DNA from: Neckera pumila | Lineage: Eukaryota; Streptophyta; Bryopsida; Hypnales; Neckeraceae | Length of the DNA stretch: 64,000 bases | NCBI GenBank assembly: GCA_963969595.1 | Contig: OZ018408.1 | Location: 36,518,108 to 36,582,107 of the forward strand | Direction of reading: 5' to 3' | In this document: positions 1 through 64,000 of the stretch, in pieces | How the letters are laid out: each line of letters starts with the position of its first letter | Position numbering within the stretch: position 1 is the first letter of the stretch | Position numbers and translations under genes: made by a program | Notes under the pieces: model-generated | Database searches by the model: none | Told to the model about the DNA's origin: nothing | Seen by the model: the letters and a program-made list of their open reading frames with translations, nothing else

Positions 1-2168
1 AAATTAACCAGGTGGCACGAAGTGACCTTCGAATTCATGCCATCGGAATGGAAGCCGCCATTCGATCAAGCCACAGTACAAAGGCGCACTCAGGAGGATT
101 TGAACATATATCATCTTGGAACTTCGACAGGAGATCGAAACTTCAGGATTGAATCCATTGTTGGGTGTTTTGCGTGGAATGAGATAAGGTAGGAGGTCCG
201 TAACTGAAGCGTCCTCTAACTCAGGCAAAGGTGCATTTTTCTTTCCTATTGCACCAGAAATGTACAAATGGTGTACATTTAGGAGGTGGACTCTTTTAGT
301 GACAACTACGTTTCAAGTTCAAAAATTCGTAACTAAGCTTAATTCCAAGAAGCTCCAAAAAATATGAAATGACTTGGGTTAGATATATGTCAATTCTAGT
401 TGTTTTTCAAAGGACATTTTAAGAAGTATAACCTCCTTCAAATTAATTATCAACCCTTTAATGGGTGCAATTTATGGACCTCATACCTTAGTGCATTGAA
501 ATTGTATGATTTTCACATGAATTGCTTGAGTCAAAGACATACAAGAGACATATAGCACAAGATAGGTATCTTCAAGAAACCACTTCATGTAAAACATGTG
601 GTGCAACATGTTCCGCACACATTTCTTACAAGTGATAATTACAAGTTGCTAAACTTGCCATGTCTACCTGTAGTGTCTCTCAAGGGTTGGATTTCAAAGG
701 GTTGAGCACCACAAAGACTCCATGCACATTGCTATCTCTTTGCCTAAGGTAGACATACCTATGTCGATCCATCATGGATCTTCCCAATTATATATGTCCC
801 TAACAACTTTTCTCAGACATTTTAGTCCAATGATATATGGACTAATTATGTAGATAGAAATATAATTAGGAAGAAGGTCATGAATGAGTAAGGAAGGAAG
901 TCCATAAAGCTCTTAAAATATCTTACAATAATTTTTTCTTAAAAGACAACTCGAATTGACATCTAACCCAAGTCGCTTTCATATTTTTTGGAGCTTCATG
1001 GAATTAGTTATGAATTTTTGAAGTTGAAAAATTCATATTTTTTGAAAGGTTCATATTTTTGGAGCTTCAGTGGTCACTACAAGCATTGATCCATCTCTTG
1101 GAATGTACACTATTTGTGCAATCATTGGTAGTGCAAAATGTATCGTTGCATCAAGGCTTTTTTTTTTTTTGGCTTTCTGGTGCCAGATGGCACCAAAAAA
1201 AATAATCTAGCTAAAAAATGGTAAAAAACTTGGATGAAATCGCCAGATTGTGGATGAACACCAAATTATAGACATGTGATATGTGCTAATGTGATATTTT
1301 CTATCGGACATGGATGAATGTTGAAATTTGAAGCACCACTACAAAATTTTATATTGCCACTACGGCACTTCTTAAAAAATGAAAAAAACAAAAAAACTGC
1401 TCTATATAAGAAGATGCTTTTAGAGTACGTGCACTTTATGAACCTCCTACCGTAAGCCACTCCCAGGATTCCTCCCGTTCATTTTGCAAGGTGGTTCTCA
1501 ATTGCAATCCACAATTACTTGGATAAAACTGCGTAATCGAGCATTACGGGGTTTTCATCCAGTTCCAACTCTCATCCTCAATTTTTCATCCTTTCCTGCT
1601 CATGATTTACGTCGGGCAACGCCTTCGTTGTCGGGGATTGCAGGAAAAAAAGCGCCTCCTCATCGAGCTCTGCCCTCCTCGTCAGCACTTTTTTCCCGCA
1701 ATCCCCTCCTCCTTGGGCATTGCCCTATACTTAATGTTGCATTTCCTTTGCAGAATCTTAATAAGCTTATAGCATTGAAGGTGTTCTCCCGCCAGACAGA
1801 GACCAGACTCCTGTTTGGCCACATAAAACTGGAATCCCTCAATCAATATAATTACCTCTCATTCAATAAATACAAGCGATTATTGTTCCTCAGAAGTCTG
1901 AACCAAAGATGAGAGTTAAAGTTACCTGGATATGCCAAACGTTCTGCCTCCGTCACATGAGTTCAAAACAACAACCTGAGTCCTGACCTCAACCTAATGA
2001 TGCAAAACCATGATAAATAATCTCTCAGAGCATCTCCAATGGCAAGACAAAGATGGGAACAGAGATTTTGAAGTAGAGGGAAGTGGGCACCATTATGTTT
2101 TGGTGACTTAAAAAAAAATCGACCCAGTGTAAAGCCGGCAATCCAAACCTCAAATGGACTTTTATGCA
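1..2168. other. AT-rich intergenic DNA, no confident gene
   Basis: I recognise no gene here. Two open frames (87 codons on the - strand near 4-267 and 142 codons on the + strand at 1484-1912) have no recognisable motif and no clear splice context. A short hairpin lies near 1170-1190 (TGGTGCC, AGAT spacer, GGCACCA) between a poly-T and a poly-A run. The direct phrase 'gagcttcatggaattag...tcatattttttg' recurs near 985-1065, so there is some local repetition. Most of this is probably decayed transposon sequence. Confidence 0.5.
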
Positions 2169-2597
2169 TTACAGTGGAAACACCCAAAACCATCAATATG
2201 AGCAATTCAGCATAGTTGGAGGCACCTTTTCCTAAAAATATTATTTATGTAGTATTAGAAAGTGAAAATCATGAATTTAAAAAAAAATAGATTTTTCAGA
2301 TGTGGCATGTAATCTCTATGTCTTTTCAAAGTGTCGGCTCCCTAGACTATTGAAATTGTTACATAGGTGAGTTACCCTAAATTGAAATCTGCAAAGATCA
2401 ATAGACAATGAATCAAAGGGCAAAGAATCACAGTTAAGTATGTGTCTTTCAGATGCATCAATGAATTAGAGTTAAGCATTTGAAGTACAAATTAACAAAA
2501 GTTTAGGGACACATTAACAAAAGTCTAGGGACACATTAAGTGCTACTCTAGGGTACAAGAATGGGAACAAGGACGCTCTTGGGTGTTTCCACCTTAG
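2169..2597. mobile_element. MITE family M2, old copy
   Basis: The segment starts with GTGGAAACACCC preceded by TTACA, and ends GGGTGTTTCCACCTTAGGA, so the ends are inverted repeats of each other. The interior matches the copies at 11963-12366 and 54326-54723: 'CAATTCAGCATAGTTGGAGG' near the left end, and the 'GTCTAGGGACACATT' and 'ACAAGAATGGGAACA' phrases near the right end. This copy carries an extra short tandem duplication of the 'agtctagggacacattaacaaa' phrase near 2495-2540. It has no coding capacity and so is non-autonomous. I cannot assign the superfamily. Confidence 0.75.
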
Positions 2598-4061
2598 GAT
2601 TAGTGACACCTTCTTCATTGCACGCCCATTGTTCAAAGAATGAAAAATTGGTAGTTCCTCATTGGCTTCCCATGGCTATCCATAGCAAAATATTCTTCTT
2701 TTGCAAAATCTTCTCTACATCTATTATTTTCCCCCCAAGGTGAATAACGGACGTGAGGAAGATTTTTTTGAAGAAGTTCATTCTCACTTTTAGTGTGCGT
2801 TGCTCACGTTTTGCGCCTTCATCACACAATCTTTGATACTTTAGCCTTCATCATGCATTGCCCACGTTGTTGGCGTTCTGCGCATCCATTGCCAGTTGAG
2901 CATTCCGAATTTTGCGCATTCTCAACTTCTCATTCTCTACACCAGCAAAAGAGGTGTCACACCTTCTTCATGCAAAACGACTCTCTATTGGCTCCTCTTT
3001 TCTCTCACCAACTTCTCATTCTTTACAGAAGTTTGTTCCTCGGAGAAGGTGTAACTACCCCTATTATAAAAAGGAGAGGAAAGGATTCTACATCAAAATT
3101 GACCTTCCATGCAAAAAATAGAATTCCAATTTATTGGTATACATAATACATAACAAAGCTTGAAAAGGTGTGACAATCAAGACTTTTCCTATTGTAAGCC
3201 AACTTGCAAGCTCTTCATATTTGGCCAAATTACCGAGGCGGGGATAGAAAATGGTAGGATTGGGAATAAAGAGTGATCTATTTTGGTTGCATTGGAGTGT
3301 ATGTTTTGGAGTAGCCTCAATTCAACCGGGAACCACTACACCAACACCATAATGATGGGGCAACTCAAGAAAACATGCCCTGAAGCAACCAACACTGGTC
3401 TCTCTTTCTTAATGTGGTCACCATTTTTCTTCCCAACCTAGCAAGTTGGCCCAAAATGAAGAGCCTGCAACTTGGTTCACTACAGATAAAGACATAATTT
3501 TCATACCTTTTCAAGCATTGCTATGGCAATCAATGAATTGGATCTTCGCTTTTTTGCATAAAAAATCTTTTTCTAATGTAGAATTTTTTCCTCTCCTTTT
3601 TCTATAATGCAAAAAAGATCATTTCAGATTTGGATTGCCTTGTTTGCATTAGGTCCATTTTTTTAAAATTCACTAGAACAAAATGACATCCGCCTCTTAC
3701 ATTGGAAAATTTTGGTACTATACCAGTTTCCGCTTATGGATTGGAAATGCCCTAAGAATATGACACAAAGGAAAAATGGATGAAATGTACTATGGATCCC
3801 TTGAAATATTCTTCAACCCCTCCATCCTATCATGTCAAAGATAGGCCCATCAAACAAAAAAATTTCAATAGTTCAGTTGTGATTGGTCAATTCAATATTC
3901 ATATTATTCATTTGGTGTATAAAAGAGAGAAACAAGAAGTCAGAAGGCTTGTCAAATATAGATGTAAAATTATGACAAATCAAATTGAGAAAGTAGGCTA
4001 GTGTGAATGATCTTATGACACCTTTAATGCCATCCTATAAACCATTTGGTCATCAACAAAC
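2598..4061. other. Intergenic DNA with a degraded repeat, no gene
   Basis: Only short open frames without recognisable domains. The stretch near 3555-3760 (a T-rich run, 'taatgtaga', 'tataatg', then 'tttggtactata') is a diverged copy of a repeat also seen at 11612-11740 and 26783-26930. In this copy the position where the 10.7-kb copy carries a TTAA-targeted insertion is unoccupied, although the four bases have drifted (ctaa). Confidence 0.45.
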
Positions 4062-4208
4062 ACTAGTAGAAAATTCAGTTTTTCTGTTGTTTTGGTCTCG
4101 TTGATCCGGTCAATTTTTGACAAAAATATGTTGAACTCAACATATTTTTGTCAAAAATTGACCGGATCAACGAGACCAAAACAACAGAAAAACTGAATTT
4201 CTACTAGT
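4062..4208. mobile_element. 147-bp near-perfect foldback element, CACTA-like ends
   Basis: The two arms of about 72 bp are reverse complements apart from one 1-base length difference (AAAA against AAA) near the tips, separated by a 2-base centre (AC). The left end reads CACTAGTAGAAA and the right end TTTCTACTAGT, preceded and followed by AAA, which would fit a 3-bp CACTA-type target duplication if the last G has mutated. Such near-perfect symmetry means either recent formation or gene conversion. If transcribed, it would form one long hairpin RNA and could feed small-RNA processing. No protein is encoded. Confidence 0.8.
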
Positions 4209-4859
4209 AAAAAATGATGCGAGAAAGGATGGAAAGAATTTTGAAATAGTCTTCAAGCTAACATTTAACACTCCATACTCATTAATCTTTTCAAGCCCTT
4301 CAAACCACTTTCTCATACTAAACTTAAGTGAATTCTTATACTTCACTACACATTTAATGATATCATGTCTTACATTCTAAGTACAACGATTGTGATGAAT
4401 TGATCCTACGAGCCCTAAAATATTAGAATATTTGAGGCCACAATAGCTTTAAATACTTTCTTCCAAAAATATATTAAAGTCTTTTATTATTTTTAAGGGA
4501 TTTTTGTTTTTTGTTGAGATGAGCTCCCCTCCCTCACCAAAATAAATTCAAGTGAAAACTCCAATTGATTGTAAGATCACAATATCTAAATTTCAAAAAC
4601 TTTAGTGAAAAATAATATGTCCCAAGACTTGTGCATTTTGATAACATGTTGAAAAATTAGTTGAAATTACATGAAAAATATTTAACCAAAAGAAATTCAT
4701 ATTCATCTAATAAGATATTATTATGTGGAAGGAGATACATGATGAAAGAAAAATCTAAATTGCACCGGTGGTGAATGATGCTAACTAAGCATGATTCAAG
4801 AACTCAACCAAATGGATGTAGCAGTAAACAATGAAATGAGTCTCATTTTTCCAAAAGCA
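4209..4859. other. AT-rich intergenic DNA, no gene seen
   Basis: No open frame of note, no recognisable repeat end and no RNA gene seen. Confidence 0.4.
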
Positions 4860-5520
4860 AAGCAACATTGCCTTGCCTTCAACGGGCAGTACAAAAAAAA
4901 TCACAGAAAGTCAAAATAATTCTTTTTCAAATTTTTTTCTCAAAGATTATACTTTTGTCTATATGTGAAGCTTTGTTTCATTCAATTTGGACTAATAATG
5001 AGAAACTTATGGACAATTTTAGTTTTTTCGGCAATCTAAGCATCTACTTGAAAAAATAACTTATAGAATTCATTTTGGAACACAATTTCAGAATTTTTCC
5101 AAAAAAACTGTTAGACAAGGTAAGGTTTTCTTGCTAGAACAATCTCGCCATTGGAATTATTGTGATTCAATTCCATCTAAAAACTATTAACAATTTAGTT
5201 TTTTCTTCAATCTTGAACCCACCTCTACTTAAACAATTTTTTAATAAGTGAAAATAAAGTTAGAATTTTTTGTAATTTTTTTCCTCATTTTTTTGGATAA
5301 ATTCTCAACTCAACTAATTTATATAAATAAGTAGAAAATCAAAATCAATAGTGCAAAAAATTTGAACCTAAAAAGATTCAAAGCCAAAAAATGTAGTCAA
5401 GCAAGGTGCAAAAAAACTTGTTTTCTTCACTTTAAATGCATATATCTTACAATCTACATGGTCAAAGTTTCTGAAATTTCTTCCACATATTCATATACTA
5501 GTCAAGTATAAGATATATGG
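4860..5520 (+). repeat. Internal fragment of the TTAA/piggyBac-type MITE
   Basis: The order of phrases matches the interior of the complete copy at 16025-16937: a GGGCAG-containing start, 'ctcaaagattatacttttgtctat', 'gagaaacttatggacaatt', 'ataacttatagaattcattt', 'cttacaatctacatggtcaaag', 'ctagtcaagtataagat'. Both conserved termini are missing. The right side runs into a fragment of a CACTA-like MITE. Confidence 0.6.
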
Positions 5521-5549
5521 TTGGATATGCAAAAAAAAAAAAATTTTGA

Positions 5550-5672
5550 AGTTCTTTAAACATGTATTTTAAATAAATTTTTTTGAAAATCTCCTTAAAG
5601 GTCATTATTTAAAATCATGTGTCTAGGACTATACTTTAAAACTCACTTAAAAGCCCTTTTCGCTTGTAGTGT
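5550..5672 (+). repeat. Right half of a CACTA-like MITE
   Basis: This resembles the right arm of the complete element at 25972-26194: 'gaaaatctccttaaaggtcat', then 'ctaggactatact', then 'aaaactcactt', ending TCGCTTGTAGTG. The left arm is absent, so it is a truncated relic. Confidence 0.65.
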
Positions 5673-6489
5673 TTGAACATAATTCCTATGTTTTAACAAT
5701 GAGTGGTCAAGCGCTCATTTTCAAATTATCCCATACCCTTTGAAGATTCATGAGGATCAATGGATTTGGTTATAAAAACATTAGATGAGATTCGGGAGTC
5801 TTAGAAGGCTTTGAGTTCCCCTGCTGTCTACTGCGTTCCCAGACTGCAGGAACGCAAGAGCAGCAGCTGGCTGACGTGGTCGAGCGACTGCCACGTCACT
5901 TTTTGAAAAAAATAAAAAATAAAAAAAATTTGCTTAAAATGATATTTTGGTAAAAAAAAACTAATTTTTTTTTGAAATTTTTTTTTTTCTGACACATCTG
6001 TACCGGCGTTCACTGAATCTGGGCAGATCAAGGAACAAGCCTGAAACGGCCCTCCAAGACCCCCAAATATCATCTAATGCGACCTCTCCACCCATCATTC
6101 CAACAAGTGTCAAAGAAGCAATTGTATCAATTTACCATCAAACTTTTTTGAATGGAAGTTTGTCGATTGACAAATTGGTATTTGATTCAATGGATTCTTT
6201 GGGCATTTATTTTATTTTATTTGAATGGAGGATTTAGAAGTAATTGCCCATTTGACCACAAAAAGCTATAAAGCATCTGCCTCCTTGACACCACCTTCTT
6301 ATAGATTGTGACAAGTTTATGATTTCAATAAATTATCAAAGAAGTACAGGGCCTAAACCTTGGCTAAAAGCTTACCCATGGCCCTATCCAAGCTCTTTTG
6401 GGCATGGTATTGCAATTTTTGCTTCCGTGTAAAGAGCCTTGCCCATGTCGCCCCTTGTCCATTGATAATGACATTTTCCTCCATAATTT
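5673..6489. other. Intergenic DNA, no gene seen
   Basis: Open frames of about 80 codons occur on both strands (5828-6073 and 6360-6599) but show no domain. Around 5880-5990 there are long A and T homopolymer runs. Confidence 0.4.
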
Positions 6490-6588
6490 TTCAAAGACAA
6501 ATTCAAATGAAAAAAATAAAATTATACTTAGTGAGCTACCCAAAATCGCTATATTACCAAAAAATGCAGCTTAGTCCTTTAGGGGTTA
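6490..6588 (-). repeat. Terminal fragment of the TTAA/piggyBac-type MITE
   Basis: It ends GTCCTTTAGGGG followed by TTAA (6585-6588). The preceding phrase 'tagtgagctacccaaaatcgctat' matches the right ends of the copies at 8821-9744 and 10694-11611. The other end is missing. Confidence 0.65.
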
Positions 6589-6597
6589 ATAACTTAT

Positions 6598-6750
6598 GAA
6601 TACAATATCCAAACGCCACATTCTCTGGTGTATAGGATCTTTTTTTCCCTTGCCAATAAGAACATATGAAAATTTGACAAGTCTAATAATAATATTAACG
6701 AGGCCCCATAGCAAAAAGTGGCAGTTTTGGAGGTATCCACCTTAGAGCAA
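6598..6750. repeat. Dispersed repeat family M3, copy 1
   Basis: Shares an ordered set of phrases with 14545-14700 and 26985-27150: 'ccaaacgccacattctctggtgtat', then 'aaaatttgacaagtctaataat', then 'agcaaaaagtggcagtttt', ending in a 'gtatccacctta' phrase. It is non-coding. The ends are not resolved well enough to name a superfamily. Confidence 0.55.
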
Positions 6751-7358
6751 TTCCACAAAAAGGCGCCAAAGGCACTCAACACGGACAATGGGCGGGCTGT
6801 GATTAAAAAATTGCCTCACGGCACATACGCCAAGTGCAAAAATATGCCTGACCACTTCAAAAAATGAAGGTGGGACGTTAAATCTGTTTCACAAAGTGCG
6901 CTCGGGCTAATATGGCCCATTTTTGATACAATGGGGCCCAACGCAGCGCGCGGGTGGTTGGGCGCAGCTGTAGTATACAGAGCTGCAAGACATAATCATG
7001 ATAAAATAAAGGACAATGACAAACATTCATGGCGGTGGTTTTTAGGATTTAGGACGGCGAGTTAGGATTTAGATGTTTTCTTTTAAGTATGAGAGATTGA
7101 GTTCCTATTCGTTCTAGTTTATATATTTCACATTGTTTGTCTTACCTTCTACCACCTAATATGTATATAAAGCGTTGTCTTCTCAAATCAAAACACAAAT
7201 CATGGATGACTTTCAAAACAAAGTGAGATAGATGTGTCATCATGCCACGTTAGCATGGACCCATTTTGAATGGACAATTTATTATCCTACGTCCTAGAGA
7301 TGGACAACATTCAAACAATTATTAAACTTCTACTAGAAACCGCAGGCGGGCAACATCG
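6751..7358. other. Intergenic DNA, locally GC-richer, no gene seen
   Basis: Around 6780-6970 base composition rises (runs such as 'gcagcgcgcgggtggttgggcgcag') without a usable reading frame. It may be a relic of a mobile element; I see nothing diagnostic. Confidence 0.35.
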
Positions 7359-7460
7359 TTTTTCAGATGAAATAATGAATATTTTTGGATGAAATAATGA
7401 ATGTTTTCAGATGACATAATGAACGTTTTTGGATGAAATAATGAGCATTTTTGGATGAAA
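7359..7460. repeat. 22-bp tandem repeat, about 4.6 units
   Basis: The unit is close to TTTTTGGATGAAATAATGAA plus two variable bases. Copies alternate between TTTTCAGATGA and TTTTTGGATGA starts. It is a minisatellite with no coding function visible. Confidence 0.85.
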
Positions 7461-8410
7461 ATTCCATTATGCCTGGTTACACGATTTTGCCTGAGTAAAC
7501 GGCCATTATGGATGTGGAACCTTGATTGCGGCACGGAATCCCCCGCCTCTTGAACGGGACGGATCCTGGCAGCAGTTTACAAAAACCCAAAAACCCAGTG
7601 CCAAATCAGCCATAAAAGTCCAGTTTTTGTTTATTAATCCTTCCTTTGTCCCAAGCATTGCACATGGAAATTTAGGAACTCCAGAGACTCCCTCTGATAA
7701 AAGGTTTTGGCTTTATGATGGACGGTTTCTGACCCACATCCAGTATCATCAACTTTTGCTGCATCTGCTCAGTGCTCGATGTGGCATGAATGGCATTCCC
7801 ATTGACCAAGCTGCACCACCGGAAAACTAGGACGGAAGGAGAGACCGTTCACATTTCCCCTTTTGTACTAGGGTACAACCTGACTTCCATTCATGAGCCT
7901 CTCCAGTAGTTGGCAGTTTGGCACACACTCTCACAACCACTTCAGTAAATCCATATGGTACACTCAATTCTTGCATTTGTGTATAAATCTCGTAAGGTAA
8001 CTAAGGTAGACAAGCCTATTACCACTCTGATTTGCAATCTGAGTATATTGGGGCCAATTCCAAGAAGGGCATGTATTTTCAGAGGTGTGCGCTTGTTTTG
8101 CAAATCAAACCCAAGTGGAATTATAATTTTTCAATCAAAATTGTAATTTTTGTGAATTTTTGAAGTGTCAACCCTGAAATTATAAAACCACTTGTAGACT
8201 GGAGTCATAAACATCACACCAACAAACCATAACCACCCTTCCATGTATCTATTAGCACGTAAGTATGGACCAATGAAAAATTGACACATTAGTCTTGATG
8301 ATATCAATGCTCTGATTTTGTCAGGAAAGTGAGTGGAGTTGGATGAGTATAGTGACGAAAATGGGGCCAAAACTAGGATGGCGGAAATAGGAAGCTGGCG
8401 GCTTTAGGTT
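7461..8410. other. Intergenic DNA, no confident gene
   Basis: A 102-codon frame at 7522-7830 (+) has no recognised motif; without splice or homology support I do not call it. The rest holds only short frames. Confidence 0.4.
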
Positions 8411-8498
8411 GGTTTACCTTACACCTAAAATTGCACATTGGATATTCTTGCTTAAAATGTACTCTCACTATTCATATGACTCTATGATCGCCTTAGGT

Positions 8499-8783
8499 AA
8501 GGTAACTACACCTAAAATCGCACAGTCCTTAAAAGCGCACAACGGATATTCTTGCCTAAAATATACTCTCACTATTCATATGACTCTCTGATCGCTTTTA
8601 GGTGCACCTATTTTCAGCACTTTGAAAATTTGTAGTTTATTCACACGGTATCCAAAAAATTCATTCTAAGAGAATCTAGAATCCTGTTTTGACTACCAAT
8701 GGGACCCCACAATTTATTTTTCAATATAATAGTGAAAACCATGCTGAATTGCTTAACTGTGCAATTTAAGGTGCAGTTACCTT
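8499..8783 (+). mobile_element. M1 MITE, complete, nested in another M1
   Basis: The 285-bp element begins AAGGTAACTACACCTAAAAT and ends AAGGTGCAGTTACCTT; the two ends are near-perfect inverted repeats of about 29 bp. It lies inside the outer M1 copy at the position that reads 'ttttaggtgcacct' in unbroken copies. It is non-coding. The TIRs do not let me name the superfamily. Confidence 0.9.
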
Positions 8784-8820
8784 ACACCTACTCTCAGCAC
8801 TTTGGAAATTCGTAGTTTAT

Positions 8821-9744
8821 TCCCTAAAGGTTTTTGACTATGTTTTCACCAAAAATGCTTGAAAACTGCCATTTCTAATACAAGTACCAAACTTTAGAAA
8901 AAAACATTTTTGGACATATGTAACCGTAAGATCTTGTAGTGCACTGGTTTGAGAATATGTGGAAAAAATTGTAGAATTTTCCACCATGTAGATTGCAAGA
9001 TATTAGTGTTTGAATTGAGAAAAATCCAATTTTGGTCCCTTCGAAAAATCGGGCAGCTGCACTTCACAAGGTCACATTTGTATAAAAAAAAGTGTCCAAA
9101 ATGGTGGTTACTCTTTAGATTCATTTTTGAAGTCAAGTTGGCTACATGCTTGAAAAATTTCAAATCATTTGGAATTGCACAACATATAGGAAAAATATAG
9201 TAAGTAGAAAAAAGTGGAGAATGATTCAAAACACTAAAATGTTTGCAATTTAATTATAGAATTGAAAAATGCCAATCCCAGTGGTTCTAATATTGTAATA
9301 ACCTATCTACACCCAATGTTTTTATTTTTGTTCAAAAATATTGAAAATTGAGTTAAATAAAGGACTTTAAAGTTTATTTTAGAGTAGGGAATCTATATTG
9401 CCCGCAAACTAGAACACCTCAAAATTTCATCTCATAAATAAAAACGGAATGATTCAAAGCATTCCGTGTATGTATAAATCTAGAGAACCAATTTCAAATT
9501 TTTATTTTTTTTAAAAGTGATTTTTTAAGAATTTTTTTAGCTACCCGCCGAGCATTGAAAATCACATATCATACAATAACTTTTTAACCATGCGGTCAAA
9601 AGCTATGAAAATTGTTGGGCCTTAAAGCTACTCCTCGAGAAAAGGTTGTGTGAAAATTTCAAAGAAAAAAAATAAAAACTCCACTCGTAGTGAGCTACCC
9701 AAAAATGCTATGTTCTCAAAAAAGCATGTTCAGTGCTTTAGGGG
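8821..9744 (-). mobile_element. TTAA-type (piggyBac-like) MITE with TTAT duplication
   Basis: This 924-bp element has inverted ends (TCCCTAAAGG on the left, CTTTAGGGG on the right) and is flanked by TTAT on both sides (8817-8820 and 9745-9748). The unoccupied form of the site is visible in other M1 copies: GTAGTTTATTCACACGG near 8634. Insertion there duplicated four bases. The interior matches the copies at 10694-11611 and, in reverse orientation, at 16025-16937. No protein is encoded. A TTAA-like 4-bp duplication with CCC-starting termini is the signature of the piggyBac superfamily; the family assignment is therefore an inference from ends and target site. Confidence 0.85.
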
Positions 9745-9904
9745 TTATTCACATGGTGTTCAAAAAATGCATTTTAAGATAATTCAAAATCCCCTTTTGA
9801 CTACCAAGAGGACCCTAAAAAAAATTCAATTTAATAGTGAAAACCATGCTAAATCATGTTGAGTTGCTTAACTGTGCAATTTAAGGTGTCGTTACCTTAC
9901 TAAT

Positions 9905-10420
9905 TCATATACTTAGTTCACACAAATCAAATATTACATTTGAAATTCAAAGAGATACATTGATACATATTTTGAAAACTGTGACCTCCAAAAACACGCC
10001 GTTATTTTTTTTTTGACACAAATGAAATGGAATTTCATTGCACGGGGTAGAAAATATGTCTTTTATATAACATTCACTAGTGTGCATTGCAATTGTCTTA
10101 GCTTTGTAGTAGATGGTGTGGAATATTCCACATCTAGCAAGCTTCATACTCACTGCATTTTTGCATCCTCTACATGTCCCTTTTTGATGTGGAATACTTC
10201 ATACCATCTATTCTAAGTCCAGACAGAGATTGTATATGCTATTGAATGTTATGTAGGTCTAAAATGTCGTCAATTAAAGTGCTAGTTTGACATCCAAACA
10301 TGAATCCAGAACTGAGTGTTGGAAAATATGGACCCCTATATGCCATGACTCATCTTTCAATTTAAAGTTTTGTATTAGTCCTAAAAAGACATGTCATATT
10401 TAGGCTTGGTCAAACTTCAT
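9905..10420 (+). repeat. Repeat unit duplicated at 11800-12740
   Basis: Shares a long, ordered, roughly 80-90 percent similar stretch with 11800-12740: 'acacaaatcaaa...attacatttga', 'gatacattgatac', 'atgacctccaaaaaca', 'gacacaaatg', 'gtagatggtgtggaatattc', 'tgaatgttatgtaggtct'. This copy lacks the M2 MITE that interrupts the other one, so it serves as the unoccupied reference for 11963-12366. It includes the pair GTGGAATATTCCAC, a perfect palindrome. Confidence 0.7.
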
Positions 10421-10693
10421 TAATCCCTAAAATCACAAGGCAATGATCATTTTTATTTAAAATTGTGCTCCAATGCAACTGGTATGGAAACCTCCACTTT
10501 CACGGTCCAGTAACGACCACCCGGGACTGGAAAATTTTGTCATTTTGCCTACCCCGAAAAGCTCTTGGTAAGTTGATTTGTGGGAGTCATCATGACAAAA
10601 TGCGGTAGTACCAATGGATGCCAAGAAAAGTTTATTGGTATGTGCGCAAATCAATTCAACCTTCCTTATTTCCATGAAAAGTCCTTTTTTTAA
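10421..10693. repeat. Degraded copy of the 26.6-kb repeat, left of a TTAA insertion
   Basis: Phrases such as 'ttgtgctccaatgcaac', 'aatcaattcaa', 'ccatgaaaagtc' match 26590-26786. It forms the left flank of the MITE at 10694-11611; the right flank (from 11612) continues the same repeat. Confidence 0.6.
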
Positions 10694-11611
10694 CCCATAA
10701 AGGTCGGAGACTATGTTTTCACCAAAAAAACACTCCAAAACTGCCATTTCTAGTATAAGTATCAAATTTTAGAAATAAAACATTTTTGGACACATAAAAT
10801 TGTTGGATCTTGTAGTAAACTTGTTTGAGAATATGTAGAAAAAATTTCAGAATTTTCCACCTTGTAGATTGATTGATATTAGCATTTGAATTGACAAAAC
10901 CCCTTTTGGGGGCCCTGCGAAAAACGGGCAGCTGCACTTCCCAAGGTCACTATTAAATGAAAAAATGTCCAAAATGGTGGTTACTCCTTGGAATAATTCT
11001 TCAAAGCAAGTTGGCTACATGCTTGAAAAAGTTCAGATCATTTGGAATTGTTCAACATATAGGAAAAAAAGAGGTTGTAGAAAGAAGTAGAGAATGATTC
11101 AAAACACAAAATTGTTAAGAATTTAATTATGGAATTGAAGAATGTCAATCTCAATGGTTCTAATGTTGCAATAAACAATATACATCCTATGCTTTTATTT
11201 TTTTCAAAAAATAATAAAAATTGAGTTAAATAAAGGACTTCAAAGTTCATTTACAGTACGGAATCCATAGCTGCCCACAAACTAGAACACCTCATAATTT
11301 TCATCTCATAAATCAAAATGGATTAATTCAAATCTTTACACGTATATATAAATCTAAAGAACCAATTTCAAGTTTTTATATTTTTAAAAAATGATTTTTT
11401 TGAATTTTTTTGAGCTGCCCGCCAACTATTGAAAATGACACATCATCCAATAACTTTTTAAGCATGTAGCCAGAAGTTTTGAAAATTGTTGAGCCTTAAA
11501 GATAATCCCTTAGGCACACATTGTGTGAAAATTTTTAAGTAAAATTTCCGTTCATAGTGAGCTGCCCAAAATCGCTATGTTGCCAAAAATCACCGTTTGG
11601 TCCTTTAGGGG
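10694..11611 (-). mobile_element. TTAA-type (piggyBac-like) MITE, complete
   Basis: This 918-bp element has termini CCCATAAAGGTC and GGTCCTTTAGGGG and sits between two TTAA tetranucleotides (10690-10693 and 11612-11615). The paralogous unoccupied site is at 26771-26800, which reads AAAAGTCTTTTTTTAATGTA. The element therefore inserted at TTAA and duplicated it. The interior matches the copy at 8821-9744 along its whole length (for example 'gccatttctagtataagta', 'aaaacgggcagctgcacttc', 'gttggctacatgcttgaaaaa'). It has no coding frame and must depend on a transposase supplied in trans. Confidence 0.9.
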
Positions 11612-11962
11612 TTAATGTAGATTCTTTTCTTCCTTTCTTTTTTATAATATCAGAAAGTCCATTTGATGTTTGGATTTTCGGCTTTGCATTGGGTTAAATT
11701 TTCGAAAAAACAATTGGTACTATAGAGGCCTCGCGGAATGGCCCGTGATTTGCCGTTGCAGGGCCCTTTTGTTGCTATTGCATTGCAGATGGTTTTAGTT
11801 TACACAAATCAAAATATTACATTTGATATTCAAAGTGATACATTGATACGTGGTTTGAAAATTATGACCTCCAAAAACATGTCTTTATTTTTATTTTTTG
11901 ACACAAATGGAACGGAATTTCATTGCAAGGAGTAAAAAATATGCCCTTTTATATAACATTTG

Positions 11963-12366
11963 GTAAGATGGAAGCACCTAAAACCATCAATATTAAGCAA
12001 TTCAGCATAGTTGGAGGCAACTTTTTCTAAAATTAATATTTTTGTAGTATTAGTGAGTGAAAATCATGAATATTCCAAAAAAAATAGATTTTCGGATGTG
12101 CTATGCAATCTCATTTTTTTTCAAAGAGACGTCTCTCTAGACCATTGAAATTGTCACATAAGTGGACCCAAAACTCGAGCCAAAACTAAAATCAACAAAA
12201 ATTAGTAGTTAGCAAATGGAAGTTAGGTATGTGTCTTCAAATGCGTTAGCAAATCAGAGCCAAGCATTTAAAGGACACACTAATGAGAAGTCTAGGGACA
12301 GATTTAGTAACAGTCTAAAGTACAAGAATGGGAGCAGGGATGCCGCTAATGGGTGTTTCTACCTTA
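11963..12366. mobile_element. MITE family M2, inserted in a repeat
   Basis: Begins GGTAAGATGGAAGCACC and ends GGGTGTTTCTACCTTA. It interrupts a repeat between 'ttttatataacatt' and 'gtgcattgtaattgtctt'; the related segment at 10060-10100 reads straight through ('ttatataacattcactagtgtgcattgcaattgtctt'). This supports mobility of the family. It is non-coding. Confidence 0.8.
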
Positions 12367-12740
12367 ATGTGCATTGTAATTGTCTTGGTTCCATAGTAGA
12401 TGGTGTGGAATATTCCACATCCAACAAGCTTCATATCCACTACATTTCCTCTGCATCCTCTATATGTCTCTTTAGCTACTGATGGACTACAAGTGAATGT
12501 AGATTATTTCACACCATCTACTCTAGGCCCAGGCAGAGATTGTACATACTATTGAATGTTATGTAGGTCTTAGTTGATGTCAATTGTGTGCTAGTTTGAC
12601 ATCTAAACATGAATCAAGAATTGAGTGTCGGAAAATACAGACTCCTATTTGCCATGATTCATCTTTCAATTCAAAATTTTGTATTAATCTTAAAGAAAAG
12701 TACATGTCATATCTAAACTTGGTCAAACTTCATTAGATTT

Positions 12741-14735
12741 CTACATTAAAATATTGACATTTCAAACATTTGGTATTTTTTAGATGTATTGGTATACATC
12801 TAAAGTTTAATGTCATTTATTTATAATTATAAACATGAAGTTGAATTTTATAAAGTTTCTACAAAAAAATTAAGAAAAAATCATGGAAATAATTGTGAGA
12901 AACATCATGATGTAATTGATGTATTCCTTGAGCTCACACCAACAAAAATTTGTTAGAAAAAGCTTACAAGTGGTATATTTTGAGCTTTCAAGATGCTATC
13001 TTAAAAGTGTCACAAAAACTACAATTTCAATAATTTTGAAAAAATTGAAATGGGACAGAAAGTAGATTATTAGAGATATATTTTTTTAATTTAGCTAGAA
13101 ATCATTTAAAATCAAGAATTATGTGAAAATTCAGTTTTTTACTTTCAAGTGCCCACAAGGCTTGCAACATCGTTAAAGGATTACTCCTAAAGGACCAAAT
13201 AATCTCTTTTGGCACATAGCAATTTTAGACAACTCACTAAGAACATAAATATTTATTGAATTTTTGAATTTTTTTGGATGTAGGGATGAGGAGTACCTTG
13301 CCATTCTACCAAATTTTTTTACAGTTGGATTGGTCTATGTTTGAAAATGTCAAAGCAAATGTCCCTTCCAACCCCTCTTTAAAATTTGTCAATAACTTTT
13401 CATTGGAGACATGAAATTTTATAAGGAGTTTTGAAAATGAAAGTTGACTTGATTTCCAACTTTTCTTAGTTCAATTTTTTTGGAAAAAAATATGCCACTG
13501 TGCCTAAATGAGGCTTGAAATTATACTTTGAACACATTTCTACTTTTCACTTAACTATGAGAGGTGGAGCTCTTACTAATTTTAATATACATATCCCATA
13601 TAGGTTATTTTACCTCCTACCACACTTCTTGTGTAAAAAGCTTGTCTTCTCATTTCAACATGCTCAAGGTAAGTGGCTATTGGACTTACTTCAATAGTTG
13701 CCAAATACTTTGATTACTTTGAATACAATGCTAAATTTTCTAAAATCATAGTTTTGTTTAGTAGGAAACATCTTCATGCACAAGAGGAATGTTAATATTT
13801 AGAGGACATAATATGTGATAAACTCATCCAATGTCAGCGATCTATGTCTGGCATAACAAATCTTGGTTTGGCCTCCTTCCACCTAACATGCCTAACTACC
13901 CTTGAGTTTAGCTTGGGTGTTTCAAGCCATAAATTGATCAAGATTGCAAAAGCCACAAATTATTTTGGGCAATTATTTTTTCTCCCTTCTTCTAGGGCAT
14001 GTTGAAACTTAGAAATCCATTGTTAACATTTTGAAGAGACTATTGTATGTGCAAACCAAAAAAAGTTGAAAAAATGGCTTTGTATGAGAGTTTTTTTGAA
14101 GCTAGTTTTCTATTGGAATTTTTTGGTACATATTCCCTAATTTGAGATATTATGAATTTTTTTGAACATATGTCCCACTATATTACAAAAAGAAAGCAAA
14201 AAGGTGAAATCACATTGTGCAAAAGCCTCCACAATTCAGAGCTACCTGGACTTCGGATGCCCCTCCAAATTTTTTTTTCAACTTCAAACACTATAATCTC
14301 ACAATCTATGTGGTCAAAACCTCCCATTTTTTTTACTACAGCATAATTAAAAAATAGTCTACTACTAGATCTTACGGCAAGATGCAATTAGATTTTAGTT
14401 ATGATTTCGAGGGGGCCTTTGCCATCAAAAATTGCACCTTGCTTAAAATGCCATCATCACTTTGTGTACATCTCCAAAATCAATATGTATGTATGTTGAA
14501 GAAACGATTTAAAAACCTCTACCAAGAAATACTTTGATCTATCATAACTTTTGTATAAGGTAATCAAATGTTACATTTTTTGGTATATTGGGACCTCCTC
14601 TTTCTTGCTAACAAAAAAATACAAAAATTTGACTAGTCTAATAATAGGAACTAGGCACAATAGCAAAATACGGCGGTTTCACGGGTACCCACCTTAAAAT
14701 ATGTATTTGCCAAGGATGAGTGATGTTGCCTTTCA
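12741..14735. repeat. Decayed repeats, including TTAA-MITE fragments
   Basis: No gene. Near 13177-13200 there is a degraded MITE terminus, reading ACTCCTAAAGGACCAAA, followed by 'gcacatagcaattttagacaactcac', homologous to the ends of the 0.92-kb family. The 13330-13560 part resembles the foldback at 62485-62818 ('cctaaatgaggcttgaaa'). The M3 repeat copy 2 lies at about 14545-14700. A solo MITE terminus CTTAACCCCTAAAGGAGG follows at 14736-14753. Confidence 0.5.
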
Positions 14736-14910
14736 CTTAACCCCTAAAGGAGGTTGCCCAAATTCATTGTACGGTGTTTGTATAAAGAGGATCTAAAAAT
14801 ACAATTGACATTTATTGTGGCATAGCACATTGTATGGGACTAATTTTTTTGTAACACTATAAAAACAATAGGAGTCAGAGCATGTTATGAAATTTGCATT
14901 ATTTTTAGTA

Positions 14911-15745
14911 AAGTAACTACACCTAAAATTGCACGCTTCCCAAAATTGTACATTGGATATTTTTGCCTAAAACGTATTTTTACTATTCATCTAATTCTAT
15001 GATTACTTTTAGGTTCACCTATTTTCAGCACTTTGAAAAGTTGTAGTTTATTTGCACAGTGTCCAAAAAATGCATTCCAAGGGGACAACAATGTGGTCCC
15101 TCTTCAGGGGCTTTGTGATTTGGATTGCTTGGCTGGATCGCAATGTGATTTGTTTCAACAACAACCCCTAGCCGCCTCCAAAGCCTGGGCAAGTTTTATG
15201 GGATCATGCCTTCATTGATCATGCACAGGTGACGTGGTTCAAAACCACAAAGCTCTGTGGTTTATACCTGGACAATGAGGATACCATTCTTAGGCGGTTT
15301 CACAATGTTTGGCTCCAATCAGATTTCCTTGGCGAGAGAATGCATCTTAAGATGAATTGGAATCTAGCTCAACCTAAGACATGTACTTTCAACTAAGGTG
15401 GCAAGGACCCAACATGTACTTGATAGCAGGCTTTGCTTGCTATTGCGGTTTGCTTGTGGTCTTGCTTTCTCTCGCTTAGTTTGATGTTACTAAAAATGTG
15501 TTTTTGAATTTGTTTTAGAAAATGTAAAAAGCTTCACCAAAGACTTGGTCCTTTGGTGTTGTGTACTTTTTCCCTTATCAATGTAATTTGTCCATGTGTT
15601 TCAAGAAAAAAAATGCATTCTAAGAGAATCTAAAATCTCGTTTTGACTACCAAAGAGACACCATAATTTTTTTCCCAATATAATAGTGAGAACCATACTG
15701 AATCATGCTGAATTGTTTAACTGTGCAATTTAAGGTGTAAGGTAG
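14911..15745 (+). mobile_element. M1 MITE interrupted by a non-LTR insertion
   Basis: The left part (14911-15077) begins AAGTAACTACACCTAAAATT and the right part (15608-15745) ends in 'ctgtgcaatttaaggtgtaaggta'. Together they equal one M1 copy of about 290 bp. The break falls inside 'aaaaaatgcattc', which is repeated on both sides of the inserted DNA. Confidence 0.85.
15078..15607 (+). mobile_element. Truncated non-LTR retrotransposon-like insertion
   Basis: The inserted DNA is bounded by a 13-bp direct repeat AAAAAATGCATTC (15065-15077 and 15608-15620) and ends in an A-rich tail (about 15603-15612). A long target duplication with an A tail is the signature of target-primed reverse transcription (LINE or SINE). 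The composition (about 45 percent GC) differs from the surrounding AT-rich DNA. The first part translates in short open pieces with Trp-rich character, as expected of a 5'-truncated and decayed reverse-transcriptase reading frame, but I cannot identify a catalytic motif. It could instead be a processed transcript of an unknown gene. Confidence 0.65.
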
Positions 15746-16024
15746 GAGGCTCAAAAATGGAGCATCTAAGGGCTAGTTTGCCTTTTTCATGTATTTCATT
15801 GGACGGGAATATTCATAGCTCATTTTCGAGACAAAGAAAAATTGATGAGGAATCTAACCTAAGTGGTTTTGTATTTTTTCAAGCATTTTTGAATTACTTA
15901 TGAATTTTCAAACTTGTTGGGTCGTAGGTTCCTATTTGTGAGCGTAGATCTTTTATAAATGGTTCATTTGCAATTCTAAATAAAAATGGGGAAAGCAAAG
16001 AAAATGATTGGCTCTTGCAATTAA

Positions 16025-16937
16025 CCCCTAAAAGCTCGTTGTCCCTTTGGGGGACAAATGCGTTTTTGGGTAGGTACCTACGGGCTGAATTTTTCTCTTG
16101 ATTTTTTGAAACTTTTTTGGGAGGTAGAAAAACGGATTAGCTTCATGGGAATATAATTTTTTTTCACAATCGGTGCCCAGGAACAAAAGTTATGACCAAA
16201 TAAGTTCAAAAGAGGGGACGGCGGGCAGCAAAAAAAATTTGCACCTTTTTTTCTTAGTATTTTTTTCTCATAGATTATATTTTTGTCTATCTAAAAAGCT
16301 TTGATTCATTTCATTTGGATTTGTTATGAGAAAGTTATGGGCATTCTTGTTTTTTTGAGCAGTTAGAGCATCTTTTTGAATAAAATAACTTATAGGATTC
16401 ATTTCTAAATGCAATTTTTCAAAATTTTCAAATTTTTTTTTTGCATGGTTAAGTTTACTTGCTACAACAATCTGACCATTGGGCTTAGTGCATTTTAATT
16501 CCATCTAAAATATATGAATATTTTAGATTTTCCTTCTATCTTGTACCTACTTCTACTCAACAATTTTTTCAATAATGAAAATTAAGTTTTTTTGAATCTT
16601 TTTTTCTGGGTAGATTGTCAACTCAATTCTCCACTATAAACATTTAAAGTTCAAAACTCCGTAGTGTAAAAAATTTAAGTTAAGAATGTTCAAAGTCAAA
16701 AAATCCAGTCCCACAATGTGCTGAAAATTTTGTTTTTTTCACTTTAAATGTAGATATCTTGCAATTTGTGTGGTCAAAAATTCTGAAATTTTTTCCGCAC
16801 ATTCTCATACTAGTTAGGTGTAAGATCCTATGGTTAGATGTGCAAAAAAAGACATTTTTAATTTTTTTCACTCTTTGCTAAAAAAATGGCAATTTTGGGT
16901 GTTTTTTGGCAGAAAAAAGGCCTTGGCCCTTTAGGGG
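16025..16937 (+). mobile_element. TTAA-type (piggyBac-like) MITE
   Basis: Preceded by TTAA (16021-16024) and followed by TTGA, a probable one-base decay of TTAA. Termini are CCCCTAAAAGCTCG and GGCCCTTTAGGGG. Just inside the left end is a hairpin TTGTCCC-TTTG-GGGGACAA, which recurs at the same place in the large element starting at 43982. The right 200 bp ('ctttaaatgtagatatcttgcaa', 'tgtggtcaaa', 'gtaagatcctatggttaga') also recur near 52040-52234. It has no open reading frame of note (913 bp). Confidence 0.8.
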
Positions 16938-16941
16938 TTGA

Positions 16942-18244
16942 TAATGCATTTTTTCCTTGATTCATTCAATGACTACACTTGTCAATTTCAAAACCAACTC
17001 ATCTCCAGTTCACAACCATTTGTAGGGTCCATTCTAAATGCCCGCTCTATTGCAATGCAACCTCCTACCTTAGTTTCCTTAAGTGGAGATTTGTGAAAAA
17101 ATTTATTGTGTTCAGCCTTGCAATGAAGGAATACAGAAACAGTAGACCACATTGTGGTTCCTACCTGCATTAGGGGTTAACTTAGCTTATGCTTTGGGAC
17201 TGCTTTTGGTCCTTGTGACGTTGCAGACAGGATTGCAGGACCGGCCATTGAGCTGCCTCAACAGTGCCGCACATGAATTCACTAAGTTAAGCTTATCACT
17301 GTCATGTATGCAAGAGTGAACAATTCCCAACCAAGGCAGCCTGGCTTTTCAGAAACTAAGCAACAAAACACAACCACCACTGCACAATATTATAATTCCA
17401 TTCCAATGGTGACAAATCTTTAGACTAATTCTAAGAAGATTTCATACAACTGTGCCAACAGCAGTGATTGTTTTAACTTACACTCATGTTGCAAGTGCTA
17501 ACTTATGATAACAACGCAATTCTCAAGTTTCCCATATGAACAGTTGTGACACATTATCATTCAGTTAGTGTCCGATGAAGAATCTTTGCATGTAAGACAG
17601 AAGCGCGATTGTTCATCCTTGGAATTGCATGCAAAAAGGGGAGACCTTCTACAATAGCTTGTCCTCAATTGAGCACTTTTGTTTTTTTTAGAGTAAATGA
17701 TGCACACTGTATAAAAAGGATGAAATGATTTCCGCAGATACCAGTCCGTCCTTACAGGGTTAAGTTAGATGTCCTCTTGTGCAGCTATTTCAAGAGAGTG
17801 GGTGCCTGCAAGCGACATGTTGGAGTAACTTATTAAATGAGGACAGCACTTGTCCAAAACCATGTCTTTAGTCCATCCCATATTTTTCAACGCCTGGCTA
17901 CCCAAAACTTTGAAAATTGCAAATTTAGGTCAAGAACATTGATGTGAAATGAAACCGTTACAATAGGGTCAACAGATGCATTTTGCAACTCCCTCCTCTG
18001 GTTCCTGAAGACCTGAACTCCATCTGAGGAGTGTAAGAGACAAGTTGGCAGGTCTGACATGAAAGGAATGTTTGGATATACAGTCGTGAACCGTCACTCC
18101 TCCCCTTCAAGTCCTGCACATGCAACCTCGAAACTCACGCACTCTCAATTCCACCACCACCATTCAATTAGGAGCGCCATTTTGTAAACATGGCCCAAGG
18201 TTCAGCCAGCCAGCACTCCAGCAGGTTCAATCACAAGAGCCCAT
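16942..18244. other. Intergenic DNA, no gene seen
   Basis: Overlapping 60-64-codon frames on both strands near 16979-17173 are unconvincing. A relic terminus reading TTAGGGGTTAAC occurs at 17170-17181. Nothing else recognised. Confidence 0.4.
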
Positions 18245-18530
18245 AAGGTAACTTCACCTAAAATCGCACAGTTCCTAAAAGCGCACACTGGATATTCTTG
18301 CGTAAAATGTACTCCCACTATTCATATGACTCAATGATCGCTTTTAGGTGCACCTGTTTTCAGCACTGCGAAAGTTTCATAGTTTATTCACACGGTGTCC
18401 AAAAAATGCATTCTAAGAGACTCTAAAATACCGTTTTGACTACCAATGGGACCCCACAATTTTTTTTTCAATATAATAGTGAAAACCATGCTGAATTGCT
18501 TAACTGTGCGATTTAAGGTGCAGTTACCTT
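18245..18530 (+). mobile_element. M1 MITE, complete reference copy
   Basis: This 286-bp element is bounded by AAGGTAACTTCACCTAAAAT at the left and the reverse complement of AAGGTAACTGCACCTTAAAT at the right, with about 29 bp of terminal inverted repeat. It is flanked by ATA on the left and TAAA on the right, so the target duplication is unclear. It serves as the reference for the interrupted copies at 8411, 14911 and 32170. It is non-coding. Confidence 0.9.
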
Positions 18531-20274
18531 TAAACTTCTGATAACACAAAATTATAATCCAAATGCTCAATATTGATGAAGTACCAGTAAGCACTTAACT
18601 TAATTACGCACAAGGGATAATATTTGTTCAGAACCTGCATACTGTATGGTGTCTGCACAGAAGCAGACCTGGCCAGGTTTTAACTTAAAAGGGTTCAGCA
18701 TTTCTATATGCACATGCAAGCATTAACTTAAGCCTAAGTACAATACAATTTAGGGTTAACTTAACTTGGGTCAGTTGGGTTGTTGTCATGAGTGGCATCA
18801 TGTGTAGGCATGATTTTTTATTTGTTTTTTTATAAATTTGATACGTGGGCTATTGGGCATGATTCCAACAGTTGGGGCAGTTGGGCCTGGGACAGGAGCG
18901 AGTTATTATCGGGGTTGTCAGGAGTGGAGTCAGGGTGACATGCTTCCATGTCTTTTAAATTTTACTGAGTAAGTTATGCCTTCAACAAATACTGTTAAGT
19001 TAGGAGCAATAATGCAAGATCCAGTGTTTCGCTTGGCATTGGCAACATGAGATTGGCTGAATTCAAGAGCAATGTTCAGGAAGTTTTTTGAGTTTACTGG
19101 CTATTTTCCTTCAATTCCCAAATTGAAGCAGTTTTGGCTATGGAGGGCGAGGAATAACTTTCTTTTCCCAATTCCACTGGCTAACTTTGAACTAGATGCC
19201 GGTTCTTCCCAAACATAGATTCAAGAGGATTCATTTGGATAATTTGTTCTTCTGTTAACTTAGCATCTGTCTGTGAGAACCTTTGCAGAATTCAAGTGAA
19301 ATTGGAAAATGTCATCATTTTGTTTGGCATTGAGCTGCGTGAACTTTAGCAGAGAACTGTCCTGAGAGAGGTTCTGACACTTCAACCTGAGGTTTCATGA
19401 TTCAAGAACTTGGAAACACTCTTGAAACGGCCCCTCCAAACAGCCCCCAAAACCAATGCTTCTAAAAACATAGGCCATGAAATCAAAATTCTATCCATTT
19501 TAGAGTTTCGAACTTCAGGATTGTACTCTTGAATGGTATTAGGATTGACCACATATGAATAAACTGGGTGTCGAAGGGCAAGGAATTACTGAGATCAAAG
19601 CATGCATAGAAGAGCTAAACACTCTTTTGATTCAGCAATGTGGATTATATAAGCTATGCTTTCAAGCCCCATTTCTCAAGTTTTTCCACTTTCAAAGCAA
19701 ATCGAGGAACCTTTGATTTGAATAGAACCTCAAGTTCAATGATGTTTAAAAACAAATTTTCAAAGCTAAATGATGTTCCACTCTCCTTGCCTGAACTACA
19801 ATCAAGATTAGTTTACTCGACATTGTTCATTGGACTTTGCTTTGAAATCCGCCACCTTCACAAAACCCTGCCCAATCCAAGGAGGAACAATCTCAAATTG
19901 AGTTGCCATTGCCAGTCCGCTTGCATTTGAAGAACCAATTTTTTCAATTCTGAATGAAATTTTTTTCAATTTTTTCAATTTTTTCATTCCAAAGGGCTTG
20001 CAATTGGTGCCATGTTTGAGTGGCTTTGCTCTGTCCCTGGGCACTGTGGATTCAGGAAGCCAGGTTTGGTTCTACTGTAGTAGCCTGTTGGTGGACAGGG
20101 GAAGCCTTTGACTACGGAGGAGATCATTGACCGGCACATTCAGTCCCTCACTGCTACTTGGTTACCTGACCGCACTCGGTAATGATTACCAGTTGGACAA
20201 ATAGTAGTAACTTCACCAACTTTAAGATGGACGGATGGCCAATTGGCCATTGGTAATAGTGACTTTGACTACCT
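18531..20274. other. Intergenic DNA, no confident gene
   Basis: Open frames of 78-96 codons at 19640-20044 overlap on opposite strands and show no domain. There is a run of 'ttttttcaa' repeats near 19958-19985. Nothing else recognised. Confidence 0.35.
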
Positions 20275-20391
20275 TTTTGACTGCAATTTTTTCTTTTCTT
20301 TTCCCCCAGGACACAAATAAAGGTTGTCCTTTTGACTGCAATTTTATTTTATTTTATTTTTTTTCCCCAGGACACAAATAAAGGTTGTCCT
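20275..20391 (+). repeat. Tandem duplication of about 60 bp
   Basis: Two adjacent copies start TTTTGACTGCAATTTT, run through a T-rich tract, and end CCCAGGACACAAATAAAGG then TTGTCCT. They are nearly identical outside the T tract. Confidence 0.85.
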
Positions 20392-20786
20392 CTCGACCAC
20401 AGTCCGGGGAGTTCTGTACAAAAAACGGACAATTTCCTAGCTTCTAGGAGGTAGCTCGGATTTTTCTATTTTTATCCGGAAGTGGGCCTAAAGAGTGCAA
20501 ATTTTATCGGTTCATATCCTCCATTTCTTAATGTACTTAGGCAATTAGCCGCCATTTTGTATTTCAATTATCTACTTTCCTAAATGTTTAAAATGGGTCC
20601 GGTTTTTTCTTTTGGTGGGGGATTTTCATTCTCTTCCCATTTTTTTTTTGCTATAGTTACCTTTTTGATTTTTATTCATTCCCCATTTTTTTTTGCTTTA
20701 AGTTTTGTTATCATTCATTTTCCCCATTTTTTTCCCAAGTGTTTAAAGTTAAAAAATGTTGACATTTCCTATCTAAAGAAAAGTAT

Positions 20787-20836
20787 CCTTGGCAGGAGTT
20801 GAACCTGGCAAAGCCCCTACCACTTTAGGGCCAAGG
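20787..20836 (-). repeat. tRNA-like fragment with Pol III box motifs (SINE head?)
   Basis: Read on the - strand, the ends CCTTGGC and GCCAAGG can pair as a 7-bp acceptor-like stem. A D-arm-like 'ccctaaagtggtagggg' follows the 5' end and contains an A-box-like TGGCCCTAAAGTGG. A T-arm-like CAGGTTCAACTCCTG contains GGTTCAACTCC, which fits the B-box consensus exactly. The anticodon arm is missing (total 50 nt), so this is not a functional tRNA. It could be the head of a SINE or a decayed tRNA pseudogene. A separate hairpin pairing CGGAAAATAC with GTATTTTCCG is at about 20847-20887. Confidence 0.45.
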
Positions 20837-20908
20837 ATGTAGCCTTCGGAAAATACAAGGATCCACAAAGGGTCCAAGTATTTTCCGGAGGTTGATTAGT
20901 ATTAGAAG

Positions 20909-23185
20909 TCAAGAAACCTGCGTAGCACTGCCGTTAGTATCAGCTGCCCCAAACGAACAAGATGGATCACTTGCACTCAGTCGATCAGAAGAATTTAAGT
21001 AAGAAGTCGGGTTAGCATACAGAAAACGGTAGTTAGTATCATTCTTCCAAAGTGGGATAGCATCGCTGATAATGTAATCTATTGCCTCCTCTGGCCCTTC
21101 CAAGGCAATGCGCAACATTGCCTCAAGATTCTTGCTACCCAACCGGTTTCTAACTCTAGTCTTGATCAAATTCTGTACACTGAAAGCACGCTCACATGTC
21201 GCTGTAGAAATACACTGCACACGAGCTAACTCTGCAAGAATGAGGAGGTTAGGGTACCGTGCTTGTAAGGTGTGATTCCAAGTTATCATACCCCACAAAT
21301 CCCTGAAATTCTTATCCCCCCATTCCGTGGTGCACTGAAGTTTAAAGGCCAAAAACTCACGCTTACATGCTACTTGGTCCACAAGAGGAGGGAGTTTGAA
21401 GCCTGCATGCGAGCGGTCTACTCCGTAATGGCCCAACAAAGTCTCCAATTCGGAGATGCACCAATTCTGCAACCCCACCTGCTTGGAAGGCATATTAGTA
21501 GGGTTCAAAATCTTAAAACAGGAAATCAAGTCATTATCACTGAAGCGTGCATCAAGGCCAGAACAAATAGCCTCTGCAAAATTCTTTTGGAAAGTCAGTG
21601 CCTCCTCCAAATCAGTGCCAAGCCTCGACCGTGTCATTTGGAAGCTGTGGAACATGGATCCCTTGACCTCGGACTGCAGCCTCTTCAAGTACCCACCATG
21701 AGGACCATAATCGGGCAAAACATGATAACCAATGGATTCATTGAAGACATCAGCATTCAAATCACAAGAATCCACAATAAACATCATGCGAATTTGAGCT
21801 ATCTCAGTACGCACAATACTGCCCACAGTTGTGACATCAACAAATTTCAGCTGAAATACTTTAGACAACATGGCCAACGAGTGAAGAATATCAACCAAAA
21901 AGTAGAAGATGTAGATATACTTAAACTGACCCAGTTTCTCCAAAACAGACTTTGCAACAGCTGACTCACTGTCATCAACTTCTTGGAAAAAAACAAGGAT
22001 AGATTCTAGTGAATCACAAAGGGCAGTCACTGCCTGCCACCTACTCAGCCACCGAATTTTGTGATAGCGCTTCATAGTTTTCTTAGAATCAAAAAATTGA
22101 TCTTGCAAGGCTGCGAGTGCATTCTTGCGCTTACCTGACTTATGGAAGAAACCAGAAATTGAATTGAGCAAGGAATCCACTTCAGTGGACAGAACCTTAC
22201 AGTCTACTGCTTTGGCAGCATCCAAGGCCGCAAGATTAGTTCGATGAGCTACGCAGTGACAAGCCAACATGAACGGATTTATCTCATTGCGGAGTCGTGT
22301 GGAAACACCAGTGTGGCAACCCACCATGCTGCTTGCTCCATCGCTCCCAAAGGCTACGAATTTGCTGAGATCTAAATTCCACAGCCGCAGTTGAGATACC
22401 ACAGAGGTAAAAATTGATGCAGAGTCCTTCTTGCCACCATCTAGCTGCAGCAGACCTACAAAAACCGTCACGGGCAGACCCTCCTCTACAATGGTTGCAA
22501 ACATGATAAGATGGCCAGTAGCACTGATATCTGTAGATTCATCAATCATGATGCCAAAGAATGGAGAATTTCAAATCCTACAAATGATCTGTTTTTGAAT
22601 TACTACAGAAATACACCAAACTAGATCATAACAAGCTTTTTCGTTTTGGTACATGGTATTTGTGATAGGAGCTTTCACGGATACCAACAATTTACATAAT
22701 GTAGGGAATTTTGAGTAAGGGAGAGATTCCTTCCTTATAAAGTAGGCAGCTTTGAACAAAGTGTGCAAAGCCTCATCACAAGCACGTTGTCCATTCAAAA
22801 TCGCTTTCTCCATGGTTTTCTCTCCACTGTTGAAAGCCCATGCAAGCCTGCGGTGTTCATTTGAACGAGAATGGTCTACAAACGCATTGACCTTAAAATT
22901 TTTCGACCCCTCATTTGCGTAGACTGAGCGGCCCCCCTTCTCCCTGCAGACTTTGCAAAAGAGTTTGCCCTCCAATGCAGAGAAATGAAGCCAGTCGAAC
23001 TGAGCCGCCCATTGTTCTTTCCACAAGGTTTGAGCTAGTTCAGCCTGGGAAGGAGCTGGTTGATTTGTACCTGGGCTATCAGCTGATCTTACACTTTCAC
23101 TTGTGGACGTCACAAAATTTGAAGAATCCACCTCACGCGACCTTCCAAAGTAGGAGTCTCGGATCGACTTCTACCTCTTTGCCAT
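20909..23185 (-). pseudogene. hAT-superfamily transposase, broken by stop codons
   Basis: The transposase frame is interrupted. From the ATG at 23185 an in-frame TAG follows after four codons, then about 200 open codons, then a TGA at 22571-22573, then 553 open codons to 20909. The N-terminal part has a Trp-rich stretch and a zinc-finger-like region (FCKVC ... H-x4-H). After the TGA come the hAT catalytic-core motifs: IDESTD (first Asp; residue 3 counted from the Met at 22549), FGSDGASSMVG (second Asp, residue 70) and STATCERAFSVQN (Glu about residue 453), the last lying in the C-terminal hAT dimerisation region. The layout resembles the TTF-type/ZNF862-like hAT class. hAT transposases cut and paste DNA in the nucleus, usually with 8-bp target duplications; I could not find matching terminal repeats. 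The stops imply a dead copy unless an intron removes them. Confidence 0.9.
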
Positions 23186-23464
23186 TGTGATTTGAGAGAA
23201 CCTGCCACAAGGAACACCTCAGGGCTCAGGCATTAGAAAACATCACCTCAGATTTTAGAAAACAAATGACATTGCAACAAAAAAACAAATGATATTGCAA
23301 CAGAAAACAAAGGAGTGGAAGCCTAGAAGAGTTACCTGATTCAAACTTGGGAAGATCGCCTGAATCAGTAGCAATGTAAACACCACTGCTCCACCCCAAT
23401 TTTGCAAAGCCAGAAGATGATTGAGCAGGTCGATGGAGCGCCCGATCAAGATCATGAACAACGA

Positions 23465-24170
23465 TCACAAGCGGACACTGCAAGCAACACCAATCGCAAT
23501 CACAAGTGGTCACCAATCACAAAACCCAAAACATTGATTGCAGTCACAAGCGGACACCAATCGCAAAACCCCAAACACCAATCACAATGAATAGTGGACA
23601 CTGAGCACAAAACCTCAAAATCTCACAAAGGCGATTGAGCAAAACCAAAATCTCATAAAAGAAAAACACCCACTGTTGGCACTTGGCAGCACCTGCGGAG
23701 CATTGCCCGGCACTCCGGCAGCACCTGTGGAGCACTGCCTGGCACTCCGGCAGCACCTGCTGAGCACTGCCCGGCACTCCGGCAGCACCTGCGGAGCGCC
23801 CAGTCGCGGTAGTCGCCCACCAAAACATAACACCTTGCGCCAACTAAACACAACACTTCAACAACAAAAAAACAAAGCAACAGTCTGGCAGTACCTGCGG
23901 AGTGCGGAGCAAGCATGGATCGCCGATCACAACCATCGATCGCAACCACGCCACCGATCGCAACTAGCTGCGCAACCAATCGATCACAACTCGCAACTAC
24001 CGATCGCAACCACGCCACTGATCGCAACCACGCGCGCCAGGCCACCACCGATCGCCAAGCCCCACACGCTGCCACTAATCGAAAGTCGCAACCCGCCGCC
24101 ACCGATTGCAACTCAAAACCTGACACCGATCGCACCGATCGCAACTTGCAAGCCACACTGATCGCAACGC
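23465..24170. repeat. GC-rich tandem repeats beside the hAT pseudogene
   Basis: The 'aatcacaagcggacaccaatcgcaa' phrase is repeated between about 23470 and 23590. From 23920 to 24165 there are many copies of GATCGCAAC variants. In between (23686-23800) is a 32-bp minisatellite. Open frames on both strands here are products of the repetition. The array lies upstream of the transposase and could be its promoter-side or subterminal region. Confidence 0.7.
23686..23800. repeat. 32-bp minisatellite, about 3.6 units
   Basis: Three full units (starting 23686, 23718 and 23750) plus a partial one. Each starts GCAGCACCTG and ends CCCGGCACTCCG or CCTGGCACTCCG, with only 1-3 differences between units. 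Confidence 0.92.
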
Positions 24171-24190
24171 AAGCACAGCAACCACCACTA

Positions 24191-24509
24191 ATCGCTCAAA
24201 TCTCACGCTTGCGATTGCCTAAAATCCACAATCTCATGAAAAAACGAAGCCATGCACTCATGTAGCAGTACAGCACCACCCGAGTGACTCGACAGCACCT
24301 ACGGAGTGCCCAGTCGCGGAGTCGCCCACAGTTCAAAAGTACGTGATCGCTCAAATCTCACGCTTGCGATTGCCTAAAATCCAAAATCTCATGAAAAAAC
24401 GAAGCCATGCACTCATGCAACAGTACAGCACCACGGCACCACCCGAGTGATCCTACAACACCTACGGAGCGCCCAGTCGCGGAGTCGCCCACAGTTCAAA
24501 AGTACGCGA
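24191..24509. repeat. Tandem duplication with 155-bp period
   Basis: Two copies start ATCGCTCAAATCTCACGCTT (24191 and 24346) and both run through 'aaaaacgaagccatgcactcatg', 'cagtacagcaccac' and 'cagtcgcggagtcgcccac'. The second copy has an extra GGCACCAC. They lie on the 5' side of the hAT pseudogene. Confidence 0.9.
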
Positions 24510-25971
24510 TACAACAGAAGAGCAGGATCACACTCATCACATGAAGCCAACAAAACATCAATCAGAACTCCAGAACAACAAAATCCAGGTCTCCAGGAAG
24601 CCAGGAAGGTGACGCTGTGGCGGCTGTGCGTACTGCGTAAGACTGCCTGAGTGCCTGCGAGACTGCGAGAGAGCAAAACTGCAAAGCTGCGTAAACGAAT
24701 TGTTCCCGATGAAATGTCAGCCGTTGGTCGATGCCAAGATTGACGGCCCAATTGGCTAACGGCTAGGGTTTAGTACTTTGGTGTCTCTTAGTGAAGCATT
24801 GAAGCAGTTAAGCCAACCAGCAGGGCAGGGCCGCCGGCTGCAGGGTTAGTGGTAACTGGTAAGTGCAATAGTCACTGACTCACTGAGCAATATTTCAAAA
24901 ATCCAGGTTGTTTTAATTTTCCAACTCCCAAATACTTTGGATGCCTTTCAGTCTTTGAATGAGGCAATGAGGGATACTTGATTACAATGTGCTAATTGTG
25001 CTTGATTATTAGGAATTTGGTTACCTTGGTACAGTAGAATATTATATATACTTACATAGTATTAAAAAAATTTCCTAAAAAGTATATGCCTGGTCGGCTG
25101 CCCGCCGTGAAAAATGCCTTTCAATTGGTAATTTGCCGTGGGTACTCCTAGGGCAACTTGCCAAAATGCCAGCATTTTTTTTCCTAGTCGGCTCGTTTCC
25201 GAAAACCTTCATTTTTCTTCCGGAACCCCTTCCTAAACATTTCTATCTCATTCGGAAATTCTCAATATCAACCGGCTAGCTTGTAACTAACCGGCGGCAC
25301 TCCCCTTTCATTGCTCTCGACTGCATTTTGAATCATGACTGAATACTACTGCCACCCACAATTCCTCACATTCTAATAAAATGATTTTAAGGTAGAAGCA
25401 CCAGTAGTCAATCATTTAAGCACTTTTGGGAGCAGATCATGCGCAGTAAGAGGTGGAGGAAATTTTCCTCATATATAGGAAGATAGGAAATATGGAGATT
25501 GCAAAAAATTCAGAATTTATTCCCGAAATTGAAAATACAGTGAACTTTGGGAGCCAAAAAGTGCATTTCACTAATAGACAATGTCTAGACTCTTCCAATT
25601 CCGATCATTCAAGAAACATTTTCCCACACAAACACACATCTAAAAATTGCAAAGAACAAAAGTCACTTGTCAATAAACCAAAATTGCAGAGTATACAAGT
25701 CACTTGTCAACAAACTCTGTAAGTTCAGCTTACTCTCATGCACACTAAATAGTTCCAAACTTCCACAAGTAAGGTAGAACCACCCATAATTGATTGAATG
25801 AAGCAATATCTGACATGCTATGGAGTAGTGCAAGGTAAAAAAATATTTTCAGAGGTGCATCTATGGAAAGGAAGGGGATTGCAAAAAATTTGGTAATTTT
25901 ATCGCTTGAATTAAAATTACTATGAATTATTAAAGCCAATAGTTGGCCTTAACCTATATTCATTGTATAGA
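24510..25971. other. Intergenic DNA, no gene seen
   Basis: GC-rich up to about 24890, then AT-rich. An 89-codon frame at 25453-25722 has no recognisable feature. Nothing else recognised. Confidence 0.35.
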
Positions 25972-26194
25972 CACTACAAGAAAAAAGGGTGTTTTCAGTG
26001 AGTTTTTAAGTATAGTCCTAGAGATAAGATTATAAATGATGACCTTTCTGGATATTTACAACAAAATTTTACTAGAAATTCATGTATTTCAAGTATAAAT
26101 TTTATTGAAAATCTCCATAAAGGTCATTACTTATGATCTTATCTCTAGGACTATACTTAAAAACTCTCTTATAACACCCCTTTCTCTTGTAGTG
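25972..26194. mobile_element. CACTA-like foldback MITE with 3-bp duplication
   Basis: The 223-bp element starts CACTACAAGAAAA and ends TCTCTTGTAGTG, with AGA directly before (25969-25971) and after (26195-26197). The arms of about 80 bp are imperfect inverted repeats; both include AGTATAGTCCTAGAGATAAG or its complement. CACTA ends plus a 3-bp duplication are diagnostic of the CACTA (En/Spm) superfamily. It is non-coding and so mobilised in trans. A half copy lies at 5550-5672. Confidence 0.93.
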
Positions 26195-26399
26195 AGAGTC
26201 TTTCCATTCCGATCATTAAGAGACTACTTCTTGCCACTCTGGCACTCCAAATCAAGGACATGTGTTGAGACAAGAATGGTGGAATTGAAAGGTGAAAATC
26301 ACGGTTGGAAAACAAGACCCAATGGTTGGCAATGAGTGCTTGCCTCTGTTGCATTTAAGAAACCCTTTTGAATGACAATGAAGCAGTGGTTGGTAATGG

Positions 26400-27150
26400 G
26401 GGGTTCTACCTTATTATAAGTTGGAGCTTAGTACTTCAAGTAGGCACCCAAAATGCACTCTGAGCCAAAACCGCCATCATACATCTCCAAAAGCAATAAG
26501 TACCTATGTGAAAAAAATGATTTTAGAGCATCTACAATGGTCTCTGTGACGGTATTGGCATTGTGCCAAGTGCAAAGGAATTTGGAATGAAAATTGCGCT
26601 CCAATGCAACCATGATGGAGGCATGCATTTCCATGGTTTCGATATTTGATTGCCAAATTTGTAAATGTAAAGGTCCGCAAGTTGACTCACTGTAAAAATT
26701 GTCATTATTATCAACCCTTTTTCTGCATTATTATAAGTGCTAATCAATTCAAATTTCCTTGCTTTTCATGAAAAGTCTTTTTTTAATGTAGATTTTTTTC
26801 TTTCATTCTTTTTATAATGTGGAAAAGTCCATTTGACAATTGGATTGGTGACCTTGCACTGGATCTATTTGTTCATTAAAACCCCCAGCACTATACGGGC
26901 CTCGTTGAATGCTCTTCCATTTGCCAATACAAGAATTGTTTGCTGAGAGACCTCCAACAACCTCTACAAAAAAAAAGTGACTCTTCATAACTTTTACATT
27001 TGGGATCCAAATGTTGCATTCTTTGGTGTGTTTGAACCTCCTTTCACTTACCGGCAATAAAATATGAAACTTTAAGTAGTCTAATCATAGTAACTGCAGT
27101 AGGCGCAGTAGCAAATTGTGGCGTTTTTGGGGGTGCCAGCCTTCCAGTAC
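26400..27150. repeat. Dispersed repeat carrying an unoccupied TTAA site
   Basis: The middle (about 26590-26930) is the paralogue of the DNA on both sides of the MITE at 10694-11611, and its TTAA at 26783-26786 is unoccupied. The right part (26985-27150) is family M3 copy 3. Phrases shared with 14400-14700 include 'gccatcat..acatctccaaaa'. No coding capacity. Confidence 0.65.
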
Positions 27151-29489
27151 TACGGTACTGTAGTTGCTGAATTAAAACCAAAAATTTCACTCTAATTTAT
27201 TACTACTGCACCCCAATCCAAGAGTACAAAATTGTCTGACAGTAGTATCTACCCTACTGTAGAAGCTGCAGTAGTAAATTCTTGAGTGGCCATAATAATA
27301 ACTGCAATGGCCTTTCTTCCCCATCCAAGCTCCAACCTAACACAACCCTAAAAATGAAAGAGCCTCTCGCTCTCTCCCCCTTTCCTCAGTTTGCCATCAT
27401 AAGCTTCCCTCTGCATTCACACATTTTTTGCTGCTGTGTGCAATTTTTCAACATGGAAAGGAGCCCGGCAATCATGATGCACGTCCACACTCCACACAAA
27501 GCAGGTGACCCACCAATCTCACTGCCATTTCATGTTCATTTGTTAATCAATAAAAAGTGCTCGTGCGCGCGCAAATGTGATAGTTGAACCTTTGCATGAG
27601 ATTCCCCGCCTCCCTCCCTCCCTGCAAAACCATCTTTGTGCTCGCCTTTTCTCATCCACAATGATAAGAAAAAACAGCATAGCATAGCATGCAGATAATT
27701 GGCGCCCACCATCATCACCACTCATGTGATCATGATCCTTTTGCAACTTTGCAAGCCAAGGGATCCAGTTGACAAAATTACAAGCACAAAGAGCCCTCAC
27801 TAAGCTTAAACCTGAATTTTTTTGATGCAAATAACAACAATCACTTAAACTCAAGGCCGGAAAGGAAAGATCCCACCTGCAGTGAAATGATCAATTTCAT
27901 TTAAGTCCGGCACCCGAGTCCAGACGCCAGACGCCCAGAGAATCGTAACCCTGGCACCTGGCCAACTTCAATAGCCAGCTCATTTAAAGCCTTCTGACAC
28001 CCTGCTCGGTACTCTAAACTATTAAGATTCACATTACCGGTAATCAAGGCTTAAATGAGTCACCTGCTTAAAAGCCACCACTTTTGAATGCCACAGACTC
28101 CATCTCCGACGTCGCAAGCTTTGCAAATTCTGAATTTTGGAGCCCAAATTGTAACGAGAGATTGCAATGAATACCGTGATTGAGAGTCACTGACTAACCT
28201 GGCGGATGATGGAGGTCTAATTGTTGTGCACAACTACAGTTTTAGCCCGAACATTGGCAAAGGATTTGCGTACAGTAGTTTTCTACTTTTGACAGAGGCC
28301 GTTTAGGTCAGCATGGATAAGAATCATTTCATCTCTCAAATATTTCTCAAACATCATCTCATCCTCTCAAATATCGTCTCACGTAAATTAAACCCAAATT
28401 TGAGAGATATTTGCAGAAGAATTTCCGTTTAGGTCAATCCTGTTATCTCGCAGATCATGGAAGACTAAGTGTTGATCACCCTCCTAATCTAAGTTATCTC
28501 GTAGTCATAATAGACAGTTTCCTCCTTTGGCCCATACGGTTGTTGTCTTGTTGCTTTGCAGGAAAGCCAAGCGAGCCTGTCAGAAGGAAAGTGGAAGGAT
28601 TTGGTTTCCCCCTTCAAACACAGAGAGACACGGAGTCGTGAAGTGCAGCAGGAATTGCCATACAAGGCTGTCCCTGTAGAGTGATCGCACAATGTGTCGT
28701 AGTAGAAAAAACTCTTTTACCGTAGTTTTCCATTCAGTCATGATCTGCTAGTGGAAGGAAAAGCGTCCCCCCGTCCTCGAGTGCTTGTGCCAATGTGCGT
28801 ATTGTATTCCTTCCCCGGATTCCCTCCGAAGTCTGAAGAGAAGATCATGGTCCGCAAGCAAGCTCTGGCGGCTCCAGTTCCTTGGGGAGCACGTAAACTA
28901 CGTACCTTGCGTGTCGATCTCCGCTTCGCAATGCACATTGAAGTTTGTAGAAGGCCGTGTCAGTCTCAGACACACCAAATGGGTAACAGCTTTTGAGTCC
29001 CTTCGTTAGAGATCCCATTTCCATAGCTTTTGATTCCCTTCTTCACAGATCTCTTCTTCGTCATTGAGCTTCTGGCCACCAGGGCTAGAAACTCAAGACA
29101 TTCACGAGTGAAATAGGACCTTCAGGAGCTTACTGGATCGATCTTTGATCATTATATTCCCCAGTCACTCCACCTTTCATCACTTTCCCGAAAGCATGCA
29201 ATAGATTTTATTCTTCATTAAGCTTGTGTTTCGCATTCAAGTGCCCAGCATGGCTGGAAACTCCAAAGACATGTAATAGGACTTTCAAGAGCTTGCTGTG
29301 TCATTGATCATTCTCCTCCTTCAATCGCTTTCCCGAAAGTGTCCAAAAACTCCTCCGAAAGTTTTCAATCCTCCTTTTCTCGCTTTCCCGAAAGTTTCCA
29401 AAAAGTTTCGCAATCATTCAATTTTCAGTATGCAATCCCCAGAGCTTGCAACTGCTCAGAAGCGCAAATTTGTGGAGTGAGATTGAATC
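27151..29489. other. Region upstream of the ligase gene, no assigned gene
   Basis: Frames of 60-103 codons occur on both strands (for example 27543-27854 - and 28751-28996 +) but none shows a domain or supported splice sites. The composition becomes less AT-rich after about 28400. The related phrases near 29090-29130 and 29255-29300, and the repeated CTTTCCCGAAAG-type palindromic motif (four times between 29185 and 29395), suggest promoter-proximal repeats of the downstream gene. No TATA box could be placed with confidence. Confidence 0.4.
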
Positions 29490-29534
29490 ATGGATTTTGA
29501 GGGTGCCGACAGTAGCATGTTGGGATTCATTTGA
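29490..29534 (+). promoter_or_regulatory. Possible upstream ORF of 14 codons
   Basis: An ATG at 29490 opens a 14-codon frame ending in TGA at 29532, 35 bases before the proposed start of the TRIM37-like protein and in another frame. If the transcript begins upstream of it, it could dampen translation of the main frame. The transcription start is unknown, so this is inference. Confidence 0.35.
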
Positions 29535-29568
29535 AGGGTGGGATATATCCATCCGAGGGGTGAGTAGC

Positions 29569-32500
29569 ATGGCGGCTGCAGGGGCCAGTTTGCAGCGAGG
29601 CGGAAGCAGCAATGGCAATGGCAGCCGAAGCTCGAGCTCCAGCAGCGCGTGTACGCGCGTGGCGCCCGTCGTAGGGAACGTCGTGGCGGTGTCGCCGGCG
29701 CACTCATTGGACTACGACTGCACCGATTGCGGATCCTTCTTGTTTGGACACCGTGGTCGTGTTCGTCCTGCATCGCGGCCGCAGGGGCATCATGGGACTC
29801 GCAGCAATGGACATCATCACTCGCACCGCAACAGCCTTAGTGAGCCTGCACAGGTCTGGCCTTCGGTACCATTCTCTTTACTTTCTTGTGGAGAAACTAC
29901 TGTTTGGAACTTGCATTGTTGCATTCTACCGGCGTTCTGCTGTTTGGAGTTAGTTCACCTCCATCTCCGCCATTCTCATCGCTTTCTTCTGCAAAACCTT
30001 CAGTTTGGAACTTGCATTGTTGCTTACCTCCTCTCCCTCCTGCATGATCATTCTAAAACCGCATTCGACAGGCGTTCTGCTGTAGGGATTTTTGGAATTC
30101 AGAGCTTGGGATTGTACTGAAACGGCTCTCTAGCTTTGTAGTCCATCTGCATCTTGCGGTGATCTAATTATTTACATTTGCCTCGAGTTTGGAGTTGTTT
30201 TACCTCCTTTGCCGTCATTCTCTTCACTTTCTTCTAGCTGCACAACCTCCTGTTTGGAACATGCTTTCTTGTATACCTCCTTTTCCGACTTGCATAGTCA
30301 TTCTAAACCCGCATTCTACCGGCCTTCTGTTGTTGAGATTGGGACAATTCAGAGCTTGGGATTGTCCTGGAACGGTTCTCTAGCTCTGTAGTCTTCCGTC
30401 CTCTTTGTCTTGCACCTTGCTGTGATCTATCTGTTTTGAGTTTTGAGTTAGTTCACCTCCTGGGCCGCCATTCTCTCGTATTGTTTCGCACAAAACTTTC
30501 CGCTTCAGGTCGCCATTTGTGCTTTGTGGAACACGCCCTTTTAGGTCTGCCTCTGCCTGATTATTTCACCGGCATTCTTGTGTCTATTCAAAGCTTGGGA
30601 TTCAACAGAATTGATTTCATCATCTTGCGTACAATTGTTCGTTGTTTAGTTTGCTTTCATATTGCTGCACAACTTTGATTGCTTGTTGTGAGTTAGGAGG
30701 TGCGTTATATCTCTCTAAAACCCCATATTCAGTTCCCTCCCAAGGAGGTCTTTTTCAAAAAATCTTTAGTTGAGAATGAGCATAAAATCTGAATTTTTGA
30801 TTTGGAGGGCAACTATTGCTTGCTTTAATGTCAAGACTTTAAGTGAGGAGGTGGGTTATAGCTCATTAGATACCCAGTTTCAGTTGCTTTCCAAGAAGAT
30901 ACCACTCTAAACCATTTGGTTGAAAAATGAGCGTAAAATCTCAATTTCTGACTTGTAGTGCAACAATCGCTTGCTGTGAGGAGATGTATTATACCTTATA
31001 ATACACCTCCTCACAGCAAGCGATTGTAAATACGAGCCCAATTTGCCAACGAAAACCTCTGAGTGCACCGATTGTGCTCTAATTCAGTACCTTAGGCTTT
31101 CCCCACCTGCTGTTCAGGATTTCTCCCAATCTGGGTTTTAGCACTCAAGGGTTTAAGACATCATTTCGCCCTTCTCTATCCAATCTCTCTGAGTGAGACT
31201 TCTATCATGCACTGTTGCAGGCACATGCACAGAGACTCCTGGTCGTTAATTCCACGTCATTTGCACCGGCGGTGTCATCGATTCTCCCACAGAACGAGCA
31301 GTTGTCGTCTTCTTCTTCTGCAGCTAGGGAAGCTGTGGAAAGTGCTGTGGCGTACGTGAATGGCGTCGGCTTACATGATTCGAATGAGGCGAGTGAATCC
31401 GTGTCGTTGCAGGAGGAGGATGAAGATGGGGATGCGGAGGTAGGTGCGAATTCTGCTGCGACGATGGCAGACTTTGTGGCGTGTCATGGGGCAACGAACG
31501 CTGGTGGACGTGGCGGCAGTGATTCTGCGTCGACGTTGGCGGAGATTTTCCGGTGCTTCATCTGTCTGGGCAAGGTGCTGCCTGGTTCCCTCACACTCGA
31601 ACTGCCAATTTTTTTTTCTTTTTTCATTTTTTTGTGTGTGTGTGGAACAACAGGGTGAAAGCTTGATGCATGAAAAACAAAGCTTCTTTGTTAGTGGGTC
31701 GCGTGTTAGCGGGCTGGGAAGATAGGAAGATGGCTTGGTGAATGGGATCATTGAAACCTACTAAGGTGGAAAAAAGGAAACGTACAAAGAGGGAAATGGG
31801 AAGCCACCCACATTCTCTGGATCACAAGCCTTCTTCATACTTAACTCTTGGGTGATGGAATTTTTTGGTTGCGAAGTGAATTCCGCAAGCTATTGATTCT
31901 TTCCCTCCGTTCCAAAATGCTCATTCGTTGACTCTCACACTTGCTATTACAGCCTTCTGTAAAATGGCATTCGAGAACATCTCAGCTCACTTGCCGCTCT
32001 GTTGGTGATTGTAGCACACAGTTCGAAGTATTTTCTAGTTGAGACCCCAGGTGGTGGTGAGAATAAAAAGGGTTAAGTTTCCAGTAGGGTTTCATTGTGA
32101 ATTCAAGCGTTTGCTAAGTAAGCACATGGAGAAACTGTTTGGAGGGTAATTGCAGCTAATTGAGACCTAGTTCTGAAACGGATTCCTACATATTCTTACT
32201 TAAAATGTATAGTCTCTATTCATGAGAGCCTAGGGTGCTTTTCGTTACGCCAATTTTCAGCACTTCGGAAATTTTTAGTTGACCCGTATGGCGTCCAAAA
32301 AATGTATGGTAGGAGAATCTAGGATCCATTTTTGACACCCAACAAGAGCCAAAAAAAACTTTCAAAGTGTAGTACTCGAAACCATGCTCAAAATGCTGTT
32401 TCCGACAAATGCAGGTGTAGTTACCTCAATCAAAGCTACAGAAGTTTGGTTGAATGAGTACGAACTGACTGACAGAAACACTCGATCTAGCTTATTCCTT

Positions 32501-35500
32501 GTGCACTTCTAAAATTAAAAATAAGTTCCCTTAAGTAAGAATCGGAAGTATGAGCAGATGGTGAGAATTAATTTTAATTTTTGTTTGGTTGCTGCTGAAA
32601 GCAAACAGTTTCGTAAATTTTTCAGAGTAGCACTGAATTACTTATTCTCAAAGCGTCTTTCACAAAAACATGTTTAAGACTAGACTTATTTTCGACCTCC
32701 CTAACTACTGAAAGCCTTGGCATGAGAAACCGTGGTTAAAACCGTGGCACCTTTCATGAAGGGAATCTTAGTTTTACTGGTCACCTTTAAGGTTGCTACT
32801 TGAATTGCATTGAGTGAAATTATGGATGTATGGTTCCAGGTGGAATTGAGGCATCTATCTTAACAATCTCAATGTTGTGTTTTCCTTCAGGTTGTGGATG
32901 CCCAATTGTGTCCATGTTGTTCCAAGCTTGTGTGTCAGCCATGTATTAAGGTCAGTGGTACCATAAGACAAAGCTGTTTCCAGGGCTTTATGAACGGGAA
33001 TGTCTTCTATCAGCAAGGTTTTCGTTTATGAAATTGTATTATGTTTGTATCCACGAAACTCACATTGTGCTATAGTTAAATATTTTGTATTCTAGTCTAG
33101 TTGAATGTTTTGTATACTAATCTAGTTGAATATTTTGTATACTTCGTATCTTCAGAGATGGCTCACAGATCAGAAGTCAGAATGCCCACATTGTCGGGCA
33201 CCGCTACTGGTCTCACAACTCGTGAGTTGTCGATTCATTTCCGAGATATCTTTGGTAATCTCACTTTCTCTTTCCTCCTCTTTAAGTTTTTATTTGTTTT
33301 TTCACCCGCACATACATTGTTCTTCACTGATTCTGAGGACATGGATTACGGCCTCATCTGAATTAAATTTTACGCAATATGACAGTTTGAATTCTTCATT
33401 TGCTAAATTTGATCCTTAGGGGTTAAACCTATATCTGCAATAAGTGCTAATTAGGATTTGACAGCACGACCTGACCCTGTGGTAGAGAAGACAGTTGATG
33501 AATTTATTCCAATTGCAACTACCATCTTTGTATTGAGCATTCTTTTGTTTGATGGATTGCAGGAAGTTGAGAAGATTCAAGGAAAACTCGGTGACAGTCC
33601 AATAGACAAGGTGATCAATTATTCTGACCAACATTTGACATAACCAAACCCTTTCCTTCCTCCCTAACATGCTCGAGAGCTCTTGTCGAGCACCCTATGA
33701 ATTGGCATGAAAAGGAATCTCAGACACCTTGTTTTGCAAAGTAGGGCTCAATTTGAAACAAGCAAGTGAGAATTTCTCAAGCCAAGGAGTCATTGTCTTC
33801 ACACACGTGAGAATTTATCATAGCTTTAATTTAGTCTTTGTCATGAATTTGCCCTAAATAACTCTTACATGACACTGTTCTCAAAAGGGGCTTAGTCACT
33901 ACTACTGAATCAACAAAATTATGTGGGTTCTTGACCATTTATTCAAACGTGATCTACTAAAATCATTGAAATCAGTTGATATATTCGAACCAATTTGTCC
34001 GCACCTACGTAAGTTTGTTGATTCAAAGTGCGTTTTCTTCTAGTTCAATAGTGTTATAGGTTATGAGTGGTTCCATTTTTGTGTATTTCCATTTGGAAGT
34101 TGGTGTGTTGACGACGTTTTCTGAATTTATGAGCACTGGCATGTGGGTTGGTGGGATAATAGCAGTACTGTCCGGCTCATGACAGCCCACTTCTCTACTT
34201 TTGTACGACATGCTCAGTGGCCGTGTGCTCAGACTGCGCTGTCCTAATTGAGGTACAGTACATTTCTTAAAAAACTTTATCTTGGGTTTTTTCTTATATA
34301 TCTTTCCCTGGTCATTGAAGGCTACTCTAGATTTATTGGTGTGTTGGTCACAACTTTTTGGATTTTATCATTTTTTGTTTGCAATGTGTGTATAATCAGT
34401 TGTATAATCTGATGTCTATATGATGTTTGTCTATCGTCTGCACAGGATCACCGAAACCACACATTTGAGAAGCTTAGTGTGGCCTACGGTCGTCACAAGA
34501 AGAAGATTCGCATGGAAGCTGCTGGGCTGCGGAAGCGGCGAAAGGTACAAATTTTTTTGTTCAAAATTGAATGATACGTCTAGAGTTCTTAAACTTTATA
34601 CGGAGGAGAGGTTATCTTTAATCTAATCTACAAATTAGATAAAGTCTAATAGGAATAGATTTGAGTCTGGAGCTATTCATATAAGGACAAATGTGTTAAA
34701 TTATGTGAAGACAAAAAGCGTTGATGTGAGTGTACCTTGCCACCTGACCATTAAAGAGAGAATTGATAGATATACTCAACTCAACTACAGTTACTTTATC
34801 CATGGGTTTACTTTAATATTGCCTAGATGTCTTTCTATGGTATTATATTTTTTATACCAGACTTACTAAGTGTATTGTGTGCTTACTAGTGGTGTACCCT
34901 TCTATTTGTTTAGCTAGCTATGTTAAATAGTGCCCTAGCTACGTCCAAATCCATAGACTCTAGCGTAATTAAAATACTACTCCGTATTAAGTAATTAAAT
35001 CCCATATCACTCCTTCATGAAGTGCTTGAAAACTGATGATCTCAAATTCCTATTTGCCTGACAGGAGCTTTCTGCATTAGTGACGTCGGTTGATAAAAAT
35101 ATTGAGGCTGTGCTGAAGGTTTGCAATTTCTCAACATCTTGGTGCTTTTCAATGCCATGTTTTTGTCTTTTTGCATAAAAGATTTGTTTGTATAATATTT
35201 AAGAGCCGGGCCAATAAAAAAATAAAAAATAAAGAATAAAGAATAATAATGAATAAAGACGAGCCTAAAGAGGAGTTGTTACTAGTGTTACTATCAGTTG
35301 TTTTTATTATGTACGCTTTGTGAAAACCCTGAACCGTGTGTGTTCGTGTTCGTGTTTTGGGCAGTCGAAGGACGAGTCAGCAGCTGAACTTCAAATAGCA
35401 TTTAAAAGGATGCAGGTGAATTATCTTCTTCATCTTCTTCTAGAGCTACGAGGACGTACTTTCACTATTTTCTCTTTGTTTTGTACTTTTTATACAATCC

Positions 35501-38500
35501 TTCGTCGTGAAATTTGGAGACCTGCAAGACGCTACTGAAGAAACTGATCAAAGGTGGATATTGATGTAGTCTCGACTGGAAGAGCAGCTCAAATGCAAGC
35601 TGCTGGCATTGCTTGCACAAAAGGGTTCTATGACTCAAGAAGTAAGTGTTCGTTTTGGGTGTTACTGATAGTCAGATTAAAGCCTTCTACAAAGAACCTA
35701 CCCTGTAGAGGGTTTGTAGAATATTTAGCCGCTTTACAATTGGCATGGTTTGTGTTAGAAACTGCCTTAAAAAATGGCATTTCAATTGTCAGAAATTTCC
35801 TTTACATGGCATTGCAGTTGGCACGTATAGTTATTTAAGAGTTGTTCGTGAATTTGATATAATGGACGAGCTCTTATGTTCCTTAAATTTGCTGGACAGA
35901 TGGAGCTTCTGGACACAATATTGCATGAGTTAGATCTGCAGCTGAACAGTATTCCAAAGAGCGATCTTATAGCGCAAGAGCCGAACATGAGCCGCATGTT
36001 ACAGGTTGACTGTTTACTACTCATTCTCGTTTTGTTTTTTTATGATTGTTTTCTGCACATGCTGCCCTCTGTATGAAGAACTATAGTTATCAGGAAACAT
36101 GTTGAATTGTCTTACTACAGAGATGGATTCTTAGATTTGACTCGTGCCTGGTGCTTTTCAGGATATTCGGACTCGTACTTTTTCGGAAATTTCACGTACA
36201 CCCATACCTCCCGAGTTCACGTCCGAGGTAAAACCTTGATATGCAATTGTTTTACTTCTTCATTTATCATCCATTAACTCAAATTGGTCATTTTTTGAAA
36301 CTATGAATCCTTTGGCATTTGAGGGTTGATAATTAAGATGCAGCATTGTGAGGAATGTACTGAGTTTTCCCTTTTGCAGGTTGTGCCCTCGTATGAGTAT
36401 GGGGAGCTCATTTTTAAGAGCTATAAGGAAAATCTTAGTGAAACAGGGCCGGCTACTGTTTTCACACCAGGTGGAGATCCAAATATCAGTGAAGTATTGT
36501 CGAGCAAGGATGTTGTGTACAGTGAGGTATGTACCCTAAACAATATACTGAATAATTGTTTAAACCATTAAGGTTTGTACACCTTACAGTCTCCAAATAC
36601 TTCTTTGAGCATGGTTCCTTGGAATTTATTTGCATAAATTAATTTGTTAGCAATCGGCAGACAAATCCAATTTATCTACTAATATGTGTTGTTGGGTGCA
36701 GCCCATGTCTGCTTCAGGTGTTACATGGAGACTGAAGGTATTACTACTGATACTTTTCAATTCTTCGTAACTTTGTGCTTTAGTTTGTCGTCCTCCCAAG
36801 TGGAGCCTTTTAATCGAGCTAATCTTGAGCACTGTAGTGGTCTGAAATTATGTGCTTTTGCTGCAGGTGTATCCAAATGGGAGCGGTGCTTCTCAGGGCA
36901 CCCATCTCTCTGTCTTCTTGGAGGTAAGTTGAAAGTAAAGACTGTAAAGATCATTCAAACACTAATTGAATATTGTGTTTTTCGTGACTACCAAGGTAGA
37001 TAAGAAAAATATGTGCGTCACTTTAAACATATTAAGTTGGAGTGTGATTTTCGGGATATCAATATAGAGCTTTGGAGAGATCACTTTGCGTACAAAAGTC
37101 AAATCCGTCGAGGTCAAATTTTTATTGTAGAATGTACGATGATTTCTTATGCAATCATTCAAAGAGGAGCGCTTGTAGACCAATACAAGTAACAGTTGAC
37201 AGCCCCATTTCGATTCATAGATCAGTTGCCATAACCCTTTACTATCACTTTCATTGCCACAGTAGAGGGAGAGTGGTTTAGAGTTATAAACCTATCTTCT
37301 TCTCTCTTTAAGAGAGTTGTGGGTCTCCGAGAGTTGACAATCTTGATCTAATTTGGTGGAGAGAACTTTTTTCTGATGTTTAAATTGGGCTCCAGGACTC
37401 TCATTCTAGTTATTTAGTACACGGTACATTTAGCAAAGTCACGGTTTAACCCAACTTGCTAATTGGAGGGCAAACAAGTGTAGGAATAGACAAGCTACTG
37501 TTGGATCAGTCAATAAGACACAAGATCATGTCTGTAATGGTTTTCGTGTCCTCTATCTTACTGTGCATCTATAGCCTAGTCGAACTACCCCCAACAAACT
37601 CTTCATTCAAGACGGTCTTCAGACTGGCATTGTTATTATTATTTTTCTCCATCTGTAGCTGTCGGGAATTGAGCACCTTCAGTAGTTCATTTTCACCACA
37701 AGATTGAGTATTTCTTTAGTAGGAGAGTTGATTACTATCTGACCTGGCTTTTTATCAGATGGTCGAGGGTGGAAACGAAGCAGCAACATATGAATACGGC
37801 ATTGAGCTTCTGCACAGAAGTCGTCCCCACCAACGCATTGTTCGAAAATTCTCTTCAGACTTTGAGGCAAGTGATCCCAAGCTCAGGGCTTGTTTTGCAT
37901 TCCAAAAACCATTTGAAGAAGACCAATTTCGTTCTATTCACAGAATTCAGAGCGCCAAAATTGGGAAACTCAAACCACAGAAACCTGTACAACCAGTGCT
38001 GCTAATAGACTAGGCTTCAAGACGCCCTCATTTGAAAAGTGCCTGTATCGTGAATTTCTGGGAGTTTCCAAGACATGGTTCTATTTAAGAGTCTTAGGAA
38101 ACAAATCAGATTTCCATTCACAGTGAAGATACTTTTGGTTTCACATGAAGGCTGAAATTATAGGATTAGAAATTAAGAACTGGATTTTGACGTGCATGCA
38201 TGCATGCAGGCTGGAGCATGTTGGGGATACTACCAGTTCTTCCGACTTGATCTTCTGGAGAAGGAAGGCTACCTCCAAGCCGAAGAGGATACCATCGTTC
38301 TTCGCTTCTACGTTCGCCCTCTCACGTAAGAAAAGATCAGCCCTTCCATTTCGTGAATTGACCTCTACATGATCCTTCCTTGCATTAAAGAGATTTTGCA
38401 GTATGTTAGATTTTGGACCCCGAGCATTTGGGCAAGTTGATGTGAACAACACTACCGAGTAGATACGTGAGTCGGACGTTTACAACCTGTACCATGAATT

Positions 38501-39804
38501 GTAACAGTAGGGGTTGCCAGACCTAGCAGGTTTAGGGCTGCAATGTGCACCTTTGTTATCAAATTGTGCGCAACATAGTACTAAGTTCGTCAAAATACTA
38601 GCCTTTGATAAGAGCTTTGGAACACCATTCTGAAATTGAGCTTTTACCACCCCTAACAAAAGCATTGTTGAGGTGCAAGCGATGGTGTCACTACTGAGAA
38701 AAACGACACTACTGTGAAACTGCTGCCAGGTCTTACAGGAAATCTTTGAGAAGAGTTATGCTATTAGTCACGAAACAATGGGAATGTCATCTTGAAGTGC
38801 ACCATTGTCATTTTAAACTCAACAGTTCTCCTCACATGATGTGATTTCTCCTTATTTGCAGATATCAGCAGCAGTGTCGAGACTTGCGTCGATCCTTAGA
38901 AACATTACGAGTGGAGCGCGACGAGTCCGCAACCCAAGTAGCCGTCATTCGAAGAGCCTTCGCCGCAACTTTTTTCCAGCGCAGGCGGAGACGAAGCAGT
39001 CGCGCAACTTTGCCCATCCAAAACGACCAGCAAGTGTTGTCATTCACGCAAGCCCGCGTCTCCTCACCCTCACTCGCAGTGCGGAAACCATCTCACACCA
39101 AGCACGTCCCAACGAAACCCCAAGACTCCACTGGCACAAAACCAAACCCTAATCCGAATTCTAACAGGTGGACTCTCCCAGGAATATTTCCCCAAGCTGA
39201 AGAAGAACTAGGCCATCCCCACCCCTCCATTCCCACATGCCTCCCCAAGCCATCGCCCACTGAAAATCCGTTCGCAGAGTTTCCAGCACCCGACGATGGG
39301 ACCCCGTCTGCGGAGCGTCTTGACTCAAAACGACCGTCGCATCACGAGCTTTGGATAAAGAAGACGGACGACATTTTCCAGATTCCGAAGTCGAGGTCGC
39401 AGAGTAGCAAGAAGCTGCGTAGTCGAAAAGCTCATAAACTGCTGCTTGCGCCTGAAACACTTCTGCTTCCCAGCTTCAGTAGGCAGCTTGCAAGCCTGTC
39501 TGTGGTGGAGGCTGGTCCCTCATCGAAGAAGCTGGTGCGTGAAAGCGCTAGTGCTGCTCCTACTCTTGTGAGCTCCAGTGATGGTGGCGATGGTGATGAC
39601 AGTACTCCCAGAGAGAAATGTGAAAAAGGAGGGTCGTACTTCGATGCAGAAAGTGGCAATGCAACTGTAACACCGACGGTGAATATTGTTGAAATGAGTA
39701 GCGTTCTGGAGGAGTCTAATAAGTTTCCCTATTACAGCTCCTTGTCTGGGTGCAGCAATAACTTCATCTCGCCGGAGATTGAAGACTGGGGGAACCTGAA
39801 GTAA
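29569..39804 (+). CDS. TRIM37-like RING/B-box/MATH E3 ubiquitin ligase
   Basis: I reconstruct 18 coding exons: 29569-29853, 31221-31574, 32891-32950, 33156-33254, 33563-33610, 34166-34252, 34446-34544, 35065-35118, 35365-35415, 35570-35641, 35900-36004, 36162-36227, 36380-36526, 36702-36737, 36867-36923, 37759-37866, 38210-38325 and 38862-39804. All junctions are phase 0 except the last (phase 2). Introns are GT-AG except intron 16, which starts GC. The 928-codon product has a low-complexity N-terminus; a RING at about 207-246 (CFIC ... CPCC ... CQPC ... CPHC); a B-box type 2 at 284-316 (C284, H287, C295, C298, C303, C306, H313, H316); a coiled coil at about 317-438; a MATH/TRAF domain at about 461-614 ([48 protein letters not shown]); and a Ser-, Pro- and Arg-rich tail. 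This order is that of animal TRIM37, a RING ligase of similar length (about 960 residues). The role here is inferred: ubiquitin transfer, with MATH binding the substrate. ATG 29569 is the first in-frame ATG of exon 1. A Cys occupies the place of the usual RING His (CPCC). Confidence 0.93.
29890..30700 (+). repeat. About 245-bp tandem repeats in intron 1
   Basis: The phrase TTCAGAGCTTGGGATTGT recurs at 30098, 30348 and (as TTCAAAGCTTGGGATTCA) 30587. Each is preceded by an 'accggc.ttctg' phrase and followed by 'gagttagttcacctcc'-like and 'gtttggaac.tgc' phrases. About three diverged units fill much of intron 1 of the ligase gene. Confidence 0.75.
30963..31027. repeat. 65-bp near-perfect palindrome in intron 1
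   Basis: Arms of 31 bp, starting ACAATCGCTTGCTGTGAGGA, pair with a single mismatch (A against G) around a 3-base loop CCT. Diverged, non-palindromic relatives of one arm occur at about 30668-30710 and 30828-30865 within 150-bp repeats ('aattttt.a...gcaac.at.gcttgct'). On the transcript this would fold into a very stable hairpin. Confidence 0.92.
32170..32426 (+). mobile_element. Old M1 MITE in intron 2 of the ligase gene
   Basis: The order of phrases is that of M1 ('tattctta.ttaaaatgta', 'ttttcagcacttcgg', 'ggcgtccaaaaaatg', 'aggagaatctaggatcc', 'gaaaccatgct', ending 'gcaggtgtagttacct'), but with many substitutions. This is much more diverged than the copy at 18245, so it is an old insertion tolerated in the intron. 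Confidence 0.75.
37867..38209 (+). other. GC-AG intron (intron 16 of the ligase gene)
   Basis: The reading frame and MATH homology require exon 16 to end ...GACTTTGAG and exon 17 to begin GCTGGAGCATGT. The intron then starts GCAAGT and ends CATGCATGCAG. Apart from the C, GCAAGT is a strong donor, as is typical of the rare GC-AG class read by the major spliceosome. A GT donor at this position would not keep the frame and the conserved FE-x-G-x-CWGY segment. Confidence 0.85.
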
Positions 39805-40937
39805 TGGTTTCCAGGTGATGCTTACAAGCGTTACTGTTATCGAATGATTTGGTTAGATATCTGCGTCCACGAGAATTACCCCAAACAGACTTTTCATTCA
39901 CGGTGGTCTTAGTACTGGAGCTGTATTTGTTCTGCTTCACATGATTCGATCGTGTTGAATTTTGGCTAAAGCGAATGTAGAGGCACTAGATTGGTATGTA
40001 TGCTATGCCATTGTGGAAACGCAAACTAGTAATCACTCTCGGAAGCCAAGGTAGCCTCTTGGAAGGTCCAAAGTCGTTGTGAGGAGCGTAAGAGAGTAAT
40101 CAGTCTATGATTAGCTGCAAGATTATTCAAACTCAAGTTGAATCTTGTACAGCTCTCGGCAGATATTTGCCATGATATCATTTTATGATATCAATGATTA
40201 TAGTCAAGAATTAGAAGATTTGAGCTGAGTATCAAGCACATGAATTAATTGCACAGTGAGCTTGGTCCCTGCGGAAGTAAATGGAGAGGGTAGCCATGAG
40301 CTACCCTATTATTCCTTGGAAGCTGCTTACGAAATCTGTGAGTTTAGTATGGTGGAAGTGGAAGTCTATTTCTGCGTATTAAAGAGATTGCACGTTGCAA
40401 AGTAAATATTAGGAGAAGCTAGACTTCCTCTTTTGCTATTCGCTTATCACCCACGATGAACCCGGACAAAGATAGATGGGATCGATTGTGTTGGTGTGAC
40501 ATCATATGACAATGATGATGTCCATGTGAAGGAAAGTAGATTGAAGTTTGAAACTGCGTAATATAGCTTCAGCAATGTGGGTGAATTCATCCCCAAAAGT
40601 ATGTCGGTTTGCTGGATCTACAGGTCTGTCACATATGCTTATGAAAGTGATGTATGCTCATATAAGCCCTAATACAAGTTCTGACGCTGGACGAAATTCT
40701 GCTGAAGGAGTCACTGCAATGCCCCCCCTCCCCCACAAACACTGCAAAACTGAGACTGAAGCATAGTGACAACTCATACATCAAAGTTTGAAGTAATGTA
40801 AATAAAAAAGCCGAGTCTACCTTTGAAGTTTGAACTCTGAGCACTGTATTTACGAGATACCTCATGGAAGAATCATGGACTATCACTGTCTTTACTTCTA
40901 GCGAGGGGATCAACAAGTGATCGTACTTCCTACTGAA
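39805..40937. other. Convergent intergenic region between the two host genes
   Basis: This 1.13-kb gap should hold the 3' UTRs and poly(A) signals of both genes, which point toward each other. No conserved ORF or repeat end is seen. AT-rich candidate poly(A) motifs (such as 'aataaaaaag' at 40800) are present but cannot be tied to either transcript. Confidence 0.45.
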
Positions 40938-42980
40938 TCAGTCCCTCAGTCCAGACAAGAGATGCAAACAATCTTTGAGAGCATCCACACGGCGCTGCAG
41001 ACGGGAACGACTAGATGCACTGATGGCATCCTCCTCCATGAGCGCTCGCAGATCCTCATCGCCACCAGTCGACCATGGCTGATTCATCATCTTGTGATGA
41101 AGCTCGTCCACAATGGCACGCTGCAATTCGAACCTAATCTCAAGAGGAATCTCGTCCGCAAGCCGTTTCTGCACGACCTTCCAGTAGGCGGCTACGCTCA
41201 CCTTCATCCTCCAAGCATCTTGAAAGGTTCGATCCTCGTCGAATATCTCTTCGACAGATATCGCGTCTTCCACTGCTCCGAGCGTCACGGTCGGTGCCGG
41301 CAATGGGTCTCCATGCCTGTCGACTGCCGGAGAGAATACCCCTTGTGCATTCCGCTTCACTTCTCCCATGGCGGCGTTCATTTTCTCGAGTGTGGCGGTG
41401 TAGTAATCGTTCGTGGTGAAGATGATCGAGCTTTCCTTCTCCAGCATCTTCTCGACGAACGCCAGGGTTGAGTTCTTCACTTCCTCCAAGGCCTCAGTCG
41501 CAATCTGCTTGTAGAGTTTCACTAGACGAGGATACCCTTGGACACAGAAGGTGTTGACGCGGAGCACAACGTCGGTGGCGTACTCGAAAGTCTCCTCGAC
41601 AAGCAACGTGCATGTTTCGGTGATGCTCTTGATCTGTTTCCTAATCAGATAATGCAACACTGGATGAGGCAAAAAATTAGGAAGAGCCACTCCTTGGTGT
41701 TCTACGAGTAGTGACCGAATCTCTTCGGTTTGAGATTCGTCCCTCAACTTCATTCCAGCATCGTGAAGATCATCGGCAAATCTCTGAAACTTCTCGTTCA
41801 ACCTTGCTGTGTAACGGAGGTAAGCATCATCTGGAATCTCCACAAAATTCCCATCACGCACGATCTGAGACAACGTCGTAAAATTTTTGTGAAGTATTTG
41901 ATAGAAGACCGCCCTGGCATCACTGCTGCTCTCGACTCCTTTCGGAATCTTGTTCAGCTGCTGGGTGCGCCTACTGAGCGCTTCAAGCATCTGCTTCCGT
42001 ATTCTGGGCAAACATCCCTTCACCATGTCTGACTGGATCAGAGTCAGCTTGCGTGCAAGCTCTGGAATGCCAACCATACTCCCGTCGAGCTCTTTCAGCG
42101 CAGGGTGAGACTCAAAAAGCTCTTTCTCGCGGAGCCTTGCAATAGCGATAGAGTCATCCATGTCCGTGCGATTGCGCACGCAAATGTAGCCCAGGCCGAT
42201 GTTGACTGCATCTGTGGTCACTTTCTCCAGCAACCCCTCCGGCGCTTTGTCCACCTTCGTCACCACTGCCAACGTGCGCTTCCCTTCCTTGTCCACTTGC
42301 TGCGACATGCGAATCGACTCACAAGTAGGAAAATCGACTTGCGCCGAGAGCACATTCAGAATGATGCTCTCCTCGGGAGTAATGTACTGCATGATCATCT
42401 GACTAATCTGCTCATAGATATTCTCGGGTTGGCCATGTACTGGAACCCGAGTAATACCAGGAAGATCCACCATAGTCAGGTCTGGAGCATTCGGCTTTCG
42501 TATGAGCAGCTGAATCGGAGTGTCGCGCACGCCTTTGTTGCACCCGGCGAGCGAGTTCGTTGCAGAGTTGATCGCCGCTTCGATCCGATCCTCCCCGTCT
42601 ATCACTTGGTCCTTCACATCTTCGTAGTCCATCTTGATGATGGATTCCTTCTCAGATCCGCATGACTGGAGTCTGAGGACCAGCGGCACACGAGTCGCAA
42701 TTCCTTGACCTCTTGGGAGTGTGATTCCTGCAAGAGACTCAAGGACGCTGCTCTTCCCGCAGCTTTGATCTCCCACCACGACGATTGTGGGGAGCTGAAT
42801 ATTCTCCTCGGTCACACCTTGTGCCCGCATTTTGTCCACCATGTCCAGCATCGGCCGAATGTCTCTTTGGAATGTGGATTCCAAAGTGTCAATGGGCTTG
42901 ATGTCTTCCATGACAACGATCTCCATCTTCGGGCTCTTAACAGGACTCTTGCCCGATATCTGCGACTGCACAACTCTCAA
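40938..42980 (-). CDS. Dynamin-related GTPase, DRP4/Mx-like
   Basis: An uninterrupted 680-codon frame. The GTPase domain has all four signatures: P-loop GDQSCGKS (residues 70-77), switch I Thr in GQGIATR (T96), DLPG (172-175) and TKVD (241-244). A stalk region follows and the GTPase effector-like helix ends the protein (about 606-680). There is no PH domain and no Pro-rich tail, and the length is right for plant DRP4 proteins, the Mx-like branch of the dynamin superfamily. Dynamin-family GTPases self-assemble and couple GTP hydrolysis to membrane or assembly remodelling; the specific job of DRP4 proteins is not established. The start may be the first Met or Met19 (MEIVVM), since conservation begins after about residue 28. 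The gene has no intron and faces the ligase gene tail to tail. The antisense open frames are shadows. Confidence 0.95.
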   Translation of the reverse strand: MRVVQSQISGKSPVKSPKMEIVVMEDIKPIDTLESTFQRDIRPMLDMVDKMRAQGVTEENIQLPTIVVVGDQSCGKSSVLESLAGITLPRGQGIATRVPLVLRLQSCGSEKESIIKMDYEDVKDQVIDGEDRIEAAINSATNSLAGCNKGVRDTPIQLLIRKPNAPDLTMVDLPGITRVPVHGQPENIYEQISQMIMQYITPEESIILNVLSAQVDFPTCESIRMSQQVDKEGKRTLAVVTKVDKAPEGLLEKVTTDAVNIGLGYICVRNRTDMDDSIAIARLREKELFESHPALKELDGSMVGIPELARKLTLIQSDMVKGCLPRIRKQMLEALSRRTQQLNKIPKGVESSSDARAVFYQILHKNFTTLSQIVRDGNFVEIPDDAYLRYTARLNEKFQRFADDLHDAGMKLRDESQTEEIRSLLVEHQGVALPNFLPHPVLHYLIRKQIKSITETCTLLVEETFEYATDVVLRVNTFCVQGYPRLVKLYKQIATEALEEVKNSTLAFVEKMLEKESSIIFTTNDYYTATLEKMNAAMGEVKRNAQGVFSPAVDRHGDPLPAPTVTLGAVEDAISVEEIFDEDRTFQDAWRMKVSVAAYWKVVQKRLADEIPLEIRFELQRAIVDELHHKMMNQPWSTGGDEDLRALMEEDAISASSRSRLQRRVDALKDCLHLLSGLRD

Positions 42981-43977
42981 AAGTGCACGTAAGAATCATA
43001 TTCATGAAAACCTCGCTCCACTTAGCTGCGACAGTTGTGTCTGTTTACAATCTTTCAACTTTTCAAGCAGTATAGATCATAGCATCAACAAAAAAATCTT
43101 TAGATCAATTCAGTCTAAAGATAATTGACTTTCGGGATAAATTCTCACAGCAGAGGGAATATAGACGCTTACTTACAATGTACCAAAGAACCGTCACAAG
43201 AAACGAAGGCAGAAGATTGTGCAATTCGAAGTTCTCACCAGCCCTATGGAAATGTAATACTCCTGACTTCTACAGTAGTCCTCTGGTTGGAGTGTATGAT
43301 AGACTCTTGGTCTTCGATACTTAGACAAGCACCTGCGATTGAACGAGTGAGTTTAGATAAACAGGGGGCAGTCTATGTAAGGTGGGTACACCCAAAACCA
43401 ACTTGGTGGATCAAGTAGTGTTTAGTCGTCACTAATCCAATATCAGGTATTCATTGCATGGCTTTAAGAACAAGACGGTGGCTAATCTCAACAGAATATC
43501 TTGAGCTGATTTGTACCGTACATCCGCAGCCGTTCCTAAGCTGCTCTGTAATCTGTATATCACCAGCGGTACTGCAGATGTCAGGTTTGATGAAGGAGAC
43601 TAATAAAATAGGATAGAGTTGTAGAATGTAGACATTTAGTTGATCTATCAAGTTAGTATCTAATTGTTACTTATTAGAATATCAAATCCCACTAATGAAG
43701 TCAGTGACAGGTGTGAATCGTCCTTTCGTGTTAATTGCATGGCATAAAAGATTTAGTAGTTCACTGGCTAATCTCAAGGAACTAAGTTACAGTATCCTAA
43801 AAGCATCGCCATCGTGGGGCGGCCAAATCCCCATGGCAAAAAAGGTTCGACGTGTTCAATTGGCCAATCGAGCACAGTGACTTTCAAAGCCTCCACTGTG
43901 ACATGGCCAAGCGGACCTGGTCTTTTCATTGTTTTGGAGACCATTATTGGAAAAGTTGGAAATGTTGGCTACAATCA
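42981..43977. other. Upstream region of the dynamin-like gene, no gene seen
   Basis: This should contain the promoter and 5' UTR of the - strand dynamin-like gene. No TATA-type element can be assigned. The frames here (60-98 codons) have no recognisable content. Confidence 0.4.
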
Positions 43978-44229
43978 TTAACCCCTAAAGGACCATTGTC
44001 CCTTTGGGGGACAAATGGGATTTGGGCATGTACCTTTTTTGGGTAAAAATTCATAAATGTTTTTAAAACTTTTATGGCAGATGAAGAATTGAAAGAGGTA
44101 CGCAGGGGTCCAAAAATTTTGCGAATCGAATTTTCTAGCAAAAAGTTATAGACAATTTTATAGAAAATAGGGGAGGAGGGGCAGGCAAGGCAAGGCCTGT
44201 GGCCAGTAACAAGGTGTTGATTGTGTAGA

Positions 44230-44620
44230 GGGCATTTTGAGCAGGCAAGGCAGCGGGCTGAAAAAATTGGGTCTCCCACTACGGCCGGCTCTGACAAGTC
44301 TTCGACAGCATTGTAGCCAAGGGGCTCTGACCCAGTCTGCGAAGGAGGAGCCGAAAAGGGGTCTGCGATTCTGCTCTGGCGTGGGGTGTCAGCCGCCTGC
44401 GACGTCGAGGAAGTCTGTTGCCTGCCGAGTCAGGAGTGTCAGCGGCTTGGAAGGAGCCCCATTGCTCCAACGACGCTGCCGGTGACCGGAAGCGACGACC
44501 ACAGGGCGGTACAAACCCACCTCGGTTGGCGCCCACAACATCAGTAGCCTACATCATCATCCTCCTCCGCAGCAACAACGCCGCCTGCGGCCATCAATCA
44601 AGGTGGCTGCAGGTTAGAAA
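44230..44620. other. GC-rich stretch with overlapping open frames, unassigned
   Basis: Open frames of 82-100 codons overlap on both strands, as expected from GC-rich DNA with few stop codons. None shows a domain. The segment lies 250 bp inside the left end of the candidate piggyBac element and could be its promoter or subterminal region. A His/Pro/Gln or Ser-rich low-complexity reading ('catcatcatcctcctccgcagc') is near 44550. Confidence 0.35.
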
Positions 44621-45327
44621 AACAATTTATAGTTGCGCTTCTTTCATGAAGAGAATCTGCAGTGATTCGTGCCCAGTATTGTTGAGCATTGCCAAGTGGA
44701 TGAATCTTGCTAGATCTTGAACGCTGTTTTTTTCCTAACCATTGATTTGATTATGAAAAGCTTGAAATTGCAATTCTCAGTGACAGGTAATCTAATCTCA
44801 GCATGAACCGAACTTCCATGCATTCAATTCAAACTTTATTACACAAGGACTACTCAAGCTAAGAAGTCTACGAATTTGAAACGTACAGACTCATATAGGA
44901 CCTGTGCATTAATGACTGAATGCTGCTAGTAGCTACATTCCGTGGCTTCATTTCCAGCTTCGTCAAGCTTTGCAAAGTGTGCCCAGTCTTGCTGCATAGT
45001 TGCATAGCTTGTATGATTTGTAGATGTTCTTCCCAATTTTGATCTTGAACTTGCATCACCTTGCTTTGTTCCTTTCTTTGTGCACCTGCTTCAAACGTTT
45101 GTCCTGTCGTTTCCCAGTACTTCATGACTTCTAGAGTTGTTCAGCCGTGAGGTTTAGGATACACATTCACTGAGTTCAAATTCAAGTATCATGCCGAGAT
45201 ATAGACCAGGGAAAGAGAAATGCAAAGATGTAAGCTAATCTTGTCTTTTCACTTGGCTTTTCAATGAATTGCACGTCGTTGGTATTGCCCAATTTTCTAA
45301 AGCATTCTCACGACTGGTATATTTTGA

Positions 45328-45822
45328 GTGCAGGTCGCATGGGATGGGCTCCCTGTCCACCGCAGCTGCCGCTTGGCAAATCAACTGTCAACGATCAGCA
45401 ATTCAGAGCGTCCACCAAGGATTCCAAATCCAGAAGCCTCTGCACAATTTCTCCCATCAATTGTCTATCCTACCCCACAGTTTGTTCCTCCAGCTCCTCA
45501 ATGCGATACCGGATATGTTGATCCCAATTTCGAACAAGTCATTGGAGAAGTCAATCCTGACTTTCTTGACAGTCAAGAAGTTGTTCACCGTGGTACAAAC
45601 TCTTCATCAAAAGAATTGTCGGAGGATGACTTCGATGAAGGCGTCTATGTTGATGTTGAGACAAGATCGATGGAAGAATTACTTTGGCCGCTGAAAATGC
45701 TCTTTAATCACTGGAGCGCACCCCAACACCGGACGGAAGAAACAAACCGGTTGCAGTCGACGCACACCTGCAGTAGACATTGGCGGTGGAGGAGTGGAAG
45801 TGTCTGCTATGGAGGAGTTTGA
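45328..45822 (+). other. Unassigned open frame, possibly an exon
   Basis: About 160 open codons follow a good acceptor-like site (TTTTGAGTGCAG then GTCGCATGG at 45332). There is no ATG near its beginning. The product would be Pro-rich, then acidic (SEDDFDEGVYVDVE). I recognise no family. It overlaps, in another frame, the proposed first exon of the piggyBac transposase. It could be an exon captured by the element or chance. Confidence 0.25.
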
Positions 45823-45911
45823 TCGCAGAGGGAGCGACAAGCCTGGCAAAGCAGGAGACGGAGACCCACCACCGCCATGTGGAGGCCCGCCGTTGCCTTC
45901 CGCTCGCCTAG

Positions 45912-47587
45912 GTAAGCTTCTGCTTCCTACTTTTCGGGTTTTCATTTTCTTGATTTTTTAGCAATCATTTGTTTGGTTCTTTATTAATTAATTTAAATTC
46001 TGTGTATATAATTATTTAAATTATGTTCTCCTAATATTTACAAATTCAAATATTCCATTATTTTTAAATTAAAAAAATCAAATTTCTGAAAATTCTAATA
46101 TTCCAAGTATTCCAAATATTTTAAAATATTTTAAATTCTATTAATTCAATTATTCCAATTTTTAAATATTACAATATTCTAAAAAAAATCATATAAAAAT
46201 AGAAAACATGAAATAGTTCAAGAATTCGAATTTTCACAAATTGTTTTCCATAGAATGCATAAAAAGGATCAATTTACTATACGCATCAATAAAAAAAAAT
46301 TTCATTGCGATATGAAGGAAATTGTCATTTATGAGTAATAATTCCCCAGAAGCCAATAAATGGACATGCAAGAGCGTAATTCTCCAACTGAGGGAACTAA
46401 ATTATTTTGGTAGCACGGTGTAGATAATGCTCTAGATGTTTGATTTCCAGTTACCAATATTCCTATGATGATTAGTGTTGCAAGGTAGAATTCCAATTGA
46501 AGTGCCTATAAATAAACTAATAAAATTGTTTTCGCTTTCACATAGTTCATTTCTTCCATCTTCTATTCCTTTGAAATCTTCGATTCATTCTTATTATTTG
46601 AACATTCTTTGAAAAACTTGGAAACTAATATGAATGCAAAAAACTAAACTAGGAAAACAATGCTAATCCAAAAACATTGTACACATATAGACCACCACTA
46701 TAACATTCAATATCCACACTTTTGTTTCTCTTAGGAAGTAGAAAAATAAATTTTGCATAGATTGAAGGCATCGTACAGGACATAGTAATCACGACAGTCA
46801 TTTCTTCATAACAATAGAACTGAAATGGAACATCCTGTCATTTATTGTATAGCTCTGAAATTGTGTATACCATAAGCATTTTCACTTAAATCATTTGAGG
46901 TCTGTGGGAAACTGAAGTAGACAATGACTGACAAAATCAATGAATTTGCTTCTCCATAAAATGAATAGAAGCTTCATTTCCTGAGAATGTTCTCATTTTG
47001 TTCACAATGGACTCTATTTGTTCAAATGGGCTCTATTTGTTCAAACGGGCTCTATTTGTTCACTATGATAAGAATTGTTTGATTAGATGTGTCGTCCTTG
47101 AATTTTGTAACTTCCAAAATTAAAAAAATGTGAATTTGTTTATGAAATGTTGGAATTCCATGACATCAAATGGCAAAGTATCATTGATGTTTTTTTTCCA
47201 GTATTCTCCAATGTTCTTTTGCATATGCAATTTCCTTGTACCATTACATCGTGAGAAAGATGGATGTGCGTCTCGATTTTATTGTTTCTAAAAAATGCAA
47301 ATAAGATGTCCGCATGGAAAACATTTTACTCTTGAAATGTGCCACATGGTAATTCAACATAATTCAATAGCATCGCCAGTGGACATTTGGCCAGTACTTA
47401 CATATCATTTTTAGAGTATAAAACGTTATACAGTCTGGAAGTGTCAAATATTTTTTTCACAATTCCACTCTTAGTATTTTTTACTAACATAGTTTAGTAC
47501 CATGTATGCGGCAATGTTTTGAAATAGGTGTGAGTTAATTTTCCAATTTTGTGTCTCAAAATTATATTTTTTGGGGTTTGTTTCTAG
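45912..47587 (+). other. AT-rich proposed intron of the piggyBac transposase
   Basis: Very AT-rich, with no long open frame, bounded by consensus-like donor and acceptor sites of compatible phase. It includes a 19-bp tandem repeat at 47008-47064. An alternative is intergenic DNA with transcription starting further downstream. Confidence 0.45.
47008..47064 (+). repeat. 19-bp tandem repeat, three units
   Basis: Three consecutive copies of a unit close to TGGGCTCTATTTGTTCAAA, with one or two differences each. Confidence 0.9.
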
Positions 47588-49894
47588 ATATTTTGGGGAA
47601 TGCTTATTGCCCATCGGACCCGGATATGTATGGCGGTGCTTCTACATCATGGCAAGGGGAGTTTCCTATAGATGATGGAGACTTCGTGGGTGTTGCTACA
47701 AGTCCCGGTATGAGATTTTCAAGTGTGCCTTATGACATTGAAAGTGAAAGTGAAGTCGAATTATCGGAATTATTGCATATGAGTGATTGCGAAGACGATA
47801 ATGACGGTGGAGACATAGAGGACCACAACAGTGTGAAATATATATATCGAGAGGATTTATGTTATCAACATTATATGACTTATGATCCAGAGCGTCCTCA
47901 ATTCATCGGAGCACTGTCTTCTATTGTTTTGTGGCGTTATTTTCCTACTTTTCTGCAGTTGTTCGAAGTATTCTGGCCTTTCAATCTTCTGAGGGACATC
48001 ATTACGGAGACTAATCGTTATGCCACTGCACCCGACCAGCATGGGAAGACTAAGGGGGGCCCCTCATAGACACCATTTTCTGTGAAGGAGTTACATGTTT
48101 TCATTGCTATTACTTTGTATATGGGAATGAAACGTCAGCCGAATATGAAATTGTACTGGCATAAAAAAAGATCAATATTTCATTGGGACACAATTTCAAA
48201 CCTCATGTCTCGGGGCCATTTTATTTTACTCACAAGATGTTTACATCTTACAAATCCCACGAAATATGTGAGTGACAAAGAACTACCAGGATATAATAAG
48301 ATGGGGCAGTTGAGGTGGTTGCTCAATGCAATTCGACGTTTGTGTAAAAAATCTTGGAATATTGAAAAATTTGGCACCGTAGATGAGATGATGATTCGGT
48401 ATAAAGGCACATACTGCCCCGCAAGGCAGTACATGCCTCAGAAACTGCAGAAGTGGAGAATCAAAGTTTGGTGCCTAGTGGGTTCGGTCTCAAAATTTGT
48501 ATCAAATTTTGAGGTATATTGCGGTAAAGATCCAGCTGTTGTGAATGAAGCATCTGCACCACGTGGTGAACCGAAATTGGCACACAATGTGATTTTGCGT
48601 TTACTGACCTCAAATGAAGGCCAAGGTCATGTTATAGTGATGGGCAACTTTTTTTCCAGCATTCCTTTGTTCAAGGACTTATTGGACAAAGGAATTTATG
48701 CAACAGGGACCGTACAAGCCAATAGAGTGGAACTCCCATTAGTTTTGAAGAACACGAAGGATTTTGCCAAACAACCACAAGGTACTTTGGAATGGCGGAT
48801 GCATGAATCAAGGGCTATTAGTGCTATAGTATGGAAGGATAAAAAGCCAGTGTCAATTCTCTCTATGCATCAGGTGCTCTGCAGTTTCCTTGCCAATTCC
48901 CAGTTGCCCATGTGCCCCGACGAAATGGTGCAACACGGGAAAACATTTTCACATTGCCAATTCACCTCGAATACACTACGCGAGAGGTGTCGATGTAGCG
49001 GATCAACTTCGCGCTTCGTATACATGCCAGACTCAGTCCCACAAGTGGTGGCACCGGGTATTTATTTCCTTATTGACATTAGCATTGTCAATATGTACAT
49101 CATATACCTTGACAAGTGCAAGAATAGAGACCCTCCCTGTCGACCAATGATGCATCTGCAATTCCGAATGCAATTATGTGAAGCTCTTACACATAATTGG
49201 ATTTCTAGAACCTGTTTACCAGATCCAATTCGGCGTTGAAAAGTATGTTATCCGGCAAGTAGTACCATGAGGAGGCCTTGTGTGGTATGTAATGATGGAT
49301 TGCGACCGGTGAAGCGTCCTAAAACATATTGTCCATCATGTGGGAATAAGTTCATGTGTTTGCATTCGGGTTGCTTTCAGAGGTACCACAAAAATCTTCA
49401 ATGACGTGGCATATTTCAAGGTGAATGGAAACTATGACATACATCTCATTACATTTCTATGTTTAATTTTCAAAACATAATTGTTTTGAAATGACTTTGA
49501 ATTTCCTAATGAAAAGTCCGAAATTACACATGCAATATACATAGCAATGACAAGCAAAAAAATTTGGACACTTGATACTTCTATTTCAGTAGTGCTCAAA
49601 TTTTTCCAAAGTTTTATTTACTATATTCAATATATTTTTGGTGTTCTATGGACCCAGAATTGGAATGACTAACTGCCTTCATTTTATTCAAGTATTGGAG
49701 TAAGCCAATACGTTGGTCGCTGGTCATAGGCTTCAGAATGGCCAAGGCAATTTTACGGGGCAACGCCCCTCAAGCAAGGGCGCGCCACTGCCTCTGCGCT
49801 GCAGCGGCTAGGAGGCTTAGCCCCGCTTGCAGCGGCAACCCTGCCTGCTAGGCCACCCCGCTCAGCAGGACCCTCTCCCGCTGTACATATTACT

Positions 49895-50940
49895 TAATTT
49901 GTGTACATATTATTTATTATATTAGGCACCCACTTGCAAATTTGTGGAAGTATTGAAAACATTTTCAAATTTTGAATTTTATTTTATTATTTTACCTTCT
50001 AATCCCAAAAAAATTGGTATACGCGGTGCATTGTTTAATGTTTTAGATTAGGATGCTTGTTTAGGATTACTTGCAACTATTGGGAAGTTTGTGGACAATT
50101 TCAAAATAGAAAAGGCACGTATTTTGGAAGATTGGCCCAACTGTGACTAATGTGACTAATACCCCTCAGGGGCATTAGTCACATTAGTCACAGTTGAGTA
50201 AATTAGCCACAACTTTTGCATGGGTGGATAAATTCTATAAAAATTTGTGTACATATTATTTATTATATTAGTCACCCGCTTGCAAATTTGTAGGAGCATT
50301 GGACACTTTTATAAATTTTCAGCATTTTTTTATTGTTTTTACAACCAAGCCCCCCCCAAATAGGTGTAGATGTTGAATTGTCTAATTTTTTAGGTTAGGA
50401 TGCTTGTTCAGGATTGCTTGCAACTATTGGGAAGTTTGTGGACAATTTCAAAATAGAAAAGGCATGTATTTTGGAAGATTGGCCCAATTGTGACTAACGT
50501 GACTAATACCCCTCAGGGGCATTAGTCACATTAGTCACATTTGAACAAATTTGCCACAACTTTTGTTTGGGTGGGTGAAATTCTATAAAAATTTGTGTTC
50601 ATATTGTTTATTATACTAGGCACCCACTTGCAAATTTGTGGAAGCATTGAAAATATTTTTAAATTTTGAATTTTTTTTTATTATTTTACCTTCTAATCCC
50701 AAAAAAACACGCATTGGTGTACGCATTGCATGGTTTAATGTTTTAGGTTAGGATGCTTGTTTAGGATTACTTGCAACTATCGGGAAGTTTGTGGACAATT
50801 TCAAAATAGAAAAGGCACGTATTTTGGAAGATTAGCCCAATTGTGACTAATGTGACTAATACCCCTCAGGGGCATTAGTCACATTAGTCACATTTGAGTA
50901 AATTTGCCGCAACTTTTGCGTGGGTGGGCACTTTCCCTCG
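49895..50940 (+). repeat. Three about 350-bp tandem repeats, each with one hairpin
   Basis: The units begin near 49900, 50247 and 50598 with 'gtgtacatattatttattatatta' and share 'cacttgcaaatttgt', 'ggttaggatgcttgtt', 'acttgcaactattgggaagtttgtggac' and 'aatagaaaaggca'. Each contains the same hairpin: TGTGACTAATGTGACTAAT, then ACCCCT-C-AGGGG, then its complement (50139-50195, 50487-50541, 50839-50894). The hairpin arms keep near-perfect pairing (A/G at one position) while the loop-side bases are constant. The array lies between the transposase and the right end of the candidate piggyBac element. No protein is encoded. Confidence 0.92.
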
Positions 50941-51339
50941 GGGGAGGGACTAGCAGCAGTTTTTACTACCATGGTAGAGAGCATTTTTTCTTTTGGAGGT
51001 AGTATTCACAATTCTATTTGGTTTCCACTGTGGCATATTTTGGCTATATATTACTACTTAGATACTGTATGAATTTGTAAATGACATATTCATGGCACCA
51101 TATTTCAAATCTTAGCACCATATTCCAATACTTCGGATGAATGTACATTTATGTGAATGAAACAACTAAATTGCCATCCATAATTGTAGATTTCGTCTAT
51201 TTCCATAATTGTAGTTTTTTTGTCAAAAACTCCCTGGCTGCTATGGAAATTGCTTTGGGGAGTGCCTGGAACAAAGGTCCCAAAATTTCACCTGCTGTAG
51301 GTTGTATGTTTCAAAATAAAAAAATAAAAATAAAAATTT

Positions 51340-51655
51340 CACCTGCTGTCCTTGGGGAGGGGGCAGCTTCCGTTGGAAGAGGAGGAGGCGGGTCTTGTTG
51401 GAGAGGGGCCACTTGCCTCTCCATCAGGGGTAGACCACCCCCTATCGCTCTCGTGGGAGCCCTGCCCCGCCAGGCAGCGCAGCCCCTCAGCCAGAGGATG
51501 GCAGGGATGTGGCCAAGTCAGCACTGCGTTGGGGCCCCCGGCCAGAGCCAACGGACTCCTGGTCCAGGCCTGCCATTCCTCTCCAAACTTCATTGTCAGA
51601 AAGGGAATGGAAGGGGCCCGCGTCCATGTCAACGCCCCTTGCAATTTCACAGCCT
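51340..51655. other. GC-rich patch in AT-rich DNA, no gene
   Basis: Overlapping 101-103-codon frames on both strands reflect low stop-codon density. Similar GC-rich DNA lies at 49735-49890. Both are inside the candidate piggyBac element; their origin is unknown. Confidence 0.4.
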
Positions 51656-52238
51656 AAGTGAAACATTAGGTGTTCCACTGTTTTTTGTTTGGAGAGGTGG
51701 TAAATTTTAATTTTTTTTAATTTTTTTTGCACAAAGCTATAGAAGAAGAACATGTTCTCAATTTGACTATTCGGATTTGGAAAATAAAATAAAATTTGGA
51801 GAATGTTTACAAATTTCTCTAATGTAAATGTCATTTTGAAGACCTCCTGGCCTTCCCACATTTTTTTCCATATGATCCAGTGCTCCAAATCATCTGAAAA
51901 TTCTACAGCACATAGCTAACATAATGTACTAAAGAAAGAAAAAAAAGCTCAAGTTTGTGTAGACCAAAATTTCTCATGTACAACCGGTCAAAGACAGCTG
52001 AAATTGCAGGGCAGCATCTAAAAAAACTTCTGCCCTAACTCTGAAAGCTCATAACTTTCAATCCATATGGTCAAACTTGCTCAAACTTTTACCACATGAT
52101 CACTAACAAGTGAACTTCAACATCCTACGGTTTGATTTTCAAAAATCTATTTTTTGGGGCTTACTTTGGTGAACGCAGCTGAAATCACAGTTTTCACTGC
52201 ATTCTCACAGAAAATGAGCTTGGTCCTTTAGGGGTTAA

Positions 52239-52533
52239 TGTAAAAGCTAATTCTAAATTTGAATTAGAGATCTACAGTGATTGTGCTCCATTGCTCCACT
52301 ACACCACTACTTCTATTTGTTTGGGTGTGACTTGTTTGGTCTATTTTTTTATTTATTTAATTTATTTCTTAAACAAATAGAAAAAACCATTGCAGTTTGG
52401 TCTATTTTCAAGCAAGCTTTTATATTGCATTTTTTTGGAGCTCTTATAAATTTTTTTGAACTAATTTTAGGCCCCACATCTATAAATAATTAAGGGATTA
52501 TAAATAAAAGTTTTACCTTTTACATTGAAAATT
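52239..52533. other. AT-rich DNA right of the piggyBac candidate
   Basis: T-rich, with a 70-codon frame lacking any recognisable feature. Confidence 0.35.
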
Positions 52534-52625
52534 AGAGAGAGAGAGAGAGATATATATTCTTATGTATATTTTTATGTATATTTATATAGAGTTTCATTTT
52601 ATATTTATATATATTCTTCTATCTA
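52534..52625. repeat. GA microsatellite followed by AT-rich simple repeat
   Basis: (GA) repeated about 8-9 times runs into TATATATTCTTATGTATATT-type variants. The open frames across it are artefacts of the simple sequence. Confidence 0.85.
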
Positions 52626-52722
52626 TATATTTGTTTATATTAAACCTATATCTAAGTATTCTCTTACACTTTACAAATATTTATTCAATTTTTGTTTTAG
52701 TTTGTTTTCATATTTTTTACCC

Positions 52723-52990
52723 CCTTCCAAAGTATAAGGTGTGTGCATTGTGTGAAGGATTGCTTCCAAAGCGTCCCCACATACTTGGAAGGTATAAATT
52801 AGAACAAGGCTCATGATTTAATTTCTTATTTATATTTTCATCCTTCTTTTTTTTTACCCTTCCAAGTATGTATGTAGTGTGTGCATTATATAAAGGATTG
52901 CTTCCAAAGCATCCCCACATACTTGGAGGGTACAAATTAAAACAAGGCTCATGACCTAATTTTTTATTTTTATATTTTTTTCTAGGATTT
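52723..52990 (+). repeat. About 134-bp tandem duplication
   Basis: Two copies share 'ccttccaa', 'gtgtgcatt', 'aaggattgcttccaaagc', 'tccccacatacttgga' and 'acaaggctcatga'. A third, diverged partial copy follows near 52990-53035. Confidence 0.85.
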
Positions 52991-53489
52991 TTTCCATCCT
53001 TCCAAGGTTATACATTGGAGCATGGCTTATGACTCATTTTTTTTTACTGGGGAATTAACTATAAGCCTATGTATTTTTTTTAATAGGAAAATCACATTTA
53101 GAAAAACTTCAACACTTTAGGGTAAGCATAGAAGAATTTTTGCTTAATGGAAAAGTATAGTACAAATTATTCAAATCACCAATGTCATACATGTTAATTT
53201 TGAGGAGTGAGGCTGCTTAAAAAAAATGAAAATATGAAAACACATAGACTTCTTCTTCCATAAAAAATATTAAAAACATGAAAACCTTCTATTTTATGGT
53301 TGCCCCACACTTCCTCACCTTTGTGCATGGCTATTTCACCCACCCTTGCGCCCTCTCATTGCTACATGCCCACCTTTTGCATTGAATTCATGATCCCACT
53401 CATTAAAAAATATTGTAAAAGTAGTCAACCCCAGGCTCATTGCAAATTCCACTGTGCACTAGATGCTGAGGGAAAAAGAACCAAATATC
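52991..53489. other. AT-rich intergenic DNA, no gene seen
   Basis: A 68-codon frame at 53300-53506 has no recognisable motif. Nothing else seen. Confidence 0.35.
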
Positions 53490-53650
53490 CCGCGCCCGGT
53501 GGTTGAAACTATGTTGGCTGTGCCACAGTGGGGGGGAGATTGGGTTTTCGAGCTCGGCCTATGGCATCCCGGCCATGTTCCCTGAGTCACGGTGGCGATG
53601 CTCTAAGCGGATTTGCATGCAACTTTTATCAGCCCTTTCCTGTTACAGTA
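53490..53650 (+). repeat. SINE-like segment, tentative
   Basis: A GC-rich island inside AT-rich DNA contains 'gcgcccggtggttgaaac' (A-box-like) and, about 50 bases on, 'gattgggttttcgagctcgg', which resembles a B box with extra T residues (GGTT..CGAGCTC). This resembles tRNA-derived SINE heads, but there is no clear A- or T-tail or target duplication. Alternatively it is a degraded tRNA gene. Confidence 0.35.
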
Positions 53651-54325
53651 TCAGGTTGGATGAGACCTAGACAATTTTGAGCACTTGTTTTAATTTATTA
53701 CATGCTTCAAAACAAAAAACTTCTTTCCAACATTACAAAAGAGTTGGCAGCTCTACCTCGCATGTCAGCCTCTGCTGCTGCTTTGTAGGTCGGCTTGGAA
53801 TCTCATAAACTCCACTCCTTCAAGGCAGCCCTAGATTTTGAATGTCTATCCTGCTTAACCTTTTCAAGCAAGATAGATACAGTAGAACCTCTCTAAACCA
53901 ATTGATCCTGCACCGGTCTGATATGGTTTGACAAGATTACATTAGAGGGGTTTATTTGCTTATGGAAGGTCATTTTTGGTCATAACCTTTGTTATAACAA
54001 CAAGTCCGGGACCAATCTAACAAGATTACCTTATAGAGGTTTATTTGCTTATAGAGCATAGACTTAGGATGTTCTACTGTATATAGCTTTGAAAGGATAT
54101 TTAGTCTAAACACAACTAGTACCATTCAAGATCGGTAGGAATACACCACAATTATAGAAGGAATACATATAATTCGACCAAAAGAATCGTCACCCTGGTG
54201 GACACAATTTCTGATCCGACCTCTTGGAGGATTGAGGAAGTATGAATTCTTTTCGGTTGTGGAGAGATCATAGACATATGAAGTAGTAGGAAGTGTCCAA
54301 AATCATATTTTTCTGATAAAGCATG
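53651..54325. other. Intergenic DNA with a short repeated phrase
   Basis: Related phrases around 53925-53960 and 54000-54060 ('aacaagattac.tta.aggggtttatttgcttat') indicate a local duplication of about 80 bp. No gene seen. Confidence 0.45.
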
Positions 54326-54723
54326 AACTAAGGTAGAAGCACCCCAAAACGTCAATATTAAGCAGTTCACCACAGTTGGAGGCAACTTTTCCTAAAATGA
54401 ATATTTGATAGTAATAACAAGTGAAAATGATGAATATTCCAAAAAAAAAAGAAAAAAAAAGGTTTAACAGATGTGATATGTAATTTCTTTGATTTTTCAA
54501 AGAGATGGCTCACTGAAATTGTCATATAGGTGGACCCTAAACCAAAATCAACAAAAAGCATTAGTTAACAACTGAGAGTTAGGTATATGTCCTTCAAATG
54601 TGTCAACAAATGAGAGCCAAGAATTTTGAGGACACATTAATGAAAAGTCTAGGGACAAATTTAGTGACAGTCTAAGGTACAAGAATGGGAACAGGGATGC
54701 TAATGGGTGTTTCTACCTTAGTT
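54326..54723. mobile_element. MITE family M2, best-preserved copy
   Basis: The 398-bp element begins AACTAAGGTAGAAGCACCC and ends in the complement of AACTAAGGTAGAAACACCC: 19-bp TIRs with one mismatch. The interior matches 2169-2597 and 11963-12366. It is non-coding. Because the outermost AACT may belong to the element or to the target site, the duplication cannot be stated. Confidence 0.88.
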
Positions 54724-57070
54724 GTGAATTTTTGAAGTGAATGATGGCCTAAGGGCAATCAACTTGGCTCCCCACAAATCAAGAGATAATGATTTTGTAA
54801 TGATCATTCAACTCATTAAAAATGACCACAATATTTTTGTAGTTTGGTCACAATGTTAGGGTCACTGAATGGTTACGTTCTTTATTTGGATTACACCTAA
54901 AAAGTTCATGAATCCTATATAGCCACTAGGACATTCAAAAGTAGCCACAAAAGTTCCATTAATGCATACTAATAAGGCTTGAATGTTACTTCATTCATGC
55001 AAACAAGCTCCAATTAGATTTTGGGATAGCAATAATGGAGCCATTCCTAGAGTGAAGAAATAATCAAGTGGACACTATAGGGTGGCAAACCTATCTTACT
55101 TTCCTTTGCAATTTTAGAAAGAAATGAAGGTATAATTATTTTTTGAGCAATTATAATGCCTACAAGAAGACTAGCATATGGCATTACTTTCAGTATTAAA
55201 GAATACGAGTAGTCCTTCTAGTAGATTTATAGCTTAAAGGGTTCTATTTCAAATGGTTACCTTAGTTACTTTAAAAGGTTCTATATTAAATGGTTGCCTT
55301 AGTTTGACTATTTTTTCATTAGTTTGGTCTCCCTTGTCTTTTGCTATAAAACTCTCATTTGGACATGGCATGGTCTCTCACTTAGAATTTAAAATTCTAA
55401 AGTTGTACACTGATGTTCAATTATCCACTTAGTGATGAAGAATGTTTTGAAAAGTGTATTTTGACCAATTAATATTAATCAAGGAAGCTTCAAGAAAAAA
55501 TCTCTACACATAGGTAAATACCAAATACATAGGTAAATTTTAGCACCTTGCTGCTAAAATAGTTTAGTTTTTGTAGTTCAACAATTCAGCAACTTGATTT
55601 GGATTTCTTGGCTTTTGACACTTTGCTTTTTCTAATTTTTGGACACTCCTAATTTTGGATTGATTTTTTCTATTCATGTGCAAATATTTTTCTTTTCTAA
55701 ATTTTTTCAAGAACAATATTTGGATATTCATTAGCAACAATGAAAAAATTTTAGATTTTCAAAAATAATTGTACAATTAAAAAAAATTTAGACATGATCC
55801 AAGTTTCCCTAATTATTTTTGAAATTGACCTAAACATACAGTATATCAAAAAATTGGGATAGTTGCATAAATCCTGCATACCAAATTCACTGGAAATATA
55901 TCATTTTGACATGTATAAAATGCTAAAAGCATATAAAAGACATTCCTTTAATACTACAAAGACCGCATTGCTTTGCATTAAAATAAAATTTGCACTCAAT
56001 AGGACATAATATCTATATAGTGTTGAATTTCTAAATGAAAGTTCTAGTGTTTTCTTTTAGGTTTTACTCTTTCTCTTAAAAATTTTGGAGTATTTTGATG
56101 CTTCTTCAATTTTCATGGTTTTTTAATCTCATTTTGTGTCTTGTTTTTTGAACGCATAGGAACGCATAGTCACGCACAGACTCATTTTGATTATTCATTT
56201 AAATCAAATACCGTGAATGTTTTTTTTACTTCAGTATCCCCCCTTACTTGTATTTTGCAACAGCAGTCTGATGAGCAAACAATATGGGTTAATGTCATTT
56301 CAGTTCTGTATATATTTTGTATGTACACTTGATCATATCCGTATTTCGCATTTGTACCGTATCATATCCTATATCTGTATTTCGTATTCTGTATCGTATT
56401 GTGTCTTGTACCGTGTCTCACAATATCCGTATCCCGTATCAGTAGCATTATCCGTAGCCCTTATTTTTCAAGATCAATGGTGTTAGAGGGGGGAGAGGAA
56501 ATTACTTTGTGAAGATCAATGTTTCTCGTTTTTTTACACTGAGGGGAGTGGGGTGTTAATTGTCAATTGGAGGGCATGCATGTTTTCAATGGATAGCTCT
56601 AAACAGGGGATTGCAAACACAAAATTAAATACCAAATGGATTAGAAAAATATGACGGGCTTACAATACCATAACTACTTTACAGGCCCCTTGCATTACAG
56701 AAAAACGTAGGCCTCTGGAGGGCCGCTCCAAAGTGACCCAACCAAGCTATTACTTGAAAGTAGGCATGTAGCCACAGTGAATAGTTAGAGTGTATTAACT
56801 TCGGGAAGGATGTCAGTATTCATTAATGTGATTGTAGTACAGGTTTGATTAACTGGATAATTAACCAGATTCAATCAAATTTACCAAAATGAAGTGGATT
56901 TTGATGCTAATTGTCAAAAAAAATTAGATACACTGGTGATTTCAAACTAGCTTTGTAAGCCAAATAGTTTAGTGAATTTGAAGTTGAGAAGGGAAGATAT
57001 TTATACAAGTAGGATAGTAGTAGGTACAACAATCTATGTGGGATATGTAAATTAGAACTACTAAGAGCTT
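54724..57070. other. AT-rich intergenic DNA, no gene seen
   Basis: Contains an imperfect short-period repeat at 56325-56460 built from CCGTATC, TATCC and TTTCGTAT variants, whose translation is a meaningless Tyr/Ser/Val-rich string. There are several phrases repeated nearby (for example around 55215-55300, 'agggttctat.t.aaatggtt.ccttagt'). No domain or RNA gene recognised. Confidence 0.45.
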
Positions 57071-57075
57071 AGTCA

Positions 57076-57349
57076 TGACAGTACGTTTTCACTCGGACTC
57101 CATCTCTCGATAAGAGATGAAGCTGCCTACGTACCTCAGGCTCAAAATCACATTATCTCTTAATAGCCTAAGGATCAGAGTGATGATACGTAGTTCTGGC
57201 TGAGAAGCAACGCGACTCCTCAGAACCTCAACCTTTAAGAGGTACAACCTTAACCTTGAAGAGGTACGAACTAGTGGTATGAAACGGCAGTATACTGACC
57301 GTATACGCATACGTAGCCAAGCTACCTGACCATTGACCAGGTCTCGACA
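57076..57349 (-). repeat. 3' LTR of the copia element
   Basis: 274 bp, ends TG...CA; differs from the other LTR at one position. Inside it are short direct repeats: 'ctttaagaggtac' and 'ccttgaagaggtac'. In this copy the LTR would supply the polyadenylation signal. Confidence 0.96.
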
Positions 57350-57443
57350 CTCCCCCTCTTGGCGGAGGTGGGATGCCAGAAAACCGGTTCTGTTTGACCT
57401 AATCGCAAAGTATCGTAGTTTTTCAAAATCCTGTCACTAGTCG

Positions 57444-60400
57444 TTATGAACTAAGTTGTGTCTTTTCCTTTCGGACTTGTGCTAACGATCGCATCTTCAT
57501 TGACAACATATGTTTGTGGTGGGAAGATGGTGGTAACGTTTTTGTAAACAAATCAGCGATGTTCTCGGCAGAGGTAATCTTCTCGATGGATATGGTGCCG
57601 ATTTTTGTTTGCTCAGCAGCATAGAAGATTTTCGGTGTCAAATGCTTCGTATTGTTGGATTTAATGAAACCTTCTGACATCTGGTGCCGGCAGGCGTCAT
57701 TATCCTCGAAGATCTTCATAGGTTTTATATCAATCTCGAGGTTTGCTAACGTTTTTAGGCTTGATGACATATTTCGCAGCCAAACAGCTTCCTTGGTGGT
57801 GTCAAATAAGGCGATCAATTCAGCATGATTTGAAGATGTTGCGACTGTGGGTTGTAGCTTCGAACTCCAGGAGATCGCTGAATCAGCCATAGTAAAAACG
57901 TAGCCGGACTGCGACCTTCCTTTCTCAGGAGCCGACAGGTACCCGGCATCTGCATAACCTTTAATCGGTTGGAAATTTCTTTCAAAAAGAATGCCGTAGT
58001 CTCTGGTCCCGTTCAAGTAACGTAGCATATGTTTTACTCCGCGCCAGTGTCGTTTAGTCGGTTCCGCGCTATGTCTTGACAATAAATGAGTTGAGAACTT
58101 CAGGTCTGGTCTTACATTTAGCGATAACCAAGACATTGACATTACAGCGGTAATATATGGGTACTCCGAAGAGAGTATCTCTTCATTCTCTCGCAACGGA
58201 CCATACTCGTCTTGATCCGTTTTTAGGGTTCTAACCGTTAAAGGTGTGGAGACTGGATGAGCCTCTGACATCGCGAATTTCTCGAGAAGTCTACTTGTAT
58301 ATGAAGTCATATGCAAGAATACAGAGCCGTCCTCAAAATGCTCTAGTTCCACGCCTAAGCATCTTGGAGTTCGTCCATAGTCCTTGATTTTGTACTTGTG
58401 TTTCATCAGGTCAACAGTTTTCTCGACTGCTGCCCGAGTGCCGAAGATATTTAAGTCATCGACATAAATTGCGATCAGCACAAGGTGCTTTCCTCTGCGG
58501 TTCACAAATACACAAGGTGTGTATTTATTTGCTTTAAAACCCTGTTGGATCAGATAATCCGTTAAATTCTGGTACCATAGTCGTCCAGACTGTTTCAAGC
58601 CATAAATGGCTTTTTGGATCCTTACAACTTGACCCAGTTCTCTCTTTCTCTTCCTAGAGATGATATTCAGATTTTCAAGATTGGTAGGATCTGAGGAGGG
58701 GGCAAACGTCACACGTTTATGGCCCTTTCCCAAATCCTGCGTTTTCTTGTCGACTAGCTCTGCTTTTGCTCTCTGGGACTGTCCCGAGTTGCCCATATCC
58801 TGCATTGAGCTCTCTTTTGTCGAGTTGATGGATTCTACCCCTTCGGGGAGCTCCATACACATTTCTTTGTCCATCCTGCCATACAGGTAGGCTGTGACAA
58901 TATCTAACAGTCTAAATGAGAGTCTTTCCTGCACAGCCAGAGCTATTAGGAATCTGAATGTAATTGAATCCATTACTGGGCTGTAGGTGAAATCATAGTC
59001 AATTCCAAACTGTTGAGTAAAGCCCTTCGCAACTAAGCGTGCTTTATAGCGGATTATCTTTCCTTCAGAGTCTCTTTTCTTTGCAAAAACCCATTTAGAA
59101 CGAATGGGTTTCATATCAAGTGTCTTAGGCTGCGGCACCCCAAAGACTTGTCTTTCTTTCATTGAATTCATCTCATCTTGCATTGCACGTTTCCAGTGCG
59201 GCCATTCTACTGATCTCTTTGCTTGTGGGACCGTTTTTGGTATGTCAGGGTTTTCTAAAATAGCATTGACGGTGTGCACCATCAAGGCTTCATTCTTACA
59301 AATGGTTCGTCTATCCCAGACGTGATCAGTGAGTGCTACATCCGTTGCTTCTTCGAAGCTAGACTGGTTAGTTGCTACTCCCCTTGGACCTTGTGTTACT
59401 CCCCCTGTCTCCGGCAATGCCCCCCCAGTAATATGTGGTGCTCTCCCTAAATTCTTTGGCTTATTTTTAGACCCTAAAGGACGTCCCCTTTTCCGTCGAA
59501 TTTGAGAGACGTTCGCCGGTGTATTATCTGGTAGTATTCGTGCTGGAGTGTATTGGACTTGGGTGTAGGGGGTTTTTACAATATCAGGTGTGTCAGCAAA
59601 AGCATCAGGTAGCTTGCGAGCAAGTTCTTGCAGCCTCAGTATTCGTTGCACTTCCCCATCGCAGCGATAATCTGGGCTGTCGTCAATTGTCGTTGTATGC
59701 CAATTAATGTCTAAAACCGTGGCAGGCAGCTGTTCTTTGATTTCCATGAATGGAAAATGTTGTTCATCAAAATGGCAGTCTAGAAACCTTGCCCTAAATA
59801 GGTCTCCAGTTTTTGGTTCTATATACTTTATCAGGGAATTACCTACGTTCCCAACGTAGATACCCTGCTTCCTCTGAGGTCCGAACTTTTTCCTTTTCGT
59901 GGGGTCAAGCGGCACCTCAACAGAACATCCGAATTTCCTTAAATGTTTTATATCCGGTGCATTTCCCGTCGCTAACTGATGTGGACTCATCTTATTTCCT
60001 GCAGATGGGCGGTATCTAATGAGATCAGCAGCATGCATTACTGCGTGGCCCCAGGCCGTTAAAGGTAAGTTGGACTTGAGTAGCAGAGGACGAGCTATCC
60101 ATTGTATTCTCCGAATTAAGCTTTCGGCGAGTCCATTCTGAAAATGGACTTCTGGTAGTGCTACTTCAAGTGTTATACCTTGTGCTGTGCAGTAATTTTG
60201 GAATGTTTTAGACGTAAACTCACCTGCCCCATCAACTCGAATGTCCCTGACACTATTATCTGGAAATCTAACTTGCATCCTAATTAACTGTATCAACATC
60301 TTCGCGAAAGCGTGATTCCTTGTTGACAACAGGTTGACCTCACTCCACCTTGAGGTGGAGTCTATCATCACCATAAAGTACCTAAATGGTCCTGATGGTG

Positions 60401-62114
60401 GTGATATTGGGCCACATATGTCAACCTGAATGCGATTGAGAAAAGGTTTGAGCTCTTTATCTTTTATTTCTTTTGCTGGACGTAGTATGAGTTTGCCCCG
60501 AGAGCATGCCAGGCATGACTCGGGTAGCCTTGATGAAATTTTGATGTTTCCCGCTGTCGATTTTAATATATTTTGCAGCATTCTCGTTGAGGGATGACCC
60601 AGGCGGTCGTGCCAAAGTCTGCCATCATCAGTGATCTCTCCTGTAAGTGCAATAAACTCGTTGGTTGCTATTTCAAATTCGATAAGGCCATTGTCAGTAT
60701 AATAAAACTTCTCTGCACAATTTCCATGTTCGTTTGTAAGGGTCTTGAACCTTTCCCTTGTCGTGAATATGTGTGTGTTGATCTCATAGCCACTGTTAAA
60801 CACATCATTCTCGCATAAAACTTGTCTTCTTGCCGTCGGAATAAGAAGAGCTCTTTCAGCATAGATGCGAGTGCCTCCAGGTAAAATAAACGTAGCTGGT
60901 CCTGATCCACGTACAATGAGATTTAAACCACTCATCGAGGCTATCTTATAGTTTTCACGCTGCATCTTCGTGAAGTATTTGGCACTTTTGACGACTGTAA
61001 TTGTCGCTCCTGAATCAAGTAGCATCATTGATCTATTTGTCCGCTGTTGCTGTTCAAATACTGCATTTGTCTCCTCAAGGCGAACCTGGTCCAAATAATT
61101 ATATTCATCTTCGTTTTCAGTACGTTGCTTTTGATTTTTGTTCTTGTCATTACTGATTTTCTTAGTGCCTCTCCAGGGTGACAAATTATTTTCTCTTCGG
61201 TATTTATCAACAACGTCCTTTGGTGTTCGACAATCTCGTGCGAAGTGACGTTTCTTGCCACATCTGAAACACTTCCCAAAGGTTTTTGATTTATTCTTCC
61301 TTATATTATCCTCATCTTTCTTACCAGGGGTCGCGGATCTCCGAGCCCTCTTCTCTTGTCGTTTCCACGGTTTTCTTCTTCTGTTTGGATCCTGCTGCTT
61401 TTCTCTTGTGTAATTCAATTCTGGGGTCGCTATAGTCCCAGCAGGTCTTTGTTTTGCCAATTCTTTTGCAACATTGTTGAATTTCTCATTCTCAGCCAGG
61501 TAAATGAATAGGTCTCTTGAGTTCTTATATTCTCTTGCTAGCAATGACTCTCGAAGTCCCATCCTTTCGGGTCCCATTGTCGATAATGTCTTGAATATTA
61601 TGTTTTCTTCTGTTACTGGCCTCTTACAATATGCTAGCTTTGCTGTCAGTTTAAATAGCGCTGCTTTATAATCATCAAGTAGGTCAAAATCCATATGACG
61701 AAGACTTAACCATGCTTGCCATGTTTCAGGATATGTAATTTCACGCATGGCTTCAAAACGGGATTGAATCTCTTCCCAGAGGTCGCAAGGTGTATCATGA
61801 TGATACATTTGAAGGGCTAGATCGTCTTTGAGTCTTAGACGGATTGCTAAGGTAGCTGTGTCTTTCTGCATTCGATCATAATCTGCTTCGGACTTTCCAA
61901 AAATCAATGTGGGATCTTCTTCCTTTGCCTTCCTCCGTCTTTCTACTTCAGCCGGTGTCGGTGGGCGAGTTGTTATACCCTCTAAGCCTTTACTAGAAAG
62001 GTATTGACGCATATTCGTCATCCACATTATGTAATTTGTCCCGTCCTCTTCCAATGGTTTGAAACCTGGTTCTGCAGGTATTCTTGGATAGACAGATTCT
62101 GTTTGTAAGGCCAT
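57444..62114 (-). CDS. Copia Gag-Pol polyprotein, intact
   Basis: One uninterrupted 1556-codon frame. In order: a Gag domain (Trp-rich start, about 20-230); a CCHC zinc knuckle CFRCGKKRHFARDC (about 280-293); the aspartic protease LLDSGAT (about 366); a GAG-pre-integrase segment LWHDRLGHPS; the integrase DDE core (VDICGP about 565, VDGAGEF about 628, NGLAES about 662); reverse transcriptase from about 1000 (RYKARLVAKGF, LDIVTAYLYG about 1070, catalytic YVDD about 1218); and RNase H (GYADAGYLS about 1386, NHAELIAL, ENIADLFTKTLP). The order integrase before reverse transcriptase is diagnostic of Ty1/copia. It is made as one polyprotein and cleaved by its own protease; the products form cytoplasmic virus-like particles, copy the RNA into DNA and integrate it in the nucleus. 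A hydrophilic insert of about 60 residues (Ser-, Lys-, Gln-rich) sits inside the reverse transcriptase before KAIYGLKQSGRLW. Confidence 0.97.
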   Translation of the reverse strand: MALQTESVYPRIPAEPGFKPLEEDGTNYIMWMTNMRQYLSSKGLEGITTRPPTPAEVERRRKAKEEDPTLIFGKSEADYDRMQKDTATLAIRLRLKDDLALQMYHHDTPCDLWEEIQSRFEAMREITYPETWQAWLSLRHMDFDLLDDYKAALFKLTAKLAYCKRPVTEENIIFKTLSTMGPERMGLRESLLAREYKNSRDLFIYLAENEKFNNVAKELAKQRPAGTIATPELNYTREKQQDPNRRRKPWKRQEKRARRSATPGKKDEDNIRKNKSKTFGKCFRCGKKRHFARDCRTPKDVVDKYRRENNLSPWRGTKKISNDKNKNQKQRTENEDEYNYLDQVRLEETNAVFEQQQRTNRSMMLLDSGATITVVKSAKYFTKMQRENYKIASMSGLNLIVRGSGPATFILPGGTRIYAERALLIPTARRQVLCENDVFNSGYEINTHIFTTRERFKTLTNEHGNCAEKFYYTDNGLIEFEIATNEFIALTGEITDDGRLWHDRLGHPSTRMLQNILKSTAGNIKISSRLPESCLACSRGKLILRPAKEIKDKELKPFLNRIQVDICGPISPPSGPFRYFMVMIDSTSRWSEVNLLSTRNHAFAKMLIQLIRMQVRFPDNSVRDIRVDGAGEFTSKTFQNYCTAQGITLEVALPEVHFQNGLAESLIRRIQWIARPLLLKSNLPLTAWGHAVMHAADLIRYRPSAGNKMSPHQLATGNAPDIKHLRKFGCSVEVPLDPTKRKKFGPQRKQGIYVGNVGNSLIKYIEPKTGDLFRARFLDCHFDEQHFPFMEIKEQLPATVLDINWHTTTIDDSPDYRCDGEVQRILRLQELARKLPDAFADTPDIVKTPYTQVQYTPARILPDNTPANVSQIRRKRGRPLGSKNKPKNLGRAPHITGGALPETGGVTQGPRGVATNQSSFEEATDVALTDHVWDRRTICKNEALMVHTVNAILENPDIPKTVPQAKRSVEWPHWKRAMQDEMNSMKERQVFGVPQPKTLDMKPIRSKWVFAKKRDSEGKIIRYKARLVAKGFTQQFGIDYDFTYSPVMDSITFRFLIALAVQERLSFRLLDIVTAYLYGRMDKEMCMELPEGVESINSTKESSMQDMGNSGQSQRAKAELVDKKTQDLGKGHKRVTFAPSSDPTNLENLNIISRKRKRELGQVVRIQKAIYGLKQSGRLWYQNLTDYLIQQGFKANKYTPCVFVNRRGKHLVLIAIYVDDLNIFGTRAAVEKTVDLMKHKYKIKDYGRTPRCLGVELEHFEDGSVFLHMTSYTSRLLEKFAMSEAHPVSTPLTVRTLKTDQDEYGPLRENEEILSSEYPYITAVMSMSWLSLNVRPDLKFSTHLLSRHSAEPTKRHWRGVKHMLRYLNGTRDYGILFERNFQPIKGYADAGYLSAPEKGRSQSGYVFTMADSAISWSSKLQPTVATSSNHAELIALFDTTKEAVWLRNMSSSLKTLANLEIDIKPMKIFEDNDACRHQMSEGFIKSNNTKHLTPKIFYAAEQTKIGTISIEKITSAENIADLFTKTLPPSSHHKHMLSMKMRSLAQVRKEKTQLSS

Positions 62115-62184
62115 CGACGCTCCTTGTTTTTAAATTTCGTTCAAAACTTCTCTTTTCGCTCTGCGGCGAGCAGTGCTGATAACG

Positions 62185-62458
62185 TGACAGTACGTTTTCA
62201 CTCGGACTCCATCTCTCGATAAGAGATGAAGCTGCCTACGTACCTCAGGCTCAAAATCACATTATCTCTTAATAGCCTAAGGATCAGAGTGATGATACGT
62301 AGTTCTGGCTGAGAAGCAACGCGACTCCTCAGAACCTCAACCTTTAAGAGGTACAACCTTAACCTTGAAGAGGTACGAACTAGTGGTATGAAACGGCAGT
62401 ATACTGACCGTATATGCATACGTAGCCAAGCTACCTGACCATTGACCAGGTCTCGACA
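62185..62458 (-). repeat. 5' LTR of the copia element
   Basis: 274 bp; would hold the promoter for the element's transcript on the - strand. The 70-bp leader between it and the Gag start (62115-62184) is short and GC-balanced. Confidence 0.96.
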
Positions 62459-62484
62459 AGTCACTTATAGTTAAGTAAAAAGCA

Positions 62485-62818
62485 TAAATTGTGTTAAAGT
62501 TGAATTTCAGACCTCATTTAGGCATAGTTGAATAATTTTTTCTAAAAATCTTTGAACTACTAAAATGTGTAGAGTCAATGTAGTTTTCATCTCCAAAAAA
62601 TTTATGGACAAAGGGGTAGGAAGCAAAATTCTCTTTGACATTTAAACACCCTTTTAGAATTTTGTCCATAACTTTTTGTTGGAAGCTCTATATTCAAACG
62701 GATTTTTGGAGATGAAAACGACATTGATTCTACACATTTTGAAGTTTAAAGATTTTTTGAAAAAAATTATTCTAGTATGCCTAAATGAGGTCTAAAATTT
62801 GACTTTTAACATAATTCT
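62485..62818. repeat. Large foldback: about 115-bp inverted arms
   Basis: The left arm (62485-62600) and right arm (62703-62818) are imperfect inverted repeats: both contain CCTCATTTAGGCATA (or complement), 'aataatttttt.tcaaaaaatcttt', 'atgtgtaga.tcaatgt' and 'gttttcatctccaaaaa'. The central 100 bp is single copy and contains 'ttgtccataactttttgttgg', a phrase shared with the TTAA-type MITEs. The copia element sits 22 bp from the left arm. A diverged single arm occurs near 13480-13520. Confidence 0.8.
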
Positions 62819-63610
62819 TGAATTTGAACAATGAGTGATCTCTCTTCAAAATATCACATATTCTTTGAGATTTCACTATAGACAATTGATTTTTCTATAT
62901 AAACAACCTCTTCATCCTTCATTTTCACCAATTGTCAATGAATTATGACTATCACATTGCCATTAAAAAAGATCTTGATAGTAGATGTCATAGGACTAAT
63001 TTTGACATTTGAGTTTTTTTCCAAAACTTGGTTAGAGTACAAGGTGTGCAATAATCAAGGTTAAAGGTGCATTATAATACCTAAATCCTAATTATTTAAT
63101 GCCTTGTACTTGGATATTGAACCACTAACACATCCGACGTCATGGTGCAAGGTAAACGGCTATAGGGGAAAAAACAATCCTTTATCCAATTTAAATGTTA
63201 TTGTGGGGTCCTTTCAGCTGCTCTGGAGCGGACACTTGAAGTTTGGAATTTTTTGTAATGTATTGAATTTCTAATGTACAAAATGTTCACACATAAGAGA
63301 TGGTCCAACAACGGTTGTGGAAATATCTGCTGTATGTGAACTTTAGAAATTCAATATGAAATTTTTGTGTTTCAAGGTAGAATAATTTTCAAGGTGCCTC
63401 CCTAATTATTTTAAGAACTCCAACCTACAAACAATTTTAAATGTCAATTGAATAACTACAAGTATTGTATTTCTCCTTCACTTTTTGAAAAATTTGGAGA
63501 ACAAAGCTTGAAGTGTAAACTTTGCCATCTTTTCTTCCAAAAATAGTTTAGATTTTTTTTTGGCTCTATGGTCTTCAAAGAGTTATGGCACAAATTTGTC
63601 TTCTATATAA
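62819..63610. other. AT-rich intergenic DNA, no gene seen
   Basis: No open frame of note. An inverted pair around 63260-63350 ('gtattgaatttctaatgtacaaaatg' and 'tttagaaattcaatatgaaatttttg') hints at another small decayed element. Confidence 0.4.
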
Positions 63611-64000
63611 CCCCTAAAGTCCCAAGGCCATTTTTCTATCAAAACCATTGAAAACTGCCATTCTTATTGCGTTCACCCAAGAAAACAAAACAAAATAAAA
63701 AAATTTAGAATCTAACCATAGGATCTTGTACTTCACTTGTCTAAGATCATGTGGTAAAAATTTTATGAAGTTTGACTGTATAGATTGGAAGATACAAGCA
63801 TTCAAAGTTGAAAAAAAAAGCTTTTTTTAACATTGTCCTGCAATTTTAGATGGCTTTGACTGCCATTTGTGAAATATTTTGCACTACAGACTTTGAATTT
63901 ACAAAATTTTGTGTTGAAGAATTGAGTTGAAAGTCTAGGAAAAAATTCAAAAATATAAACTTGATTTTTATTCTTTAAAAAATTGTTAAGTAGAAGTAGG
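63611..64000 (-). mobile_element. TTAA-type MITE, truncated by the window end
   Basis: Starts CCCCTAAAGTCCCAAGGCC, directly after TATAA, and continues as the reverse complement of the right 390 bp of the copy at 16025-16937 ('ccataggatcttgta', 'ttgtctaagatcatgtgg', 'gattggaagatacaagcattcaaagttgaaaaa', 'aattgttaagtagaagtagg'). The far end lies outside the window. Confidence 0.8.

Follow-up and report, generated by a model that had tools for sequence, protein, structure and literature searches.

A decayed piggyBac element at a TTAA site in a moss genome, with relatives that seem to have moved recently

Introduction

Do two identical inverted termini that lie 8.25 kb apart in DNA of the moss Neckera pumila, with a broken transposase frame between them, mark one mobile element? 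Work on piggyBac, which is widely employed as a transposon tool, has dealt mostly with animals. The window (the whole 64,000-nucleotide stretch that was analysed) was described in an earlier note as carrying a single piggyBac element with TTAA ends in plant DNA. The 18-bp termini are as that note described them: TTAACCCCTAAAGGACCA occurs exactly at 43978-43995 (+) and at 52221-52238 (-), and the window has eight matches to it with three or fewer mismatches, against 0.05 expected. The region 43978-52238 is almost certainly a single 8.26-kb piggyBac element, old and inactivated, in the nuclear genome of a moss. Paralogues, empty sites and the Pfam domain PF13843 all agree with the note on this point, the plant host being a moss.

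The transposase gene and its relatives

The coding features of the window copy are as follows; paralogues A and B are two further copies of the element, and E17 and E24 name related families.

45191..45229, + strand: predicted first coding exon (MPRYRPGKEKCKD), followed by a GT...AG intron at 45230-45333; a prediction from sequence
45334..45780, + strand: N-terminal block of the transposase, second exon, by tblastn with the E17 and E24 frames
45912..47587, + strand: candidate second intron or family-specific insert, with GT at 45912 and an AG ending at 47587
47539..49401, + strand: main transposase region, broken by a stop at 48067, frame jumps at about 48830-49150 and a stop at 49237
48643..48645, + strand: position of the second catalytic Asp, here occupied by Gly (VMGNFFSSIP); paralogues A and B have VMDNFFSS

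The piggyBac signature motifs listed in the earlier note are all present, spread over two frames. VDEMMIRYKG and NFFSSIPLF lie in the frame 48070-49236, GVDVADQL with KWW lies in a separate frame (48830-49147), and a Cys-rich tail with CFQRYH, recognized by eye, ends near 49401. A Pfam search matched PF13843 to 48070-49236 (E = 1.1e-48), and phmmer matched the window-copy transposase to the solved piggyBac transposase 6x67 (8.5e-16); both concur with the motifs. In the C-terminal Cys-rich region no Pfam model scored over the cut-off, and the PF13842 zinc ribbon was unmatched in the window copy and three relatives; a Cys/His pattern is nevertheless visible at the C-terminal end of the window copy and of two open-frame relatives. 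The N-terminal block is 41% identical to the E17 894-aa frame (E 1.7e-20) and 43% identical to the E24 844-aa frame (E 2.9e-23). The same exon/intron layout, read by eye, stands ahead of AWDGLP/AWDALP in both families, and 45912..47587 is without a counterpart in their continuous frames. A scan of the window with Rfam (gathering threshold) and for tRNA gave no matches.

Is the gene still functional? To judge from its stops, its frame jumps and the loss of the second catalytic Asp, whose column in an alignment of 15 proteins is conserved to 90% or more, the window transposase is dead, and the note's description of it as decayed stands. Its relatives are in a different state. The genome gives at least 113 rows of transposase matches, and 15 copies besides the window copy have long uninterrupted frames. 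Three open-frame relatives contain PF13843 and keep all three catalytic Asp residues (DEMM, MDNFF, GVD), whose columns are near-invariant in the 15-protein alignment; one of the open-frame relatives matches the solved structures of piggyBac (6x67, 3.2e-35) and piggyBat (9c0f, 1.7e-23). The pair E24/E26 has 99.6% identity across 7.3 kb and the same 18-bp ends as the window copy, and E24 has an open 844-aa frame; E17 and E19 are 99.4% identical, with an 894-aa frame in E17. Because these near-identical copies have unbroken genes, related families seem to have moved recently in this genome.

Might the sequence instead represent a domesticated gene that serves the host? Animal PGBD genes are domesticated piggyBac transposases, and a conserved transposase domain with long frames in many copies would fit such a role. 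In the window copy, however, the frame jumps, stops occur and one catalytic residue is lost, and the seven full-length elements that were delimited lie at unrelated places, each between TIRs with TTAA at either side, which makes domestication very improbable and argues for a mobile element.

Ends and insertion site

The ends of the mobile element and its flanks are these.

43784..43977, + strand: left part of the target repeat, from the joined flanks compared with uninterrupted copies elsewhere
43978..43981, no strand: left TTAA target-site copy, from the sequence and from the single TTAA at the corresponding place in 8/8 fetched empty-site copies
43982..43995, + strand: left terminal inverted repeat (TIR), CCCCTAAAGGACCA, exact; exact in paralogue A, one mismatch in paralogue B
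52221..52234, - strand: right TIR (the plain end), exact, and exact also in paralogues A and B
52235..52238, no strand: right TTAA target-site copy, from the sequence and the empty-site comparison
52239..52531, + strand: right part of the target repeat, from joined-flank matches and empty-site copies

The TIR of the window copy is thus a C-rich 14-bp sequence adjoining TTAA and exact at both ends. Do the two ends belong together? The note had cautioned that they might come from two separate MITE insertions, which would then flank an unrelated transposase relic. The terminal 18-mer is indeed very common, with 9,941 exact copies in the genome (4,919 plus 5,022; the reversed control gave none), and several (+,-) pairs with this kind of spacing are to be expected by chance. 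The first 100 sites of the listing include 3 neighbouring (+,-) pairs with a spacing of 1.5-10 kb, where random placement gives 4.9 on average, and 6 with a spacing of no more than 1.5 kb, where it gives 1.0. With roughly one 18-mer in every 34 kb, a pair of ends at a distance of 8 kb is therefore unconvincing in itself, and judging the pair by spacing alone was abandoned after the genome count; left and right ends were paired through individually fetched loci. The alignments of paralogues A and B (91-92% identical to the window copy) begin precisely at 43978 and break off precisely at 52238, and the flanks of A and B are unrelated. Since two paralogues with unrelated flanks share start, interior and end, 43978-52238 is one element and not two MITEs. 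The same two ends also bound six deletion derivatives, and the two flanks, when joined, run on as one repeat across a single TTAA. Independent insertions thus have next to no probability, and the caveat is refuted by the co-terminal paralogues and the empty sites. Transposase copies elsewhere with the same termini, which the note had proposed to look for, are found in A, B and E24/E26.

The empty site that the note also proposed, linking the left and right flanks through one TTAA, was likewise found. The joined flanks match uninterrupted repeat copies in six places, at 83-88% over 347-395 bp, and a single TTAA joins both flanks in all eight fetched copies of the target repeat. The window copy inserted at a TTAA within an older repeat, uninterrupted copies of which persist elsewhere. 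Family E17 sits inside a 930-bp MITE, for which continuous empty-site alignments were obtained at nine places; eight of these have a single TTAA and one has TTCA. Two further candidates were put aside: a possible empty site for the derivative L052 at window positions 7999-8117, which has a 5-nt gap at the junction, and a match in the flank of paralogue A that runs through TTAA but is too short, at 23 bp, to be counted.

Host

The host is taken to be a moss because a neighbouring DRP4C-like gene, about 1 kb from the element, is 74% identical to that of Ceratodon purpureus; the next named species is Physcomitrium patens. Animal or fungal contamination of the assembly, to which one might be led by the named relatives in the protein search (animals, at 25-30% identity), can hardly be entertained, given that transposase matches lie on contigs C1 to C11 (C1-C10 being 23.5-52.8 Mb), that the element lies inside a repeat which occurs elsewhere in this genome too, with the moss gene close by, and that a tree splits the moss copies from five named animal proteins with support of 100/99.

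Hairpin and internal repeats

Two further structures are found within the element.

43993..44018, + strand: subterminal hairpin (CCATTGTCCC-loop-GGGGGACAAATGG), a predicted fold that overlaps the left TIR
49896..50928, + strand: tandem array of three units, each about 346 bp long and containing a GTGACTAAT palindrome, from the sequence

The hairpin scores -14.7 with RNA parameters. Over the first 44 nt, the hairpin end has 86-89% ungapped identity among three families, whereas the other end has 50-75%. Compared with mononucleotide shuffles, the hairpin end gave z values of -1.6 to -2.8 in seven of seven elements, so the fold alone only modestly exceeds what composition gives. Folding also predicts a stem, though a smaller one, for the plain end in the window copy and in paralogue A (z -1.4 and -1.5); the idea of a strictly one-sided hairpin was thus dropped, and it is the conservation alone that is one-sided. 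The tandem units are present also in paralogues A and B (87-92%), and E24/E26 carry a counterpart 3' of the gene (69% over 273 bp). In one piggyBac family the orientation of the gene is flipped relative to the ends. This flip and the conserved hairpin beside one TIR are newly described here.

MITEs and deletion derivatives

Did this element give rise to the MITEs that surround it, as the earlier note proposed? The proposal holds only in part.

44652..50145, + strand: segment missing, with one shared junction, from six of six fetched non-autonomous copies elsewhere in the genome (L051-L056)

These six further fetched left ends all proved to be 2.7-3.45-kb deletion derivatives with the same right end, and these are what the element's own family has produced. 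The deleted unit is ambiguous because the right side of the junction falls in the tandem array. The proposal does not hold for the MITEs of about 930 bp at 8822-9747 and 10690-11615 in the window. What they have in common with the plain ends of several families is the last 18 bp and, at about 70% identity, 120-200 bp of subterminal sequence; their origin as internal deletions of the window copy was rejected, the subterminal likeness being equal with other families. A further element, at 16021-16941, has two piggyBac-type ends and only 59 bp (85%) in common with the left end of the window copy. That piggyBac transposases of this genome mobilized the MITEs is a fair inference.

Comparison with known piggyBac systems

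The ends of animal piggyBac elements are asymmetric. The moss elements resemble them in this, in TTAA at both ends, short TIRs and single-TTAA empty sites, and, with respect to the insect (6x67) and piggyBat (9c0f) proteins, in the PF13843 DDE domain and the three Asp residues of the open-frame relatives. They differ in their moss host, in a long acidic N-terminal region with a predicted spliced first exon, in stop-to-stop frames of 844 and 894 aa, in the TIR CCCCTAAAGGACCA with a conserved hairpin beside one copy, in the palindromic tandem repeats of 346 bp that two families have on the 3' side of the gene, and in the flipped gene of one family. They are also longer, 5.6-8.3 kb compared with about 2.5 kb (2,472 bp in the passages seen of PMC10813416). 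The same passages describe piggyBac elements of up to 9.51 kb in compact animal genomes, whose transposases reach 1,316 aa and whose TIRs measure 4-24 bp; the length and large protein of the moss elements therefore have precedent, although those elements have animal hosts and other terminal sequences. One review (PMC10175614) states that a piggyBac TIR should begin with CCYT. The moss TIR begins CCCCT and differs at the fourth letter, which is treated as a departure of the moss lineage.

What of other plants? In the portions available, a repeat annotation of the fern Ceratopteris lists 1,230 PiggyBac fragments with 122,417 bases (PMC6890710), and PiggyBac appears as a MITE-class label in an angiosperm MITE list (PMC10004981). 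The superfamily name is the same, but in these excerpts it stands for an annotation or MITE class only, whereas the moss has bounded elements, empty sites and recent open-frame copies. No native bryophyte piggyBac element was found in the examined passages of the open-licence literature; the two hits in PMC10619864 proved to be the word 'piggybacking'. The moss element is a new member of a known superfamily.

Proposed history and significance

How might this family have arisen and decayed? In its active stage, its own transposase would have recognized the TIRs, and perhaps the adjoining hairpin as well, and by analogy with animal piggyBac the element would have been excised at TTAA and inserted into TTAA. 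The family may then have diverged by 8-9% and decayed, leaving full-length fossils and the 2.7-3.45-kb deletion derivatives, the latter of which must have depended on a transposase supplied from elsewhere. Related families in the genome still have uninterrupted frames, with termini that are identical or closely alike, and seem to have been mobile recently.

By itself, the window copy is only a fossil of this moss piggyBac system. A moss genome in which bounded copies are numerous, empty sites are clean, recent copies have open frames and short relatives run into the thousands is, however, a natural system for studying the life of piggyBac in plants, the matching of transposases to the MITEs that they move and the role of the conserved end hairpin. 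Do mosses harbour their own piggyBac lineage, currently or very recently mobile, with modular ends (the hairpin, and gene cassettes in either orientation), that has seeded several thousand to ten thousand TTAA-bounded copies, mostly short, in one genome? The chances for and against this seem evenly balanced. If true, the moss piggyBac lineage would have had a large part in shaping a plant genome, something that the animal-centred view of this superfamily does not include.

One element in an older repeat

The stretch from 43978 to 52238 is one element. An earlier note, made from the sequence alone, had described identical inverted 18-bp ends (TTAA plus a 14-bp TIR), and these are exact at 43978 and 52238. 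Do they belong together? The 339.5-Mb genome contains 4,919 + 5,022 exact copies of the 18-mer and none of its reversed control. At this abundance opposed ends 8 kb apart can occur by chance, and the note's own caveat of two separate MITEs is therefore serious. Searched with the transposase, the genome yielded at least 113 matches (106 of 1,014 first-look candidates scored; some transposase genes are split across two matches). The two nearest relatives, paralogues A and B, lie on the same contig, and with their loci extended outward the alignment of each to the window begins exactly at base 43978 and stops exactly at base 52238. This shared start and end shows a single element, not two MITEs. 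Paralogue A (8,005 bp) has both 18-mers exact; B (7,876 bp) has one mismatch in the left. Identities are 92.3% (window-A), 91.5% (window-B) and 91.5% (A-B), with K2P distances of 0.083, 0.092 and 0.092.

The left 200 bp has at least 40 matches among those scored from 1,216 candidates; 19 of the scored matches, the element itself counted, have at least 86% identity, and 18 of these begin with the first base of the element. From this set, six were selected for having no adjoining transposase match and were fetched. All six finish at the window element's right end; window 44652-50145 is missing from them, and 2.73-3.45 kb remains. Both 18-mers are exact in five of these deletion derivatives; the sixth, L056, has altered ends.

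The earlier note had also proposed a search for the empty site. The 200 bp on either side, joined through one TTAA, gave at least 52 matches genome-wide from the 40 scored of 47 candidates; two of the matches are the flanks in the window itself. Matches are continuous in six places (83-88% over 347-395 bp) and partial elsewhere. All eight junction-crossing places fetched carry a single TTAA, as against TTAA-element-TTAA in the window; thus the element inserted into an older repeat following the TTAA rule.

The transposase gene, its host and its relatives

The piggyBac protein motifs and the decay of the transposase, both read in the earlier note, stand. PF13843, the piggyBac-type DDE domain, is matched at E=1.1e-48 (Pfam) and the solved transposase structure 6x67 at 8.5e-16; the zinc-ribbon model PF13842 has no Pfam match in the transposase. 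Decay is seen in two stops, frame jumps and loss of the second catalytic Asp, which is Gly here and Asp in both paralogues and in those relatives that were read.

45191-45229, predicted first exon, 39 bases, before the N-terminal block
45230-45333, predicted GT-AG intron between first exon and N-terminal block
45334-45780, N-terminal block matching relatives with open frames
45912-47587, candidate further intron, unproven
48067, stop codon
within about 48830-49150, frame jumps
49237, stop codon

The genes of A and B contain stops too, and A has lost the GT of the first intron. By eye, E17 and E24, members of two further piggyBac families of this genome (E17/E19 and E24/E26), have the same exon-intron layout ahead of that AWD motif, with a different basic peptide.

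The neighbourhood includes the following.

40938-42995, minus strand, DRP4C-like dynamin-related gene, one unbroken frame
20909-23170, minus strand, two adjoining frames, by eye like a hAT-type transposase or related zinc-finger protein
57444-62129, minus strand, continuous 1,561-aa frame, by eye like a copia-type polyprotein in its motifs

The start of the element lies upstream of the DRP4C-like gene, about 1 kb from its predicted start. The protein is 79% identical to an unnamed protein and, among named matches, 74% to Ceratodon purpureus (best) and 56% to Physcomitrium patens (next species), which bears out a plant host, a moss and presumably one other than Ceratodon. In a maximum-likelihood tree of 48 rows (midpoint root for drawing only), the 18 genome copies included, of 30 fetched transposase loci, form one group with one metagenome protein (100/99). 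This is nested in a 35-row group (100/99), otherwise of unnamed environmental proteins. Five named animal proteins fall outside the latter; relations among the animal rows are unsure because two have long branches.

By the defining features tested, the element belongs to the piggyBac superfamily. Its TIR starts CCCC, whereas the rule in one review is CCYT (PMC10175614). Long elements and long transposases are already known from animals (PMC10813416), and in plants piggyBac appears as annotation labels in PMC6890710 and PMC10004981. The open-licence literature, partially covered and thus limited as evidence, yielded no native bryophyte piggyBac. The element is a new member of a known superfamily, with some unusual structure.

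Structure of the ends

In all seven full-length elements compared, one TIR is followed directly by CCATTGTCCC-loop-GGGGGACAAATGG or a near form, and neither GTCCC nor GGGAC occurs within 400 bp of the other, plain end. Over the first 44 nt, ungapped, the families share 86-89% identity at the hairpin end as against 50-75% at the plain end. Compared with shuffled sequence, the predicted fold gains only modest stability (z -1.6 to -2.8). A smaller predicted stem is present at the plain end of the window element and A, and absent in B, E17, E19, E24 and E26; the case for the hairpin hence rests on conservation, not fold. The exact TIR followed by TTGTCCC occurs 511 + 558 times in the genome, about a tenth of the exact 18-mers. 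The hairpin may be involved in recognition.

The gene points away from the hairpin end in the window family (the element, A and B) and E17/E19, and towards it in E24/E26. In the window family the gene has palindrome-bearing tandem units of about 346 bp on its 3' side, with a counterpart there in E24/E26 (69% over 273 bp). Which unit is joined in the deletion derivatives is ambiguous, because the right side of the junction lies within this array.

Relatives with open frames

Fifteen of the 113 transposase matches, the window copy excluded, cover 370 or more of 389 residues with no stop. E24 and E26 lie on different contigs, share 99.6% identity over 7.3 kb (global alignment) and are bounded at both ends by exactly the 18-mer of the window element; the E24 stop-to-stop frame is 844 aa. 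E17 and E19, with TTAACCCCTAAAGTCCCA ends, are 99.4% identical over 5.6 kb (global alignment), and the stop-to-stop frame of E17, 894 aa long, contains all three catalytic motifs. E17 lies within a 930-bp MITE, and its joined flanks align uninterrupted to nine other places of that MITE kind among the fetched loci, two of them in the window (9259-9454 and 11132-11328); the junction is TTAA in eight and TTCA in one. Data from both families speak for recent, though not necessarily present-day, movement.

Two other arrangements were seen. Copies L013 (C4:5886497, minus) and L014 (C4:5920304, plus) are oppositely oriented and separated by about 34 kb. Their identity is 98% across a compared span of 3.9 kb that may be entirely intra-element; they represent either a recent insertion pair or a local inverted duplication. 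At L028 (4032-4035), two piggyBac-type termini abut with one common TTAA, as if an element had inserted at another's very end.

Origin of the MITEs

The window holds the following TTAA elements.

8822-9747 and 10690-11615, MITE pair of roughly 930 bp, same orientation, 81% alike
16021-16941, 921-bp element with one hairpin-type and one plain-type end

In its two end types the latter resembles a miniature of the autonomous piggyBac elements; no source element for it was found. Eight 3-kb loci around the first 18-mers listed were sampled (L001-L008; L003 overlaps L004). Five of the focal 18-mers (L002, L004-L007) lie within 927-970-bp elements, of the size class of the window's MITE pair, whose second end is 3-4 bases off the 18-mer. 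L001 carries the same 18-bp terminus on a 747-bp TTAA foldback (772-1518, 89% self-complementary), the L003 18-mer is a hairpin-type end, and L008 shows a single end.

Did the window element give rise to the MITEs nearby, as first proposed? This finds no support: the subterminal likeness, about 70% over 120-200 bp, is shared equally by several piggyBac families at their plain ends, none favoured. It is likely that the MITEs were moved by piggyBac transposases of the same genome.
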